This document shows positions 1 through 64,000 of a DNA stretch of 64,000 nt, one piece after another. Positions within the stretch are counted from its first letter, which is position 1. Every line of letters begins with the position of its first letter. Position numbers and translations under genes: made by a program. The notes below the pieces were generated by a model, which searched no databases, was not told the origin of the DNA, and saw only the letters and a list, made by a program, of their open reading frames with translations. Source of the DNA: Limnoperna fortunei (lineage: Eukaryota; Mollusca; Bivalvia; Mytilida; Modiolidae); the NCBI GenBank assembly GCA_944474755.1, contig OX104114.1, positions 27,861,220 through 27,925,219 of the forward strand, written 5' to 3'.

Positions 1-1380
1 TTAAGCTGTACGTGTATTTTATTATTTACTTCTTATTCCTTGGTTCTATCTTTTTTATTATATACATAAATATTTTTCTTCAAAATTCTATATTATATTC
101 AAAATATTTCCTTGAATTGCAAAGTGACATACAAATCTAACCATGTTGCTTTTTTTGGAGAAGTGAATCTTTTGATTTGGCAATAAATGTCTATTTTTTT
201 GCCAAATGACATAACTTATAAACCTTTTCATGGAGGACAGGTATTGCCACACATAATACGATGAACCAAAGAAACTTAACAGTTTAATTGATATCGTGAA
301 AGTTTATATCCAAAACTAGAAACACAAAAACTGCAAAAGCTTAATCATTATAAAATGTGTATCGTACGACAAGGTTCATTTTTTCTAACTGACAAACAAC
401 ATGATAGCTATTCAAAGTGGTTCATAGGATTTAGCAACATACACAAGTATAAATAAGTGCAGGATTTTCCTCCGTTTTTAGAGTTAATTGCAAACATTCT
501 TTTTTCTACATACACTTACTCACTTATTGAAAAATATTTGTTTCTTTTATGATACGGGTATTGAACTTTTAAAAAATATATTGGTTTTGTTCTGATACAC
601 GCTATTAGATGTATACGATTTGCATTTTAGTTAATTTTTTTGAGAAAAACGGCACTGCAGTCGATGTTTTTCAGTATTTATTTTAATTAAATTAAAAAAA
701 AATTACCGACCCGTTTAAACGTATTGTGATAGGAAAATTTATATCAACGAAAAGTATCCTTAATACATTATTTGTACAAAAGAAGAAAATTTGACGTACA
801 TGTACTTGTATAAACAATTTCTAAGATTTAAGATCTTACAGGAAAGTTCATATATACCAATAACATGTAATATGAAATAAGGCGCAGCCTAAATGCGAGC
901 ATCGCACATTGTACACGTCGTTACTTCAGAGCCCACTAACAGTGCCTCTACATTCCATTGATGACGTGGCGTCTTATCTAATGTGTTGGTGATGTCACAA
1001 AACTCAATTTCAAATATTGCGTTTCAGATTGAAAAAAATTTGTCTGGTATTTTTGTAGTAATTGACGACTTTCAAATTTTAAAAATGCCACCTAGTGTCC
1101 ACTTCCCGTACTAAAAACTGCGGCTACAGTCGCAGTGTGTCCTGTTGAAAACTTTTGAAATGGAAAATTAACATTGATAAATTTTACCGCTTCATGTTAA
1201 TTACAGGTGTGAAAATCTGAGTGAGGATGTTATTAAATTCCCCGGCTGTGTAAACATGATTGTTAATTAATTAACCTTTGTTTATTACCCCCATTTACCT
1301 GATGTTAATCTAGGGTAGAACCCCCTTCTGTTTTATAGGTAAGTCAGGTTGATTAAGTAAGCTTACCAGTGACATCAATG
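1..1380. other. AT-rich intergenic DNA, no gene recognised
   Basis: No reading frame here looks coding. The stretch is AT-rich with scattered homopolymer runs. I see no convincing repeat boundary, splice-site pair or RNA gene. This is a reading by eye; a repeat-library search could still reveal old mobile fragments. Confidence 0.5.
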
Positions 1381-1385
1381 TTCCA

Positions 1386-2050
1386 ATGGTAAACGGAAAG
1401 AAAGTCACAGGAAATAAAGTCACAGTTTTGATAGGAAAAAGAGTCACAGGAAAAAAAGTCACAAGAAAAAAGTCTTGGTCACATATGTTGTCATCATTTG
1501 AACATATTTTTATGTTTATTATAATTATAGTCATATTTTTATGTAAAACTTGTATATTACTTATTAGTTATATAATACCATTAATAAAAATTGTATTTCA
1601 AGTCCATCAAAATCTAAAAAACATCTTAGTAAAAACACATTGTTGTCAAAAGCTCTTTTTGTGCTGCTTTAACAGTTAAAAATATGAATACCAAAGAAAA
1701 GTATATGATAATTAACTATAGAAATATTTTTACTACATTGATCCAAGCCAAAAAATATGGCTTCAACATTTTAATGATTTATTTATTAAATAATGTGTAT
1801 TGAAAAATTAACATATGTGAACAATTGCTGCCCTGCTAATTACTTATTTATTTCGTTGTTTTATATGCTAAAATTTAGTTAATTTGATATAATATATAAT
1901 TTTATTTTAAATGTCTTTAAATATCCACTATACATATCACACACAAGAACATAAATCTTAAAAAAATACCTAAAAACACATTCAATACCAATACAACTTA
2001 TTTATTGTGACTTTTTTCCTGTGACTTTTTATCCGTGACTTTTTTTCCAA
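1386..2050. repeat. Element with GTCACAGGAAA-type inverted ends
   Basis: The left end (from 1388) reads GTAAACGGAAAGAAAGTCAC and then repeats GTCACAGGAAAAAAGTCAC-like words to about 1473. The right end (2008-2047) carries the same words on the opposite strand, so the stretch has inverted ends about 660 bp apart. The left-end sequence recurs in reverse complement at about 27265-27329. The interior is very AT-rich and non-coding. The short open frames across 1310-1679 are by-products of this repeat. The superfamily is not assigned and no target duplication is clear. Confidence 0.45.
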
Positions 2051-2069
2051 TATTCAAACTCACCTGTTG

Positions 2070-2597
2070 CCCATAGTAAGGGTTTAGTGCCAATTAGCCG
2101 ATTCCCAGTTTCCTGATTCATTGATATTTTACAATTAAAGAAAATATTTTGTTTCAGTTCGATAACTTAAATGCAATTCTTTTTTAAATTTTCTTTGTTA
2201 AATTTTCTCAATCACTAATTATTTAATATTAATTCAAAACAATAATGACCAAAGCTGATAATTTATAATTGTGAAAGATTGCCTAAATTAAGCACCGATA
2301 ATTGTCCGTAAAGTTCAGTAACTTGATTTTTCTCAGCTTATCATATTTGTTGTCCCAAGCAGATACTTTATAATTTTATAAGCCGATAATTCCTTTTATG
2401 TCACTTAAATTAGATAATTTATATGATTAATTTTCCTAAAAACACATAGCTCTCGATACAATTCTTTTTACACCATTTCGATTGTTCTTAATTGGTTTAA
2501 TAATATGCAATCGGCAAACTGGGAATCAGCAAATTGGAAGTGGCAATCTGGGAATCGGCAATTTGGGATTTGGCAAACTGGAATGCACCCATAGTAA
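2070..2597. mobile_element. Non-autonomous MULE-like element with 10-bp target duplication
   Basis: A 508-bp element (2080-2587) is flanked by the exact direct repeat CCCATAGTAA (2070-2079 and 2588-2597). Its ends are built from inverted copies of GCCGATTCCCAGTTT-like words: the left end shows GCCGATTCCCAGTTT near 2097, and the right end shows the reverse-complement words AATCGGCAAACTGGGAAT and AATCGGCAATTTGGG between 2505 and 2590. Mutator-like elements make 9-10-bp duplications, which is the reason for the tentative class. There is no coding capacity. Confidence 0.55.
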
Positions 2598-3840
2598 CAT
2601 ATATACTAATGAGGTTAATTAGATAATTTAATTGGCATAGACAAACAATGCAAAATCTTTATTACAATATCATAGTCTTTAAGTGATGATAGCCGTAGTT
2701 TTTTTTAACTGAAAGTAAAAAGGGAGATAAATCATGTAAAACTGGAAATGGGTCAATTTAAAAAATAACACTTTAATTTTATCGTGGTCAAAATTATTTT
2801 TGTCTACTTTTATATTAAATATTTTTTTTTGCTACAATATTTTCTTCGGATAGCTCAGCTACCATCTGAAATGGATTTGTTCATATGGATCACGGGACTT
2901 TTTTTACACACATGCATGTAACTGTATAGCTTGCATCTGCAATGCTCGCTATAATCACACCCACGCACAATTCTGCTCTTTTTTTGCATGTCATCCACGT
3001 TTCATGTGAAAGTTGAAACACTCAGTATTTTTCCATGCAAATTTGCAAGGGTAAAAAATAAGCGATTCGGCAGCAGAAATTGAGTGGATTTTGCGTGATG
3101 ACCAAATTGTCGAAATTAAGACATTTTATTATATGGTCTCCCTGATTTTTCCACAGTGTCTCACTATCAAGGACGCACCTCTTCCTGTTTGGTTGGCCGG
3201 GGAGAAGTCACCCAACTTTTTTTAGAGTGTGGAGACCCCTTTATAGTACTAAACAGTCAGACTCTCAGTAACAGACACTGCCAATGCAGTGTATCACTTA
3301 TATTATACATGTGCTGTGGTTCGTTTTCTACATAAATATTAAAAGAAACCCACATTCAAGAGTCTCTGTATCGATTCTATATTGTGCTGTTATAAAAAAA
3401 ATATAGTCGGAAACAAAACATTAACTGGGAGAATGCGAAAATGAAAAATATCGCATATACCTGTCTTTTCGGTATCTTCTTTAAACAACTTCCGGTTTAA
3501 GGAGTGAATTCCGTATAATTAAAATGAATATATTGTTCGAGTTAAAAGAATAAAACATGTATATCAAAAGTATAAACAGTATTAAATTGTATTACGTACA
3601 TATATAAGGATCGTATTTCCGAATTTGTTTAATAAATAAATGCAGTAAATTACTTTATCTGAAGACCACTTTCGAATTTACATTTTCCGTCTATTTTGTT
3701 CTTAATAACTATTCTAGAGGTTTTGTTGTAACCATCGGATATATATATTTATTGATTTTATCACATTAAACGGCTTATATTTGTAAAATTAACCGAACAT
3801 AGAAACAGTATACACATACATAACTTTTAACTGTGTGTGC
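2598..3840. other. Intergenic DNA, nothing recognised
   Basis: AT-rich sequence without a supported gene, RNA or bounded repeat. Isolated GC-richer spots, such as the CCGGTTTAAGG near 3490, are too short to interpret. Confidence 0.4.
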
Positions 3841-3867
3841 CTTTCTTTGTGGTAGGATGAATATTTA

Positions 3868-4080
3868 TTTCCGGTAATAATATGGCGGGAAGTGGAAAGT
3901 GGAAATGAAGTGACAAAGAACTATATGTTGGATATTCGGATATAAATGGGATTTTCCATTATTTAAATCTTAGTTCTGTAATTTTAAGTCTGTGTGAGTG
4001 TGTTAGAATTCCTTTTTTTAATTATTATTATTTAACTTGTTTCTGCATCAGTTCGTGCAGCATGGCAAAGCCAAAGGACA
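3868..4080 (+). promoter_or_regulatory. Possible promoter and first exon
   Basis: The sequence AATATGGCGGGAAGTGG (about 3880-3896) combines a YY1-like AAnATGGCGG word with an ETS-like GGAAGT core, a pairing common in animal housekeeping promoters. Downstream, an ATG at 4062 opens a short frame (MAKPKD) that runs into a possible splice donor, AG|GTATAC, at 4080/4081. No matching second exon was found. If spliced directly to the POLE3 acceptor at 11838, this ATG would reach a stop at once, so it is not shown to belong to POLE3. It could be an unrelated gene start or chance. Confidence 0.2.
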
Positions 4081-4612
4081 GGTATACCGACTACTGTCTG
4101 TATATAATACAGGTATCGAGTAGTTCACCCCGAATAGGCGAATGCTTTTCGCACATGACTAATTTCGACACGATATCTACGCCCAGGTGTATAAAGTTAC
4201 TTCTTTGTTTCCTGGTAATTATATTTATTCAAAATTTACGTTTTTACAGATTGCATATAACTTTCCCCCCCCCTGATTTGTTGCGTCCCAAAATTTTCTT
4301 TTCCGGACAGTAGTCTAAAGATCACTTTCCTCAGTACAGGGACAGTCTATGCTAACGGACATGTCACTGTCATTTTCGGCAAAATTTCTAGGACACGAAC
4401 GCAGAGCTAGCACTTCTGTTGGAAATTTTCGTATCTAGAATTGAATCACATAGGGCTAGCTTAAGTTTCGAACTGTGTTAAAATGTTATCGTGTTCGGTA
4501 CCGTATGATATGATTTCCGTTTTTTTAAATACATTATTTACGATTTTCTAATGCTTTTCCGTGCGTTCATCTATATTTATATACACATAAAAATTTTCAT
4601 GTCAGATCGGAT

Positions 4613-5488
4613 TACAGTAGAACTCGAACTCGCTGGGTCGCAAAAAATAGTTCGAGCCACCGAAGTTGGACAACCTCCGGAAATGTATTTGTTCCGTACC
4701 GGGACCGATTTTGTTTATATGTTGCTCGTTAATTTTCCTACATGCGGTATGATTATTTTTGGGAACTAAAATTCGTTTTGGATGTATGTAGATGTTTATT
4801 TCATGAATTTTGACACGAATAAAGTTATTTTAGGCGAATGGTTTGTGAAATTTGAAATTTCTACATCACTTATAATGTACTTCCTTTGATTGCGCAAAAA
4901 CCAGTTTGTACACGGTATACATGGTATATCCATCACAGTTAAATTAAGTAAATAATTTCCACAATATTTATTACCGACAAATTTTTTCTTAAATTATCTA
5001 AGCTTTAACATTTAGTTTTTAATATAATTAACCACAATTGTCAACAAAGGTCGTAAATGATTTTTAATTGGAATGATTTCGTTGACTAAATAATCCGCTT
5101 GGTACATTTCATATTTTAATTAAACAAACAATGTCTGTTTTCCTGTAAAAACTAATCACCAGTCTTGCCATAATTTTTATCTATTATTTTTTTAATTGGC
5201 AATTCGGTATTAAATGTTAGGGCGTCTGTTATACACGTCTTTTTTACCTTAAGTTAATTGCTTCACACTGACGCTTATAATTTTAGTTCGAGTTATTGAT
5301 GGTGACTTACATGAGTTTACAATCAAAGGGACCTATGAATGAGTTAGAGTTTTCGAGAAATCAGTGTTCATAAAACTGGGGTTTATTTTACAAACATATG
5401 TAGAAATAAATGTATGGACTTTAAAAACAGTTCGAGAAATCGTTGGTGTTCGAGCCATCTGAGTTCGAGCTACAGAAGTTTTACTGTA
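4613..5488. mobile_element. Tigger/pogo-like non-autonomous element
   Basis: An 872-bp element (4615-5486) is flanked by TA on both sides. The left end starts CAGTAGAACTCGAACTCG and the right end, on the opposite strand, starts CAGTAAAACTTCTGTAGCTC followed by GAACTC. CAGTAAAAC-type ends with repeated TCGAAC words and a TA target are typical of the Tigger/pogo branch of Tc1-mariner. The interior has no transposase, only short chance frames such as the one starting at 4551, so it would have depended on an enzyme made elsewhere. Confidence 0.65.
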
Positions 5489-5696
5489 TTATAATTATAA
5501 ATTTTATAAATTTTTATTCACCTTAATCGTGTAATTAAACTAAGGCAACTTTCCCAATTAACATTTTATTTAATTTCACTTCAGCTTTGAATGTTTTCAT
5601 ACATATATGTTTAATTACTTTATTTGTAAGGTAAAAAGAATACAATTCTTTGATAATTATAAGAAAAAAGAAACTAAACAAAAACACAAGCCACAC

Positions 5697-5885
5697 TGTA
5701 TAATTATAAACCTGTCAGGTAAACACAGTAGAAATTACAGGATGATATTGCAAACAGTAATTAACTAATTAACTAATTAATAAAATTTTCTGTCTGCCTC
5801 ACACCATGTGGGGCAACTAAGGCAATCTGTATAATTATAAACCTGTCAGGTAAACACAGTAGGAACTACAGGGTGTTATTACAGT
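5697..5885. repeat. Local direct duplication, about 132-bp spacing
   Basis: A block of about 55 bp beginning TGTATAATTATAAACCTGTC occurs near 5697 and again near 5829, with a few differences (GTAGAAATTACAGGATG against GTAGGAACTACAGGGTG). The spacer holds repeated TAACTAAT words. It looks like an ordinary local tandem duplication and is not coding. Confidence 0.6.
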
Positions 5886-6189
5886 AATGAACTAATTCAC
5901 AAAATTTGTCTGTGTTAGGTGACGTGACTCCTTTCGAGAAGGCATCTGAAACAACAAAATTATTAATAATTATTTTTAGATATGCACAGGAGTATCTATA
6001 AATTTTCATAAAAACGAGTTTTGCATTCGAGGACAATGGCTATCCTTATTCCTCGTAGAACCATAAGGAAAGTTGTTTATTAACACCTACTATTTATATG
6101 AGTATAAGAGTTAAAAACCTTTATTGTATAAAAGTTTACTATATCTGTTTTTTGTTACCCCCTTTTTTTACAAATTAAGAAAATAATAT

Positions 6190-6637
6190 TATGTAAAATA
6201 ATTAATAAAGTACCTTTCTTAAGCAAGTTTTTTTCTATCTTCAAAGAATTTATACATAACTGAGTGAATGGTTTAATGACAGGAACAATACAGTATCTTC
6301 AAATAAAGTATTTATCGCATTCAGTCCATGACAATTACATTACATTCACTCTGGCTTCCTCCCCGAATAAAAGCTGGAAGCCATGATATAGCTGAAAAAT
6401 TGCTAAAAGTGGCGTTAAACACCATAAAAAAAACAAACAAACATTACGTTCCCGGACATGTGGAAGAATTTGTGGATCCATTGCGGACATAATATCTGAA
6501 GAGTCTGCGAATGATGACCTTCTGTCCATCAGGAATTTCCGCGTTCTACAATCGATATCCTTCATGGACTCGCAGACTTGGCATAATCCTTTTTGTCTGT
6601 AGTGTACACAGTTATTACAGTACAAAAATAACTTCAA
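6190..6637 (-). pseudogene. Gene fragment of unknown family, interrupted by a SINE
   Basis: Read on the - strand, a cysteine-bearing frame contains CESMKDIDCRTRKFLMD and then SSDIMSAMDPQILPHVRE before it runs into a SINE (6348-6442). If the SINE and one target copy are removed, the frame continues ECNVIVMD and stops at 6323-6321. A diverged + strand copy at about 16190-16470 encodes [15 protein letters not shown] and also ends [12 protein letters not shown], and similarity continues past the stop for about 120 bp. This shared ending argues for a real ancestral coding exon with its 3' untranslated region, or the 3' end of a mobile element's ORF. No family was recognised. The interruption makes this copy a probable pseudogene. 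Confidence 0.5.
6339..6451 (-). mobile_element. 5'-truncated SINE inside the gene fragment
   Basis: The 95-bp insert (6348-6442) reads, on the + strand, from CTCTGGCTTCCTCCCCGAAT through AGTGGCGTTAAACACCATAA into an A/C-rich AAACAAACAAAC tail, the 3' part of a SINE family also seen at 30309 and 19115. It is flanked by a 9-bp duplication with one mismatch (ATTACATTC at 6339-6347, ATTACGTTC at 6443-6451). Since the tail is at the right, the SINE itself is + oriented relative to the window, antisense to the fragment it interrupts. Confidence 0.65.
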
Positions 6638-6659
6638 GTGTATTAATCACAATGGTGAC

Positions 6660-9030
6660 TCACGGTCCAAATATCCTATAAATATACCAAATACACAATA
6701 TAAGACTGCAGTGCAGTGCAGTGTAATAGAAAAAGCCATTTAATTGCAAATCTATTAGCAAGCTGTGAATGTAATAAATTTCTTGACATTAATTAAGGGG
6801 TCATCCATAATTGTCAACATTTTTCAAGAGTTTCAAAATTGCACTATAGGGGGGAGGGGGATTCAATTTCAACATTTTTTCCTAACGTTCTTTAAATCAC
6901 AGTAATACTGTAAAAGCTTCCGGAACTATTTTCTGCTTTTGAAACAGTTTCAAAGATGTCCAATTATTTGGAAAGATAAATCTCAGTCTGCATGTCCTCC
7001 GAAAAATGGGTTGGTTAAAATTGAGGATAAATAGCCTATTTACAAACATCCCACAACTGCGTATAAACATTTTGTAAATCAGTTTTATTGTCAAAATTTT
7101 AACGGTAAACCATGAGACACTGTAATCATGAGTGAAAACAAAAAGAGAATGGAGGTTCTTTGTTCACCCTCATGATTACGCCGTATACTATCGTGGTTGC
7201 ATTTGGCAGTTACAATTGGAACTGTGAAGCTGATTGACTAAATGTTCAAACGTAATCCTTGGATGTTTGTAAATGTTTTTTATCCTCAAAACAAAGACCA
7301 GCCAGCTGTTGAAGTATCAAAACTAGGAAAACTGAAACTTGAAAAAGGAAGGCAAACAAATTGAAACAATAAAGCTGTTTCAGTTTTTTATATATATTTT
7401 TTTTATTTCTTTCTGGTTGTGTTGTTTGTACTTTCCTACCTTGGTTGTTGCTTTCAATACAATATATTTGTTTTATGATTAAATTAAGTAGAATAAAAGA
7501 AGTAGAAAAGTGGTATGTGGGACAATGAGAACAAACGAAAGAAAAAAGTAAACAAGTTTTTCAATTAATGACAAAAATCATGCACTCCGCAACATTCAAA
7601 TTAAGCTTATTGTATACTAGTCTAGTTTCTAAGAACGATAAGGCAGCCACAGAACAAAAACAATTCAAATCGCAGAGTGAGAGTTTCGTTACCTACTCAT
7701 GACATTGGTAATTGGTGATTAAAAATTTCAAGTATACTGCTTTCTTGTAAAAGCCTGAAAAATTTGGAAAATTTCTTATAACACGATTTGAAAAAGATAT
7801 TTGAAGCAATCACAAGAACATATATATTAGGTATGGCTATGAAATATATCAATTATTAACCTTGCATGTTGATGTGCAGACTTGCAGACATACTCTTTTG
7901 GATGGAGGGAGGGGGTTTTCAAAAAGAGTGCTCTTGTAACATGTAACCGAGCCAAAACTGGGCTATGGTATGTAACCCCTGGGTACGAATCTGCTGTAAG
8001 TCAGATTGATCTTTGGAATCCTGTTTGATATGCGATCCCAAACATCACTTCCGCTTTTCAACAATTTAAAATCAACAACTTATAAACGCTACTGTTAAAT
8101 AGCACAAGTCTTGAGCTTGAACAGCAGCATTGCTTCTAACCACTTTTAAAATAGACAAAATCTCTTAAACAACCCTAGTCAAATAACACCTTGCTAAATG
8201 ACACACAGTCAGATAGCACCTTGCTAAATGACGCACAGCCAAATAGCACCTTTGCCTTCTAAGCACTTCAAAACCAACAAAACCTCTTAAACAATATTAT
8301 TCGAATAACCTTGCTAACAGACACAGTCAAATAGCACTGTTACTCCAACGTCACCTAAGCACTATCGCATATTGCACTTAAGCACTGAGAGCTAATCAGA
8401 ATTACTTGTTTAGGCTGTACAGCTTCAACACTGTAATTCTGAATCAGTCGAACCGCAAAGATCAGTGGTCAAGAACAGAATGACACAAAATACAGGGTTT
8501 CACGGCTTTTTATACCAAAATTCTATGACCTCAGCAGGTAGAGTCTAAGCACATAACAAACAGTAATGTAATTCAAGGGGTGGTCAACATTCAGGACGGT
8601 TCTATTTTACTGAAACAGTTTATTACTTCAATATCTATGTAATTGCAGGGGTGTGTATTACATTATCGATTTTCTAAACGTGTCGGTTCTATTAATAGAT
8701 TGTAAACAGATGCGCTAAAAATATATCAAATTAAACGAATCCCATGGATGTAATTTTTAACATAAGGAGTACTTTCACTGACTAAATAGTATAAGCTATT
8801 TTCCGTTTCACTCTTTGCAAACTTGTGAAAAATGTTGAGTATTATGGATTACCCCTAACTGCCGAATTGTGTTCATATACACTTTAAATTGAAGCCATTT
8901 AATTGCAATTGTATGTTAATTAATCATTTAAAATAATTTGGAAAAAACTTTTACGCAAGCAGTTGTTTTTTTAATACTTTTTATTATTTTTAAAAAATTT
9001 TAATTATTACTTCATTTATTACGTATTTAT
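6660..9030. other. Intergenic DNA with a weak local repeat at 8135-8335
   Basis: No gene is supported. At about 8135-8335 a block containing CTTAAACAA, ACCTTGCTAA and CAAATAGCACC is imperfectly duplicated twice. The rest is AT-rich single-copy-looking sequence. The short - strand frame at 6897-7094 shows no family signature. Confidence 0.4.
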
Positions 9031-9104
9031 TATTCTTCCGTAAATGGCCGATTTCTGGTACAGATGACCCAGTACAGAAGAGCTCACACGCACACATCTG
9101 TACT

Positions 9105-9215
9105 TGCTGAGTCATCCAATCAAAACGCCAGAAACAAGAACGTTGTTATGGAAGCATAACAATGTTCTTCTATGACGTTCATTATTTCGGGCGTTCTGAT
9201 TGGACGTCAGAGACA
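9105..9215. repeat. Inverted repeat with CCAAT words
   Basis: TCCAATCAAAACGCC (near 9115) is mirrored by GGGCGTTCTGATTGGA (near 9189), and inside it AAGAACGTTGTTATG pairs with CATAACAATGTTCTT. Because it contains CCAAT boxes and a GACGT word about 2.6 kb before the POLE3 start codon, it could be part of a promoter. The long symmetry fits a degenerate fold-back element at least as well. Confidence 0.35.
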
Positions 9216-9283
9216 GTGGAGTCTAAAACAATGGAGCGTCTATACAATGTAGGTTATAGCGATGTGAAAGTTGTTGGTTTAGG

Positions 9284-9467
9284 GAAGAAATAGGTACTTT
9301 CATACGTTTTTGGGAAAGTCCGTGTGAACTTTCACTCGTGATAGAAATTTTTATGTCTTTTGGCTCGTTCCTCTGCGCTCCACTCGCGAAAAGACATAAA
9401 ATTTCGATCACTCGTGAAAGATCAACCAGTCTTTCCCAAAAACATATTAAAGAACCTATTATTCTTC
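9284..9467. mobile_element. Fold-back MITE, about 184 bp
   Basis: The two halves are reverse complements. GAAGAAATAGGTACTTTCAT at the left matches the complement of the right end AAAGAACCTATTATTCTTC. TTTTTGGGAAAG pairs with CTTTCCCAAAAA, and ATAGAAATTTTTATGTCTTT pairs with AAAGACATAAAATTTCGAT around a central loop. Four short open frames on both strands here (9223-9694) are shadows of this palindrome. No clear target duplication was found. Confidence 0.6.
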
Positions 9468-10222
9468 TATATCAGAGTGAAAGGACTCGCTTTCCAGGCG
9501 AAAATGACCAGGTGCGAAATGACTTGGGGGAGAACAAACATGTAATTAAGGCGAAATGACCCAGAACCAATGGCAAGGCAGAACTTTTGTGATTTGCATT
9601 CCTTTGTGACATTGTTCAGCCTTTTCTCGGGGATAGAAAATTTATAAACTTTCGTTTTACGATAAAAAAAAAAGGCCAGATCTTGAGGAAACAAGACTAA
9701 TTATCATGCTATTAAGTTTCTTTTTTCCTGTTAAATGTTACTGTTTTTAGTAAAATAAAAATTCAGGCTTAAATGTTGTTTTTTTTTGTTAAAACCATGA
9801 ATAATAAACTATCACAATCCACATCAAACTTAAGTGGCCATCAAGTTCCATTTGTGGCTCATTAAAAATTGCATTTTAATAAGCCACAGTGTCTAGTTTA
9901 AATTTTTTGCTACCTCCAACACGGTGCGAGCAGGGTATACTCCATTCCAATCTTAAGACAATTACAAGGATTGCTAGTCACATTATTGTCATTAAATATT
10001 TTTTGAACAGCTGGTATTGATTTTCAATTCCTGTTTTTTCTCTGGGGAATATGTTAAATTTATAATCATGGTTTCAATGTTTACAAATGTTAAAAAAGCA
10101 ATTATTTTCTATAATATTTTTAATATAATGTCATTTTCCTCAATCTAGGTGGTAGTCGTATGTTTGCACAACACATCTTTAAAGAACGTTTCTGTGTGTA
10201 TTGTGTATCATCTAATAATTAT

Positions 10223-11631
10223 TGTCTCGCCTGCGACGAAAGTCGCTGGAGGCGAGACATATGTATGGGAATCCGGCGGCGGCGACGTAAACACTTGACA
10301 TCTTGCTTCATATCTTTGTAAGCCCAAGACCTAGGTCCATCAAATTTGGTCCAGAGGTAGCTTATGATGAGTACTTGCCAGTCAGTCACCTGTCACCTGA
10401 CCTTGACCTCAATTTCACGGTCCAGTGACTACGTTAAAGTTTTTGGGTTACGACAGTTCCTCTGTAACTATGCATGGTAGGATGACAATATTTGGTGTAT
10501 AGGTTGCTGATGACTAGTACATGACTGTCTGGTAGGTATCACCTGACCTTGACCTCAATTTCACGGTCCAGCGACTACGTTAAAGTTTTTGGGTTACGAC
10601 AGTTCCTCTGTAACTACGCATGGTAGGATGACAATATTTGGTGTATAGGTTGCTGATGACTAGTACATGACTGTCTGGTAGGTGTCACCTGACCTTGACC
10701 TCAATTTCACGGTCCAGCGACTACGTTAAAGTTTTTGGGTTACGACAGTTCCTCTGTAACTACGCATGGTAGGATGACAATATTTGGTGTATAGGTTGCT
10801 GATGACTAGTACATGACTGTCTGGTAGGTGTCACCTGACCTTGACCTCAATTTCACGGTCCAGCGACTACGTTAAAGTTTTTGGGTTACGACAGTTCCTC
10901 TGTAACTACGCATGGTAGGATGACAATATTTGGTGTATAGGTTGCTGATTACTAGTACATAACTGTCTGGTAGGTGTCACCTGACCTTGACCTCAATTTC
11001 ACGGTCCAGTGACTACGTTAAAGTTTTGGGGTTACGACAGTTCCTCTGTAACTATGCATGGTAGGATGACAATATTAGGTGTATAGGTTGCTGATGACTA
11101 GTACATGACTGTCTGGTAGGTGTCACCTGACCTTGACCTCAATTTCACGGTCCAGCGACTACGTTAAAGTTTTGGGGTTACGACAGTTCCTCTGTAACTA
11201 CGCATGGTAGGATGACAATATTTGGTGTATAGGTTGCTGATGACTAGTACATGACTGTCTGGTAGGTGTCACCTGACCTTGACCTCAATTTCACGGTCCA
11301 GCGACTGCATTAAAGTTTTTGGGTTACGATAGTTCCTCTGTAACTACGCATGGTAGGATGACAATATTTGGTATATAGGTTGCTGATTAATAGTACATGA
11401 CTGTCTGGTAGGTTCCACCTGACCTTGACCTCAATTTCACGGTCCAGTGACTACGTTAAAGTTTTTGGGTTACTGCTGTTCCCCTGTAACTATGCAGGGT
11501 ATGGTGACAATATTTTGTATACAGGCCGCTGCTGATATTTAATGCTATTTACGTAATGCTTATGACGAAATTTATTTTCGTTACTGATGCGGAATGCAGG
11601 CGAGACGTTTTTCTGTGTCCACACTTGTTTA
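10223..11631 (+). mobile_element. Element with 146-bp tandem array, copy 1 (8 monomers)
   Basis: The head is a hairpin, GTCTCGCCTGCGAC-GAAA-GTCGCTGGAGGCGAGAC, followed by a GGC-rich spot. Monomers of exactly 146 bp start (at AATTTCACGG) at 10411, 10557, 10703, 10849, 10995, 11141, 11287 and 11433. The tail reads GCAGGCGAGACGTTTTTCTG and ends CCACACTTGTTTA. Copy 2 at 12632-13605 has the same head and tail but five monomers. The length difference, 435 bp, is three monomers minus a 3-bp GGC difference. Monomers are nearly identical apart from the diverged first and last. It lies upstream of the POLE3 start codon, probably in a 5' untranslated intron. No protein is encoded. Class not assigned. 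Confidence 0.75.
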
Positions 11632-11848
11632 CTGAGGCATAGCACATGGAATTTGAGTGGCAATATAAAACAAGCATTGGGAAATAATTGAAGCTTTACA
11701 GCACTCCAGTCCTTAACAGACTGTGGTGAAGCATTTAGTATGCATTACAAGTGAAGTATAACTATAAAGCTTTGCCCAAAATGTGGGCAATAGATTTGTC
11801 AAAACATTGAGATATTTAAACATGTCTTACTTTTCCAGATAATTGATA

Positions 11849-11914
11849 ATGGCAGAACGTCCAGAGGATCTAAATCTCCCAAATGCAGTTGTAACAAGAA
11901 TTATAAAAGATGCT
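11849..11914 (+). CDS. POLE3: POLE3 coding exon 1 (residues 1-22)
   Basis: The exon begins at 11839, after the acceptor CTTACTTTTCCAG, so 10 bp of 5' untranslated sequence precede the ATG. It ends in phase 0 at GCT|GTAAGT. It encodes the N-terminal segment before and into the first histone-fold helix. Confidence 0.95.
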
Positions 11915-14900
11915 GTAAGTACCCTGCAGAGTCTGAAAACAGATATTAACCTCCCTTTTGATGTATAATAAACTTTGATTATCAAATGTGTTTTTTCAGT
12001 GATGCTTTTATTTTATTAATTTGTAATAAACTTCTGGATTTTCAAAGGTCATTTTACACAGATTTTTGAATTAAGAAAAAATGGAAAACACTGGGTTTTT
12101 TTCTTGTCAGGCTAAGTCATTTTATAATGGTAAAAAGTATAGGGAATTGCTGAGATAAATAAACTTGAAAAAGTTGTTACCTAACCTCACTGTATGTCGG
12201 CCATGTGTATTTTATCTCAGAATGAGTGGTATTGTTTTGTTAAAAATACAGAATTTTGTGTTGTTTACCCTAACATTTCTAATTTTGAACACTTTTCCAA
12301 AACACAAGAAAAACCTCATTCCTGGTTTGTTGAATTGTTAATGCAGATGGCATCCACAGCGATGTCCACTCTCTAACTCAAACAGTTGTTGTCTGATCTT
12401 CATGACACTTTGGGAAAATGTTACTATAGGCATAATATCTCAACCAAGTTCGATAACCAGTCCAGGGATCGACATTAACTGTAAAACCTACTTGTCCATT
12501 CGGACAAGTAACAGTCAGGTTTTACTTGTCCGAAAGTACAAAGTACTTGTCCGAATTAAACAACCCATTTTGGTGACTGGAAGTGGTGTGGATGTCACAA
12601 ATTAATGCATTACTTTGTTAAATGTCATTTTTGTCTCGCCTGCGACGAAAGTCGCTGGAGGCGAGACATATGTATGGGAATCCGGCGGCGGCGGCGGCGT
12701 AAACACTTGACATCTTGCTTCATATCTTTGTAAGCCCATGCCCTAGGTCCATCAAATTTGGTCCAGAGGTAGCTTATGATGAGTACTTGCCAGTCAGTCA
12801 CCTGTCACCTGACCTTGACCTCAATTTCACGGTCCAGTGACTACGTTAAAGTTTTTGGGTTACGACAGTTCCTCTGTAACTACGCATGGTAGGATGACAA
12901 TATTTGGTGTGTAGGTTGCTGATGACTAGTACATGACTGTCTGGTAGGTGTCACCTGACCTTGACCTCAATTTCACGGTCCAGCGACTACGTTAAAGTTT
13001 TTGGGTTACGACAGTTCCTCTGTAACTACGCATGGTAGGATGACCATATTTGGTGTATAGGTTGCTGATGACTAGTACATGACTGTCTGTTAGGTGTCAC
13101 CTGACCTTGACCTCAATTTCATGGTCCAGCGACTACGTTAAAATTTTTGGGTTACGACAGTTCCTCTGTAACTACACATGGTAGGATGACAATATTTGGT
13201 GTATAGGTTGCTGATGACTAGTACATGAGTGTCTGGTAGGTGTCACCTGACCTTGACCTCAATTTCACGGTCCAGTGACTACGGTAAAGTTTTTGGGTTA
13301 CGACAGTTCCTTTGTAACTACGCATGGTAGGATGACAATATTTGGTATATAGGTTGCTGATGAATAGTACATGACTGTCTGGTAGGTTCCACCTGACCTT
13401 GACCTCAATTTCACGGTCCAGCGACTACGTTAAAGTTTTTGGGTTACTGCTGTTCCCCTGTAACTATGCAGGGTATGGTGACAATATTTTGTATACAGGC
13501 CGCTGCTGATATTTAATGCTATTTACGTAATGCTTATGACGAAATTTATTTTCGTTACTGATGCGGAATGCAGGCGAGACGTTTTTCTGTGTCCACACTT
13601 GTTTAAATTATCTTAGTATTTAATCTGTTTTTATTTTAGTCAATTAAGATGACACGACGTACGTATTTAAAATTATAAATTGTTGGCCAAATTTAACAAG
13701 TTATGAAAATTTTATGACAGAAATCGAACTTCTTTCCATTTATTTGTATCAATAAAACGACAATTAATTCATTCATTTCATTATTTTATTGAAATAAATT
13801 GTTTTAGTCTAAAACATCCGACAGTTGTATCGTAGTTATTTTAGAACATTTTTCCAGAAAGGCCGATATAAAATTAGCATCAACGATTTCATTGGATGAT
13901 TATTTATAATAAGTAAGAAACGGGATTTCATTGGTTATTGTTAAGTGACGCGTGTTTATATTTAGAAAAGGGGAATTTTGGTCGCAATGCAGGGTTTTAT
14001 TTTTAACACAATTAAATGCGAGAATCGCCGCTTAAAGGACTTTTTAAAAATTTACGATTGTTCTAGATAAATTTGATTTTATTTTCACTTGTCTGATCGG
14101 GCAACTGAAACAAGCTTTTTACTTGTCCGAATTGTATTTTTACTTGTCCCGGACAATCGGACTACCGTTAATGTCGATCCCTGCAGTCAAATCATTTAAG
14201 CCACTTGCCTTGCATTGTCAGGTTCCCATAATTAAAATGTCCTGTAACTTAGTATTAATGTGGCTGGTTATTAAATCCATTATAGTAGTACATGGTTCCT
14301 GTAATACATTTATAATTGACACCTGTGCAATACCCCATAATTCTTTGGTATTAAATTGGCTGGTTATCAAATTCATTTTGTTTATAAGGATTCCTGCAAC
14401 TGAATACATGTACACACCTCTCTGTCAAACTTTTCAACCATTTACCAAACTTTTTGATGAATGTGCCATATTTTGTGGCACTTTGGGACTTGTTTCATAT
14501 TACCTTGGGGAAAACATTGCATAATAGTAAGTAATGTGTAGGAAAAAAACAAGAAATTAGATGATTAATATAAAGGATATATTATAGAATATCAGTAAAG
14601 AAAAAAATGCAGTTGAAGCCAATTAGCTCTGAAAATTAAGCTGTATCACCATAATCAGATGAGCCGCAATCATGAATTATTTGTTATCTTCTTTAATATA
14701 GTTTTTTAGACAGTAAGAATTCTCAAACTTGAAAAACATTGCTCCATTTTTCTCTGTCAAAATCTAACAGATTCACCATGAGTATATAATACACCAGTTC
14801 TAAAACACAGTAGATGTATACATAAAAGATATATATATGTTTATATTTTGAATATATACATGTACATAAAATAGCTACAGTCTAGATGCATCGAGAACAC

Positions 14901-17900
14901 TAACTACAGTCTAAATGCATTGAGAACACTAACTACAGTCTAGATGCATTGAGAACACTAACTTCAGTCTAGATGCATCGAGAACACTAACTACAGTCTA
15001 AATGCATCAAGAACACTAAATACAGTCTAGATGCATTGAGAACACTAACTACAGTCTATATGCATCGAGAGCACTAACTACAGTCTAGATGCATCGAGAA
15101 CACTAACTACAGTCTAGATGCATCGAGAACACTAACTACAGTCTAGATGCATCGAGAACACTCACTACAGTCTAGATGCATCGAGAACACTCACTACAGT
15201 CTAGATGCATTGAGAACACTCACTACAGTCTAGATGCATGGAGAACACTCACTACAGTCTAGATGCATCGAGAACACTCACTACAGTCTAGATGCATGCA
15301 TGGAGAACACTAACTACAGTCTAGATGCATCGAGAACACTAACTACAGTCTAGATGCATTGAGAACACTAACTACAGTTTAGATGCATTGCGAACACTAA
15401 TATTTCACATTAAATATTTTTATTTTCAATGCTGAAATTTGATAAAAAGGAAATGATTTGTTTTAGATTCCAGAAGGTGTTAACATATCTAAAGAAGCCA
15501 GATTAGCCATATCAAAGGCAGCTAGTGTATTTGTTCTATATGCAACTTCCTGGTAAGATTTCTGTATAAATTAGACTTTAGCTGTACACATTTAAAGAAG
15601 CCAAATAATATGCAATAACAAAATTTGCCAGTTTTACTGTTCACCTTTTTAAAGCTTTCTTTATACATAAGTCTTTTTACATAACAGTCCACACTTGTTA
15701 AGCCTTCTTTATACAAGACTTTATACACTAGTTTGACTAACTGGTTTATAACGATTCTTTTGTTGACATGGTGCTGTCATACCATTGGCTTCGAAGGTAG
15801 AACCATGTGTTTTCATTACCCACCATTTCTACAGTTGACTTTACAAAATGCCATGGCAGTTGATAAACAGAACTTTAAAAACATAGAAACATAAATGCAT
15901 ATGATGGATCTAACACCTTTTTCTTTTAAATTTTATTTAATGTATATTTGCATACAAAATGATTGTTAGACACAATTTCATAGCTGTAGTTATCAGCTTA
16001 GACTTCAAAGGCTAGAAGTTACTTTCCAATCCAGACAAATATGAGAAAAATATTAGGTTATAAAATTTATTTATAAATAAGAGGATACTAATAACATAAT
16101 GGGTTTTAGCCCACCTGGGCCATAGGCTCAAGTGAGCTTTTCCCACCAAAATGGGTGTTTTATTGTTCTTGTAAACTCTTCTAGTTTACCAGTGGCTCCA
16201 TGATGGATACCCATTGTAGTACCCACAAATTTCTGATGGATGGTTCATTAGTCGCTGACACTTCAAATATGATGTCTCCCATTGGTGAGGGCATTCCTCA
16301 ACAAGTCTGCGAATGTAACATAATTATCATGGACTGAATGTGTTATATACTTTACGTGAAGACAGCATATTTTTCCTGTCATTAAATCACTCAGTTCTGT
16401 ATAAATTCTATCCAAGTCAGAAAAACATGCTCAAGAAGGGTACTCGATTAATTATACGCCTGCTTCGAAGAAGAGGGGTATACTATTTTACCCTTGTCCG
16501 TCCATTCTCTGACTGTCTGTAATAAAAATTTCTAAGCAACTATAGGATGCAGAAGTCTGATATTTTGGATATTGCTTTATCCTACAGTACCATATAGTGT
16601 ATAGCAATTTTATGCTCCATGGTAATCTTCTTCCTGTTTACTATTAAAGTCATGTTTTGTGAAAGCAGGGGTATTAAGTGTGAGCATTCATTCACAGTTG
16701 ACACTTATTATTTTCAACCTAATTTTAAAAAGGGATAAAAAATGGATACAGTAAACTTTTACACAATAAAGGTGTTTTTAAACTCTGATAATACAAACTG
16801 TAAGTGTTCATAAAATATTTGTGTAAATATCTTTCCATAAGATACCCCAAGGATACATGCACCTGTCATCCAACAGATGCAAAATAGAACTAGTCCATTG
16901 ACTGGTGTTAATTGATAAAGGTAACCAACACATAGGCTTGGTAAAGTCTACCATGTTATTAAAATTATAAGCCGACCCGGTAATAAAACACATTGCAGCA
17001 ATATTTTTGCCCACACCTTTTAGGGTAAGCATTTTCAAAACTTTTACAATTGTAGGTTTAGTGGAATAATATAGAAAACACAAACTTATTTTTCGAATGA
17101 TTTTTTTTCTCTTAAAAGGAAATAGTTACAATTAGTTGCAACCTCGAAAGTTAATTAGTTTTTTTTAACAAGTTATTTAGATGTTGGGAGATAATTTAAC
17201 TAAAAATCACTTTTGGATCACTCGAGATAAATTTCAAATCATCATTCTCCATTAAATTTCATTCCCAGTTTTCACTTTTTCACTGAAGCTGGTGTTCCAC
17301 ACACTTTGATATTTTCAGTGTTTACGAAATCTATATTAAAGAGGTTTCTTTTGGCTCTTTTAGTGCAAATAACCTTGCTTTGAAAGGAAAACGAAAGACA
17401 ATCTCTGCTGCAGATGTAATAAATTCTATGGAAGACATGGAGTTTGATCAGTTTGTGGAACCATTGAAACAAGTTTTAGAAGGTGAGTTTTCTAAATGTA
17501 TCTTATTCAAAAGCATACAGTCGGACATTTCAGAATAAAACAATCTACTATTAAAAACCATTATGGAATATCTGACATACTTTATAAAAGATATGAGTAA
17601 CACTAAACACCACTACATGTTTGACATGCCAGTATAAGAGCAGCATAGCAAACACTAAAAACGGTGAGCAATTTATCTTACACTCCTGCTATGATATATA
17701 AAATACTTCATAACAAAACATCACACATGCAACGAGACATCTCAGTATTTATCACATAACCATAACAGTATTTAGCACTTAACCATAACAAAACAGCATG
17801 CAATATCTGACAGTTAGTGGAATACTCTTGACTATAACTAGTGAAATTAGAGCAGAAAGGGGTTTATAATAACCCTGGAACCTAACATGGGATTGGAACC

Positions 17901-18243
17901 TTTGAATGTGAAGAGAAAAACCCTTTTTGATTCTGATGTCAATAATGAATGTCCAACACCTTATATATAATGGGAATGTAATGGGAGGCAGGATGGGTTT
18001 TGTGAGCTTAAACACCAAGAATCTTTATTTTTTGCAGAATATAGAAAAGAGCAGAAATGTAAAAAAGATGCAGCTTCAGAAAGAAAGAAGAAAGTTAAAG
18101 AGGAGGAAGAGAAAGTGGCACCTGAATCTGACGAGGAAGAAAATGGACATGATGATGGAGAAGCCATGGATGAGGATGGGACAGAGGCAAGGGAGGACAC
18201 TCCTGCAGGAAGTGTGGTTGAAATATCTGATGATGACAGTTAA
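11849..18243 (+). CDS. POLE3: DNA polymerase epsilon subunit 3 (POLE3/CHRAC17), four coding exons
   Basis: POLE3 is a small histone-fold protein. With POLE4 it forms an H2A/H2B-like dimer on DNA polymerase epsilon, and in CHRAC it pairs with CHRAC15 to help nucleosome sliding; it acts in the nucleus. Joining 11849-11914, 15467-15552, 17364-17482 and 18038-18243 gives 158 aa, slightly longer than the vertebrate protein. The N-terminus [20 protein letters not shown] and the blocks [21 protein letters not shown] and [11 protein letters not shown] are the diagnostic histone-fold sequence (about residues 8-85). The tail (from about 95) is lysine-rich, then strongly acidic, and ends SDDDS. All junctions are GT-AG and keep frame (phases 0, 2, 1). 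The ATG has A at -3 and G at +4. An acceptor at 11838 implies an upstream non-coding exon, not located. No break was seen. The identity is near certain. Confidence 0.96.
12458..14188. mobile_element. hAT-like element with CAGTC target duplication, carrying a nested insert
   Basis: The ends are inverted: CAGGGATCGACATTAACTGT at 12463 and, on the opposite strand from 14183, CAGGGATCGACATTAACGGT. Both are followed by repeated ACTTGTCCGA words. An exact 5-bp duplication, CAGTC, flanks the element (12458-12462, 14184-14188). CAGGG-type ends fit hAT elements, some of which make 5-bp duplications. The 1,721-bp span contains the 974-bp array element at 12632-13605, so the original was about 747 bp and non-autonomous. 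It sits in POLE3 intron 1 (11915-15466). The short frames at 12402 and 14123 are not genes. Confidence 0.7.
12632..13605 (+). mobile_element. Element with 146-bp tandem array, copy 2 (5 monomers)
   Basis: Same head hairpin and tail as the copy at 10223-11631, same orientation, with monomers starting at 12823, 12969, 13115, 13261 and 13407. It is inserted in the hAT-like element of POLE3 intron 1, so it is younger than that element. The last monomer shares copy 1's variants (GGTTCCACC, TATATAGG), so the edges are conserved while interior monomers were gained or lost. Confidence 0.75.
14875..15400. repeat. 29-bp minisatellite, 18 units
   Basis: Eighteen units of 29 bp, beginning CTACAGTCTAGATGCATCGA, run without spacers. 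Unit 15 has a 4-bp GCAT duplication, which accounts exactly for the 526-bp length. Variants are ordered: units 10-14 end in ACACTCA, the others in ACACTAA. That pattern suggests stepwise local duplication. It ends 66 bp before POLE3 coding exon 2, within intron 1. The absence of spacers rules out a CRISPR-like layout. Confidence 0.95.
15467..15552 (+). CDS. POLE3: POLE3 coding exon 2 (residues 23-51)
   Basis: Acceptor TTTGTTTTAG at 15457-15466 and donor TG|GTAAGA at 15552/15553. It encodes [12 protein letters not shown] through SVFVLYATS, the core of the histone fold. The codon for Cys51 is split across the next intron. Confidence 0.95.
16085..16480 (+). pseudogene. Diverged copy of the 6.3-kb gene fragment, with repeat debris
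   Basis: From about 16198 the + strand reads [15 protein letters not shown] and then, after an unrelated-looking middle, ECNIIIMD with a stop at 16335-16337. This parallels the fragment on the opposite strand at 6321-6637. DNA similarity continues beyond the stop (TGTCATTAAA, CACTCAGTT, TGTATAAATTCT, GGTACT, GATTAATTAT) to about 16462. A head fragment of the AGCTCACCTGA-type hairpin repeat sits just upstream (about 16108-16138). No start codon or full gene could be built, so it is a fragment within POLE3 intron 2. Confidence 0.45.
17364..17482 (+). CDS. POLE3: POLE3 coding exon 3 (residues 51-91)
   Basis: Acceptor GCTCTTTTAG ends at 17363 and donor AAG|GTGAGT starts at 17483. It completes the split Cys codon and encodes the rest of the histone fold, including [20 protein letters not shown]. 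Confidence 0.95.
18038..18243 (+). CDS. POLE3: POLE3 last coding exon (residues 91-158)
   Basis: Acceptor TTTTTTGCAG ends at 18037. The exon reads [18 protein letters not shown], then an acidic stretch rich in E and D, ending VEISDDDS and TAA at 18241-18243. Candidate AATAAA signals lie at 18662-18667 and 18714-18719. The reverse-strand serine-rich frame here is only the complement of this exon. Confidence 0.95.
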
Positions 18244-19114
18244 TTTGTGTACAAAATGGCAGTATAATATGAAAAACTAGACAAAAATTAAATTAAGTAA
18301 TTTTTATGAATGTTTGTCATTTGTGTAAAGGAAAAGTCCTGAAGGAAGCCATAGACCTCTATATGTTCTCATGTAAGTAACACAATTGCAGTTTTTTGGA
18401 CACCAGGTGGCAGATTGTAGCTGAAGTTAGCAGCTATGAAATTGTATGTCCTCCATAAAATGGGTTTTTAACTCTTATAAACATTTATAAAACAAACAAA
18501 TTTTACTCTTCATAACACTGGGAAAAGTCGTCCTAATGTGCTCAAAAGCGAAGTTCAAGTCGCCTATTATTGTGGTCGCCAGATGGTTCACAGAAGATAC
18601 TTGTTTGTAGGGTCCAGCTCATTTGCAGAGACTTCCACCATATCAGTTAATACGTAATTCCAATAAAAACTGCAAACTGATAAAGTGGAAGCCTTGGCAA
18701 ATTAGTTGGACCCAATAAATTTATAAAATTAAACAGTCAAAGGCTGTTCAAAACTGTAGAAGTTTTACCATTTGGAATCTTTTACTGTGATCAAGTGCAT
18801 ATATCTCTATCTCTGGTTTTACGTATTCAAAGGCGATTTAATGTATGTTGGTTTTTGAATTTAACAATTATTACAAAATAAAATAAATAACTTAGACCAC
18901 TTTCAAATATTCGTATTTGTTCACTATATTCGGTCATACAAATCTGTCAATATAATAGCTATATCGGGTTGTACATTGCAACTGCAAGAAGATTCACAAC
19001 ATTTTTTTATTAAGCTATTTTGACCACAAAAAAAAAAAATACATTTCATAATGTGACTTTGTTCAGCACAGAAAAGACTATTATATTGTACTATAGTTTT
19101 TTCTTCGTATGTGA

Positions 19115-19185
19115 AGATTTTCTCTGGTTACTCCGACTTCCTCCCCAATAAATATGATATAGCTGAAATAATTGCTTAAAGTGGT
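19115..19185 (+). mobile_element. SINE 3' fragment cut by a LINE
   Basis: CTCTGGTTACTCCGACTTCC continues to GCTTAAAGTGG, matching the SINE copies at 6348 and 30309, but stops in the middle of the usual AGTGGCGTTAAACACC. It is followed directly by the (TAAG)n end of the LINE at 19186, so the LINE probably inserted into this SINE. Confidence 0.5.
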
Positions 19186-22100
19186 AAGTAAGTAAGTAAG
19201 TAAATTTTATTTATAGTTAATACATATATACAAAGACAACAAGACAAACATGAGCTCTAAGGGGCTCTTGCAACCGACTGACATAAATATATAATTATAC
19301 AGTACAGTAAAAGCAAAGGAGAACATGCATGCACATTTCATTACATTACATATACATGTACTACAAAGCATATTTTACTTCAATAAAATATAGTGGTTTC
19401 AAACAGCACTTAAAATTAAAGCAGTACTTGGATAAGCAGCACATATATAACAACAGTTAATAGAGCATAAATTTATAAGTTATATAGCATAAAAGCATAT
19501 GCAGACAGTAATTATTAGTAGCCTAGTAGGAGCTTTCCAGTTAAGATCATAAGTTATATAAATCAGTTGTACAAAAAGCACTAAGGACTACACTATACAT
19601 GTACCAAGAATATGCAGCACATAAAAGTCTCAAATTAAAGCATAAACATGGAGCAAACTACAGAAGCATAACAAATTTAGTTGAAGAAAAAAAGAGTTGA
19701 AGAACAGCAATTAAATTGAGTTTCAGCTATAAGCAGCATAAAATTTCAATTTCAGCTTTGAGGCAGCATAGGTATGCAACATGCACTGCATATGCATACC
19801 TGGTCCCTGCACCAATTACCTAAATAGCTTTAAAATTGTGCAAATGATGCCATATTCCTGACATCATTTGGTAGTGAGTTCCAAATTTTTGCTGCCTCAT
19901 ACCTGAAAGATTATTTACCATAGGTAGTAGTTCTCAGCTTTATTACCTCAGCTGTATTTATAAATCTGAAATTATATGAATTGTTTTTTATTTTAACCAA
20001 ATATTGTATCATAAATGGACTTTTCTTATTTATAAAGGTTTGCAAAGGAATGTCGCGCATTCGTTGAGTTTTTAGTGATGGTAATTTTAACTTTCAAGTA
20101 TTGTTTCATATGAATTTTTATAGTCTTCATATATAAATTGAAGTGCACCTTCTTGAAAATTTTCTATTTTTCGCTCACCTGAACAGAAGGTCCAAGTGTG
20201 CTTTTGCCATCACTTGGCGTCAGTCATCCGTCGTCTGTCGTCCATCCTCCGTTCTCCGTCGTAAACTTTTTAAAAAAATCTTCTCCTCTGAAACCACTGT
20301 GCTAATTTTTTTCAAACTTGGCCACATTCATCCTTAGGGTTTCTAGTTTCAAGTTAGTACCCAGGGTGTTGATTAACAGACAAATATGGCCGCTGTTACT
20401 AAAAATAGAACATGGGGGTCAACACAGGTTTTTGATCATTATCTCAAAAATTATAATAGCTATAGAGAAAATCGTTACTTCAAATTGATCAGCACATTTA
20501 GGTCTACAATAGTTGCTATTAGTGTTAAGTTGTGTATTGGCTTCTTGTAGGAGTTATTGCCCTTTATTGACGATTTTTGACAAAATTTTGGGTATTTACA
20601 ATATAACCTGAAAATTATACGAGGGAGAGTGAAACTGTAAATGGCAAAAATGATCAGCAATAAAAGCCCTACAATTCATTGATTGGTCTGAAATTGTCAG
20701 ATGACTCCTTATATGAGTTATTGCCCTAAAAAAGGACAATTTTTTTTATGAAATTTTCCCCATTTGTCCCATAATTTTAAAACTATAACAGTAGAGTAAA
20801 ACTGTAAATAGCAAAAATGATCAGCAATACAAGCCCTTCAATTCACTGTATTAGTCTGAAATTGTCAGATGACTCCTTATAGGAGTTATTGCCCTTAAAT
20901 GACAATTTTTTATGTAATTTTCCGTTTTTGTCCTGTAACTTACAAATTATAACAGCTATAGTGAAAATATAAATTGCAAAATGATCAGCAATAAAAGCCC
21001 TACAATTCACTTAATTGGTCTGAAATTGTCGGATGACTCCTTATAGGGGTTATTGCCCTTCAATGACAATTTTTTTATGAAATTTTCCATTTTTGTCCTG
21101 TAACTTCAAAACTATAGCAGCTAGATTGAAACTGTAAATTGCACAAATGATCAGCAATAGAAGCCCTACAAATGATTGCTTAGTTTTAGTCCAATATTGC
21201 AAGATGACTCTTTATAGGAGTAATTGTCCTTTCATTATGAATTTGGACAAATGAGCAGTTTTATTTTAGTCCAAAATTGCAAGATGACTCTTTATAGGAG
21301 TCATTGTCCTTTCATTATGAATTTGGACAAATGAACAGTTTTTGAATTATAAAATAGACTATAACACAACTAGAGTAAAACTGTAAATTTCTAAATTTCC
21401 CTGAAGGACAATGCCTACAAACCATTTAATTTTCAGAAATTGTCTTATGGCACCTTATAAGAGTTATTTTATTTAACTAAAATTTTTGAAGAAATGTTTA
21501 GTTTTTGCACAGTAACTTAAAAGCTATAACAACTAGACTAAAACTGTTGATTTCAAAAATTTAAATATAGTTGAAGGCATTTGGATTACAGGTGATGGAT
21601 TATAGGCTCCTGGGAGCCTCTAGTTTTAGTATTTTGTTCACCACAAAAATGCCAAGTCAAAGGGCAGTAACTAAAATTTGACATTATAAATAAGTAGTAA
21701 ATGGTTAGTTTTCCTAGCCTACTTAAATGTTTCCCTATTCTTTTTAGTACGTTTAATTGCCTAGCAGCCTAATTTCAAATATTTGATATGTGTGTGTTGA
21801 AATTTAATTTGAAATCAATCGTCACTCCTAACAGTTTTATTTCGTCTTCGCAAGAAGATAATAAGATGCCATTAATATCAAAAACAATATTTTTAAATGA
21901 GTTTTTCTGCCAAAAATTATACGGGTTTGCCTGCATTTTATTTTCCGTAAACAATTTAATCATAGAAATACTATCCTCTTCTAGAGATGAAATTACATTT
22001 TGTAAACATTTATCAGATTTAGCCAAAGTATTGTCCTCTGCATAGTTATATAGGGAACATTTTTAACAACTAAAAATACATCATTTATAAAGATATTAAA

Positions 22101-22835
22101 AAAGAAAAATGTTGACCCCTGAGGTACACCATTAAAGATATCTAGCATACTGTTTCCTTTTTGTTAAATAATTATTCTTAAAATCTAAAGAAGTTTTAGA
22201 TAGTCCAAATGCTTTTAATTTTAGTAAGAGAAGATCGTGGGAGAGGCAATCAAATGCTTTAGATAGATCCATAAGTATCGCTGCCAAGTATTCATTGTTA
22301 TCTAAGGCTTTTTTCCAGTCTTCAAGTACACGAAGCATGGAAATCTGACATCCAAACCCGATCTTAATGCAGCCAAAAAAGGATTAAAAATGTTTTCAAA
22401 ATATTTTGATAGTTGTGTTTCAATAGCTTTTTCGAAGAATTTTGATATTACAGGTAAGACACTAACTGGTCTATAATTACTTTTCTCTAAGACACTGTTT
22501 TTTTTGTGAATAGGGGCAACTTGAGCTTCTTCAAGTTTATCAGGAAAAAGGATGAGATAGCTAAATTAAAAAATTCAGTCAAGGGTTTTGCTAGATGCAA
22601 TATTTTTGGGGATATAACATCAATTCCTGTGGCCTTCTTTACGTTTATTTTATTTATGCATTTAATAAAAAAGTTTTGGTCCACCTCAGAAAACTCGAAC
22701 TTAATATTTATTAAATTTTGATTATTTTCTGTAATTGCTTTTATGATATAGTGGTTTTCATCACCACTATTTTGATCTCGTCTCCTATATTTTAGCAGCA
22801 TTTACAAAAAAAGTTAAAAGTATGGCAGACCTCAA
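19186..22835 (-). pseudogene. Dead non-LTR retrotransposon (reverse transcriptase)
   Basis: Read on the - strand from right to left, RT landmarks appear in order. KKATGIDVISPKIL is near 22600. ILMDLSKAFDCLSHDLLLLK is near 22260. GVPQGST is near 22125, followed by a frameshift. The catalytic box reads YAEDNT, near 22030, instead of YADD. Past the inserted repeat (20171-21626), near 19880, comes a typical LINE C-terminus, AAKIWNSLPNDVRN. The 3' end is a (TTAC)n tail at 19186. Several stops and frameshifts and a missing 5' half show it is inactive. The style is CR1/Jockey/L2-like, but the clade was not resolved. Confidence 0.85.
20171..21626 (+). mobile_element. Hairpin-headed interspersed repeat, copy A (inside the LINE)
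   Basis: It starts CGCTCACCTGAACAGAAGG, has a GTC-rich spot (CGTCGTCTGTCGTCCATCC), then AAATCTTCTCCTCTGAAACC. Four to five internal repeats of about 180 bp follow, each holding TGACTCCTTATAGGAGTTAT and TGCCCTT, and it ends GGCTCCTGGGAGCCTCTAG. It splits the LINE ORF cleanly: the flanks rejoin as coding sequence QNTKKIENF across an A-run. It is therefore a mobile insertion younger than the LINE. It has no ORF and its class is unknown. Confidence 0.7.
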
Positions 22836-22880
22836 TTGTGATTAAAATTTCATTTTCAGAAAGAATTGATTCCTTTTTAT

Positions 22881-24079
22881 TAGCTCGCCCGACCGAAGGG
22901 TCATGTGAGCTATTGCCATCACTTGTCGTCCGTCGTCGTCGTCGTCGTCGTTAACTTTTCTTCAAAAATCTTCTCCTCCAAAACCACTGAAGGGATTGCT
23001 TTGAAACTTTGCATACATCATCAGTAAAATGCCCTCTACCAAGTTTGCCCAAATCATGGCCTCAGACCAACCAACATGGCCGCCATGACTAAAAATAGAA
23101 CAGAGGGGTCAAAATACAGTTTTTTGCTTATAGTTCAGAAAGTATAACAGATACAGGAAAACCGAACAGACATTCCTTCTTCAGCATCTAAAGCTCTACA
23201 AAACATTCCATAGGGTCAAAAGTGTATGATGACTCATCAGTAAAATGCCCTCAACCAAGTTTGCACCAACCATGGCTGCAGATTAACCAACATGGCCACC
23301 ATGGCTAAAAATAGGATTGGGGGGGGGGGGGTAAAATACAGTTTTTGGCTTATATTTAAAAAAGTGTAACAGATACAGGTAAACCGAAGAGACATGCCTT
23401 CATCTGCATCAGAAGCTCTACGAAACACTCCATTGGGTTGAAGTTGTATGATGACTCTTTATAGGAGTTATTGCCCTTTAATTGTCGAAATTGATTATTT
23501 TTTACATTTTTGCCTCAAAATCTTGAAAATTATTAGAACTAGAGAAAAAGTTAGCATTGCTTAATTGTTCTGCTCTATGAGGGCTACAAAAATGACTTTA
23601 GTGTCAAGATTTTCTGATGAACCGTTTAGGAATTATTCTCCTTGAACATTTTTTTAATCAATTTTACTTGATTTTAAAAAATCTTCTCCTCTTAAACCAA
23701 TGAAGGGACTGCTTTGAAACATTGCACACATCCTCTACCTCTACCAAAATTGTGCAAATCATGACACCTGACTACTTTCATAGCTACATTGGATTAAAAT
23801 AGAAAAAATGAAAAAGGGGGGGGGGGGGTGGGGTGAGAGAGTTTTCGACTGATAGTTAAAAAAATTATAACAGGTACAGCAAATTTGAAGTGAACCTCCC
23901 TTCTCCCTCTAACCATCAAAATATCCTCCTTATAGGAGTTATTTCCCTTAAAAGGTAAAAATTAATGATTTTTGCAGAAGTGTTGGGCAATTCCTTATAG
24001 CAAAGAAAAGCTGGATAAAAAAGGGTTGTTTGGTTTCAGGTTCAGTTGAGCGATACAGGCTCCTAGGAGCCTCTAGTTT
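22881..24079 (+). mobile_element. Hairpin-headed interspersed repeat, copy B
   Basis: The head is TAGCTCGCCCGACCGAAGGG followed by GTCATGTGAGCT, then (CGT)n. The body holds TCTTCTCCTCCAAAACCACT, long G-runs and TGACTCTTTATAGGAGTTAT, and it ends GGCTCCTAGGAGCCTCTAG. It has the same orientation as copies A and C and is closer to C. Short open frames here, for example 23237-23428, are not genes. Confidence 0.7.
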
Positions 24080-24239
24080 ATATTGCCTTTATTTGTTAAA
24101 AAGGGCTTGACAGTTGGCCAGAAGTCTTTAGATTTAGGCCCCCTTTATCTTTCTAATCTCTATTCAAAGATATTAAACAACATTAAAAAAACAAAAACAA
24201 AACATATTTCTTGACGTTGATGCTATTTAACAAATCTAG

Positions 24240-24588
24240 TAAATTTAAAATCGAACACAAATATAGATTTTGTTGATATTACCGATGCGGCACTATACTA
24301 TGACGTAGGTTGATAAAAATTAATTTGTTAAATCCGACAAATGTTTTATATGAATAAGTATATGAATAAATTTAATACGAATGTAATGTTATCCAGTTTA
24401 AAGTTCATTCAGGCTAGTGCGTATTTTTACCACAGAACTCTGTAAAATACCCGTAATTATTACCTTACTGGATAAAATAATGTCTGAAGACTACATATTT
24501 GTTAACCATTATGTCTCGTCGTAGGCGGATGAAGTTTTCGCTGAAAACGGCGATACCACAGAGCACCACAAAACTATAAGCTCCTTTT
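24240..24588. other. Spacer between repeats B and C
   Basis: About 350 bp of non-coding sequence. TTATCCAGTTTAAAG (near 24390) recurs as TAATCCAGTTTAAA near 26410, hinting at a shared older repeat. No gene was seen. Confidence 0.35.
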
Positions 24589-26042
24589 TAGCTCACCTGA
24601 AGGGTCAGGTGAGCTATTGTCATCACTTGGCGTCCGTCGTCGTCAACTTTTCTTTAGAAATCTTCTCCTCCAAAACCACTGAAGGGATTGCTTTGAAACT
24701 TTGCACACATCATCAGTAAAATGTCCTCTACCAAGTTTGCACAAATCATGGCCTCAGACCAACCAACATGGCCGCCATGGCTAAAAATAGAACGGGGGGG
24801 GGGGGGGGGCAAAATACAGTTTTTTGCTTATAGTTCAAAAAGTATAACAGATACAGGAAAACTAAAGAGACCTTCCTTCCTCAGCATCGAAAGCTATACA
24901 TTACACCACTGGGTCAAAGTTTTATGATGACTCCTTGTAGGAGTTATTGCCCTCTAATTGTCAAAATTGATGATTTTTGCCATTTTTGCCTCAAAATGTT
25001 AAAATTATTAGAACTAGAGAAAAAGTTAGCATTGCTTAATTGTTCTGCTCTATGAGGGCTACAAAAATGACTCAAGGGTCAAGATTGTCTGATTAACCGT
25101 TTAAGAGTTATTCCCCTTGAACTGTTTTTTTAATCGGTTTTAATTGATTTTTTAAAATCTCCTCTGAAACAACTGAAAGTACTGCTTTGAAACTTTGTAC
25201 ACATCATCCGTCAAATGTCCTCAACCAAGTTTGCATCAACCCTGACTGCACATTAACCAACGTGGCCACCATGGTTAAAAATAGGACAGAGGGGGGTGGG
25301 GGGTAAAATACAGTTTTTGGCTTATATTTAAAAAAGTGTAACAGATACAGGAAAACCGAAGAGACATGCCTTCATCTGCATCAAAAGTTCTACGAAACAC
25401 TCCATTGGGTTGAAGTTGTATGATGACTCCTTATAGGAGTTATTGCCCTTTAATTGTCGAAATTGATTTTTTTTTACATTTTTGCCTCAAAATCAAAAGT
25501 ATTAGAACTAGAGAAAAAGTTAGCATTGCTTAATTGTTCTGCTTTATGAGGGCTACTAAAATGACTTTAGGGTCAAGATCGTCTGATGAACCGTTTAGAA
25601 ATAATTCTCCTTCAACATTTTTTTAATCAATTTTACTTGATTTAAAAAAATCTTCTCCTCTTAAACCAATGAAAGGACTGCTTTGATACATCATCATTAG
25701 GACGTCCTCTACAAAAATTGTGCAAATCATGACACCTGACTACCTACATAGCTACGTTGGCTTAAAACTTAAAATAGAAAAAAAGGGGGGGGGGAGTCGA
25801 GAGAGTTTTCGACTGATAGTTAAAAAAGTATAACAGATACAGCAAATTTGAAGTGAACCTCCCTTCTCCCTCTAAGCATCAAAAGCTCCTCCTTATAGGA
25901 GTTATTTCCCTTAAAAGGTCAAAGTTAATGATTTTTTCAGATGTATTGGGAAGTTCTTATAGAAAAGAAAAGCTGGATAAAAAAGGGTTGTTTGGTTTCA
26001 AGTTCAGGTGAGCGATACAGGCTCCTGGGAGCCTCTAGTTTT
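24589..26042 (+). mobile_element. Hairpin-headed interspersed repeat, copy C
   Basis: It has a perfect-looking head hairpin (AGCTCACCTGA-AGGG-TCAGGTGAGCT), a CGTCCGTCGTCGTC spot, G-runs, the TGACTCCTTATAGGAGTTAT words, and the tail GGCTCCTGGGAGCCTCTAG. The inside is an imperfect repeat of about 700-bp blocks sharing AGATACAGGAAAACCGAAGA-type sequence. The frame at 24721-24927 is an artefact of this repeat. Confidence 0.7.
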
Positions 26043-26197
26043 TCTTAAAGCGCCATCTTCTTAAAATCATATGTTATACCTACTACAGAACTGCATAATT
26101 TAAGAAATGTCATATGTAGAGCAAGGCATTCCTCATTTAAAAACATATATAAAATATTATAAATTGTTTAAAATAAATATTTCTTATATTTCTTACA

Positions 26198-27980
26198 TCG
26201 CGAAAAAATGAAAATTTAATATGTTACTCTTCAAATAAAAAGAAATATAATTGCCTTTTGATGTTTTATTGTATTCTTTACCGTTACGCTTCTAGAGTGG
26301 ATAAAAGGTGGTAAAATTTTGTCTATGGGAGCCGCCATATTGACAGTATTTTATCACGTGACTGCGTTTGTGACGTGATAAATGTAATTATCCAGTAAAT
26401 ATGATAAATAATCCAGTTTAAAAATACGTTTTTCTGCATTAGCTCTTTGAACAATATATAAACTGTGGCGATGACTAATGACCGGCTGACAATTTTACCA
26501 AATACGTTTTAATGTTTTAATGATCTTTGTTTTAATAGAAGCATTTTAGACACAAATTTTAACCTGTCTTTATTTAACTCAGATATAATTTACCTAAATA
26601 ATAATTGTAAATAAAATTCCGTGGATAATTTTGCACGTCTTGAAACGGCAGTTGTACCTGGACGTGTAAATCATCTCTCGTTTATGAAGGGTAATTAACA
26701 TAATTAGCAGGTAAACAAACAGGATGTTTATTGCAATTACTAGATCATTTGACGCCGACTTTGAAGTATGAATATTCTGACTTTTTCAAAAGCTAACCAG
26801 ATTAAAGGTTAATCATGTAATTCGAAATTAGAAAGGCACACCCCCTCCTGCCAAGGACAGGTATGTTTTGAATACACCGAAGTGTCAGAACACGGGATGT
26901 ATATAAGATTTCGAATACCTTTAGATGCCAAGTCAGAGGAAGTGTAAAACTTACACATTAACTCAAATATACACAACATTACATGTAAAATTTTGGAAAC
27001 TGTGTTACGCACACACACGCACAATAAATGTTACCAGAAATAATAATTATATTTATTAACAATAATAATAATTATAAATGTACTAAACGTGAAGTGAAAT
27101 TTTGATGCGCGAAAACCAGAGTATTTAAAAATATTTCATGTAATGACCATTATTTCTTAAATAGTCAACTTCGCAAATATTTTGTATAAAAAAGTTTCGT
27201 TCAATATGTTGCTTAATCTGATTAAGTTGAAAATAATAATACGAACAATTTTCAATTTAATTAATATTTATGGACTTTTTTCCTATCAAAACTGACTTTT
27301 TTCCTGTGACTTTCTTTCCGTTTACCGTTGTTGCTGCTGTGGAAATAGTCTTAAGTAGAAGTCTTTAAACTTGTTAACTACTTGTTACACAAGTCGGGTT
27401 TTTTTGCATATATTTATAGGTTATTTACGTTTTTTGAAACGAGATGCGTTTTCTCTTTCATATCTCATCGAAGGGCGACAACCCTGAGATGAGATGTTGA
27501 GAAAATGCATCGAGTTTCATAAAACGAAAATAATCTGTTTATCGCTGTTTTGTAACATTGTGACGTCACAGTGTTACTTAACGACGTCTTGACAGCGAGC
27601 TGAGATGGGCTCATCTCAAGCTAGTAGAGTGAGATGGAATAATATCGCAAACAAAGATCAAAAGAAAATACTGCAAAATACCGATAAATAGATCAGGAAT
27701 ACGAAACGTAATCTTTCCATTACCTTGTCTTATAGTTCAACCTTCTGTTATTGACCGTTTCGCTTTATTATCATACGACGACCTTTAAGGTACTTGGATG
27801 TCTAGTATCGCCATCTAGTGACGAGATGGTGACAAGATGGCGGACCTCCATAAGTGCATTTTTTACACGGTAAATTCCATGCAGAAACTTAACCACTGAA
27901 AATATAATAAAACATCAAGAGGCAAATGTGTTTCTTTTTAGTTGAAGAATAACATATCAAATTTTCATTTTTTTCGCGAA
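26198..27980. repeat. Inverted repeat pair enclosing about 1.5 kb
   Basis: CGCGAAAAAATGAAAATTTA (26199) and the next 80 bp match the reverse complement of 27900-27980, which ends AAATTTTCATTTTTTTCGCG. Weaker similarity extends inwards to GCCGCCATATTG (near 26330) and AAGATGGCGGAC (near 27835). Between them lie a short palindrome around TTTATCACGTGAC (26351-26386), a GTCACAGGAAA-type repeat end (about 27265-27329) and a fold-back (27421-27533). These could be degenerate ends of one element or two inverted copies of a dispersed repeat. Confidence 0.5.
27421..27533. mobile_element. Fold-back element rich in GAGATG words
   Basis: TTATTTACGTTTTTTGAAAC and GAGATGCGTTTTCTC pair with GAGAAAATGCATCGAGTTTC and GTTTTATGAAAC-type sequence at the right. 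The loop holds ATCTCATCGAAGGGCGACA, itself a small hairpin. No coding frame. Confidence 0.5.
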
Positions 27981-27999
27981 TTTTCCCTTTAATAGTGTA

Positions 28000-29990
28000 G
28001 TGACCCCAGATAAGTTTTGTATGTGGTTATTTTCTTGCAACATCTTATGATATGTTCCAACACTAAGCAAAGAATTATGGTAAATCCCGAAAATTATTTT
28101 TTAATAACATTGATTTGGATTTATTTTAAGGGTTTTTTGGAGTATTTTAGGAAATACATATTTGCTTCATAATTTTATTTATTAATAATCTAAAGTTGTG
28201 GTTTGTCATTTTTTATACACAGCCAAACGAGTGTACTTCCGTCTGTCCGTGCCTAGGGGGTTTCCAGATGATAACTTGATTGTATTTGAACTTTGCACAT
28301 CAATTAAATACCACAAAATGAAGATCAAGATCGATTTTCAGCACAATCCAATTTGTAGTTTTCGACTTGGACCAATTCAAGGTTTTTTTGGGTCAACAGT
28401 TGGTGGGTCCAGATGATAACTTGAAAACATGTCAACAGATTTTTTTTTAAAACTTTGCACAGTTGTTAAGTACTATAAAATGAAGATCGGGCTGAATTTT
28501 CAGCACAATCCCATTTCTAGTTTTGAGTTGTGCCACTTATTTGAAATAATTTTTGTAGGTCCCGGGTCAAGGTAAAAATTGTCTTTTGAGATGGATTATT
28601 ATCATGCTCGGCTGTTCTTGTAGGCAGATATGTAATTCAGTAAAATGTGTTCATGAATATTAAAAAAAATGCAACATGGCGGGGTATCATTTAATGTCCC
28701 ATTAAATGTCATATTTCCCCCACAGTAATTAATAGTACAATTCAAACTATGAGTGCATTGTGAAATCGCAAGTATATTGTTGTTAGAATGATGATTTGGA
28801 CAGGTATATGTTAATCATATGCTTTTAGCTACCTGTAAAGTGCCTACATGATTATAAATACAAGCTGAAAAGGGGATTATTTGAATTGGTGTCATGGATT
28901 GCATTCATCATCATCAGCAGAATGGTCTGTAAACATATAAATTTCAATCTTTTCTTGAGCCTCTTGTTCATATGTCCAAAGATATGTTTTTTATTCTGAT
29001 ACTAAATTCCATATGGCTGAAAGGACCTAACTTGACATTAAAACCTATGGGAAGCAAAATATTAACCTACATGTACAATAAAAATTTCTTATCAGAAAAT
29101 GAAAAGCTGATTGAAGCCATATTGTATATTAATGTTTATAGGATATGTCTTGTCTAGTTTGTTTTTTGTTTAATTGAAAATATTAAAAGCCGGCAGACAC
29201 CACATTTTTAATATAAGCCTGCAGAAAAATGTTGACAAAGTTTGTGAAACCATTTAACCAATTTAAACAAAAACATATGAACAACATTTAATGGTTGGTT
29301 CTCTACAGTTTTATTTTATACCGATCTGAAATTTAACATGACGGCCTCCATAGGACTTAATATGGTGGTTTAAAGTGCACTAAGGCACTTGGGAGCCTGG
29401 TTGAATACTTCTACAATAAATGTTCTATTTATTGAACAATAAACTTTAATGTGAACAGAACAACTTTGTATATCATTGAATTTGCAAGTGTACTGATCTT
29501 GCCAAAGTAACTTGCGTCTGACAATATGAAAATCATTATATGTAACTGGTGCTGATTGTGGGCCAACACAAGATGTCTCCCAAACGAACAACCATTGCCA
29601 CTATAATGTTCAGCATGTTGAAAATCCCCAAATACATTTTTTTTCCAAAATAATTCAATGTCTTATATAATGACCCCCGTTTCCATGGAAATGGCAGCCA
29701 TTTTGAAAATTTCAAAAGTGGATTGCAAAACTTTAGGTCACCCTTAACATGTTCCCAAAGTTTCATATTAATTGGACATTGAATTGTTTCATGAAAGCAC
29801 GTCTTTTATATAGCGTACATAACCCATTTTGCAATAAATTTTTGATGTCGAAAAGTATGAGTAAATCAAGGGTATAGGTGTATAGTTTTATTTGTACTCG
29901 TTCATAACAAGGAATAATTTTCACATTAAAAATGCAAAATAGATTATAAGCAAATTAATTTTCATTGCAAAACAGATTAAAAACTCCAAC
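28000..29990. other. Intergenic DNA, nothing firm
   Basis: CGTCTGTCCGTGCCTAGGGG (28240) followed by TTTGAACTTTGCACA looks like part of a common invertebrate interspersed repeat, and a diverged second copy follows at about 28410-28520. No supported gene. Two overlapping - strand frames (29370-29766) lack family signatures. Confidence 0.35.
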
Positions 29991-30044
29991 CGGTTAACCA
30001 CTTGGTATATCGTTCTTGGTACTAGTGCAAAAATGCAAGAGAGT

Positions 30045-30184
<140 letters not shown>

Positions 30185-30293
30185 GATTACAGATTACTTA
30201 TTCTTAAAATTGGAAAATGTTCCTATAGATACAGAACCATCATCTAGAATTTTTATAAATAATTTATGGACAATAAATTACCATGCATTTGTT

Positions 30294-30443
30294 AATATAA
30301 CTGGAAACTACCGCAGGTCGGGGGTTCTCTCCGGGTACTCCGGCTTCCTCCCCCAATAAAAACTGGGCGCCATGAAATAGCTGAAAAATTGCTGAAAGTG
30401 GCGTTAAACACCATTCAAACAATCAAACAATATAACTGGAAAC
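30294..30443 (+). mobile_element. 5'-truncated SINE with 15-bp target duplication
   Basis: The insert (30309-30428) runs GGGGGTTCTCTCCGGGTACT, CCGGCTTCCTCC, ATGAAATAGCTGAAAAATTG, AGTGGCGTTAAACACC and an AAACAATCAAAC tail. It is flanked by an exact 15-bp repeat, AATATAACTGGAAAC (30294-30308 and 30429-30443), the mark of LINE-driven retroposition. Only the 3' part is present; the tRNA-derived head is missing. Confidence 0.85.
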
Positions 30444-30839
30444 CGAAACGTGTGGATAGATACATAAACTGAAAACAGCGCGGGACGGCAGAAGATTCAC
30501 GGACTAGTCACAAGGAATTATTGCACAATTGGGTTTAATTGAAAAACGGGTTAAATACTTTCTCTCACTTAAAGAAACGTTTTGAAGACAGAAAGTTATG
30601 AGTAAACAGAGATGTAAATGAACATCGATGTTTGAACGTTTGCTTACGATGAAAATAATTATAATATCACAATTACAATACACATGCGATCACTTCAGGA
30701 ATTACACTTCAATTAATTGATTAAAACAAATTACAAACGATATTTATAAATCAGTTTTTGAAACTTGCCGCCGATTTCTCAAGTTAGCTAAGATTTCTTT
30801 TTCTGTAAATTCGAATTTCAGTGTAACACATTTTTATTA

Positions 30840-31250
30840 TGGCACCGCCACGCTCTATAGTGGACGCTCAATCGTGATCAGTCTGTCCGTCCGTCCGTTG
30901 TGCAGGGCGTCCATCCGTCCGAAACTAATCGTGTCGGAGCTGTAACTTTTCTATCTTGTGAGGTAGGCCTTTGATGTTTGGTATGTGGGTAGATAAAATC
31001 ATGGCGATGTGCCGCATACCGTGGTTGTAGACCTTGAGCTTTGACCGCAAGGTAACGTTATTGCTTTCTGAATGACAAATTCATGTCAGGTCTGTAACTT
31101 TTTTATCGTTTAAAATCGGGCTTTTGATATTTGGTATGTGGGTAGATAATATCAAGGCGATGTGTCGCATACCGTTGTTGATGACCATTTACTTTGAACT
31201 TTGACTTGACGCTCGGCGGGGCCCACAGAGATGGATACCATCTTGGTGAT
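30840..31250 (+). repeat. Interspersed repeat with CCGTCCGTCCG head
   Basis: TCTGTCCGTCCGTCCG near 30880 is followed by two related blocks, each containing GCTGTAACTTTT or TCTGTAACTTTT, a TTTGATGTTTGGTATGTGGG-like word, GTAGATAA and ATGGCGATGTG or AAGGCGATGTG, spaced about 135 bp. This is a non-coding repeat with an internal duplication. Confidence 0.5.
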
Positions 31251-31527
31251 ATCAAATTTTTCTTTCATTTTGTAATCCAAGATATTCAGGTCTAGAAATT
31301 TTTTTTTCATTAAACCGATGAAATTGTTATCCTTGAAAATGAACGTCACAGGACGAACTATTTTTTCGAGTACCGTTTTCAAGGGGTGAACTTATAAATC
31401 TCTAGCAACCCGGTCTGAAGATAATGGTATGAACAATCTATATTAATGATTTGGTAATACAATTACTAAAGATTCGTGTGATTTTACTTCATTTTCATTT
31501 AAATAACACTGAAAAATCATCACAATA

Positions 31528-33010
31528 GTCCAGAGTGGAGGCACATGTGTAAAGGTCTTTGTCAAAAGTCCAGAGTGGATACACATGTTTATAGGTCTCT
31601 GTCAAAAGTCCAGAGTGGATACACATGTATATAGGTCTTTGTAAAAAGTACAGATGAGAGGCACATGTGTATAGGTCTTTTCAAAAGTCCAGAATGGAGG
31701 CACATGTGTATAGGTCTTTGTCAATAGTCATAAGTGGATATACATGTGTATATGTCTTTGTCAATAGTCCAGATTGGAGACACATGTGTATAGGTCATTG
31801 GCAATAGTCCAGAGTGGATGCATGTTTGTATAGGTCTTTGTCAATAGTCCAGAGTGGAGACACATGTGTATAGGTCTTTGTCAAAACTCCAAAGTGGATA
31901 CACATGTATATAGGTCTTTGTCAAAAGTACAGATTAGAGGCACATGTGTATAGGTCTTTTCAAAAGTCCAGAATGGAGGCACATGTTATAGATCTTTGTT
32001 AATAGTCCAGATTGGAGGCACATGTGTAATGGTCTTTTCAAAAGTCCAGAATGGAGGCACATGTTAAAGATCTTTGTCAATAGTCCAGATTAGAGGCACT
32101 TGTGTATAGGTCTTTGTCAAAGGTCCAGATTGGAGGCACATGTCTATAGATCTTTGTCAATAGTCCAGATTGGAGACACATGTGTTTAGGTCTTTGTCAA
32201 AAGTCCAAAGTGGAGGCTCATGTCTATAGATCTTTGTCAATAGTCCAGAGTGGAGGCACATGTGTATAGGTCTTTGTCAATAGTCATAAGTGGAGGTACA
32301 TGTGTATAGGTCTTTGTCAATAGTCCAGAATGGATGCACATGAGTATAGGTCTTTGTCAATAGTCCAGCGTGGAGGCACATGTCTATAGATCTTTGTCAA
32401 TAGTCCAGATTGGATACACATGTACATTGTATATAGGTCTTTTGTCAAAAGTCCAGAGTGGATACACATGTATATTGGTCTTTGTCAAAAGTACAGATTA
32501 GAGGCACATGTGTATAGATCTTTGTCAATAGTCCAGATTGGAGGCACATGTGTACAGGTCTTTTCAAAAGTCCAGAATGGAGGCACATGTTAAAGATCTT
32601 TGTCAATAGTCCAGATTGGAGGCACATGTGTATATATAGGTCTTTGTCAAAGGTCCAGATTGGAGGCACATGTCTATAGATCTTTGTCAATAGTCCAGAT
32701 TGGAGACACATGTGTATAGGTCTTTGTCAAAAGTCCAAAGTGGAGGCTCATGTCTATAGACCTTAGTCAAAAGTCCAGATTGGAGGCACATGTGTATAGG
32801 TCTTTGTCAAAGGTCCAGATTGGAGGCACATGTCTATAGATTTTTGTCAATAATCCAGAGTGGAGGCACATGTGTATAGGTCTTTGTCAATAGTCATAAG
32901 TGGAGGTACATGTGTATAGCTCTGTCAATAGTCCAGAATGGATGCACATGTGTATAGGTCTTTGTCAGTAGTCCAGAGTGGACGCACATGTGTATAGGTC
33001 TTTGACAAAA
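31528..33010. repeat. 40-bp minisatellite, about 37 units
   Basis: Units begin GTCCAGAGTGGAGGCACATG and continue TGTATAGGTCTTTGTCAAAA, about 40 bp each, for nearly 1.5 kb with many point variants and some 39- or 44-bp units. Variant units recur in order: blocks at 31900-32260 and 32460-32760 share the same succession, so larger segments were also duplicated. Since 40 is not a multiple of 3, the 88-residue reverse frame (32445-32711) is not protein. Confidence 0.95.
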
Positions 33011-33546
33011 GTAAAGCAATTTCATACATAATCTATGTCCTAAAGAAGTCAATCTTACAACATAACGCACTTTTAATATAATTTCAAATGTACATTGACC
33101 TTGTCATATTTTGTGGCATTTTTACACATCTTTTAACTGTTTTTCAACCATAAGATCAGTTTTCTTTAAAAAAAATGACACTGTTATTACCTGTTATAAT
33201 GAAAATAAAACCATGTTTGCTGTTAATAGTCAGAAAACTGTTACTGTAACTGTTTTACAGATTTTTTCTGTTATCTCTTAATTCATTTTATTCACCACCT
33301 TTTTAATGTAATAGAGTCTTCCTATGAACGGAGGAATATACTTAAGATCACATACGAGTTCCTATAGAAACACGGAATAATGTATCGATTAGATTCTGCT
33401 GTTATCTGTTTCTTCAGTTTGTGAACTTATTGTTTTCTGATTTCTTGTGTAAATTGATGTTATCTCTTATCATTATCTAAAATTAAGTATGTATTTAGTC
33501 AGAATCTGAAAAAATATCGATTGATTCAAGCTGTGTGATAAAAAAC

Positions 33547-33700
33547 CTTGTATCATCTATATATGTGATACAAGATGTACTTTTGTCGGAACTACTTCTT
33601 GACGTCACAATGAATGGTATAACCAATGATTCGTTGAATGACTTTCATTCCATGAATGAAATATGACGTCATAATGCGTGTGACGTTAGGGGCTATATTT
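33547..33700. repeat. Short hairpin and CRE-like words
   Basis: CTTGTATCATCTATATATGT is followed by GATACAAG (a stem at 33547-33574). GACGTCAC (near 33601) and TGACGTCAT (near 33663) flank AATGAATGG/CCATGAATG words. This may be a small fold-back element; a regulatory role is not shown. Confidence 0.3.
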
Positions 33701-33797
33701 TATAAACAAATGCTTCGTTGAATGTTAAATTTTAAATTGTAAACATTCAGTTTTGTTCTGCTCTTTGTATACTTCTTAATTTTAGATAAACTTATTA

Positions 33798-33948
33798 CAT
33801 ACATTTAAGTGTAGGTACAACTACCTGTATCACGTCTCGACAGTTGCATACATTCGCATCACAACTCGACGCTGCGCGTCTCGTAGTGATACGAATGTAC
33901 ACAACTGTCTCGACGTGATACAGGTAGTTGTACCTACACATAATGTAT
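33798..33948. mobile_element. Long palindrome, about 150 bp
   Basis: The left arm TGTAGGTACAACTACCTGTA, TCACGTCTCGACAGTTG, TACATTCG pairs with the right arm CGAATGTA, CAACTGTCTCGACGTGA, TACAGGTAGTTGTACCTACA, around a GACGCTGCGCGTC core. Near-perfect pairing suggests a recent fold-back element. It ends about 65 bp before the TIR element at 34015. Confidence 0.7.
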
Positions 33949-35289
33949 GTAATGTATATTTATTTTACATTTACTGTTTTGGGAAAAATAAAAATTTGTT
34001 AACCTGTTAATTGACCCAGCAAACACATGACGTAAATCTAACGTTGGTTATAAGTTGTGAGAATGTCGGATCTGACGTTTCTTATCTACAACGAAAATGC
34101 AACGTTGTTGTTACGTCTTTAATTCATAACGTAATTAAGCACGTTTAATTGACGTTGTTAAAACGTTGTCAAAAATAGCAACATTTGTATAAAATTGTGT
34201 AGACGTTGTTAAAATCACGTAAAACATAACGTCAATTCAACGTGTTTGTTACGTTACAATAAACTTAGCGAACATATTTGCAACGTCCTTGTAACGTTTA
34301 TTTGTGTTCGACTTATTAAGAACCCATATACGATTTTTGGGAAAAATAGTGTGTTGCCGGGTTGGAGTAGATGGGGATTAGATATTTATAAATATTTTAC
34401 AGTTTAACAGGTATGTTTTTAAATAAAGAATATAGTTTAAATATTTTAAAACAAATCATATTAAACTATTTTTCTTTCTGTTTAAAAATCTTTCCTTTAT
34501 TGAAGATAGATGGAGGGTTTCGACATAATCTTTACATTTTAATAAATAAATGAATTTCCATAAGAATTTAATTAGCATGTTCCTCCTCAATCTGTTTTGC
34601 TTTTTTTCAAATTATGTCTCTTACAGTGGTTTTTTATTGGCTGGCGACTTACGGGGTTGGGGGATTGCAACATAGATACTTTAATGGTATCAAATTTTAT
34701 GAATTTCTACCAGAATTTAATTAATATTTCCCGGTCAGTTTCGTTCGCTTTATTTCTCTGTATATCTCTTACAGTACAGTGGCTTTTTGTTCTTGCCGAT
34801 CGAATGTAAATAGCAGGGGTCATGAAATTACACAAGGGTCGTAAAACCACACGTGCACGCGTAATTTGATATCTTTTGAGTGTTTGCTTTTGAAACAAAG
34901 AAAACTGGGTCATTCGCCACATGAAAATAAAAGCACAGCTCAAAAGTAAGTACTATAATATACAAGATACAATAGACAAAATTCATAAGAAAACGTTAAG
35001 CATATTTTTGATATGTAATAATTCTTCTTTTAATTCCTTAAGAACACGAATTTGAATATTGTATATGTTTCATTGCGACATTCGCACAATTTAATTCCTT
35101 TTCCTCAAAATCACGTTCGAATATTTCAAGTTCTACTACACGCACTTGAGTCCTGTAACTGCCTATCGTTTAATTGAAAACAAGAATGAATAGGAATGCG
35201 TGTATAAAATGCAGTAATATTTTAGACCTAGTCACCAATTCCACATTGAAATGTATATAACTGAGTTACTTTATTATTTTCAAATTCAA

Positions 35290-35520
35290 ATTAATCATGC
35301 AAGGCCATAGTAATGTATATATACATGTAAATAATTTTTTTTCCGTCTGTCAGATGAGACGTAAAACTGGTGCCTCGTGTACAGTATTCCATCAACTAGC
35401 ACGTAAAAGATCCCATTGGCATCATTCGATAAGAGTAGGCGCACGCGCCGCTGCCATGGCACGACCCGTACTTGCTGCTAGCGTCTTGGTTCTCTAGCTG
35501 GATGCAGCTTGATAGATAAA
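35290..35520 (+). mobile_element. SINE-like block (GATGAGACGTAAAACTGGTG)
   Basis: GATGAGACGTAAAACTGGTG, then CCTCGTGTACAGTATTCC and CACGTAAAAGATCCCATTGG, resembles a conserved non-coding block found in many invertebrate short interspersed repeats. Recognition is from memory of the pattern only; tail and duplication were not found. Confidence 0.35.
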
Positions 35521-35639
35521 TCTACTTCCACTAAGTCTTTTTTGGTTGCGGCATTTCTGCCCCCTTTTATCATTTCACTTATAATATTTATGGCCTATAA
35601 ATCCCCAAAAATACAAATAAATAGTTAAAAAAAAATTAT

Positions 35640-36025
35640 ATAAAAGCCATTAGGCAATAAGTCCGTGCGAGACCGTTTTACGGTAGTCAAGGACGTAAAA
35701 ACCCCCATAAGTAAGTAAGACCTAGTCATGTCATAAATGTCAGAGGAAAGCATACACTGTCTGCTCACTCTGCAGATGGAAGACCTCGACGATAGGTCAG
35801 AGTGCGGAAACGCTCCTACTCATGTGGGGTACTGGAGTAGGCCAACGTTACATCGGAGCAGCCCGGCCGCTAGTAGAACATATGCTGCCGAGTTCTTCGA
35901 CTAGGTATCCCGAAAACCGGGCTTCGACAAACCCACCATAGTGGAGTCCATGGACTACTAACAACCGTCCGACCGAGGGTATATATTTATCAGTGTAGGA
36001 CGTTAAAACCCCCGACAAGAATAAA
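35640..36025. repeat. GC-richer interspersed repeat
   Basis: A markedly GC-richer island inside AT-rich DNA. GACGTAAAAACCCCCATAAG (35694) and GACGTTAAAACCCCCGACAA (36000) bracket it as near-repeats, suggesting an element with a GACGT(T)AAAACCCCC tail inserted beside an older tail. No ORF of note. Confidence 0.4.
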
Positions 36026-36954
36026 AAGACCTATTCATTTGGGTCTTACAATGTATTTATAGTTGATCTTATTTCGTGAAATATGTCCGTAAAGTATTTC
36101 AGCCAGTCAACATTTTCTTATGTGCATTTGGACCCAAACTGAAATATTTTGTAAACATCGCTTATACAGGAAATAATCAGGTTCCTATTATTATTCTTTC
36201 ATTTTTGCACATATTTCAGTAGAATTAAGATTATATGTATATTAAAATCATTTATTGTTTTTTTATCGTCGTACAAGCTCAAGCTGCATACTGCTCTGGG
36301 TGGTAGCTCTGGTTGGGACTCCAAACGGCGAATGATGAAGACAATGGCAGCAATGCATTATGGTCTGACTACAGTTTAAGAGGGAAAACAGGAAAGCTCC
36401 CATTACTGAATCTTTCTTTGTGTTGTCAGATGATCATAGGTAAGTTATTTTCTAAATCATTGTATTATAAATAATAATCAATCCACAACACAGGGTTGTT
36501 ACGTGTTACGCGATATGTAATATAAAAAGGAAGAGCAAAAATGTTTTTGTCAACACTTTTAAATAATTATTATTTTGACCAATATGAAACTGTAAACCCT
36601 TATCAATCTTTGCAAATGACAATTTATCGAAATGCAACTACTGTTAACCAGATGACAAAAAAATACCGAAAGATTTATTAATTTTCTTCTTCTTCAGGGG
36701 CATACAGAAAAAAATAATCATTCGTCAGCAACAGAAATGGATGCGAAGGAGATTATAACGGAATGCCTAAAACATGCCCCTAATTGATCCAGATATAAGG
36801 TAAGTTTAATAATTGCTAACATAGGGAAAACCAAATAATACTGTATTCAGAACATAGATTGTCTCAAAACATTTTCAGATTTATGTTAGTTTTTATTTAA
36901 TTGTGGTTGACGCAACTTTCAGAAATTTTTCAGCTGTATAATGACGTCCAGGTT

Positions 36955-37125
36955 TTTTTGCAGGAGGAATACCCTGGTAAAAAGCCCGAACAACCCTCAA
37001 TCCTTGTCAATTTTGTATTCGAGCACACCTTGCCCGTCGTAAGGCGCGATCCCGCGACCGCAGCGTTAACAGACACGTGGTCAATAGAAGATGACTAACT
37101 ACCATAACCATGCGACCACCGACGC
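36955..37125 (-). mobile_element. Possible tRNA-derived SINE
   Basis: On the - strand from about 37125 the sequence reads GGCGTCGGTGGTCGCATGGT, TATGGTAGTTAGTCATCTTC and later CGGTCGCGGGATCGCGCC. This resembles the head (TGG-TNNNNGG box A) and box B of tRNA-derived SINEs. The + strand frame at 36901-37098 is probably only the complement of this repeat. Confidence 0.4.
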
Positions 37126-37392
37126 CCTCGTTTCAAAATATAAGCGTACAGAGACACACTGATATAAAACCTTTTATCCTGGGACCAAATTAATAAAATT
37201 ACTGTATATTTTAAACATTTTTTGTAGAGCTTCACACTCACTTCAAACTTGACCACTGCTACCGTGTCGTATAAAGAATGCTTGATGTACTAAATAAAAT
37301 AATAATAATGTAATAGATAGTTAAAAAGAGTCTATCAGATAAAGAAATTATATTGCTTTAATTCTTATGAAAAATATGGGAAGATGCAAGAC

Positions 37393-37608
<216 letters not shown>

Positions 37609-38810
37609 TTTTTTAGGTGCCAGAATCTAGACAGCAACCAGTTTAAACTGTATTGCAGAACTCTGCAAAAACTTTTAAAAAGTTAATGTATTGATTGTAT
37701 ATTACAAAATCCCAAGATCCGATGTCATATAGATCAGTGTTGTAAATAAACTGCTTTTTGTATTTTTTGCTCTCTCTATAACACTTATTTTTATTTATTT
37801 GCTTTATGTGTATTGACTGTAAGTAATTGTTGAACATGTGTTTTAATATGTATTTCCTTTGTGTGTTTTAATTAATATAGCTGTATTTGTGTCTGTATGT
37901 ATTAATGTCTGAAGTCAACTACTGTTTATATTTTCTTTGTGTCCTCTTGTACATCTGTGTGTCAGAGGCTTAATTAACTGTTTTGTCTTGTAATATTTAA
38001 ACAATAAAAAATAGGAAACTAATTTATTTTTCTATTTTAATTATACGAGTAATTTGCATCGTTTTTTCTTTGAAAATCGTCTTTTGTATTTCACTGTGTA
38101 TTTTGTGGAACCTGCAGCAGAGCTTTTCGAGACATAAAGGCAGTTATATGTAGCTTCTTATATGTTCCTTGAATTCTTGAAATGTTCACCAGTTGGTATC
38201 TCATGCATATGTTTACGTTGGCTATCAGAGATGTATTGTTATGGGTAAGAATACGATGCGGTTATGACCATATTTCTTTCGAGAAAAAGACGGAACAGTG
38301 ATTTTCAGGAAGACATTTTTTGATATATACAACAATTGCTTGTTTCAATTACGTTAGACAAACGTCTGTGGAAGGTGTTATGTATTATTTTTAATGTTGT
38401 GACAACGTTTACAGAACATCTACGGCAAAATCATACGTAGTCTAAATGTCGGGTGTACGTCACGATATTTTCGTAACGTTTGGCGAATGTCTGTTAAACG
38501 TCGTAAATTGGTTGCAAAAAACGTTAAGGCGACGTTAAGAAAACCATCCATTTCGTAAAAATAACGTTTTATAGTAACGTTACTGCAACCAAAAACATAC
38601 ATTTTAACGACGTTTCTACGACGTAAAATTGTTTGCTGGGGACCCACCCCTCTTACCCCATTTTACCATTGACCGGATGTAATAAACAAATTTACAAGTA
38701 ACAAGTGAGCTAGGGTGAGCCCGAATTCACTTTTAAATAATTATAATCTTTCAGGCTTTCGAGTGCTGTTCCGTGCTTTTGTGTTTTTGTTCCATTCTGT
38801 TGTGTTATAG

Positions 38811-39072
38811 GATTTCAGAGGCGGATACAGGACTTTCGAAAAGGGGGGGGGCGTCAAAAGGGGATATAGGAAAAGGAGGGCCACGAACAAGGTTTTATAG
38901 TGTTAAGTAACCTTTATTTGGTACGGCATATACAACAGAGATATCATAAAAACGAATTAGTACCGTTAATGCATTAATTTATGGCGAGGACGAGCGGGGA
39001 TTACATTTTTGCCTTTGGCGTTGGCTGTTCCTGTTCTCCTTTTTATCTTTCCCTAGATCCGCCACTGGATTT
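38811..39072. mobile_element. hAT-like MITE, 252 bp, copy 1
   Basis: Ends CAGAGGCGGATACAGGAC (38816) and, inverted, CAGTGGCGGATCTAGGG (from 39067). The flanks share GATTT exactly (38811-38815, 39068-39072), a 5-bp duplication. CAGNGGCGGAT ends are known for hAT MITEs. The interior shares GGATATAGGAAAAGGAGGGC and GCATTAATTTATGGCGAGGA with copy 2 at 41358. Confidence 0.75.
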
Positions 39073-39079
39073 AATTGCA

Positions 39080-39700
39080 AAAGAGACCATATCCTTTGTT
39101 GAATTCTACAAATAGCACGATACAGTAAACGTTAGCGTGTTTGTCCGACGGGTTTTTGCATGAAAAAAATGGAAACTGCCTACCACGTTTGGTCGAGTTT
39201 ATGGTCCTTTTGAAGATCTCATATTACAGTTCTTGAAATCAACAATTATTTTCCTCTGTTAACCGGAGTTTTGAAATGCTGCTGAATTTTTATTTCGATA
39301 GATCGAATTTCCATAGGAAGTCAGTCATTTTTGTTTCGAAAGGGGTCTACTGTTGTTTACAAACGTTCGTCTGCTTTCTAAACGTACAATGGTATTCGGA
39401 CAAACCGCCAGACTTTTCACGCCTCAACTGCAGAAGACACAAGTTTAGCTTTTCTAAAAAGCTAACCGTCTCTTAGCTGCATTACATATTTTATGGATTT
39501 ATTAAAGTATCTGGTTTTTTGTAATTTATATGTAAGATATGTAAACAATGTACATGTAAGGACATTGTTTACGCTAACCTATTATCCAATGGTGCTTGAG
39601 AGATTTAAATGCCTGTCGTCACTTCACACGTGCTTTAAAAAAAATAAACAAAAATTGACTCCCTAAGCAACAAATGTTCAAAATTAGCGGTAAAAATATG
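39080..39700. other. Intergenic, small hairpin at about 39541-39570
   Basis: GTAAACAATGTACATGTAAG is followed by GACATTGTTTAC, a short inverted repeat. The frame at 39276-39476 has no family signature. Nothing else recognised. Confidence 0.3.
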
Positions 39701-39727
39701 TTTTGTTAAATTTGCATCAATATCAGA

Positions 39728-40065
39728 ACGAAAATAAAGATACAGAACATATAATTTTTTCCTAACCCAAACAGATTTAAAAAGTAGGGAGATTTTGGTA
39801 CAATGTTTACCTTTTAATTGTTCACTGACCAATGCATTGAATGAAAGAGAAGTCAATATCATATGTGGAATGTAACATTACTACACCAAAATACTGATTA
39901 ACGAAAATAAAGATATAGAACATATAATTTTTGCCAAAACAGCTTTATAAAGTAGGGAGATTTTGGTGCAATGTTTACCTTATTATTGTTCACTGACCAA
40001 TGCATTGAATGAAATAGAAGTCAATATGTGGAACGTTACATTACTACACTAAATTACTGATTACA
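39728..40065. repeat. 173-bp tandem duplication
   Basis: ACGAAAATAAAGATACAGAA starts at 39728 and, as ACGAAAATAAAGATATAGAA, again at 39901. Both copies continue through TAGGGAGATTTTGGT, TTGTTCACTGACCAATGCAT and TTACTGATTA. It lies about 400 bp beyond the GNAT stop codon, on its 3' side. Confidence 0.85.
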
Positions 40066-40396
40066 ACCCCGATTCGACCTAAGAATATATCAAAATTTCA
40101 GTACACATACTAATGCGATCCTGACGTAAACCAATGAAATATAAGAAAAATATTTATAGATTTAGTTAACCACCCAATCAAGTAACAGAGAGTCATTTAC
40201 TCCGAAGACTGATCGCCATTTGACTAGGTATACCGTCTCCCATGGGAGACGGTAATTATTTCAATTTCAACAACAATGGAATTTTCCTAACATACACTAG
40301 CGTTCAAAACATGGTCAAAATTTAGTATGGAAAATCGCTGTATCAAAATGAAAATTCGGCCGCATTTCAAAACTTCGTTTCATGGGGTATAATTTC

Positions 40397-40402
40397 TTTA
40401 TT
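40397..40402 (-). terminator. Poly(A) signal of the GNAT gene
   Basis: AATAAA on the - strand, about 70 nt beyond the stop codon at 40473-40471, the usual distance for a short 3' untranslated region. It was judged only by motif and place. Confidence 0.5.
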
Positions 40403-40470
40403 GTGAAAATCCTTCTGTTTAATGAAATTTTGTTGATATATTAAGTTTAGTAAATACACAAATCTATAAT

Positions 40471-41127
40471 TTACAGTTGTTTTGCATAACACTTTGTCGT
40501 TTTTACATCGGTATTCTTAAAGACTATTTCGCCGTCAATTTTATAATCATCATGTCGTAATTCTTGTATTATCTCGAATCCCAATTTTTCACTCGCTTTC
40601 TGTGAACCTATTGCAGTGCACTCTATATGAATGCAAACGGGACCGAGTCCTAGTTTTTTAGCAAATAACACTGCCGATTGCATTGTTTTTGTAGCAAGTC
40701 CTTTATGTCTGTATTTTCTGTGTGTACACAGACTGGATAATCCAACAGTGAAATCGACGTTAAAATACTTGTATACATCAATTTCATTACTTTTGTGTTC
40801 TAAAAATGCCAAAATTTGTGCCCACTCCTTATTAGTTGTTTGTGATGAATCGGCAGGCTGGTCTTTCCTGAATATGCCTATTCCGGCAGAAGCAATAATT
40901 TCATTATTTTTATTATCCACTAGTAAAACTGACAGGTTTTGTTTATAAAATACGGATAAATATCGCGCCATTTCTCCATCAAATTTTAAACCAATAGATT
41001 TACTCAAGTTTTCATCTGGAAAGAAGTGTACCCTTAGAAACTCGATAAAATCCATTGTACGCGAGTCTGAAAGCAACTCCAAGTGCGAGTCTGGAAACTC
41101 CATCGATTGGCTGATTTCTTCCAAGGC
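40471..41127 (-). CDS. GNAT gene, last coding exon (218 codons plus stop)
   Basis: The exon opens after the acceptor TTTTTTTGTTTTAG (41128 and up) in phase 0 and ends TAA at 40473-40471. It holds the whole acetyltransferase domain. It is intact, with no frameshift. Confidence 0.9.
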   Translation of the reverse strand, partial: ALEEISQSMEFPDSHLELLSDSRTMDFIEFLRVHFFPDENLSKSIGLKFDGEMARYLSVFYKQNLSVLLVDNKNNEIIASAGIGIFRKDQPADSSQTTNKEWAQILAFLEHKSNEIDVYKYFNVDFTVGLSSLCTHRKYRHKGLATKTMQSAVLFAKKLGLGPVCIHIECTAIGSQKASEKLGFEIIQELRHDDYKIDGEIVFKNTDVKTTKCYAKQL

Positions 41128-44100
41128 CTAAAACAAAAAAATCATAGTGACCTGTACGTGTATTCCATAACTAATGGCTAATTGTCCTGTGCACTGCCCG
41201 TGTTGCCTGATTTTTTTTTATTATACTGGAAGAGTAACGGGAACTACTATAATAAAAGAGACTGTACTGGAGTATATGTTTAATGAAAAATGTTTAACAA
41301 TTTTCACGTATTCATTGTTGTCTTTTATACATTTGCGCGGAAAGACAACGGACGTGTCAGGGGCGGTTACAGGATTTTCGAAAAGGGGGGCGTAAAAAGG
41401 GGATATCGGAAAAGGAGGGCCACGAAGTGGTCCCGCAGAGGCGCATTTACGGCAGGGGTAGTACCGTTAATGCATTAATTTATGGCAAGGACGAGCGGGG
41501 ATTACATTTTTGCCGTTGGCGCTGGTTGTTACCCTCCCTGTTCTCTTTTTTTCTTTCCTTTTTTTAAAAGGGGGGGGGGGGGCGTACGCCCGTACGCCAC
41601 TTACGCTTCCTGAATCCGCCACCGACCGTGTAAGTAAATTCAGCTAATGCGGGTGATCATTATTCCAGGTTGGCAATTTTAGTTCTGAGCGGGTGATAAT
41701 TTTTTAATATCACCCTTAAACTTCGACTGGAGCGGATGATAATTTTTCCGGTTCGGTCATCTCTGGTCTCATGTGTTAATTTCTACTGATTCCGATTTTA
41801 GCCCCGCCAATTATAGCAACGGGTGTTAATTCCTCGTGTTTTCGTCCCAACGGGTGATATAACAAAAATTAACGCCGACTCAGAACGGAGATTGCCGAAC
41901 ATGAAAATTATCATCCGATCCAGTCGAAGTTTACGAATGATATAAAAATTATCAACCGCTCAAAACGAAAATTGCCAACAAGGAAAATGATTAGCCGCAT
42001 CAGCTAAAATTTACTTGCACGTCGTTTGTCCCTTTCGCGCAAAAATGTCCGAGGCACAACAAATACATGAAAATGTGCAAAAATTATTCGAAAACAGCTA
42101 GTAGACAAACATTTTCTATTAAAAATATAATTCAGTACAGTATCTATATGGTAGTTCACGTTTCTTCTTTAGATAAAAGGCATTTAGTATAATAAAAAAA
42201 TCATACTGTCTTTGAACTGTTACGGTAGATTATCACATGAAGAAAAAAATCGAGGGTGAAAATTTTTTTCTTCATGTAATAATCTACCATAATACCCTCG
42301 TTCAAATGCAGTATTATTATATTTTATTACATGAATGGAATTTTGCGTGTTTTTGATTGGTCTAAAAACAACTTTTGGGTCACAATAAATCGCAACAGTA
42401 CTAAAATTACATAAAATGTGTGTACGCTGCACGATTCCGCTGCCTAGTAGTCAAGCGGAATACGATATCGACCTGGTTTTTATGTTTTAGCCAATCAGAA
42501 TAGCCGTCTTAACAAATTCATTCGTCCAATCAAATCGATTGTAATAATTGTACGTCGTGCGTGACGACAACAAATGGCAGAAACGTCGGCTCTGCGATAT
42601 GTTTATTCATTTATATTCTTCTCAATATTTGAAACTGGAATTTCAGGATTACCAGCAAATTGATATCAAAATGCAGTATTAAATATAAAAATATTAAGGG
42701 TAACAACAATTACAAAATGTAAGCAGGGGCTCCAGTAGAAAAGGCATCCTCTGTTTTTCTGATCGAGGGGAGATGGTGGTTTTATTCATGTAATAAAACA
42801 ATTAATGACTTTGATATACGGTCGCTATCAGGATTGATCAGCCCTCAAAAATGTATATTCACCTCGCCTAGCGGCTCGGTGAATATTACATTTTCTCTGG
42901 CTGATAAATCCTGATAGCGACCTATATCAAAGTCATTAATTGTATAATATCACCCGTTGGTATGAAAGCCACAGGAATTAACTCTCGTTGCTATAATAAT
43001 GGACTGGGCTAAAATAGTAATCAAGACAGTAAAACTTGGCACATATGGTCACTGTCTAATAAAAAGACAGAATTATTTGCATGAAGTATAAAAAAAGACA
43101 AAATTACGTCAAATATTTACAAAATATAAAAATATTTAAAGACTAAATCAATGTATAAATTTTAATTCCAGATTAAACAAAACGTTAACAATAGTAATAG
43201 CATTTACTTACTGTGTAAAAGGTCATTGGTCTTATCATGGTCAACAAAATTAGGCCAGTCAACAATTACCGATTTAAAGGGCTATTGGTAATTTGCGGAA
43301 CGGAACGGAACGGAACAAGCATTGAGGTACCAATTAGGGTAATCAAAAATCACGTTTATATATTAACCATTAGGTGTTTAAAAGATTTACAAGTGTTATT
43401 TCTGTATATTTAAGCTATTGCTAACCTGTTCACTATAGACGTTTTTTTGGTATTGTACCTTTCAACAGGTGCAACAACATTAGTGATTAATAAAGATACA
43501 TTGCAAGTTACTTTACGGTAGAAAATATCAGATAATTGACAAAAAACAGGAAATTTTAACGAAAAAATAACTAAACTGACAGGTTAATAAATATCGAAAG
43601 CCATAGGACAGTATTAAGTTCACTAAGTGAATATCAGTCTTATTAAAATTATATCTTTCACTTGCTCCCCCTTTTTGTTATGTGGCTACGCAGCGGCGAC
43701 AATTAGAAAAAAGTGAAGAGCAAGTGAAATATTTAAAAATGTAAATATGATGGACTCAAAAGGCCTTTCATAATTGTCACAAACTATGCTGTTCCGTTCC
43801 GTTCCGTTAATTACCGTTACCTATATAGCTAACGGTAATTAACGGAACGGAACGGAACAATGATATTTTTTCAACATTTCATACTGTATTTATAGAGATG
43901 AAGGTTCGTTTCATTAAGCAGATGTTTATTTTAAGGCTTGTGGTGTGGGGTCCACATTAAACTATATAAATGGATTCTCCTCATTTTTTGCAACAGTTTG
44001 CTATGGAAAATAACATGCGGGTTCTCAACAGCTCTATATGCAAGGGCTAAACATTAATACTTTAATAACTTTTAGAAAGAAATATATTACTATTTGTATA

Positions 44101-47100
44101 TAACGTAACGGAATGAAACGTGTTTAAAATTACAAATCGTGATATACATACATACTACACGGCGATTAAAAAAAAAACTGTGTAGCGGTTCCAGATTTTT
44201 TTGTATTACCTTTGAACATAGGCACACAGCAACATTGAATATTAGTAATAGATCCGTTGCAAGTTAACGCCAGAAAATATCAGATAATTGAAAAAAGAAT
44301 GGATCTTTTAGAGAAAAAATGAGTAAACTGACAGGTCGAAAAACATTCAACTGTATTAATTTCACTAAGTTTCCGTCGATATTAATCTTATAAAAATTAT
44401 ATCTTTCACTTGCTCCATGCGTTTTATAATTGTCACAAAATATGATGTTCCGTTCCGTTCCGTTAATTACCGTTACCTATATAGCTAACGGTAATTAACG
44501 GAACGGAACGGAACAATGATATTTTTACAACATTTCATACTGTATTTACGGACATTAAGGTTCTTTTAATTAAGCAGATGTTTATTTTAAGGCTTGTGGT
44601 GTGGGGTCCACATTAAACTATATAAATGGATTCTCCTCATTTTTTTTGCAACAGTGTGCTATGGAAAATAACATGCGGGTTCTCAACAGCTCTTTATGCA
44701 AGGGCTAAACATTAATGCTTTAATAACTTTTAGAAAAAAATATGTTGTTTTGATCCGATTTGATAATAACCGTTACTTATATTACTATTTGTATATAACG
44801 TAACGGAATGAAACGTGTTTAAAATTACAAATCGTGATATACATACATACTACACGGCGATTAAAAAAAAACTGTGTAGCGGTTCCAGATTTTTTTGTAT
44901 TACCTTTGAACATAGGCACACAGCAACATTGAATATTAATAATAGATCCGTTGCAAGTTAACGCCAGAAAATATCAGATAATTGAAAAAAGAATGGATCT
45001 TTTAGAGAAAAAATGAGTAAACTGACAGGTCGAAAAACATTCAACTGTATTAATTTCACTAAGTTTCCGTCGATATTAATCTTATAAAAATTATATCTTT
45101 CACTTGCTCCATGCGTTTTATAATTGTCACAAAATATGCTGTTCCGTTCCGTTCCGTTAATTACCGTTACCTATATAGCTAACGGTAAGTAACGGAACGG
45201 AACGGAACAATGATATTTTTACAACATTTCATACTGTATTTACGGACATTAAGGTTCTTTTAATTAAGCAGATGTTTATTTTAAGGCTTGTGGTGTGGGG
45301 TCCACATTAAACTATATAAATGGATTCTCCTCATTTTTTGCAACAGTGTGCTATGGAAAATAACATGCGGGTTCTCAACAGCTCTATATGCAAGGGATAA
45401 ACATTAATACTTTAATAACTTTTAGAAAAAAATATGTTGTTTTGATCCGATTTGATAATAACCGTTACTTATATTACTATTTGTATATAACCATTAGGTG
45501 TTTAAAAGATTTACAAGTGTTATTTCTGTATATTTAAGCAATTGCTAACCTGTTCACTATAGACGTTTTTTTTGGTATTGTACCTTTCAACAGGTGCAAC
45601 AACATTAGTGATTAATAAAGATACATTGCAAGTTACTTTACGGTAGAAAATATCAGATAATTGACAAATAACAGGAAATTTTAACGAAAAAAATAACTAA
45701 ACTGACAGGTTAATAAATATCGAAAGCCATAGGACAGTATTAAGTTCACTAAGTCAGTATTAAGTTCACTAAGTGAATATCAATCTTATTAAAATTATAT
45801 CTTTCACTTGCTCCCCCTTTTTGTTATGTGGCTACGCAGCGGCGACAATTAGAAAAAGTGAAGAGCAAGTGAAATATTTAAAAATGTAAATAACATGGAA
45901 TCAAAAGGCCTTTCATAATTGACACAAACTATGCTGTTCCGTTCCGTTAATTACCGTTACCTATATAGGTAACGGTAATTAACGGAACGGAACGGAACAA
46001 TGATATTTTTTCAACATTTCATACTATATTTATAGAGATGAAGGTTCGTTTCATTAAGCAGATGTTTATTTTAAGGCTTGTGGTGTGGGGTCCACATTAA
46101 ACTATATAAATGGATTCTCCTCATTTTTTGCAACAGTCTGCTATGGAAAATAACATGCGGGTTCTCAACAGCTCTATATGCAAGGGCTAAACATTAATAA
46201 TTTAATAACTTTTAGATAAAATATGTTGTTTTGATCCGATTTGATAATAACCGCTACTTATATTTGTATTTGTATATAACGTAACGGAATGAAACTTTTT
46301 TAAAATTACAAACATGATATACATACATACTACACGGCGGTTTAAAAAAAAACTGTGTAGCGGTTCCAGATTTTTTGTATTACCTTTCAACATAGGCACA
46401 CAGCAACATTGAATATAAATAATAGATCCGTTGCAAGTTAACGCCAGAAAATATCAGATAATTGAAAAAAGAATGGATCTTTTAGAGAAAAAATGAGTAA
46501 ACTGACAGGTCGAAAAACATTCAACTGTATTAATTTCACTAAGTTTCCGTCGATATTAATCTTATAAAAATTATATCTTTCACTTGCTCCATGCGTTTTA
46601 TAATTGTCACAAAATATGCTGTTCCGTTCCGTTCCGTTAATTACCGTTACCTATATAGCTAACGGTAATTAACGGAACGGAACGGAACAATGATATTTTT
46701 ACAACATTTCATACTGTATTAACGGACATTAAGTTCCTTTTAATTAAGCAGATGTTTATTTTAAGGCTTGTGGTGTGAGGTCCACATTAAACTATATAAA
46801 GGGATTCTCCTCATTTTTTTTGCAACAGTGTGCTATGGAATATAACATGCGGGTTCTCAACAGCTCTATATGCAAGGGCTAAACATTAATACTTTAATAA
46901 CTTTTAGAAAGAAATATGTTGTTTTGATCCGATTTGATAATAACCGTTACTTATATTACTATTTGTATATAACGTAACGGAATGAAACGTGTTTAAAATT
47001 ACAAATCGTGATATACATACATACTACACGGCTATTAAAAAAAAACTGTGTAGCGGTTCCAGATTTTTTTGTATTACCTTTGAACATAGGCACACAGCAA

Positions 47101-50100
47101 CATTGAATATTAGTAATAGATCCGTTGCAAGTTAACGCCAGAAAATATCAGATAATTGAAAAAAGAATGGATCTTTTAGAGAAAAAATGAGTAAACTGAC
47201 AGGTCGAAAAACATTCAACTGTATTAATTTCACTAAGTTTCCGTCGATATTAATCTTATAAAAATTATATCTTTCACTTGCTCCATGCGTTTTATAATTG
47301 TCACAAAATATGCTGTTCCGTTCCGTTCCGTTAATTACCGTTACCTATATAGCTAACGGTAATTAACGGAACGGAACGGAACAATGATATTTTTACAACA
47401 TTTCATACTGTATTAACGGACATTAAGGTTCTTTTAATTAAGCAGATGTTTATTTTAAGGCTTGTGGTGTGAGGTCCACATTAAACTATATAAAGGGATT
47501 CTCCTCATTTTTTTTGCAACAGTGTGCTATGGAATATAACATGCGGGTTCTCAACAGCTCTATATGCAAGGGCTAAACATTAATACTTTAATAACTTTTA
47601 GAAAGAAATATGTTGTTTTGATCCGATTTGATAATAACCGTTACTTATATTACTATTTGTATATAACGTAACGGAATGAAACGTGTTTAAAATTACAAAT
47701 CGTGATATACATACATACTACACGGCGATTAAAAAAAAACTGTGTAGCGGTTCCAGATTTTTTTGTATTACCTTTGAACATAGGCACACAGCAACATTGA
47801 ATATTAGTAATAGATCCGTTGCAAGTTAACGCCAGAAAATATCAGATAATTGAAAAAAGAATGGATCTTTTAGAGAAAAAATGAGTAAACTGACAGGTCG
47901 AAAAACATTCAACTGTATTAATTTCACTAAGTTTCCGTCGATATTAATCTTATAAAAATTATATCTTTCACTTGCTCCATGCGTTTTATAATTGTCACAA
48001 AATATGCTGTTCCGTTCCGTTCCGTTAATTACCGTTACCTATATAGCTAACGGTAATTAACGGAACGGAACGGAACAGAACGGAACAATGATATTTTTAC
48101 AACATTTCATACTGTATTTACGGACATTAAGTTTCTTTTAATTAAGCAGATGTTTATTTTAAGGCTTGTGGTGTGGGGTCCACATTAAACTATATAAATG
48201 GATTCTCCTCATTTTTTTTGCAACAGTGTGCTATGGAAAATAACATGCGGGTTCTCAACAGCTCTATATGCAAGGGATAAACATTAATACTTTAATAACT
48301 TTTAGAAAAAAATATGTTGTTTTGATCCGATTTGATAATAACCGTTACTTATATTACTATTTGTATATAACCATTAGGTGTTTAAAAGATTTACAAGTGT
48401 TATTTCTGTATATTTAAGCTATTGCTAACCTGTTCACTATAGACTTTTTTTGGTATTGTACCTTTCAACAGGTGCAACAACATTAGTGATTAATAAAGAT
48501 ACATTGCAAGTTACTTTACGGTAGAAAATATCAGATAATTGACAAATAACAGGAAATTTTAACGAAAAAAAAATAACTAAACTGACAGGTTAATAAATAT
48601 CGAAAGCCATAGGACAGTATTAAGTTCACTAAGTGAATATCAATCTTATTAAAATTATTTCTTTCACTTGCTCCCCCTTTTTGTTATGTGGCTACGCAGC
48701 GGCGACAATTAGAAAAAGTGAAGAGCAAGTGAAATATTTAAAAATGTAAATAACATGGAATCAAAAGGCCTTTCATAATTGACACAAACTATGCTGTTCC
48801 GTTCCGTTAATTACCGTTACCTATATAGCGAACGGTAATTAACGGAACGGGACGGAACAATGATATTTTTTCAACATTTCATACTGTATTTATAGAGATG
48901 AAGGTTCGTTTCATTAAGCAGATGTTTATTTTAAGGCTTGTGGTGTGGGGTCCACATTAAACTATATAAATGGATTCTCCTCATTTTTTGCAACAGTCTG
49001 CTATGGAAAATAACATGCGGGTTCTCAACAGCTCTATATGCAAGGGCTAAACGTTAATAATTTAATAACTTTTCGATAAAATATGTTGTTTTGATCCGAT
49101 TTGATAATAACCGCTACTTATATTTGTATTTGTATATAACGTAACGGAATGAAACTTTTTTAAAATTACAAACATGATATACATACATACTACACGGCGA
49201 TTTAAAAAAAAAACTGTGTAGCGGTTCCAGATTTTTTGTATTACCTTTCAACATAGGCACACAGCAACATTGAATATAAATAATAGATCCGTTGCAAGTT
49301 AACGCCAGAAAATATCAGATAATTGAAAAAAGAATGGATCTTTTAGAGAAAAAATGAGTAAACTGACAGGTCGAAAAACATTCAACTGTATTAATTTCAC
49401 TAAGTTTCCGTCGATATTAATCTTATAAAAATTATATCTTTCACTTGCTCCATGCGTTTTATAATTGTCACAAAATATGCTGTTCCGTTCCGTTCCGTTA
49501 ATTACCGTTACCTATATAGCTAACGGTAATTAACGGAACAGAACGGAACAATGATATTTTTACAACATTTCATACTGTATTTACGGCATTAAGGTTCTTT
49601 TAATTAAGCAGATGTTTATTTTAAGGCTTGTGGTGTGAGGTCCACATTAAACTATATAAATGGATTCTCCTCATTTTTTTTGCAACAGTGTGCTATGGAA
49701 AATAACATGCGGGTTCTCAACAGCTCTAAATGCAAGGGCTAAACATTAATACTTTAATAACTTTTAGAAAGAAATATGTTGTTTTGATCCGATTTGATAA
49801 TAACCGTTACTTATATTACTATTTGTATATAACGTAACGGAATGAAACGTGTTTAAAATTACAAATCGTGATATACATACATACTACACGGCGATTAAAA
49901 AAAAACTGTGTAGCGGTTCCAGATTTTTTTGTATTACCTTTGAACATAGGCACACAGCAACATTGAATATTAGTAATAGATCCGTTGCAAGTTAACGCCA
50001 GAAAATATCAGATAATTGAAAAAAGAATGGATCTTTTAGAGAAAAAATGAGTAAACTGACAGGTCGAAAAACATTTAACTGTATTAATTTCACTAAGTTT

Positions 50101-53100
50101 CCGTCGATATTAATCTTATAAAAATTATATCTTTCACTTGCTCCATGCGTTTTATAATTGTCACAAAATATGCTGTTCCGTTCCGTTCCGTTAATTACCG
50201 TTACCTATATAGCTAACGGTAATTAACGGAACGGAACGGAACAGAACGGAACAATGATATTTTTACAACATTTCATACTGTATTTACGGACATTAAGGTT
50301 CTTTTAATTAAGCAGATGTTTATTTTAAGGCTTGTGGTGTTGTGTCCACATTAAACTATATAAATGGATTCTCCTCATTTTTTTTGCAACAGTGTGCTAT
50401 GGAAAATAACATGCGGTATCTCAACAGCTCTATATGCAAGGGCTAAACATTAATACTTTAATAACTTTTAGAAAAAAATATGTTGTTTTGATCCGATTTG
50501 ATAATAACCGTTACTTATATTACTATTTGTATATAACGTAACGGAATGAAACGTGTTTAAAATTACAAATCGTGATATACATACATACTACACGGCGATT
50601 AAAAAAAAACTGTGTAGCGGTTCCAGATTTTTTTGTATTACCTTTGAACATAGGCACACAGCAACATTGAATATTAATAATAGATCCGTTGCAAGTTAAC
50701 GCCAGAAAATATCAGATAATTGAAAAAAGAATGGATCTTTTAGAGAAAAAATGAGTAAACTGACAGGTCGAAAAACATTCAACTGTATTAATTTCACTAA
50801 GTTTCCGTCGATATTAATCTTATAAAAATTATATCTTTCACTTGCTCCATGCGTTTTATAATTGTCACAAAATATGCTGTTCCGTTCCGTTCCGTTAATT
50901 ACCGTTACCTATATAGCTAACGGTAAGTAACGGAACGGAACGGAACAATGATATTTTTACAACATTTCATTTTTATTTACGGACATTAAGGTTCTTTTAA
51001 TTAAGCAGATGTTTATTTTGGGGTTTGTGGTGTGGGGTCCACATTAAACTATATAAATGGATTCTCCTCATTTTTTTTGCAACAGTGTGCTATGGAAAAT
51101 AACATGCGGTATCTCAACAGCTCTATATGCAAGGGCTAAACATTAATACTTTAATAACTTTTAGAAAAAAATATGTTGTTTTGATCCGATTTGATAATAA
51201 CCGTTACTTATATTACTATTTGTATATAACGTAACGGAATGAAACGTGTTTAAAATTACAAATCGTGATATACATACATACTACACGGCGATTAAAAAAA
51301 AACTGTGTAGCGGTTCCAGATTTTTTTGTATTACCTTTGAACATAGGCACACAGCAACATTGAATATTAATAATAGATCCGTTGCAAGTTAACGCCAGAA
51401 AATATCAGATAATTGAAAAAAGAATGGATCTTTTAGAGAAAAAATGAGTAAACTGACAGGTCGAAAAACATTCAACTGTATTAATTTCACTAAGTTTCCG
51501 TCGATATTAATCTTATAAAAATTATATCTTTCACTTGCTCCATGCGTTTTATAATTGTCACAAAATATGCTGTTCCGTTCCGTTCCGTTAATTACCGTTA
51601 CCTATATAGCTAACGGTAAGTAACGGAACGGAACGGAACAATGATATTTTTACAACATTTCATTTTTATTTACGGACATTAAGGTTCTTTTAATTAAGCA
51701 GATGTTTATTTTGGGGTTTGTGGTGTGGGGTCCACATTAAACTATATAAATGGATTCTCCTCATTTTTTGCAACAGTGTGCTATGGAAAATAACATGCGG
51801 GTTCTCAACAGCTATATATGCAAGGGCTAAACATTAATACTTTAATAACTTTTAGAAAAAAATATGTTGTTTTGATCCGATTTGATAATAACCGTTACTT
51901 ATATTACTATTTGTATATAACCATTAGGTGTTTAAAAGATTTACAAGTGTTATTTCTGTATATTTAAGCAATTGCTAACCTGTTCACTATAGACGTTTTT
52001 TGGTATTGTACCTTTCAACAGGTGCAACAACATTAGTGATTAATAAAGATACATTGCAAGTTACTTTACGGTAGAAAATATCAGATAATTGACAAATAAC
52101 AGGAAATTTTAACGAAAAAAATAACTAAACTGACAGGTTAATAAATATCGAAAGCCATAGGACAGTATTAAGTTCACTAAGTCAGTATTAAGTTCACTAA
52201 GTGAAAATCAATCTTATTAAAATTATATCTTTCACTTGCTCCCCCTTTTTGTTATGTGGCTACGCAGCGGCGACAATTAGAAAAAGTGAAGAGCAAGTGA
52301 AATATTTTAAAATGTAAATAACATGGAATCAAAAGGCCTTTCATAATTGACACAAACTATGCTGTTCCGTTCCGTTAATTACCGTTACCTATATAGCCAA
52401 CGGTAATTAACGGAACGGAACGGAACAATGATATTTTTTCAACATTTCATACTGTATTTATAGAGATGAAGGTTCGTTTCATTAAGCAGATGTTTATTTT
52501 AAGGCTTGTGGTGTAGGGTCCACATTAAACTATATAAATGGATTCTCCTCATTTTTTGCAACAGTTTGCTATGGAAAATAACATGCGGGTTCTCAACAGC
52601 TCTATATGCAAGGGCTAAACATTAATAATTTAATAACTTTTAGATAAAATATGTTGTTTTGATCCGATTTGATAATAACCGCTACTTATATTTGTATTTG
52701 TATATAACGTAACGGAATGAAACTTTTTTAAAATTACAAATCATGATATACATACATACTACACGGCGATTTAAAAAAAAACTGTGTAGCGGTTCCAGAT
52801 TTTTTGTATTACCTTTGAACATAGGCACACAGCAACATTGAATATAAATAATAGATCCGTTGCAAGTTAACGCCAGAAAATATCAGATAATTGAAAAAAG
52901 AATGGATCTTTTAGAGAAAAAATGAGTAAACTGACAGGTCGAAAAACATTCAACTGTATTAATTTCACTAAGTTTCCGTCGATATTAATCTTATCAAAAT
53001 TATATCATTCACTTGCTCCATGCGTTTTATAATTGTCACAAAATATGCTGTTCCGTTCCGTTCCGTTAATTACCGTTACCTATATAGCTAACGGTAATTA

Positions 53101-56100
53101 ACGGAACGGAACGGAACAATGATATTTTTACAACATTTCATACTGTATTTACGGACATTAAGGTTCTTTTAATTAAGCAGATGTTTATTTTAAGGCTTGT
53201 GGTGTGGGGTCCACATTAAACTATATAAATGGATTCTCCTCATTGTTTTGCAACAGTGTGCTATGGAAAATAACATGCGGGTTCTCAACAGCTCTATATG
53301 CAAGGGCTAAACATTAATACTTTAATAACTTTTAGAAAAAAATATGTTGTTTTGATCCGATTTGATAATAACCGTTACTTATATTACTATTTGTATATAA
53401 CCATTAGGTGTTTAAAAGATTTACAAGTGTTATTTCTGTATATTTAAGCTATTGCTAACCTGTTCACTATAGACGTTTTTTGGTATTGTACCTTTCAACA
53501 GGTGCAACAACATTAGTGATTAATAAAGATACATTGCAAGTTACTTTACGGTAGAAAATATCAGATAATTGACAAATAACAGGAAATTTTAACGAAAAAA
53601 ATAACTAAACTGACAGGTTAATAAATATCGAAAGCCATAGGACAGTATTAAGTTCACTAAGTGAATATCAATCTTATTAAAATTATATCTTTCACTTGCT
53701 CCCCCTTTTTGTTATGTGGCTACGCAGCGGCGACAATTAGAAAAAGTGAAGAGCAAGTGAAATATTTAAAAATGTAAATAACATGGAATCAAAAGGCCTT
53801 TCATAATTGACACAAACTATGCTGTTCCGTTCCGTTAATTACCGTTACCTATATAGCTAACGGTAATTAACGGAACGGAACGGAACAATGATATTTTTTT
53901 CAACATTTCATACTGTATTTATAGAGATGAAGGTTCGTTTCATTAAGCAGATGTTTATTTTAAGGCTTGTGGTGTGGGGTCCACATTAAACTATATAAAT
54001 GGATTCTCCTCATTTTTTGCAACAGTCTGCTATGGAAAATAACATGCGGGTTCTCAACAGCTCTATATGCAAGGGCTAAACATTAATACTTTAATAACTT
54101 TTAGATAAAATATGTTGTTTTGATCCGATTTGATAATAACCGCTACTTATATTTGTATTTGTATATAACGTAACGGAATGAAACTTTTTTAAAATTACAA
54201 ACATGATATACATACATACTACACGGCGATTTGAAAAAAAAAACTGTGTAGCGGTTCCAGATTTTTTGTATTGCCTTTCAACATAGGCACACAGCAACAT
54301 TGAATATAAATAATAGATCCGTTGCAAGTTAACGCCAGAAAATATCAGATAATTGAAAAAAGAATGGATCTTTTAGAGAAAAAATGAGTAAACTGACAGG
54401 TCGAAAAACATTCAACTGTATTAATTTCACTAAGTTTCCGTCGATATTAATCTTATAAAAATTATATCTTTCACTTGCTCCATGCGTTTTATAATTGTCA
54501 CAAAATATGCTGTTCCGTTCCGTTCCGTTAATTACCGTTACCTATATAGCTAACGGTAATTAACGGAACGGAACGGAACAATGATATTTTTACAACATTT
54601 CATACTGTATTTACGGACATTAAGGTTCTTTTAATTAAGCAGATGTTTATTTTAAGGCTTGTGTTGTGGGGTCCACATTAAACTATATAAATGGATTCTC
54701 CTCATTTTTTTGCAACAGTGTGCTATGGAAAATAACATGCGGGTTCTCAACAGCTCTATATGCAAGCGCTAAACATTAATACTTTAATAACTTTTAGAAA
54801 AAAATATGTTGTTTTGATCCGATTTGATAATAACTGTTACTAATATTACTATTTGTATATAACGTAACGGAATGAAACGTGTTTAAAATTACAAATCGCG
54901 ATATACATACATACTACACGGCGATTAAAAAAAACTGTGTAGCGGTTCCAGATTTTTTTGTATTACCTTTGAACATAGGCACACAGCAACATTGAATATT
55001 AATAATAGATCCGTTGCAAGTTAACGCCAGAAAATATCAGATAATTGAAAAAAGAATGGATCTTTTAGAGAAAAAATTAGTAAACTGACAGGTCGAAAAA
55101 CATTCAACTGTATTAATTTCACTAAGTTTCCGTCGATATTAATCTTATAAAAATTATATCTTTCACTTGCTCCATGCGTTTTATAATTGTCACAAAATAT
55201 GCTGTTCCGTTCCGTTCCGTTAATTACCGTTACCTATATAGCTAACGGTAAGTAACGGAACGGAACGGAACGGAACAATGATATTTTTACAACATTTCAT
55301 ACTGTATTTACGGACATTAAGGTTCTTTTAATTAAGCAGATGTTTATTTTAGGGCTTGTGGTGTGGGGTCCACATTTAACTATATAAATGGATTCTCCTC
55401 ATTTTTTGCAACAGTGTGCTATGGAAAATAACATGCGGGTTCTCAACAGCTCTATATGCAAGGGCTAAACATTAATACTTTAATAACTTTTAGAAAAAAA
55501 TATGTTGTTTTGATCCGATTTGATAATAACCGTTACTTATATTACTATTTGTATATAACCATTAGGTGTTTAAAAGATTTACAAGTGTTATTTCTGTATA
55601 TTTAAGCTATTGCTAACCTGTTCACTATAGACTTTTTTTGGTATTGTACCTTTCAACAGGTGCAACAACATTAGTGATTAATAAAGATACATTGCAAGTT
55701 ACTTTACGGTAGAAAATAGCAGATACTTGACAAAAAACAGGAAATTTTAACGAAAAAAATAACTAAACTGACAGGTTAATAAATATCGAAAGCCATAGGA
55801 CAGTATTTAGTTCACTAAGTGAATATCAATCTTATTAAAATTATATCTTTCACTTGCTCCCCCTTTTTGTTATGTGGCTACGCAGCGGCGACAATAAGAA
55901 AAAGTGAAGAGCAAGTGAAATATTTAAAAATGTAAATAACATGGAATCAAAAGGCCTTTCATAATTGACACAAACTATGCTGTTCCGTTCCGTTAATTAC
56001 CGTTACCTATATAGCTAACGGTAATTAACGGAACGGAACGGAACAATGATATTTTTTCAACATTTCATACTATATTTATAGAGATGAAGGTTCGTTTCAT

Positions 56101-59100
56101 TAAGCAGATGTTTATTTTAAGGCTTGTGGTGTGGGGTCCACATTAAACTATATAAATGGATTCTCCTCATTTTTTGCAACAGTTTGCTATGGAAAATAAC
56201 ATGCGGGTTCTCAACAGCTCTATATGCAAGGGCTAAACATTAATAATTTATTAACTTTTAGATAAAATATGTTGTTTTGATCCGATTTGATAATAACCGC
56301 TACTTATATTTGTATTTGTATATAACGTAACGGAATGAAACTTTTTTTAATTACAAACCATGATATACATACATGCTACACAGCGATTTTTTTTTTGTAT
56401 TTTGTGACGCGGTACCAGATTTCTGGTATTACCTTTGAACATAGGCACAAAGCAACATTGATGATAAATAATAGGTCCCTTGGATGTTAACGCCAGAAAA
56501 TTTCAGATATTTAAAAAACGGGATGTTTTAAAGAAAAAATAAAGTAAACTGACAGGTCAATAAAAATCGAAAACCATAGGACGGTATTAAGTTCACTAAT
56601 GTTCCGTCAATATAGATCTTATTAAAATTATATCTTTCACTTGCCCCCCCCCTTTTTTGTAAAGCTTGCTGCGCTGTCAGCGGCGACAATAACAACACTT
56701 GAGGAGCAATTGAAATATTTAAACGTGTAAATAACATGCGGACACAAAGGGCCTTTCATAATTGTCACAAACTATGCTGTTCCGTTCCGTTCCGTTAATT
56801 ATCGTTACCTATATAGCTAACGGTAATTAACGGAACGCAACAATGACATTTTTTCAACAGCTCATACTGTATTTACGGAGATTAAGGTTCTTTTCACTAA
56901 GCAGATGTTTATTTTTAAGCTTGTGGTGTGGGGTCCACATTCAACTAAATAAATGCATTCTCCTCATTTTTTGCAACAGTGTGGTCTGGAAAATAACATG
57001 CGGATTCTCAACAGATCGCTATGCAAGGGCTATACATTAATAATTTAATAAGTTTTAGAAAAAAACATGTTGTTTTGATCCGATTTGATAATAACCGCTA
57101 CTTATATTGGTATTTATATATAACGTAACGGAATGAAACTTTTAAAATTACAAATCGTGATATACATACATACTACACAGTGATTTTTTTTAAATATATT
57201 TTGTGACTCGGTACCAGATTTCTGGTTTTACCTTTGAACATAGGTACAAAGCAACATTGATGATAAATAATTGGTCCCTTGGATGTAAACGCCAGAAAAT
57301 ATCAGATATTTGAAAAACGGATTGTTTTAAAGAAAAAAATGAAGTAAACTGACAGGTCAATAAAAATCGAAAACCATAGGACAGTATTAAGTTCACTAAG
57401 GTTCCGTCAATATAGATCTTATTAAAATTATATCTTTCACTTGCCCCCCCCTTTTTTTTGTTATGTGGCTACGCAGCGGCGACAATAAGAAAAAGTGAAG
57501 AGCAAGTGAAATATTTAAAAATGTAAATAACATATGGACTCGAAAGGCCTTTCATATTGTCACAAACTATGCTGTTCCGTTCCGTTCCGTTAATTACCGT
57601 TACCTATATAGCTAACGGTAATTAACGGAACGGAACGGAACAGCATATTTTGTGACAATTATAAAAGGCCTGGAGCAAGTGAAAGATATAATTTTAATTA
57701 GATTAATATTGACGGAAACTTAGTGAAATTAATACTGTTGAATGGTTTTCGACCTGTCAGTTTACTCATTTTTTTCTCTAAAAGATCCATTCTTTTTTCA
57801 ATTATCTGATATTTTCTGGCGTTAATACAAAAAATCTGGAGCCGCTACACAATTTTTTTTTAAAATCACCGTGTAGTATGTATGTATATCACGATTTGTA
57901 ATTTTAAACAAGTTTCATTCCGTTACGTTATATACAAATACCAATATAAGTAACGTACGGTTATTATCAAATCGGATCAAAACAACATATTTTTTTCTAA
58001 AAGTTATTAAAGTATTAATGTTTAGCCCTTGCATATAGAGCTGTTGAGAACCCGCATGTTATTTTCCATAGCACACTGTTGCAAAAAATGAGGAGAATCC
58101 ATTTATATAGTTTAATGTGGACCCCACACCACAAGCCTTAAAATAAACATCTGCTTAATTAAAAGAACCTTAATGTCCGTAAATACAGTATGAAATGTTG
58201 TAAAAATATCATTGTTCCGTTCCATTCCGTTCCGTTACTTACCGTTAGCTATATAGGTAACGGTAATTAACGGAACGGAACGGAACAGCATATTTTGTGA
58301 CAATTATAAAACGCATGGAGCAAGTGAAAGATATAATTTTTATAAGATTAATATCGACGGAAACTTAGTGAAATTAGTACTGTTGAATGGTTTTCAACCT
58401 GTCAGTTTACTCATTTTTTCTCTAAAAGATCCATTCTTTTTTCAATTATCTGATTTTTTCTGGCGTTAACTTGCAACGGATCTATTCTTAATATTCAATG
58501 TTGATGTGTGCCTATGTTCAAAGGTAATACAAAAAATCTGGTACCGCTACACATTTTTTTTTAAATCGCCGTGTAGTATGTATGTATATCACGATTTGTA
58601 ATTTTTAACACGTTTCATTCCGTTACGTTATATACAAATAGTAATATAAGTAACGGTTATTATCAAATCGGATCAAAACAACATATTTTTTTCTAAAAGT
58701 TATTAAAGTATTAATGTTTAGCCCTTGCATATAGAGCTGTTGAGAACCCGCATGTTATTTTCCATAGCACACTGTTGCAAAAAAATGAGGAGAATCCATT
58801 TATATAGTTTAATGTGGACCCCACACCACAAGCCTTAAATAAACATCTGCTTAATTAAAAGAACCTTAATGTCCGTAAATACAGTATGAAATGTTGTAAA
58901 AATATCATTGTTCCGTTCTGTTCCGTTCCGTTCCGTTAATTACCGTTAGCTATTTAGGTAACGGTAATTAACGGAACGGAACGGAACAGCATATTTTGTG
59001 ACAATTATAAAACGCATGGAGCAAGTGAAAGATATAATTTTTATAAGATTAATATCGACGGAAACTTAGTGAAATTAATACAGTTGAATGTTTTTCGACC

Positions 59101-61141
59101 TGTCAGTTTACTCATTTTTTCTCTAAAAGATCCATTCTTTTTTCAATTATCTGATATTTTCTGGCGTTAACTTGCAACGGATCTATTATTTATATTCAAT
59201 GTTGCTGTGTGCCTATGTTCAAAGGTAATACAAAAAATCTGGAACCGCTACACAGTTTTTTTTTAATCGCCGTGTAGTATGTATGTATATCACGATTTGT
59301 AATTTTAAACACGTTTCATTCCGTTACGTTATATACAAATACCAATATAAGTAACGGTTATTATCAAATCGGATCAAAACAACATATTTTTTTCTTAAAG
59401 TTATTAAAGTATTAATGTTTAGCCCTTGCATATAGAGCTGTTGAGAACCCGCATGTTATTTTCCATAGCACACTGTTGCAAAAAATGAGGAGAATCTATT
59501 TATATAGTTTAATGTGGACCCACACCACAAGCCTTAAAATAAACATCTGCTTAATAAAAAGAACCTTAATCTCCGTAAATACAGTATGAAATGTTGTAAA
59601 AATATCATTGTTCCGTTCCGTTCCGTTAATTACCGTTAGCTATATAGGTAACGGTAATTAGCGGAACGGAACGGAACCGCATATTTTGTGACAATTATGA
59701 AAGGCCCTTTGTGTCCGTATGTTATTTACATGTTTAAATATTTCAATTGCTCGTCAAGTGTTGTTATTGTCGCCACTGACAGCGCAGCAAGCATTACAAA
59801 AAAGGGGGCGGGGGCAAGTGAAAGATATAATTTTAATAAGATCTATATTGACGGAACCTTAGTGAACTTAATACCGTCCTATGGTTTTCGATTTTTATTG
59901 ACCTGTCAGTTAACTTTATTTTTTCTTTAAAACATCCCGTTTTTTTAATATCTGAAATTTTCTGGCGTTAACATCCAAGGGACCTATTATTTATCATCAA
60001 TGTTGCTTTGTGCCTATGTTCAAAGGTAATACCAGAAATCTGGTACCGCGTCACAAAATATAAAAAAAAAATCGCTGTGTAGTATGTATGTATATCATGA
60101 TTTGTAATTTTAAAAAAAGTTTCATTCCGTTACGTTATATACAAATACAAATATAAGTAGCGGTTATTATCAAACTGGATCAAAACAACATATTTTATCT
60201 AAAAGTTATTAAATTATTAATGTTTAGCCCTTGCATATAGAGCTGTTNNNNNNNNNNNNNNNNNNNNNNNNNNNNNNNNNNNNNNNNNNNNNNNNNNNNN
60301 NNNNNNNNNNNNNNNNNNNNNNNNNNNNNNNNNNNNNNNNNNNNNNNNNNNNNNNNNNNNNNNNNNNNNNNNNNNNNNNNNNNNNNNNNNNNNNNNNNNN
60401 NNNNNNNNNNNNNNNNNNNNNNNNNNNNNNNNNNNNNNNNNNNNNNNACTAATGTTGTTGCACCTGTTGAAAGGTACAATACCAAAAAAAAACGTCTATA
60501 GTGAACAGGTTAGCAACAGCTTAAATATACAGAAATAACACTTGTAAATCTTTTAAACACCTAATGGTTAATATATAAACGTGATTTTTGATTACCCTAA
60601 TTGGTACCTCCATGCTTGTTCCGTTCCGTTCCGTTCCGCAAATTACCAATAGCCATTTAAAGTCACACAGAGGTCACGAAAGATTAATAACTTTCACATT
60701 AAAATAGTTCTGATGTCTATGTTTCTTTGTTTTGTTTGGTTTTTTTGGTACTGGTTTTATTTCTTTTTATAATTATTTGCAAAGTAAACATTTTGTATAT
60801 ATAAATAAATACTTACAGGAAAACGGGCAAAATAGGCTACGTACAACTGTATATTTAACATAGACATTGAAAGAAATGTAATCGCTAGGGAAGGGGGGAC
60901 CACTGATATTTTTCAATAAACGTGCACACAAGGACCAACCATTTTCTTTTCTCGTTCTTTTCTTACTTAACAATCTAACTCCATGTCTTAAACTCACAAT
61001 ATTTAAACAAATAATTATTTTACTAAAATATGTAAAACGCACTGTTTACCAATTTATTCACGTATATATCTATAAACAGGAAAAAATGTTTATTCTTACC
61101 TGCTCCAGTTCTTGCCTGCTTTTAAGACAGTTGTTCGACAT
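40471..61141 (-). CDS. GNAT acetyltransferase, AANAT-like (two coding exons, about 20-kb intron)
   Basis: GNAT enzymes transfer an acetyl group from acetyl-CoA to an amine. The likely join is 61141-61100 plus 41127-40471, giving 232 aa, normal for arylalkylamine N-acetyltransferase-like proteins. The acetyl-CoA loop is RKYRHKGLA (about residues 151-159), following VGLSSLCTH. ASEKLGFEII (192-201) is the typical C-terminal GNAT motif, and DDYKIDGEIVF follows, as in invertebrate dopamine/arylalkylamine acetyltransferases. No signal peptide or membrane segment is apparent, so it is probably cytosolic. The substrate cannot be told from sequence. The long frame in the last exon appears to start at a TTG (41124), but an acceptor (TTTTGTTTTAG|GCC) lies 3 bp before it, so the start must be upstream. 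The intron carries the 17.4-kb array. Confidence 0.75.
41358..41626. mobile_element. hAT-like MITE, copy 2
   Basis: Ends CAGGGGCGGTTACAGGA (41358) and, inverted, GGTGGCGGATTCAGGA (about 41623). Interior words match copy 1 at 38816. It adds a G-run followed by CGTACGCCCGTACGCC. The flanks GGACGTGT and GACCGTGT are at best an imperfect duplication. It lies in the GNAT intron, about 230 bp before the last exon. The frames at 41174 and 41290 are repeat artefacts. Confidence 0.65.
41628..42020. mobile_element. Fold-back MITE, about 390 bp
   Basis: GTGTAAGTAAATTCAGCTAA and TGCGGGTGATCATTATTCC at the left pair with the right end ATTAGCCGCATCAGCTAAAA and TTTACTTGCAC. The pairing continues inward: GGCAATTTTAGTTCTGAGCG with CGCTCAAAACGAAAATTGCC, and CTTCGACTGGAGCGGATGAT with ATCATCCGATCCAGTCGAAG. 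A partial relative lies near 42950-43010 (ATATCACCCGTTGG). Confidence 0.75.
42224..42288. repeat. Perfect-looking hairpin
   Basis: GGTAGATTATCACATGAAGA pairs with TCTTCATGTAATAATCTACC around an AAAAAATCGAGGGTGAAAAT loop. It may be a small fold-back or the core of a larger element. Confidence 0.6.
42798..42943. mobile_element. Fold-back element, about 146 bp
   Basis: ACAATTAATGACTTTGATAT and GGTCGCTATCAGGATT pair with AATCCTGATAGCGACC and ATATCAAAGTCATTAATTGT. An inner stem, TATATTCACC/GGTGAATATTA, surrounds TCGCCTAGCGGCTCG. Non-coding. Confidence 0.65.
43280..43484 (+). repeat. Left terminal inverted repeat of the array
   Basis: Starts GGCTATTGGTAATTTGCGG, then four GGAAC repeats, AAGCATTGAGGTACCAATTA, and on through CCATTAGGTGTTTAAAAG and CAACAGGTGCAACAACATTA. 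The last part equals the right half of the long internal units. Confidence 0.9.
43820..57604 (+). repeat. Left arm: 19 tandem units in direct orientation
   Basis: Spacings between successive nodes are 656, 694, 790, 690, 694, 694, 782, 691, 693, 704, 693, 787, 691, 769, 693, 692, 773, 802 and 795 bp. Short units contain CTACACGGCGATT and CTCCATGCGTTTTATAATTG. Long units instead contain CCATTAGGTGTTTAAAAG and GGCTACGCAGCGGCGACAA. The unit after each long unit has a distinct start (TTTATAGAGATGAAGGTTCG), so units are organised in a higher-order pattern. Neighbours share private variants, for example ATTTTGGGGTTTGTGG in the units at 51020 and 51710, which points to recent local duplication. The reverse frames at 46202-46399 and 54091-54327 are artefacts. 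Confidence 0.9.
57570..57660. repeat. Inversion centre of the array
   Basis: At the node centred on 57604 both flanks read outward as the same family: the left flank ends CAAACTATGCTGTTCCG and the right starts GGAACAGCATATTTTGTGAC. Units to the left are in direct orientation and units to the right are reverse complemented. Confidence 0.9.
57604..60247 (-). repeat. Right arm: inverted units up to the gap
   Basis: Three full units (about 646, 701 and 690 bp) and a partial fourth are on the - strand. The partial one (59640-60247) carries GTCGCCACTGACAGCGCAGC, the complement of the diverged unit near 56640-56690 in the left arm. The frame at 59688-59930 is an artefact. Confidence 0.9.
60248..60447. 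other. Assembly gap of exactly 200 N
   Basis: A round 200-N run usually marks a gap of unknown length. The sequences on its two sides correspond to left-arm positions 43484 and 44027, so about 540 bp or more of array should lie here. Predicted frames through the N run are meaningless. Confidence 0.95.
60448..60654 (-). repeat. Right terminal inverted repeat of the array
   Basis: Reverse complement of 43280-43484 with only scattered differences (GGAGGTACC for GAGGTACC context, CAACAGC for CAATAGC, and A-run length). It ends CCAATAGCC directly before ATTTAAAG. Confidence 0.9.
60663..61099. other. GNAT intron remainder
   Basis: Non-coding AT-rich sequence between the array and the proposed first exon. 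The - strand frame 60773-61042 shows no family signature. Confidence 0.4.
61100..61141 (-). CDS. Probable first coding exon of the GNAT gene
   Basis: On the - strand an ATG (61141-61139, A at -3) opens MSNNCLKSRQELEQ and runs into CAG|GTAAG (donor from 61099). It ends in phase 0, matching the phase 0 acceptor at 41127, and the join reads ELEQ-ALEEISQ. No stop intervenes. It is the best candidate seen for the missing start; transcript evidence is lacking. Confidence 0.6.
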
Positions 61142-61144
61142 AGT

Positions 61145-61770
61145 GTTTTGTTCAGTTCAGTAACTGCTTTAAATCAAGTGAAGAGGCTACGAAAACACAC
61201 TGCAAACTGGTTCTTCTCGGTTTTGTTATCATGAATATCGAGCTACTTATTATCTTTCGGGATACAAACTCGGTAAAGCAACGAGGTGTTCCGAAACTAT
61301 ACTATGAAAATCTGCTACCTCAAAATAAAATGTTTGATATCTGTCCCGAATTATATTGTGTTTTTAGTATGAAAATTTTCATTACAGGATTGACTTAGCT
61401 TTGGTCTCCCATTCGAATTTCTTCCACAATCGAATTCAGAGATGTAAAGAATGAACCTAAGACTAAATTAAATATCTTGTATTTATTGCTTCACGATGTA
61501 GTATAGATTATCTGTATATATAATATGTTTTCAAGTTAATAATATACAGAATTTGTTTATTTTGCTCAATCAAATGTGGGTTTGGGCAGTTTTAATTGCA
61601 CTTAGATACTAGTGTAAGTCAATAATGTTAATTATGTCTTAGTTAATACTCTGCTCAGCTGAGTCCTACAAACGACGGGTAAAAAGTTACGAAAATATAC
61701 AATAAATTTAATATTCCTTTTTATGTACAGTACTGTAGGGAATTCTAAAATACAAATAGCAGGAAAATAG
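61145..61770. other. Upstream region of the GNAT gene
   Basis: This would hold the 5' untranslated region and promoter. I see no TATA box at a convincing distance and no bounded repeat. The frame at 61632-61886 overlaps the MITE that follows and looks spurious. Confidence 0.3.
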
Positions 61771-61771
61771 A

Positions 61772-62187
61772 TTAGGGACCGGTCAATATTTATTGGGGTG
61801 TTGGGACCGGTACATGCAAAATGCAATAGGACGTACTTTTTATGCTTGCATGTACATGGGACTCCGAGTTTTGTTATTTTTAGCACTAATAGGACTACAA
61901 GTTGGTTTTTTTCTTAGCAATATCATTAATGAAAAAAAAATCTTACATTTTAATTCAAAACCAACATGCTGTAATCGCACAATTTGTTTAACAAACATAA
62001 ACACTGGATTTTAACCATAAAATTAATTATTCACTAGATAAGGACACCCACTTTTTTTACACATCTGATGTAGATCAGCAACTTTTTTGTATTTTAAGGA
62101 GAAACGACAGTCTTTTTTAAACATGATAATTTGAAATGCACTAGCTGCCCCCCCCCCCCCCCCCAGTTATTATTGACCGGTCCCTTA
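61772..62187. mobile_element. Harbinger-like MITE, 410 bp
   Basis: Ends GGGACCGGTCAATATTTATT (61775) and, inverted from 62184, GGGACCGGTCAATAATAACT. TTA flanks both sides (61772-61774, 62185-62187), as expected for PIF/Harbinger elements. A C-run of about 17 sits near the right end. No transposase. Confidence 0.65.
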
Positions 62188-62189
62188 CT

Positions 62190-62816
62190 TTGAGTTGAAA
62201 GACTCATACGCGTGTGACTTTCAAATAACTGTTTTAATACCGATCGATGTAGAATTGAACCCTGGTCGTTCACCTTGGCAAACTCGCTACCAATGTATCA
62301 CACAGTACAATTGGCGGCCAGGCAGACCATCTCCTTCATAAAGACGCACTTAATCTGATCAGATTTTGATGTGAAGAAGTTACAAACCTAGTCGTTTTTA
62401 CTTTAAAAATTAATAATAAAATCTGTTTTTAATGTTATTATCAGAAAAGGTGCAGCGAAATAAGATCCGCGAAAATCTCCCTTCAAAGGTAAGGGTGTGC
62501 ACTTAAATATTTCTACTTTATAAACATATTTCAGAGTATGTCTTATTTATGAATATTCATATGACCATTTTTACTCATACCAATGGTCAACAGCCACAAA
62601 GTTGGAATAGTCGGTTTGTTTTAGGATATGATACCAGTTTAAACTATGCAATCATACAAACGATCTATTATCTTCCTGAAGAAGCAAAATGCTGATTTAG
62701 ATTTTATGTACCACGCGAGGTCTCGTTTACTTTAAAACATTGTTGAATTCTCGCGGGTGGTTAAGGTAGTGAGCCATCTACTATTAATCACGTTTCTGTC
62801 AACACTGGTTTTCCAG

Positions 62817-62847
<31 letters not shown>

Positions 62848-62875
62848 AAAAAAAAAAAAAACAAAAAACAAAACA

Positions 62876-62909
<34 letters not shown>

Positions 62910-62998
62910 AAAGAAAAGAAAAACAATACGATATAGCTGTCAAACCTGAAAACAAGCAAATGAAACGTGTGCTTGCAGGATTGACATAAGCATTCAAC
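62190..62998. other. Intergenic with poly-C/poly-A tract
   Basis: A C-run followed by a long A-run and (AAAAAC)n-like sequence occupies about 62818-62925. The phenylalanine-rich reverse frames over it are artefacts. TTGAACCCTGGTCGTTCACC near 62255 resembles a tRNA-like box B but no full tRNA could be folded. Confidence 0.4.
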
Positions 62999-63000
62999 CA

Positions 63001-63106
63001 TGTTCGTTACCAGTAATGGGATTTAATTCGTTAGGTTCAAGTTAACATAGACATGTTCGTTACCAGTAATGGGATTTAATTCGTTAGGTTCAAGTTAACA
63101 TAGACA
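63001..63106. repeat. Exact 53-bp tandem duplication
   Basis: TGTTCGTTACCAGTAATGGG begins at 63001 and again at 63054, and the two 53-bp copies are identical. A very recent duplication or an assembly artefact. Confidence 0.95.
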
Positions 63107-64000
63107 CTTAATGTCGACATTTTCAAGAAAACGTGACTAGTTTAAGATTTTCATCATCTTCTAACTTGAACCCACATCACTGTTGGTACTGAAATAATAT
63201 CATAGAATTAACACGCATCATTTTCTAACTAAAAAATAATAATTAGTTTAAATGGGTTCAAACGCCACTGTCTGCATTTCTATTAAATATTAAAGTTATA
63301 TTGCCAAACAAAGCAAAAACTTTAGGAATACACTTTGCGATCCACCGTTCAATAATTTTTCTCAAACTTAAAATCTATTGTCCCAAAACATGTGATATAA
63401 GTTGGAAATCGCAAGCCATATAATATCTTAACAGCTGTAATAAATCTCAATAAGCGGATGAGCAGAAATACAATCAAATCGAGGGACAATTATTGCCCTT
63501 TGGCGTAACGAACTCTTAAAGTTTTGCTACAGAGGTCATTATCCTTTTGGATGGCCTGAGCAAAAGTAACCGAACGGGCGAAACATCAAAATTTTTTATT
63601 AAAAAATCTTTCTTTCCCATAAAATTTCATATATGGGGCGTTACACATATAATGCTAAATTACATAAAAATGGAGACAAAAGTATACGTGACCACGGATT
63701 TTGTTCTGGAATTTTACTTTAAAGTTTAAGAATGGTTTTTCTACTTTCATTTTAATGTTGTGGTCACATTGTACCACATTACACACTTAAGGAAGTGCTT
63801 CCACTGTACAGACATTGACTGGAAAAACATATATTCTTGTTCTACAGTAATGCCATACCTTTCAAAATATCCCAACTCTTAAGCAATAGCAGTTATAAGC
63901 AAAAGCAGAAACAAAAGAGAAAATTGGGACTATTTTTTCATCCTGCCATCTGGAAATTCATTACATGAATAGGATAATGACCCCAACATATAAGCCCGAT
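63107..64000. other. Intergenic DNA, nothing firm
   Basis: AT-rich sequence. A 60-residue + strand frame (63547-63729) starts MDGLSKSNRTGETSK, but no domain was recognised and its composition is like the surrounding DNA. Confidence 0.35.

Follow-up and report, generated by a model that had tools for sequence, protein, structure and literature searches.

How satellite arrays reach new places in a genome is an old question, and the closest case of satellite growth within a foldback element is Tetris of Drosophila virilis, inside which the long TIR-220 arrays are proposed to have grown (PMC4079207). As described in the accessible part of that report, Tetris is a non-autonomous foldback element with tandem repeats of ~220 bp in inverted arms, 8-10-bp target duplications and a stretch common to the repeats and the terminal domain; complete copies hold few repeats, long arrays (up to 66) are proposed to disrupt the element and are thought possibly to end its mobility, and its transposase was not found. 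Other elements share parts of this organization. According to the available text, Tm1 of Meloidogyne belongs to a Mutator/Foldback family with 1-9 tandem motifs of ~14 bp in its ends (PMC3169594), and plant Mutator-like elements with tandem TIRs carry extra copies of their long ends, mostly in tandem, within elements that have a single outer target duplication and inner ends without one, each with one additional TIR or pair, and that occur in multiple copies suggesting mobility (PMC3310237). The bivalve pearl-family MITEs, for example DTC84 of Donax, hold up to six satellite-like tandem monomers and a conserved palindrome near the repeat junction in a small element (PMC5139131). Galileo, of the P superfamily and with 7-bp duplications, is foldback-like, and its long inverted repeats include up to three internal 210-bp tandem repeats with additional binding sites for the transposase (PMC3573991, PMC3688188). 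The DNA transposon hobo forms arrays of 13-19 tandem copies, described as whole-element dimers followed by expansion and ascribed mainly to insertion-site preference (PMC12628747, PMC7214746).

Here we analyse an array in Limnoperna fortunei that combines features of these systems. In the window, by which we mean the whole 64,000-bp stretch of DNA analysed, positions 43280-60654 (17,375 bp) are a single insertion with inverted ends and an exact 8-bp target duplication, and we conclude with high confidence that it is a single non-autonomous copy from a Mutator-like DNA transposon family of foldback type, its arms expanded into a satellite-like array. The features on which the argument draws are the following.

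40471-41127, minus strand: exon 2 of the host gene, a 218-aa frame with a GNAT domain (Pfam PF00583, E 1.7e-5)
43272-43279, no strand: left target-site duplication ATTTAAAG, by sequence match
43280-43820, plus strand: left terminal segment S00e, 541 bp, running to the first palindromic junction
43791-43858, no strand: first palindromic junction, found by pattern, with arms of ~30 bp around CTATATAG at 43821-43828
43821-57603, plus strand: left arm array of 19 forward units, S01-S19, by unit alignment
44477, 45171, 45961, 46651, 47345, 48039, 48821: 8-mer starts of junctions 2-8
45179-45960, plus strand: B-type unit S03, an A-type head followed by left terminal segment from 43368 on
49512, 50205, 50909, 51602, 52389, 53080, 53849, 54542: 8-mer starts of junctions 9-16
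55234, 56007, 56809, 57604, 58249, 58950, 59640: 8-mer starts of junctions 17-23
57604-57611, no strand: orientation-switch junction CTATATAG, where units stand tail to tail (S01-S19 against S20-S22)
57612-60247, minus strand: right arm array as far as the gap, with units S20-S22 complete and reversed, then part of S23e
60248-60447, no strand: assembly gap, a run of 200 N that probably conceals a junction
60448-60654, minus strand: right outer end, inverted copy of 43280-43484 by end alignment
60655-60662, no strand: right target-site duplication ATTTAAAG, by sequence match
61100-61141, minus strand: exon 1 (coding part) of the GNAT-type acetyltransferase, matching residues 1-14 of P0001

The outer coordinates given by the original prediction, 43272 to 60662, were right, with ATTTAAAG found at both borders. 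The chance that 8 bp agree exactly at two given positions is 3.7e-5 under the base composition of the window; the 8-mer alone is not rare there (it recurs at 43134 and 15590), so that its exact placement at both ends is what counts. Both ends of the element start with GGCTATTGGTAATTTGCGG followed by GGAAC-type repeats, and the inverted ends of at least 205 bp that had been reported are borne out, with 2 substitutions and one 2-bp indel over 205 bp, an alignment bounded by the assembly gap and not by divergence. Beyond the borders, local alignment of the 1000-bp flanks revealed no other mutual similarity, direct or inverted (a score of 24 in each orientation, where shuffles average ~25 and reach at most 33). 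The surrounding intron is real, judging from an exon joint matched by a database protein that is 94% identical to the 218-aa frame and whose 14 extra N-terminal residues are encoded at 61100-61141; exon 1 has the donor GTAAGA and exon 2 the acceptor TTTTAG. The element makes up 87% of this intron, which is 19,972 bp long and the first of the GNAT gene, in keeping with the earlier reading of a transposon inside an intron.

Within these borders we count 23 palindromic junctions, 22 with CTATATAG and one with CTATTTAG, at intervals of 645-802 bp. As a single strand, the junction at 44477 forms a long hairpin (-37.4 kcal/mol with DNA energies, z -14), and in our comparison the junction arms and outer ends are alike (CTAACGGTAATTAACGG against CTATTGGTAATTTGCGG), so that each unit border looks like two joined ends. 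Between the junctions lie 22 complete units of 637-794 bp, 19 rightward and 3 leftward, which together with the two terminal segments agrees with the more than 20 tandem units first reported. The left arm (14,324 bp) has 20 junctions counting the orientation-switch one, and the right arm (3,043 bp, gap included) has three more. The organization is both that of a satellite, a long head-to-tail array with most units in the same orientation, and that of a foldback element, inverted arms of tandem repeats whose number differs between copies and between the two ends. The left terminal segment runs from the GGCTATTGGTAATTTGCGG outer end through GGAAC-type 5-bp repeats into a diverged unit body, and the left-arm units comprise 12 of A type (~650-696 bp), five of B type (S03, S07, S12, S14 and S17; 761-782 bp) and an older type, S18 and S19. 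The A-type units, 15 in all, have a median pairwise divergence of 2.8%, and S18 differs by 3% from the inner portion of the right terminal segment. A coding middle was not found in the window copy, which has no frame of at least 100 aa and no transposase match and is therefore non-autonomous.

The right arm contains a 200-N gap, between the array and the right end, that the original prediction did not mention. In 10 of the 15 other two-ended copies measured the last junction lies 532-562 bp from the right end, as against 1016 bp in the window, which makes a further junction inside the gap probable; were a single outer-type unit missing, the true length of the gap would be nearer 530 bp than 200.

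Compared with Tetris, the units at this locus are longer (637-794 against ~220 bp), the 23-junction array retains both ends and an exact duplication where the long Tetris arrays are proposed to disrupt the element, the family has coding copies, and the CTATATAG-type end-to-end palindrome at every junction does not appear in the available portion of the Tetris description (PMC4079207). The other systems differ further, again as far as the available parts of their reports describe them: where Tm1 has short motifs, this element repeats whole 700-bp units with 20 junctions in one arm (PMC3169594), where the plant elements have an additional end or pair it has many tandem units (PMC3310237), the pearl-family text describes no many-unit inverted arms (PMC5139131), Galileo differs in superfamily, duplication length and repeat number (PMC3573991, PMC3688188), and the whole-element expansion of hobo stands against growth internal to an arm (PMC12628747, PMC7214746). 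Relative to what these sources describe, the locus is set apart by unit size, unit number and a palindrome at every junction, and further by outer borders that stay intact although the array is large and by coding partners in the same genome. Open-access titles and abstract openings on satellites, foldbacks and MULEs contained no description of this family and no 17-kb array with intact ends, and the end motifs searched as text in papers led to two irrelevant ones. The junction 22-mer had 0 matches in genome_contigs and 0 in viral_contigs among public collections, and nothing was found with a 69-aa chance frame of the array unit as protein probe or with Rfam at gathering scores.

The window holds other repeats as well. 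Two copies of another repeat-bearing element, at 10218-11631 and 12627-13605, are ~95-96% identical and have the ends GTCTCGCCTGC...GCAGGCGAGAC with 7.7 and 4.7 tandem 146-bp units, that is, the same ends with different unit numbers in one window. Tandem arrays occupy 31523-33012 (37 x 40 bp) and 14875-15400 (18 x 29 bp).

The original prediction proposed a genome search for copies with the same ends, and such copies exist: the outer end has at least 41 matches in the 1.335-Gb genome, two of them the window's own, with scores for 40 of the 161 candidates, and the family ends are 88-98% identical to the window's outer ends. Two-ended copies were counted without C7, C8, C14, C3d, C3e and C6c, which showed one end, or two same-strand ends, within the 8.5-20 kb fetched. 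Exact 8-9-bp target duplications, all different, flank 14 of the 17 other two-ended copies: CCTTAAAT, CTCGAAAG, ATTTTTCCG, TTTTGCAA, TTAGAAAC, GTTTCAGA, TTATTATG, TCGCAAAGA, GAAATACT, CGTACTGC, TTTCAGAG, ACTAACCAG, TTTTTATT and AAGTAAAT. The duplications of C4c (7/8 matching) and C15b (6/8) are imperfect, and C3c has no exact match. In a comparison of the 390-bp stretches that border the window copy and 15 other copies to left and right (C15b and C12s stand outside it and outside the end-divergence table), the window's flanks match no flank of the other copies; similarity running past the ATTTAAAG flanks, which would have told against a bounded insertion, was thus not seen, and the sole flank matches are one of 41 bp between two right flanks and those between C13's own two flanks. 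Together with the inverted ends and the dissimilar flanks at the window itself, the different duplications at other copies sustain the earlier view that the whole array behaves as one insertion.

Family units are mostly 600-890 bp long and lie in inverted arms, separated by the CTATATAG-type palindrome (39 of 97 candidates scored in the unit search, its reported matches excluding the window copy). The 16 fully scored two-ended copies have 2-8 junctions, and the left part of a further copy, C12s, has 6; by the same pattern, which tolerates 4 mismatches per arm and so misses decayed junctions, the window has 23, far outside that range in what is a partial survey. On C8, two family right ends are repeated 205 bp apart in L033 (C8:58243200-58253199), a stretch with 200 N, and a unit cluster in both orientations at C8:58204995-58231524 reaches up to ~48 kb from these doubled ends; the two are possibly another large or rearranged copy. 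Copy C4b has a 145-aa minus-strand frame (L015:572-1006) with a Cys/His pattern like that of WRKY or FLYWCH domains and a Pfam WRKY score below the cut-off (E 0.033).

MULE transposases have a D-D-E triad, a C-x2-H motif between D2 and E, and a SWIM zinc finger. Three copies of the family (13, 20 and 41 kb) have between their arms a transposase with Mutator-type D-D-E, C-x2-H and SWIM signatures, and in the two-ended 41-kb copy, C12:11642467-11683704 (L028-L030, L040), it is an open 888-aa frame. In an alignment of coding relatives, not of the window copy (22 homologues, with P0012, P0013, P0015 and P0021 omitted), both D residues and C-x2-H are present in 19/19 members, E in 18/18 and the SWIM residues in 18/18. 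Pfam SWIM was detected in 7/19 members (best E 6e-5, with values up to 1 accepted), and the MULE and Transposase_mut models in 1/19 each (E 0.0059 and 0.017); the family's own transposase matched neither of these two domain models. Its fold is the RNase H-like one of Mutator-like transposases; Foldseek alone gave no structure match at E 0.001, and a sequence search against solved structures nothing useful. The nearest named homologue, at 50%, is from the mussel Mytilus galloprovincialis. hAT-type target duplications have an nTnnnnAn look, and membership of hAT was considered from this look of ATTTAAAG and dropped, given the transposase and 14 tallied duplications (the window's and 13 others), of which three are 9 bp and only 8 of the 11 8-mers have T at position 2. 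Mutator-like elements have 8-11-bp duplications, according to the part of the source available (PMC6446971), a range into which the window's 8 bp and the exact 8-9 bp of its relatives fall, and the long TIRs of that superfamily are present as well, the window's 205 bp being limited by the gap.

Upstream of the transposase lies a 286-aa frame (L023:712-1569 and C12s 9648-10505, minus strand) with a weak match, below cut-off, to Pfam Herpes_teg_N (E 6e-5), a domain we take to be protease-like. Since the transposase homologue P0022 also carries Herpes_teg_N, the transposase may exist as a fusion with a protease-like domain. Besides the transposase, the 41-kb copy, read over its leftmost ~30 kb and rightmost 0.7 kb, contains a 299-aa frame and a 369-aa frame, the latter protein-kinase-like by eye, and these are either cargo or nested elements.

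How the arms grew is suggested by the B units, each of which begins as an A head and switches at the 43368 motif to the left terminal segment, from which they are 1.35-2.0% different. The five form a window-only clade (100/100, in a tree whose bootstrap had not settled); part of the outer end is matched in the interior of other family copies as well, so that such chimeras may recur within the family. An A1 head follows a B-type tail at 6/6 forward junctions (3.7e-5) and is found at 0/13 other forward junctions, even after the related B2 tail of S18, and multi-unit blocks are duplicated at 97-98% identity. This tail-head linkage and the duplicated blocks therefore point to amplification by blocks that cross junctions, as in unequal exchange, and would not fit units that inserted one by one. 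Selection for the junction palindromes is unsupported: among A units diversity is higher in the junction arms (0.040) than in the body (0.029), the diversity of 81% of body window pairs does not exceed that of the arms, and the count over all unit types (arms 0.040 against 0.088) is dominated by the B chimeras.

The original prediction left two scenarios, a transposon that landed and then expanded, or an amplified array that moved as a unit. Over 5591 bp that include eight junctions at matching spacing, C6b and C15 share 99.5% identity, and they have different duplications and unrelated flanks; multi-unit elements of this family can move intact. The left and right ends within each of these two copies are 3.4-3.9% different, so that end divergence can predate insertion and sets no more than an upper limit to the age of an insertion (in the window, 2/205); C6b and C15 thereby weaken the dating of amplification against insertion by this measure. 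Unit classes inside the window differ by ~8-12%, far more than its ends: S18 differs from an A unit at 69/678 positions (p 1e-6 against 2/205), and the deep A-unit splits (26-31 differences in 589-680 bp, taken as 30/650) also exceed the end divergence at p 0.018, with unit pairs that are not independent. Several unit classes would thus have been aboard at insertion, unless the ends were homogenised later. That most of the array grew after a copy with few units per arm had landed, expanding to 23 junctions, is a variant of our reading that we rate only slightly short of evenly balanced. The small junction numbers of the 16 scored relatives speak for it, as do the window-only B clade, whose difference from S00e is about that between the two ends, and the very similar pairs S05-S06 (3/686 differences) and S03-S14 (3/760), whose age, like that of the B chimera, is not distinguishable from that of the insertion; with a closest pair of 3/686, some duplication may be as young as the insertion or younger. 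The same survey covers the family only in part, so a large-array source copy may exist, and the S18 and deep A divergences place unit classes before arrival. Movement as a unit is therefore favoured at least in part, given C6b and C15 and the excess of unit-class over end divergence, expansion in place may also have contributed, and we conclude that a multi-unit element landed in the GNAT intron, bringing some or all of the 23 junctions with it.

Two readings would do without such an element. Short elements might have inserted repeatedly into one target, leaving 8-bp duplications between them as in hobo dimers; the 8-bp spacer does have the length of a target duplication and end-like sequence on both sides, yet the CTATATAG junction occurs in 17/17 other copies on different chromosomes, which marks it as inherited and not a local target, the variant linkage across junctions points to block exchange, and by eye the spacer borders are ambiguous, possibly leaving only 4 bp when set against the outer end. 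With a spacer common to other copies and different from the outer duplications, we reject this as the local origin of the units and consider it very improbable, although double insertion may have occurred at the origin of the family itself. It is still more improbable that the block is an ordinary satellite with chance transposon-like edges or an assembly construct from a palindromic artefact, an idea to which the gap in the right end and the single orientation switch at a palindrome lend something, against which stand the exact duplication, the 205-bp inverted ends, the different duplications at relatives and reversed units that are not copies of forward ones (best identities 97.3-98.7% by unit alignment). 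Circle excision with rolling-circle replication was also considered, and the tail-to-tail junction is not simply compatible with it.

In our preferred reading of a foldback-type Mutator-like element, transposase from coding copies would bind the outer ends and insert a multi-unit element into the GNAT intron, and part of the unit diversity, and in part the array expansion, would predate that insertion. The arms would grow by unequal exchange of junction-crossing blocks, and the B units would be a chimera made with the left terminal segment during this growth.

What the family shows is that a DNA transposon can carry its internal tandem units intact to new sites, and that an element of 17 kb may come to form 87% of an intron and still have clean edges. 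One genome here offers a testable series of 2 to 23 scored junctions, with coding copies and two near-identical eight-junction insertions. More tentatively, and with rather less than even confidence, we suggest that the family may be a satellite vehicle, in which transposase acting on the outermost ends alone would move arrays of 700-bp units derived from the ends wholesale, in elements of 17 kb in the window and 41 kb in one relative, while the junction palindromes would keep the arrays recombining and invertible. If so, satellite arrays would be seeded full-length at new genic sites.
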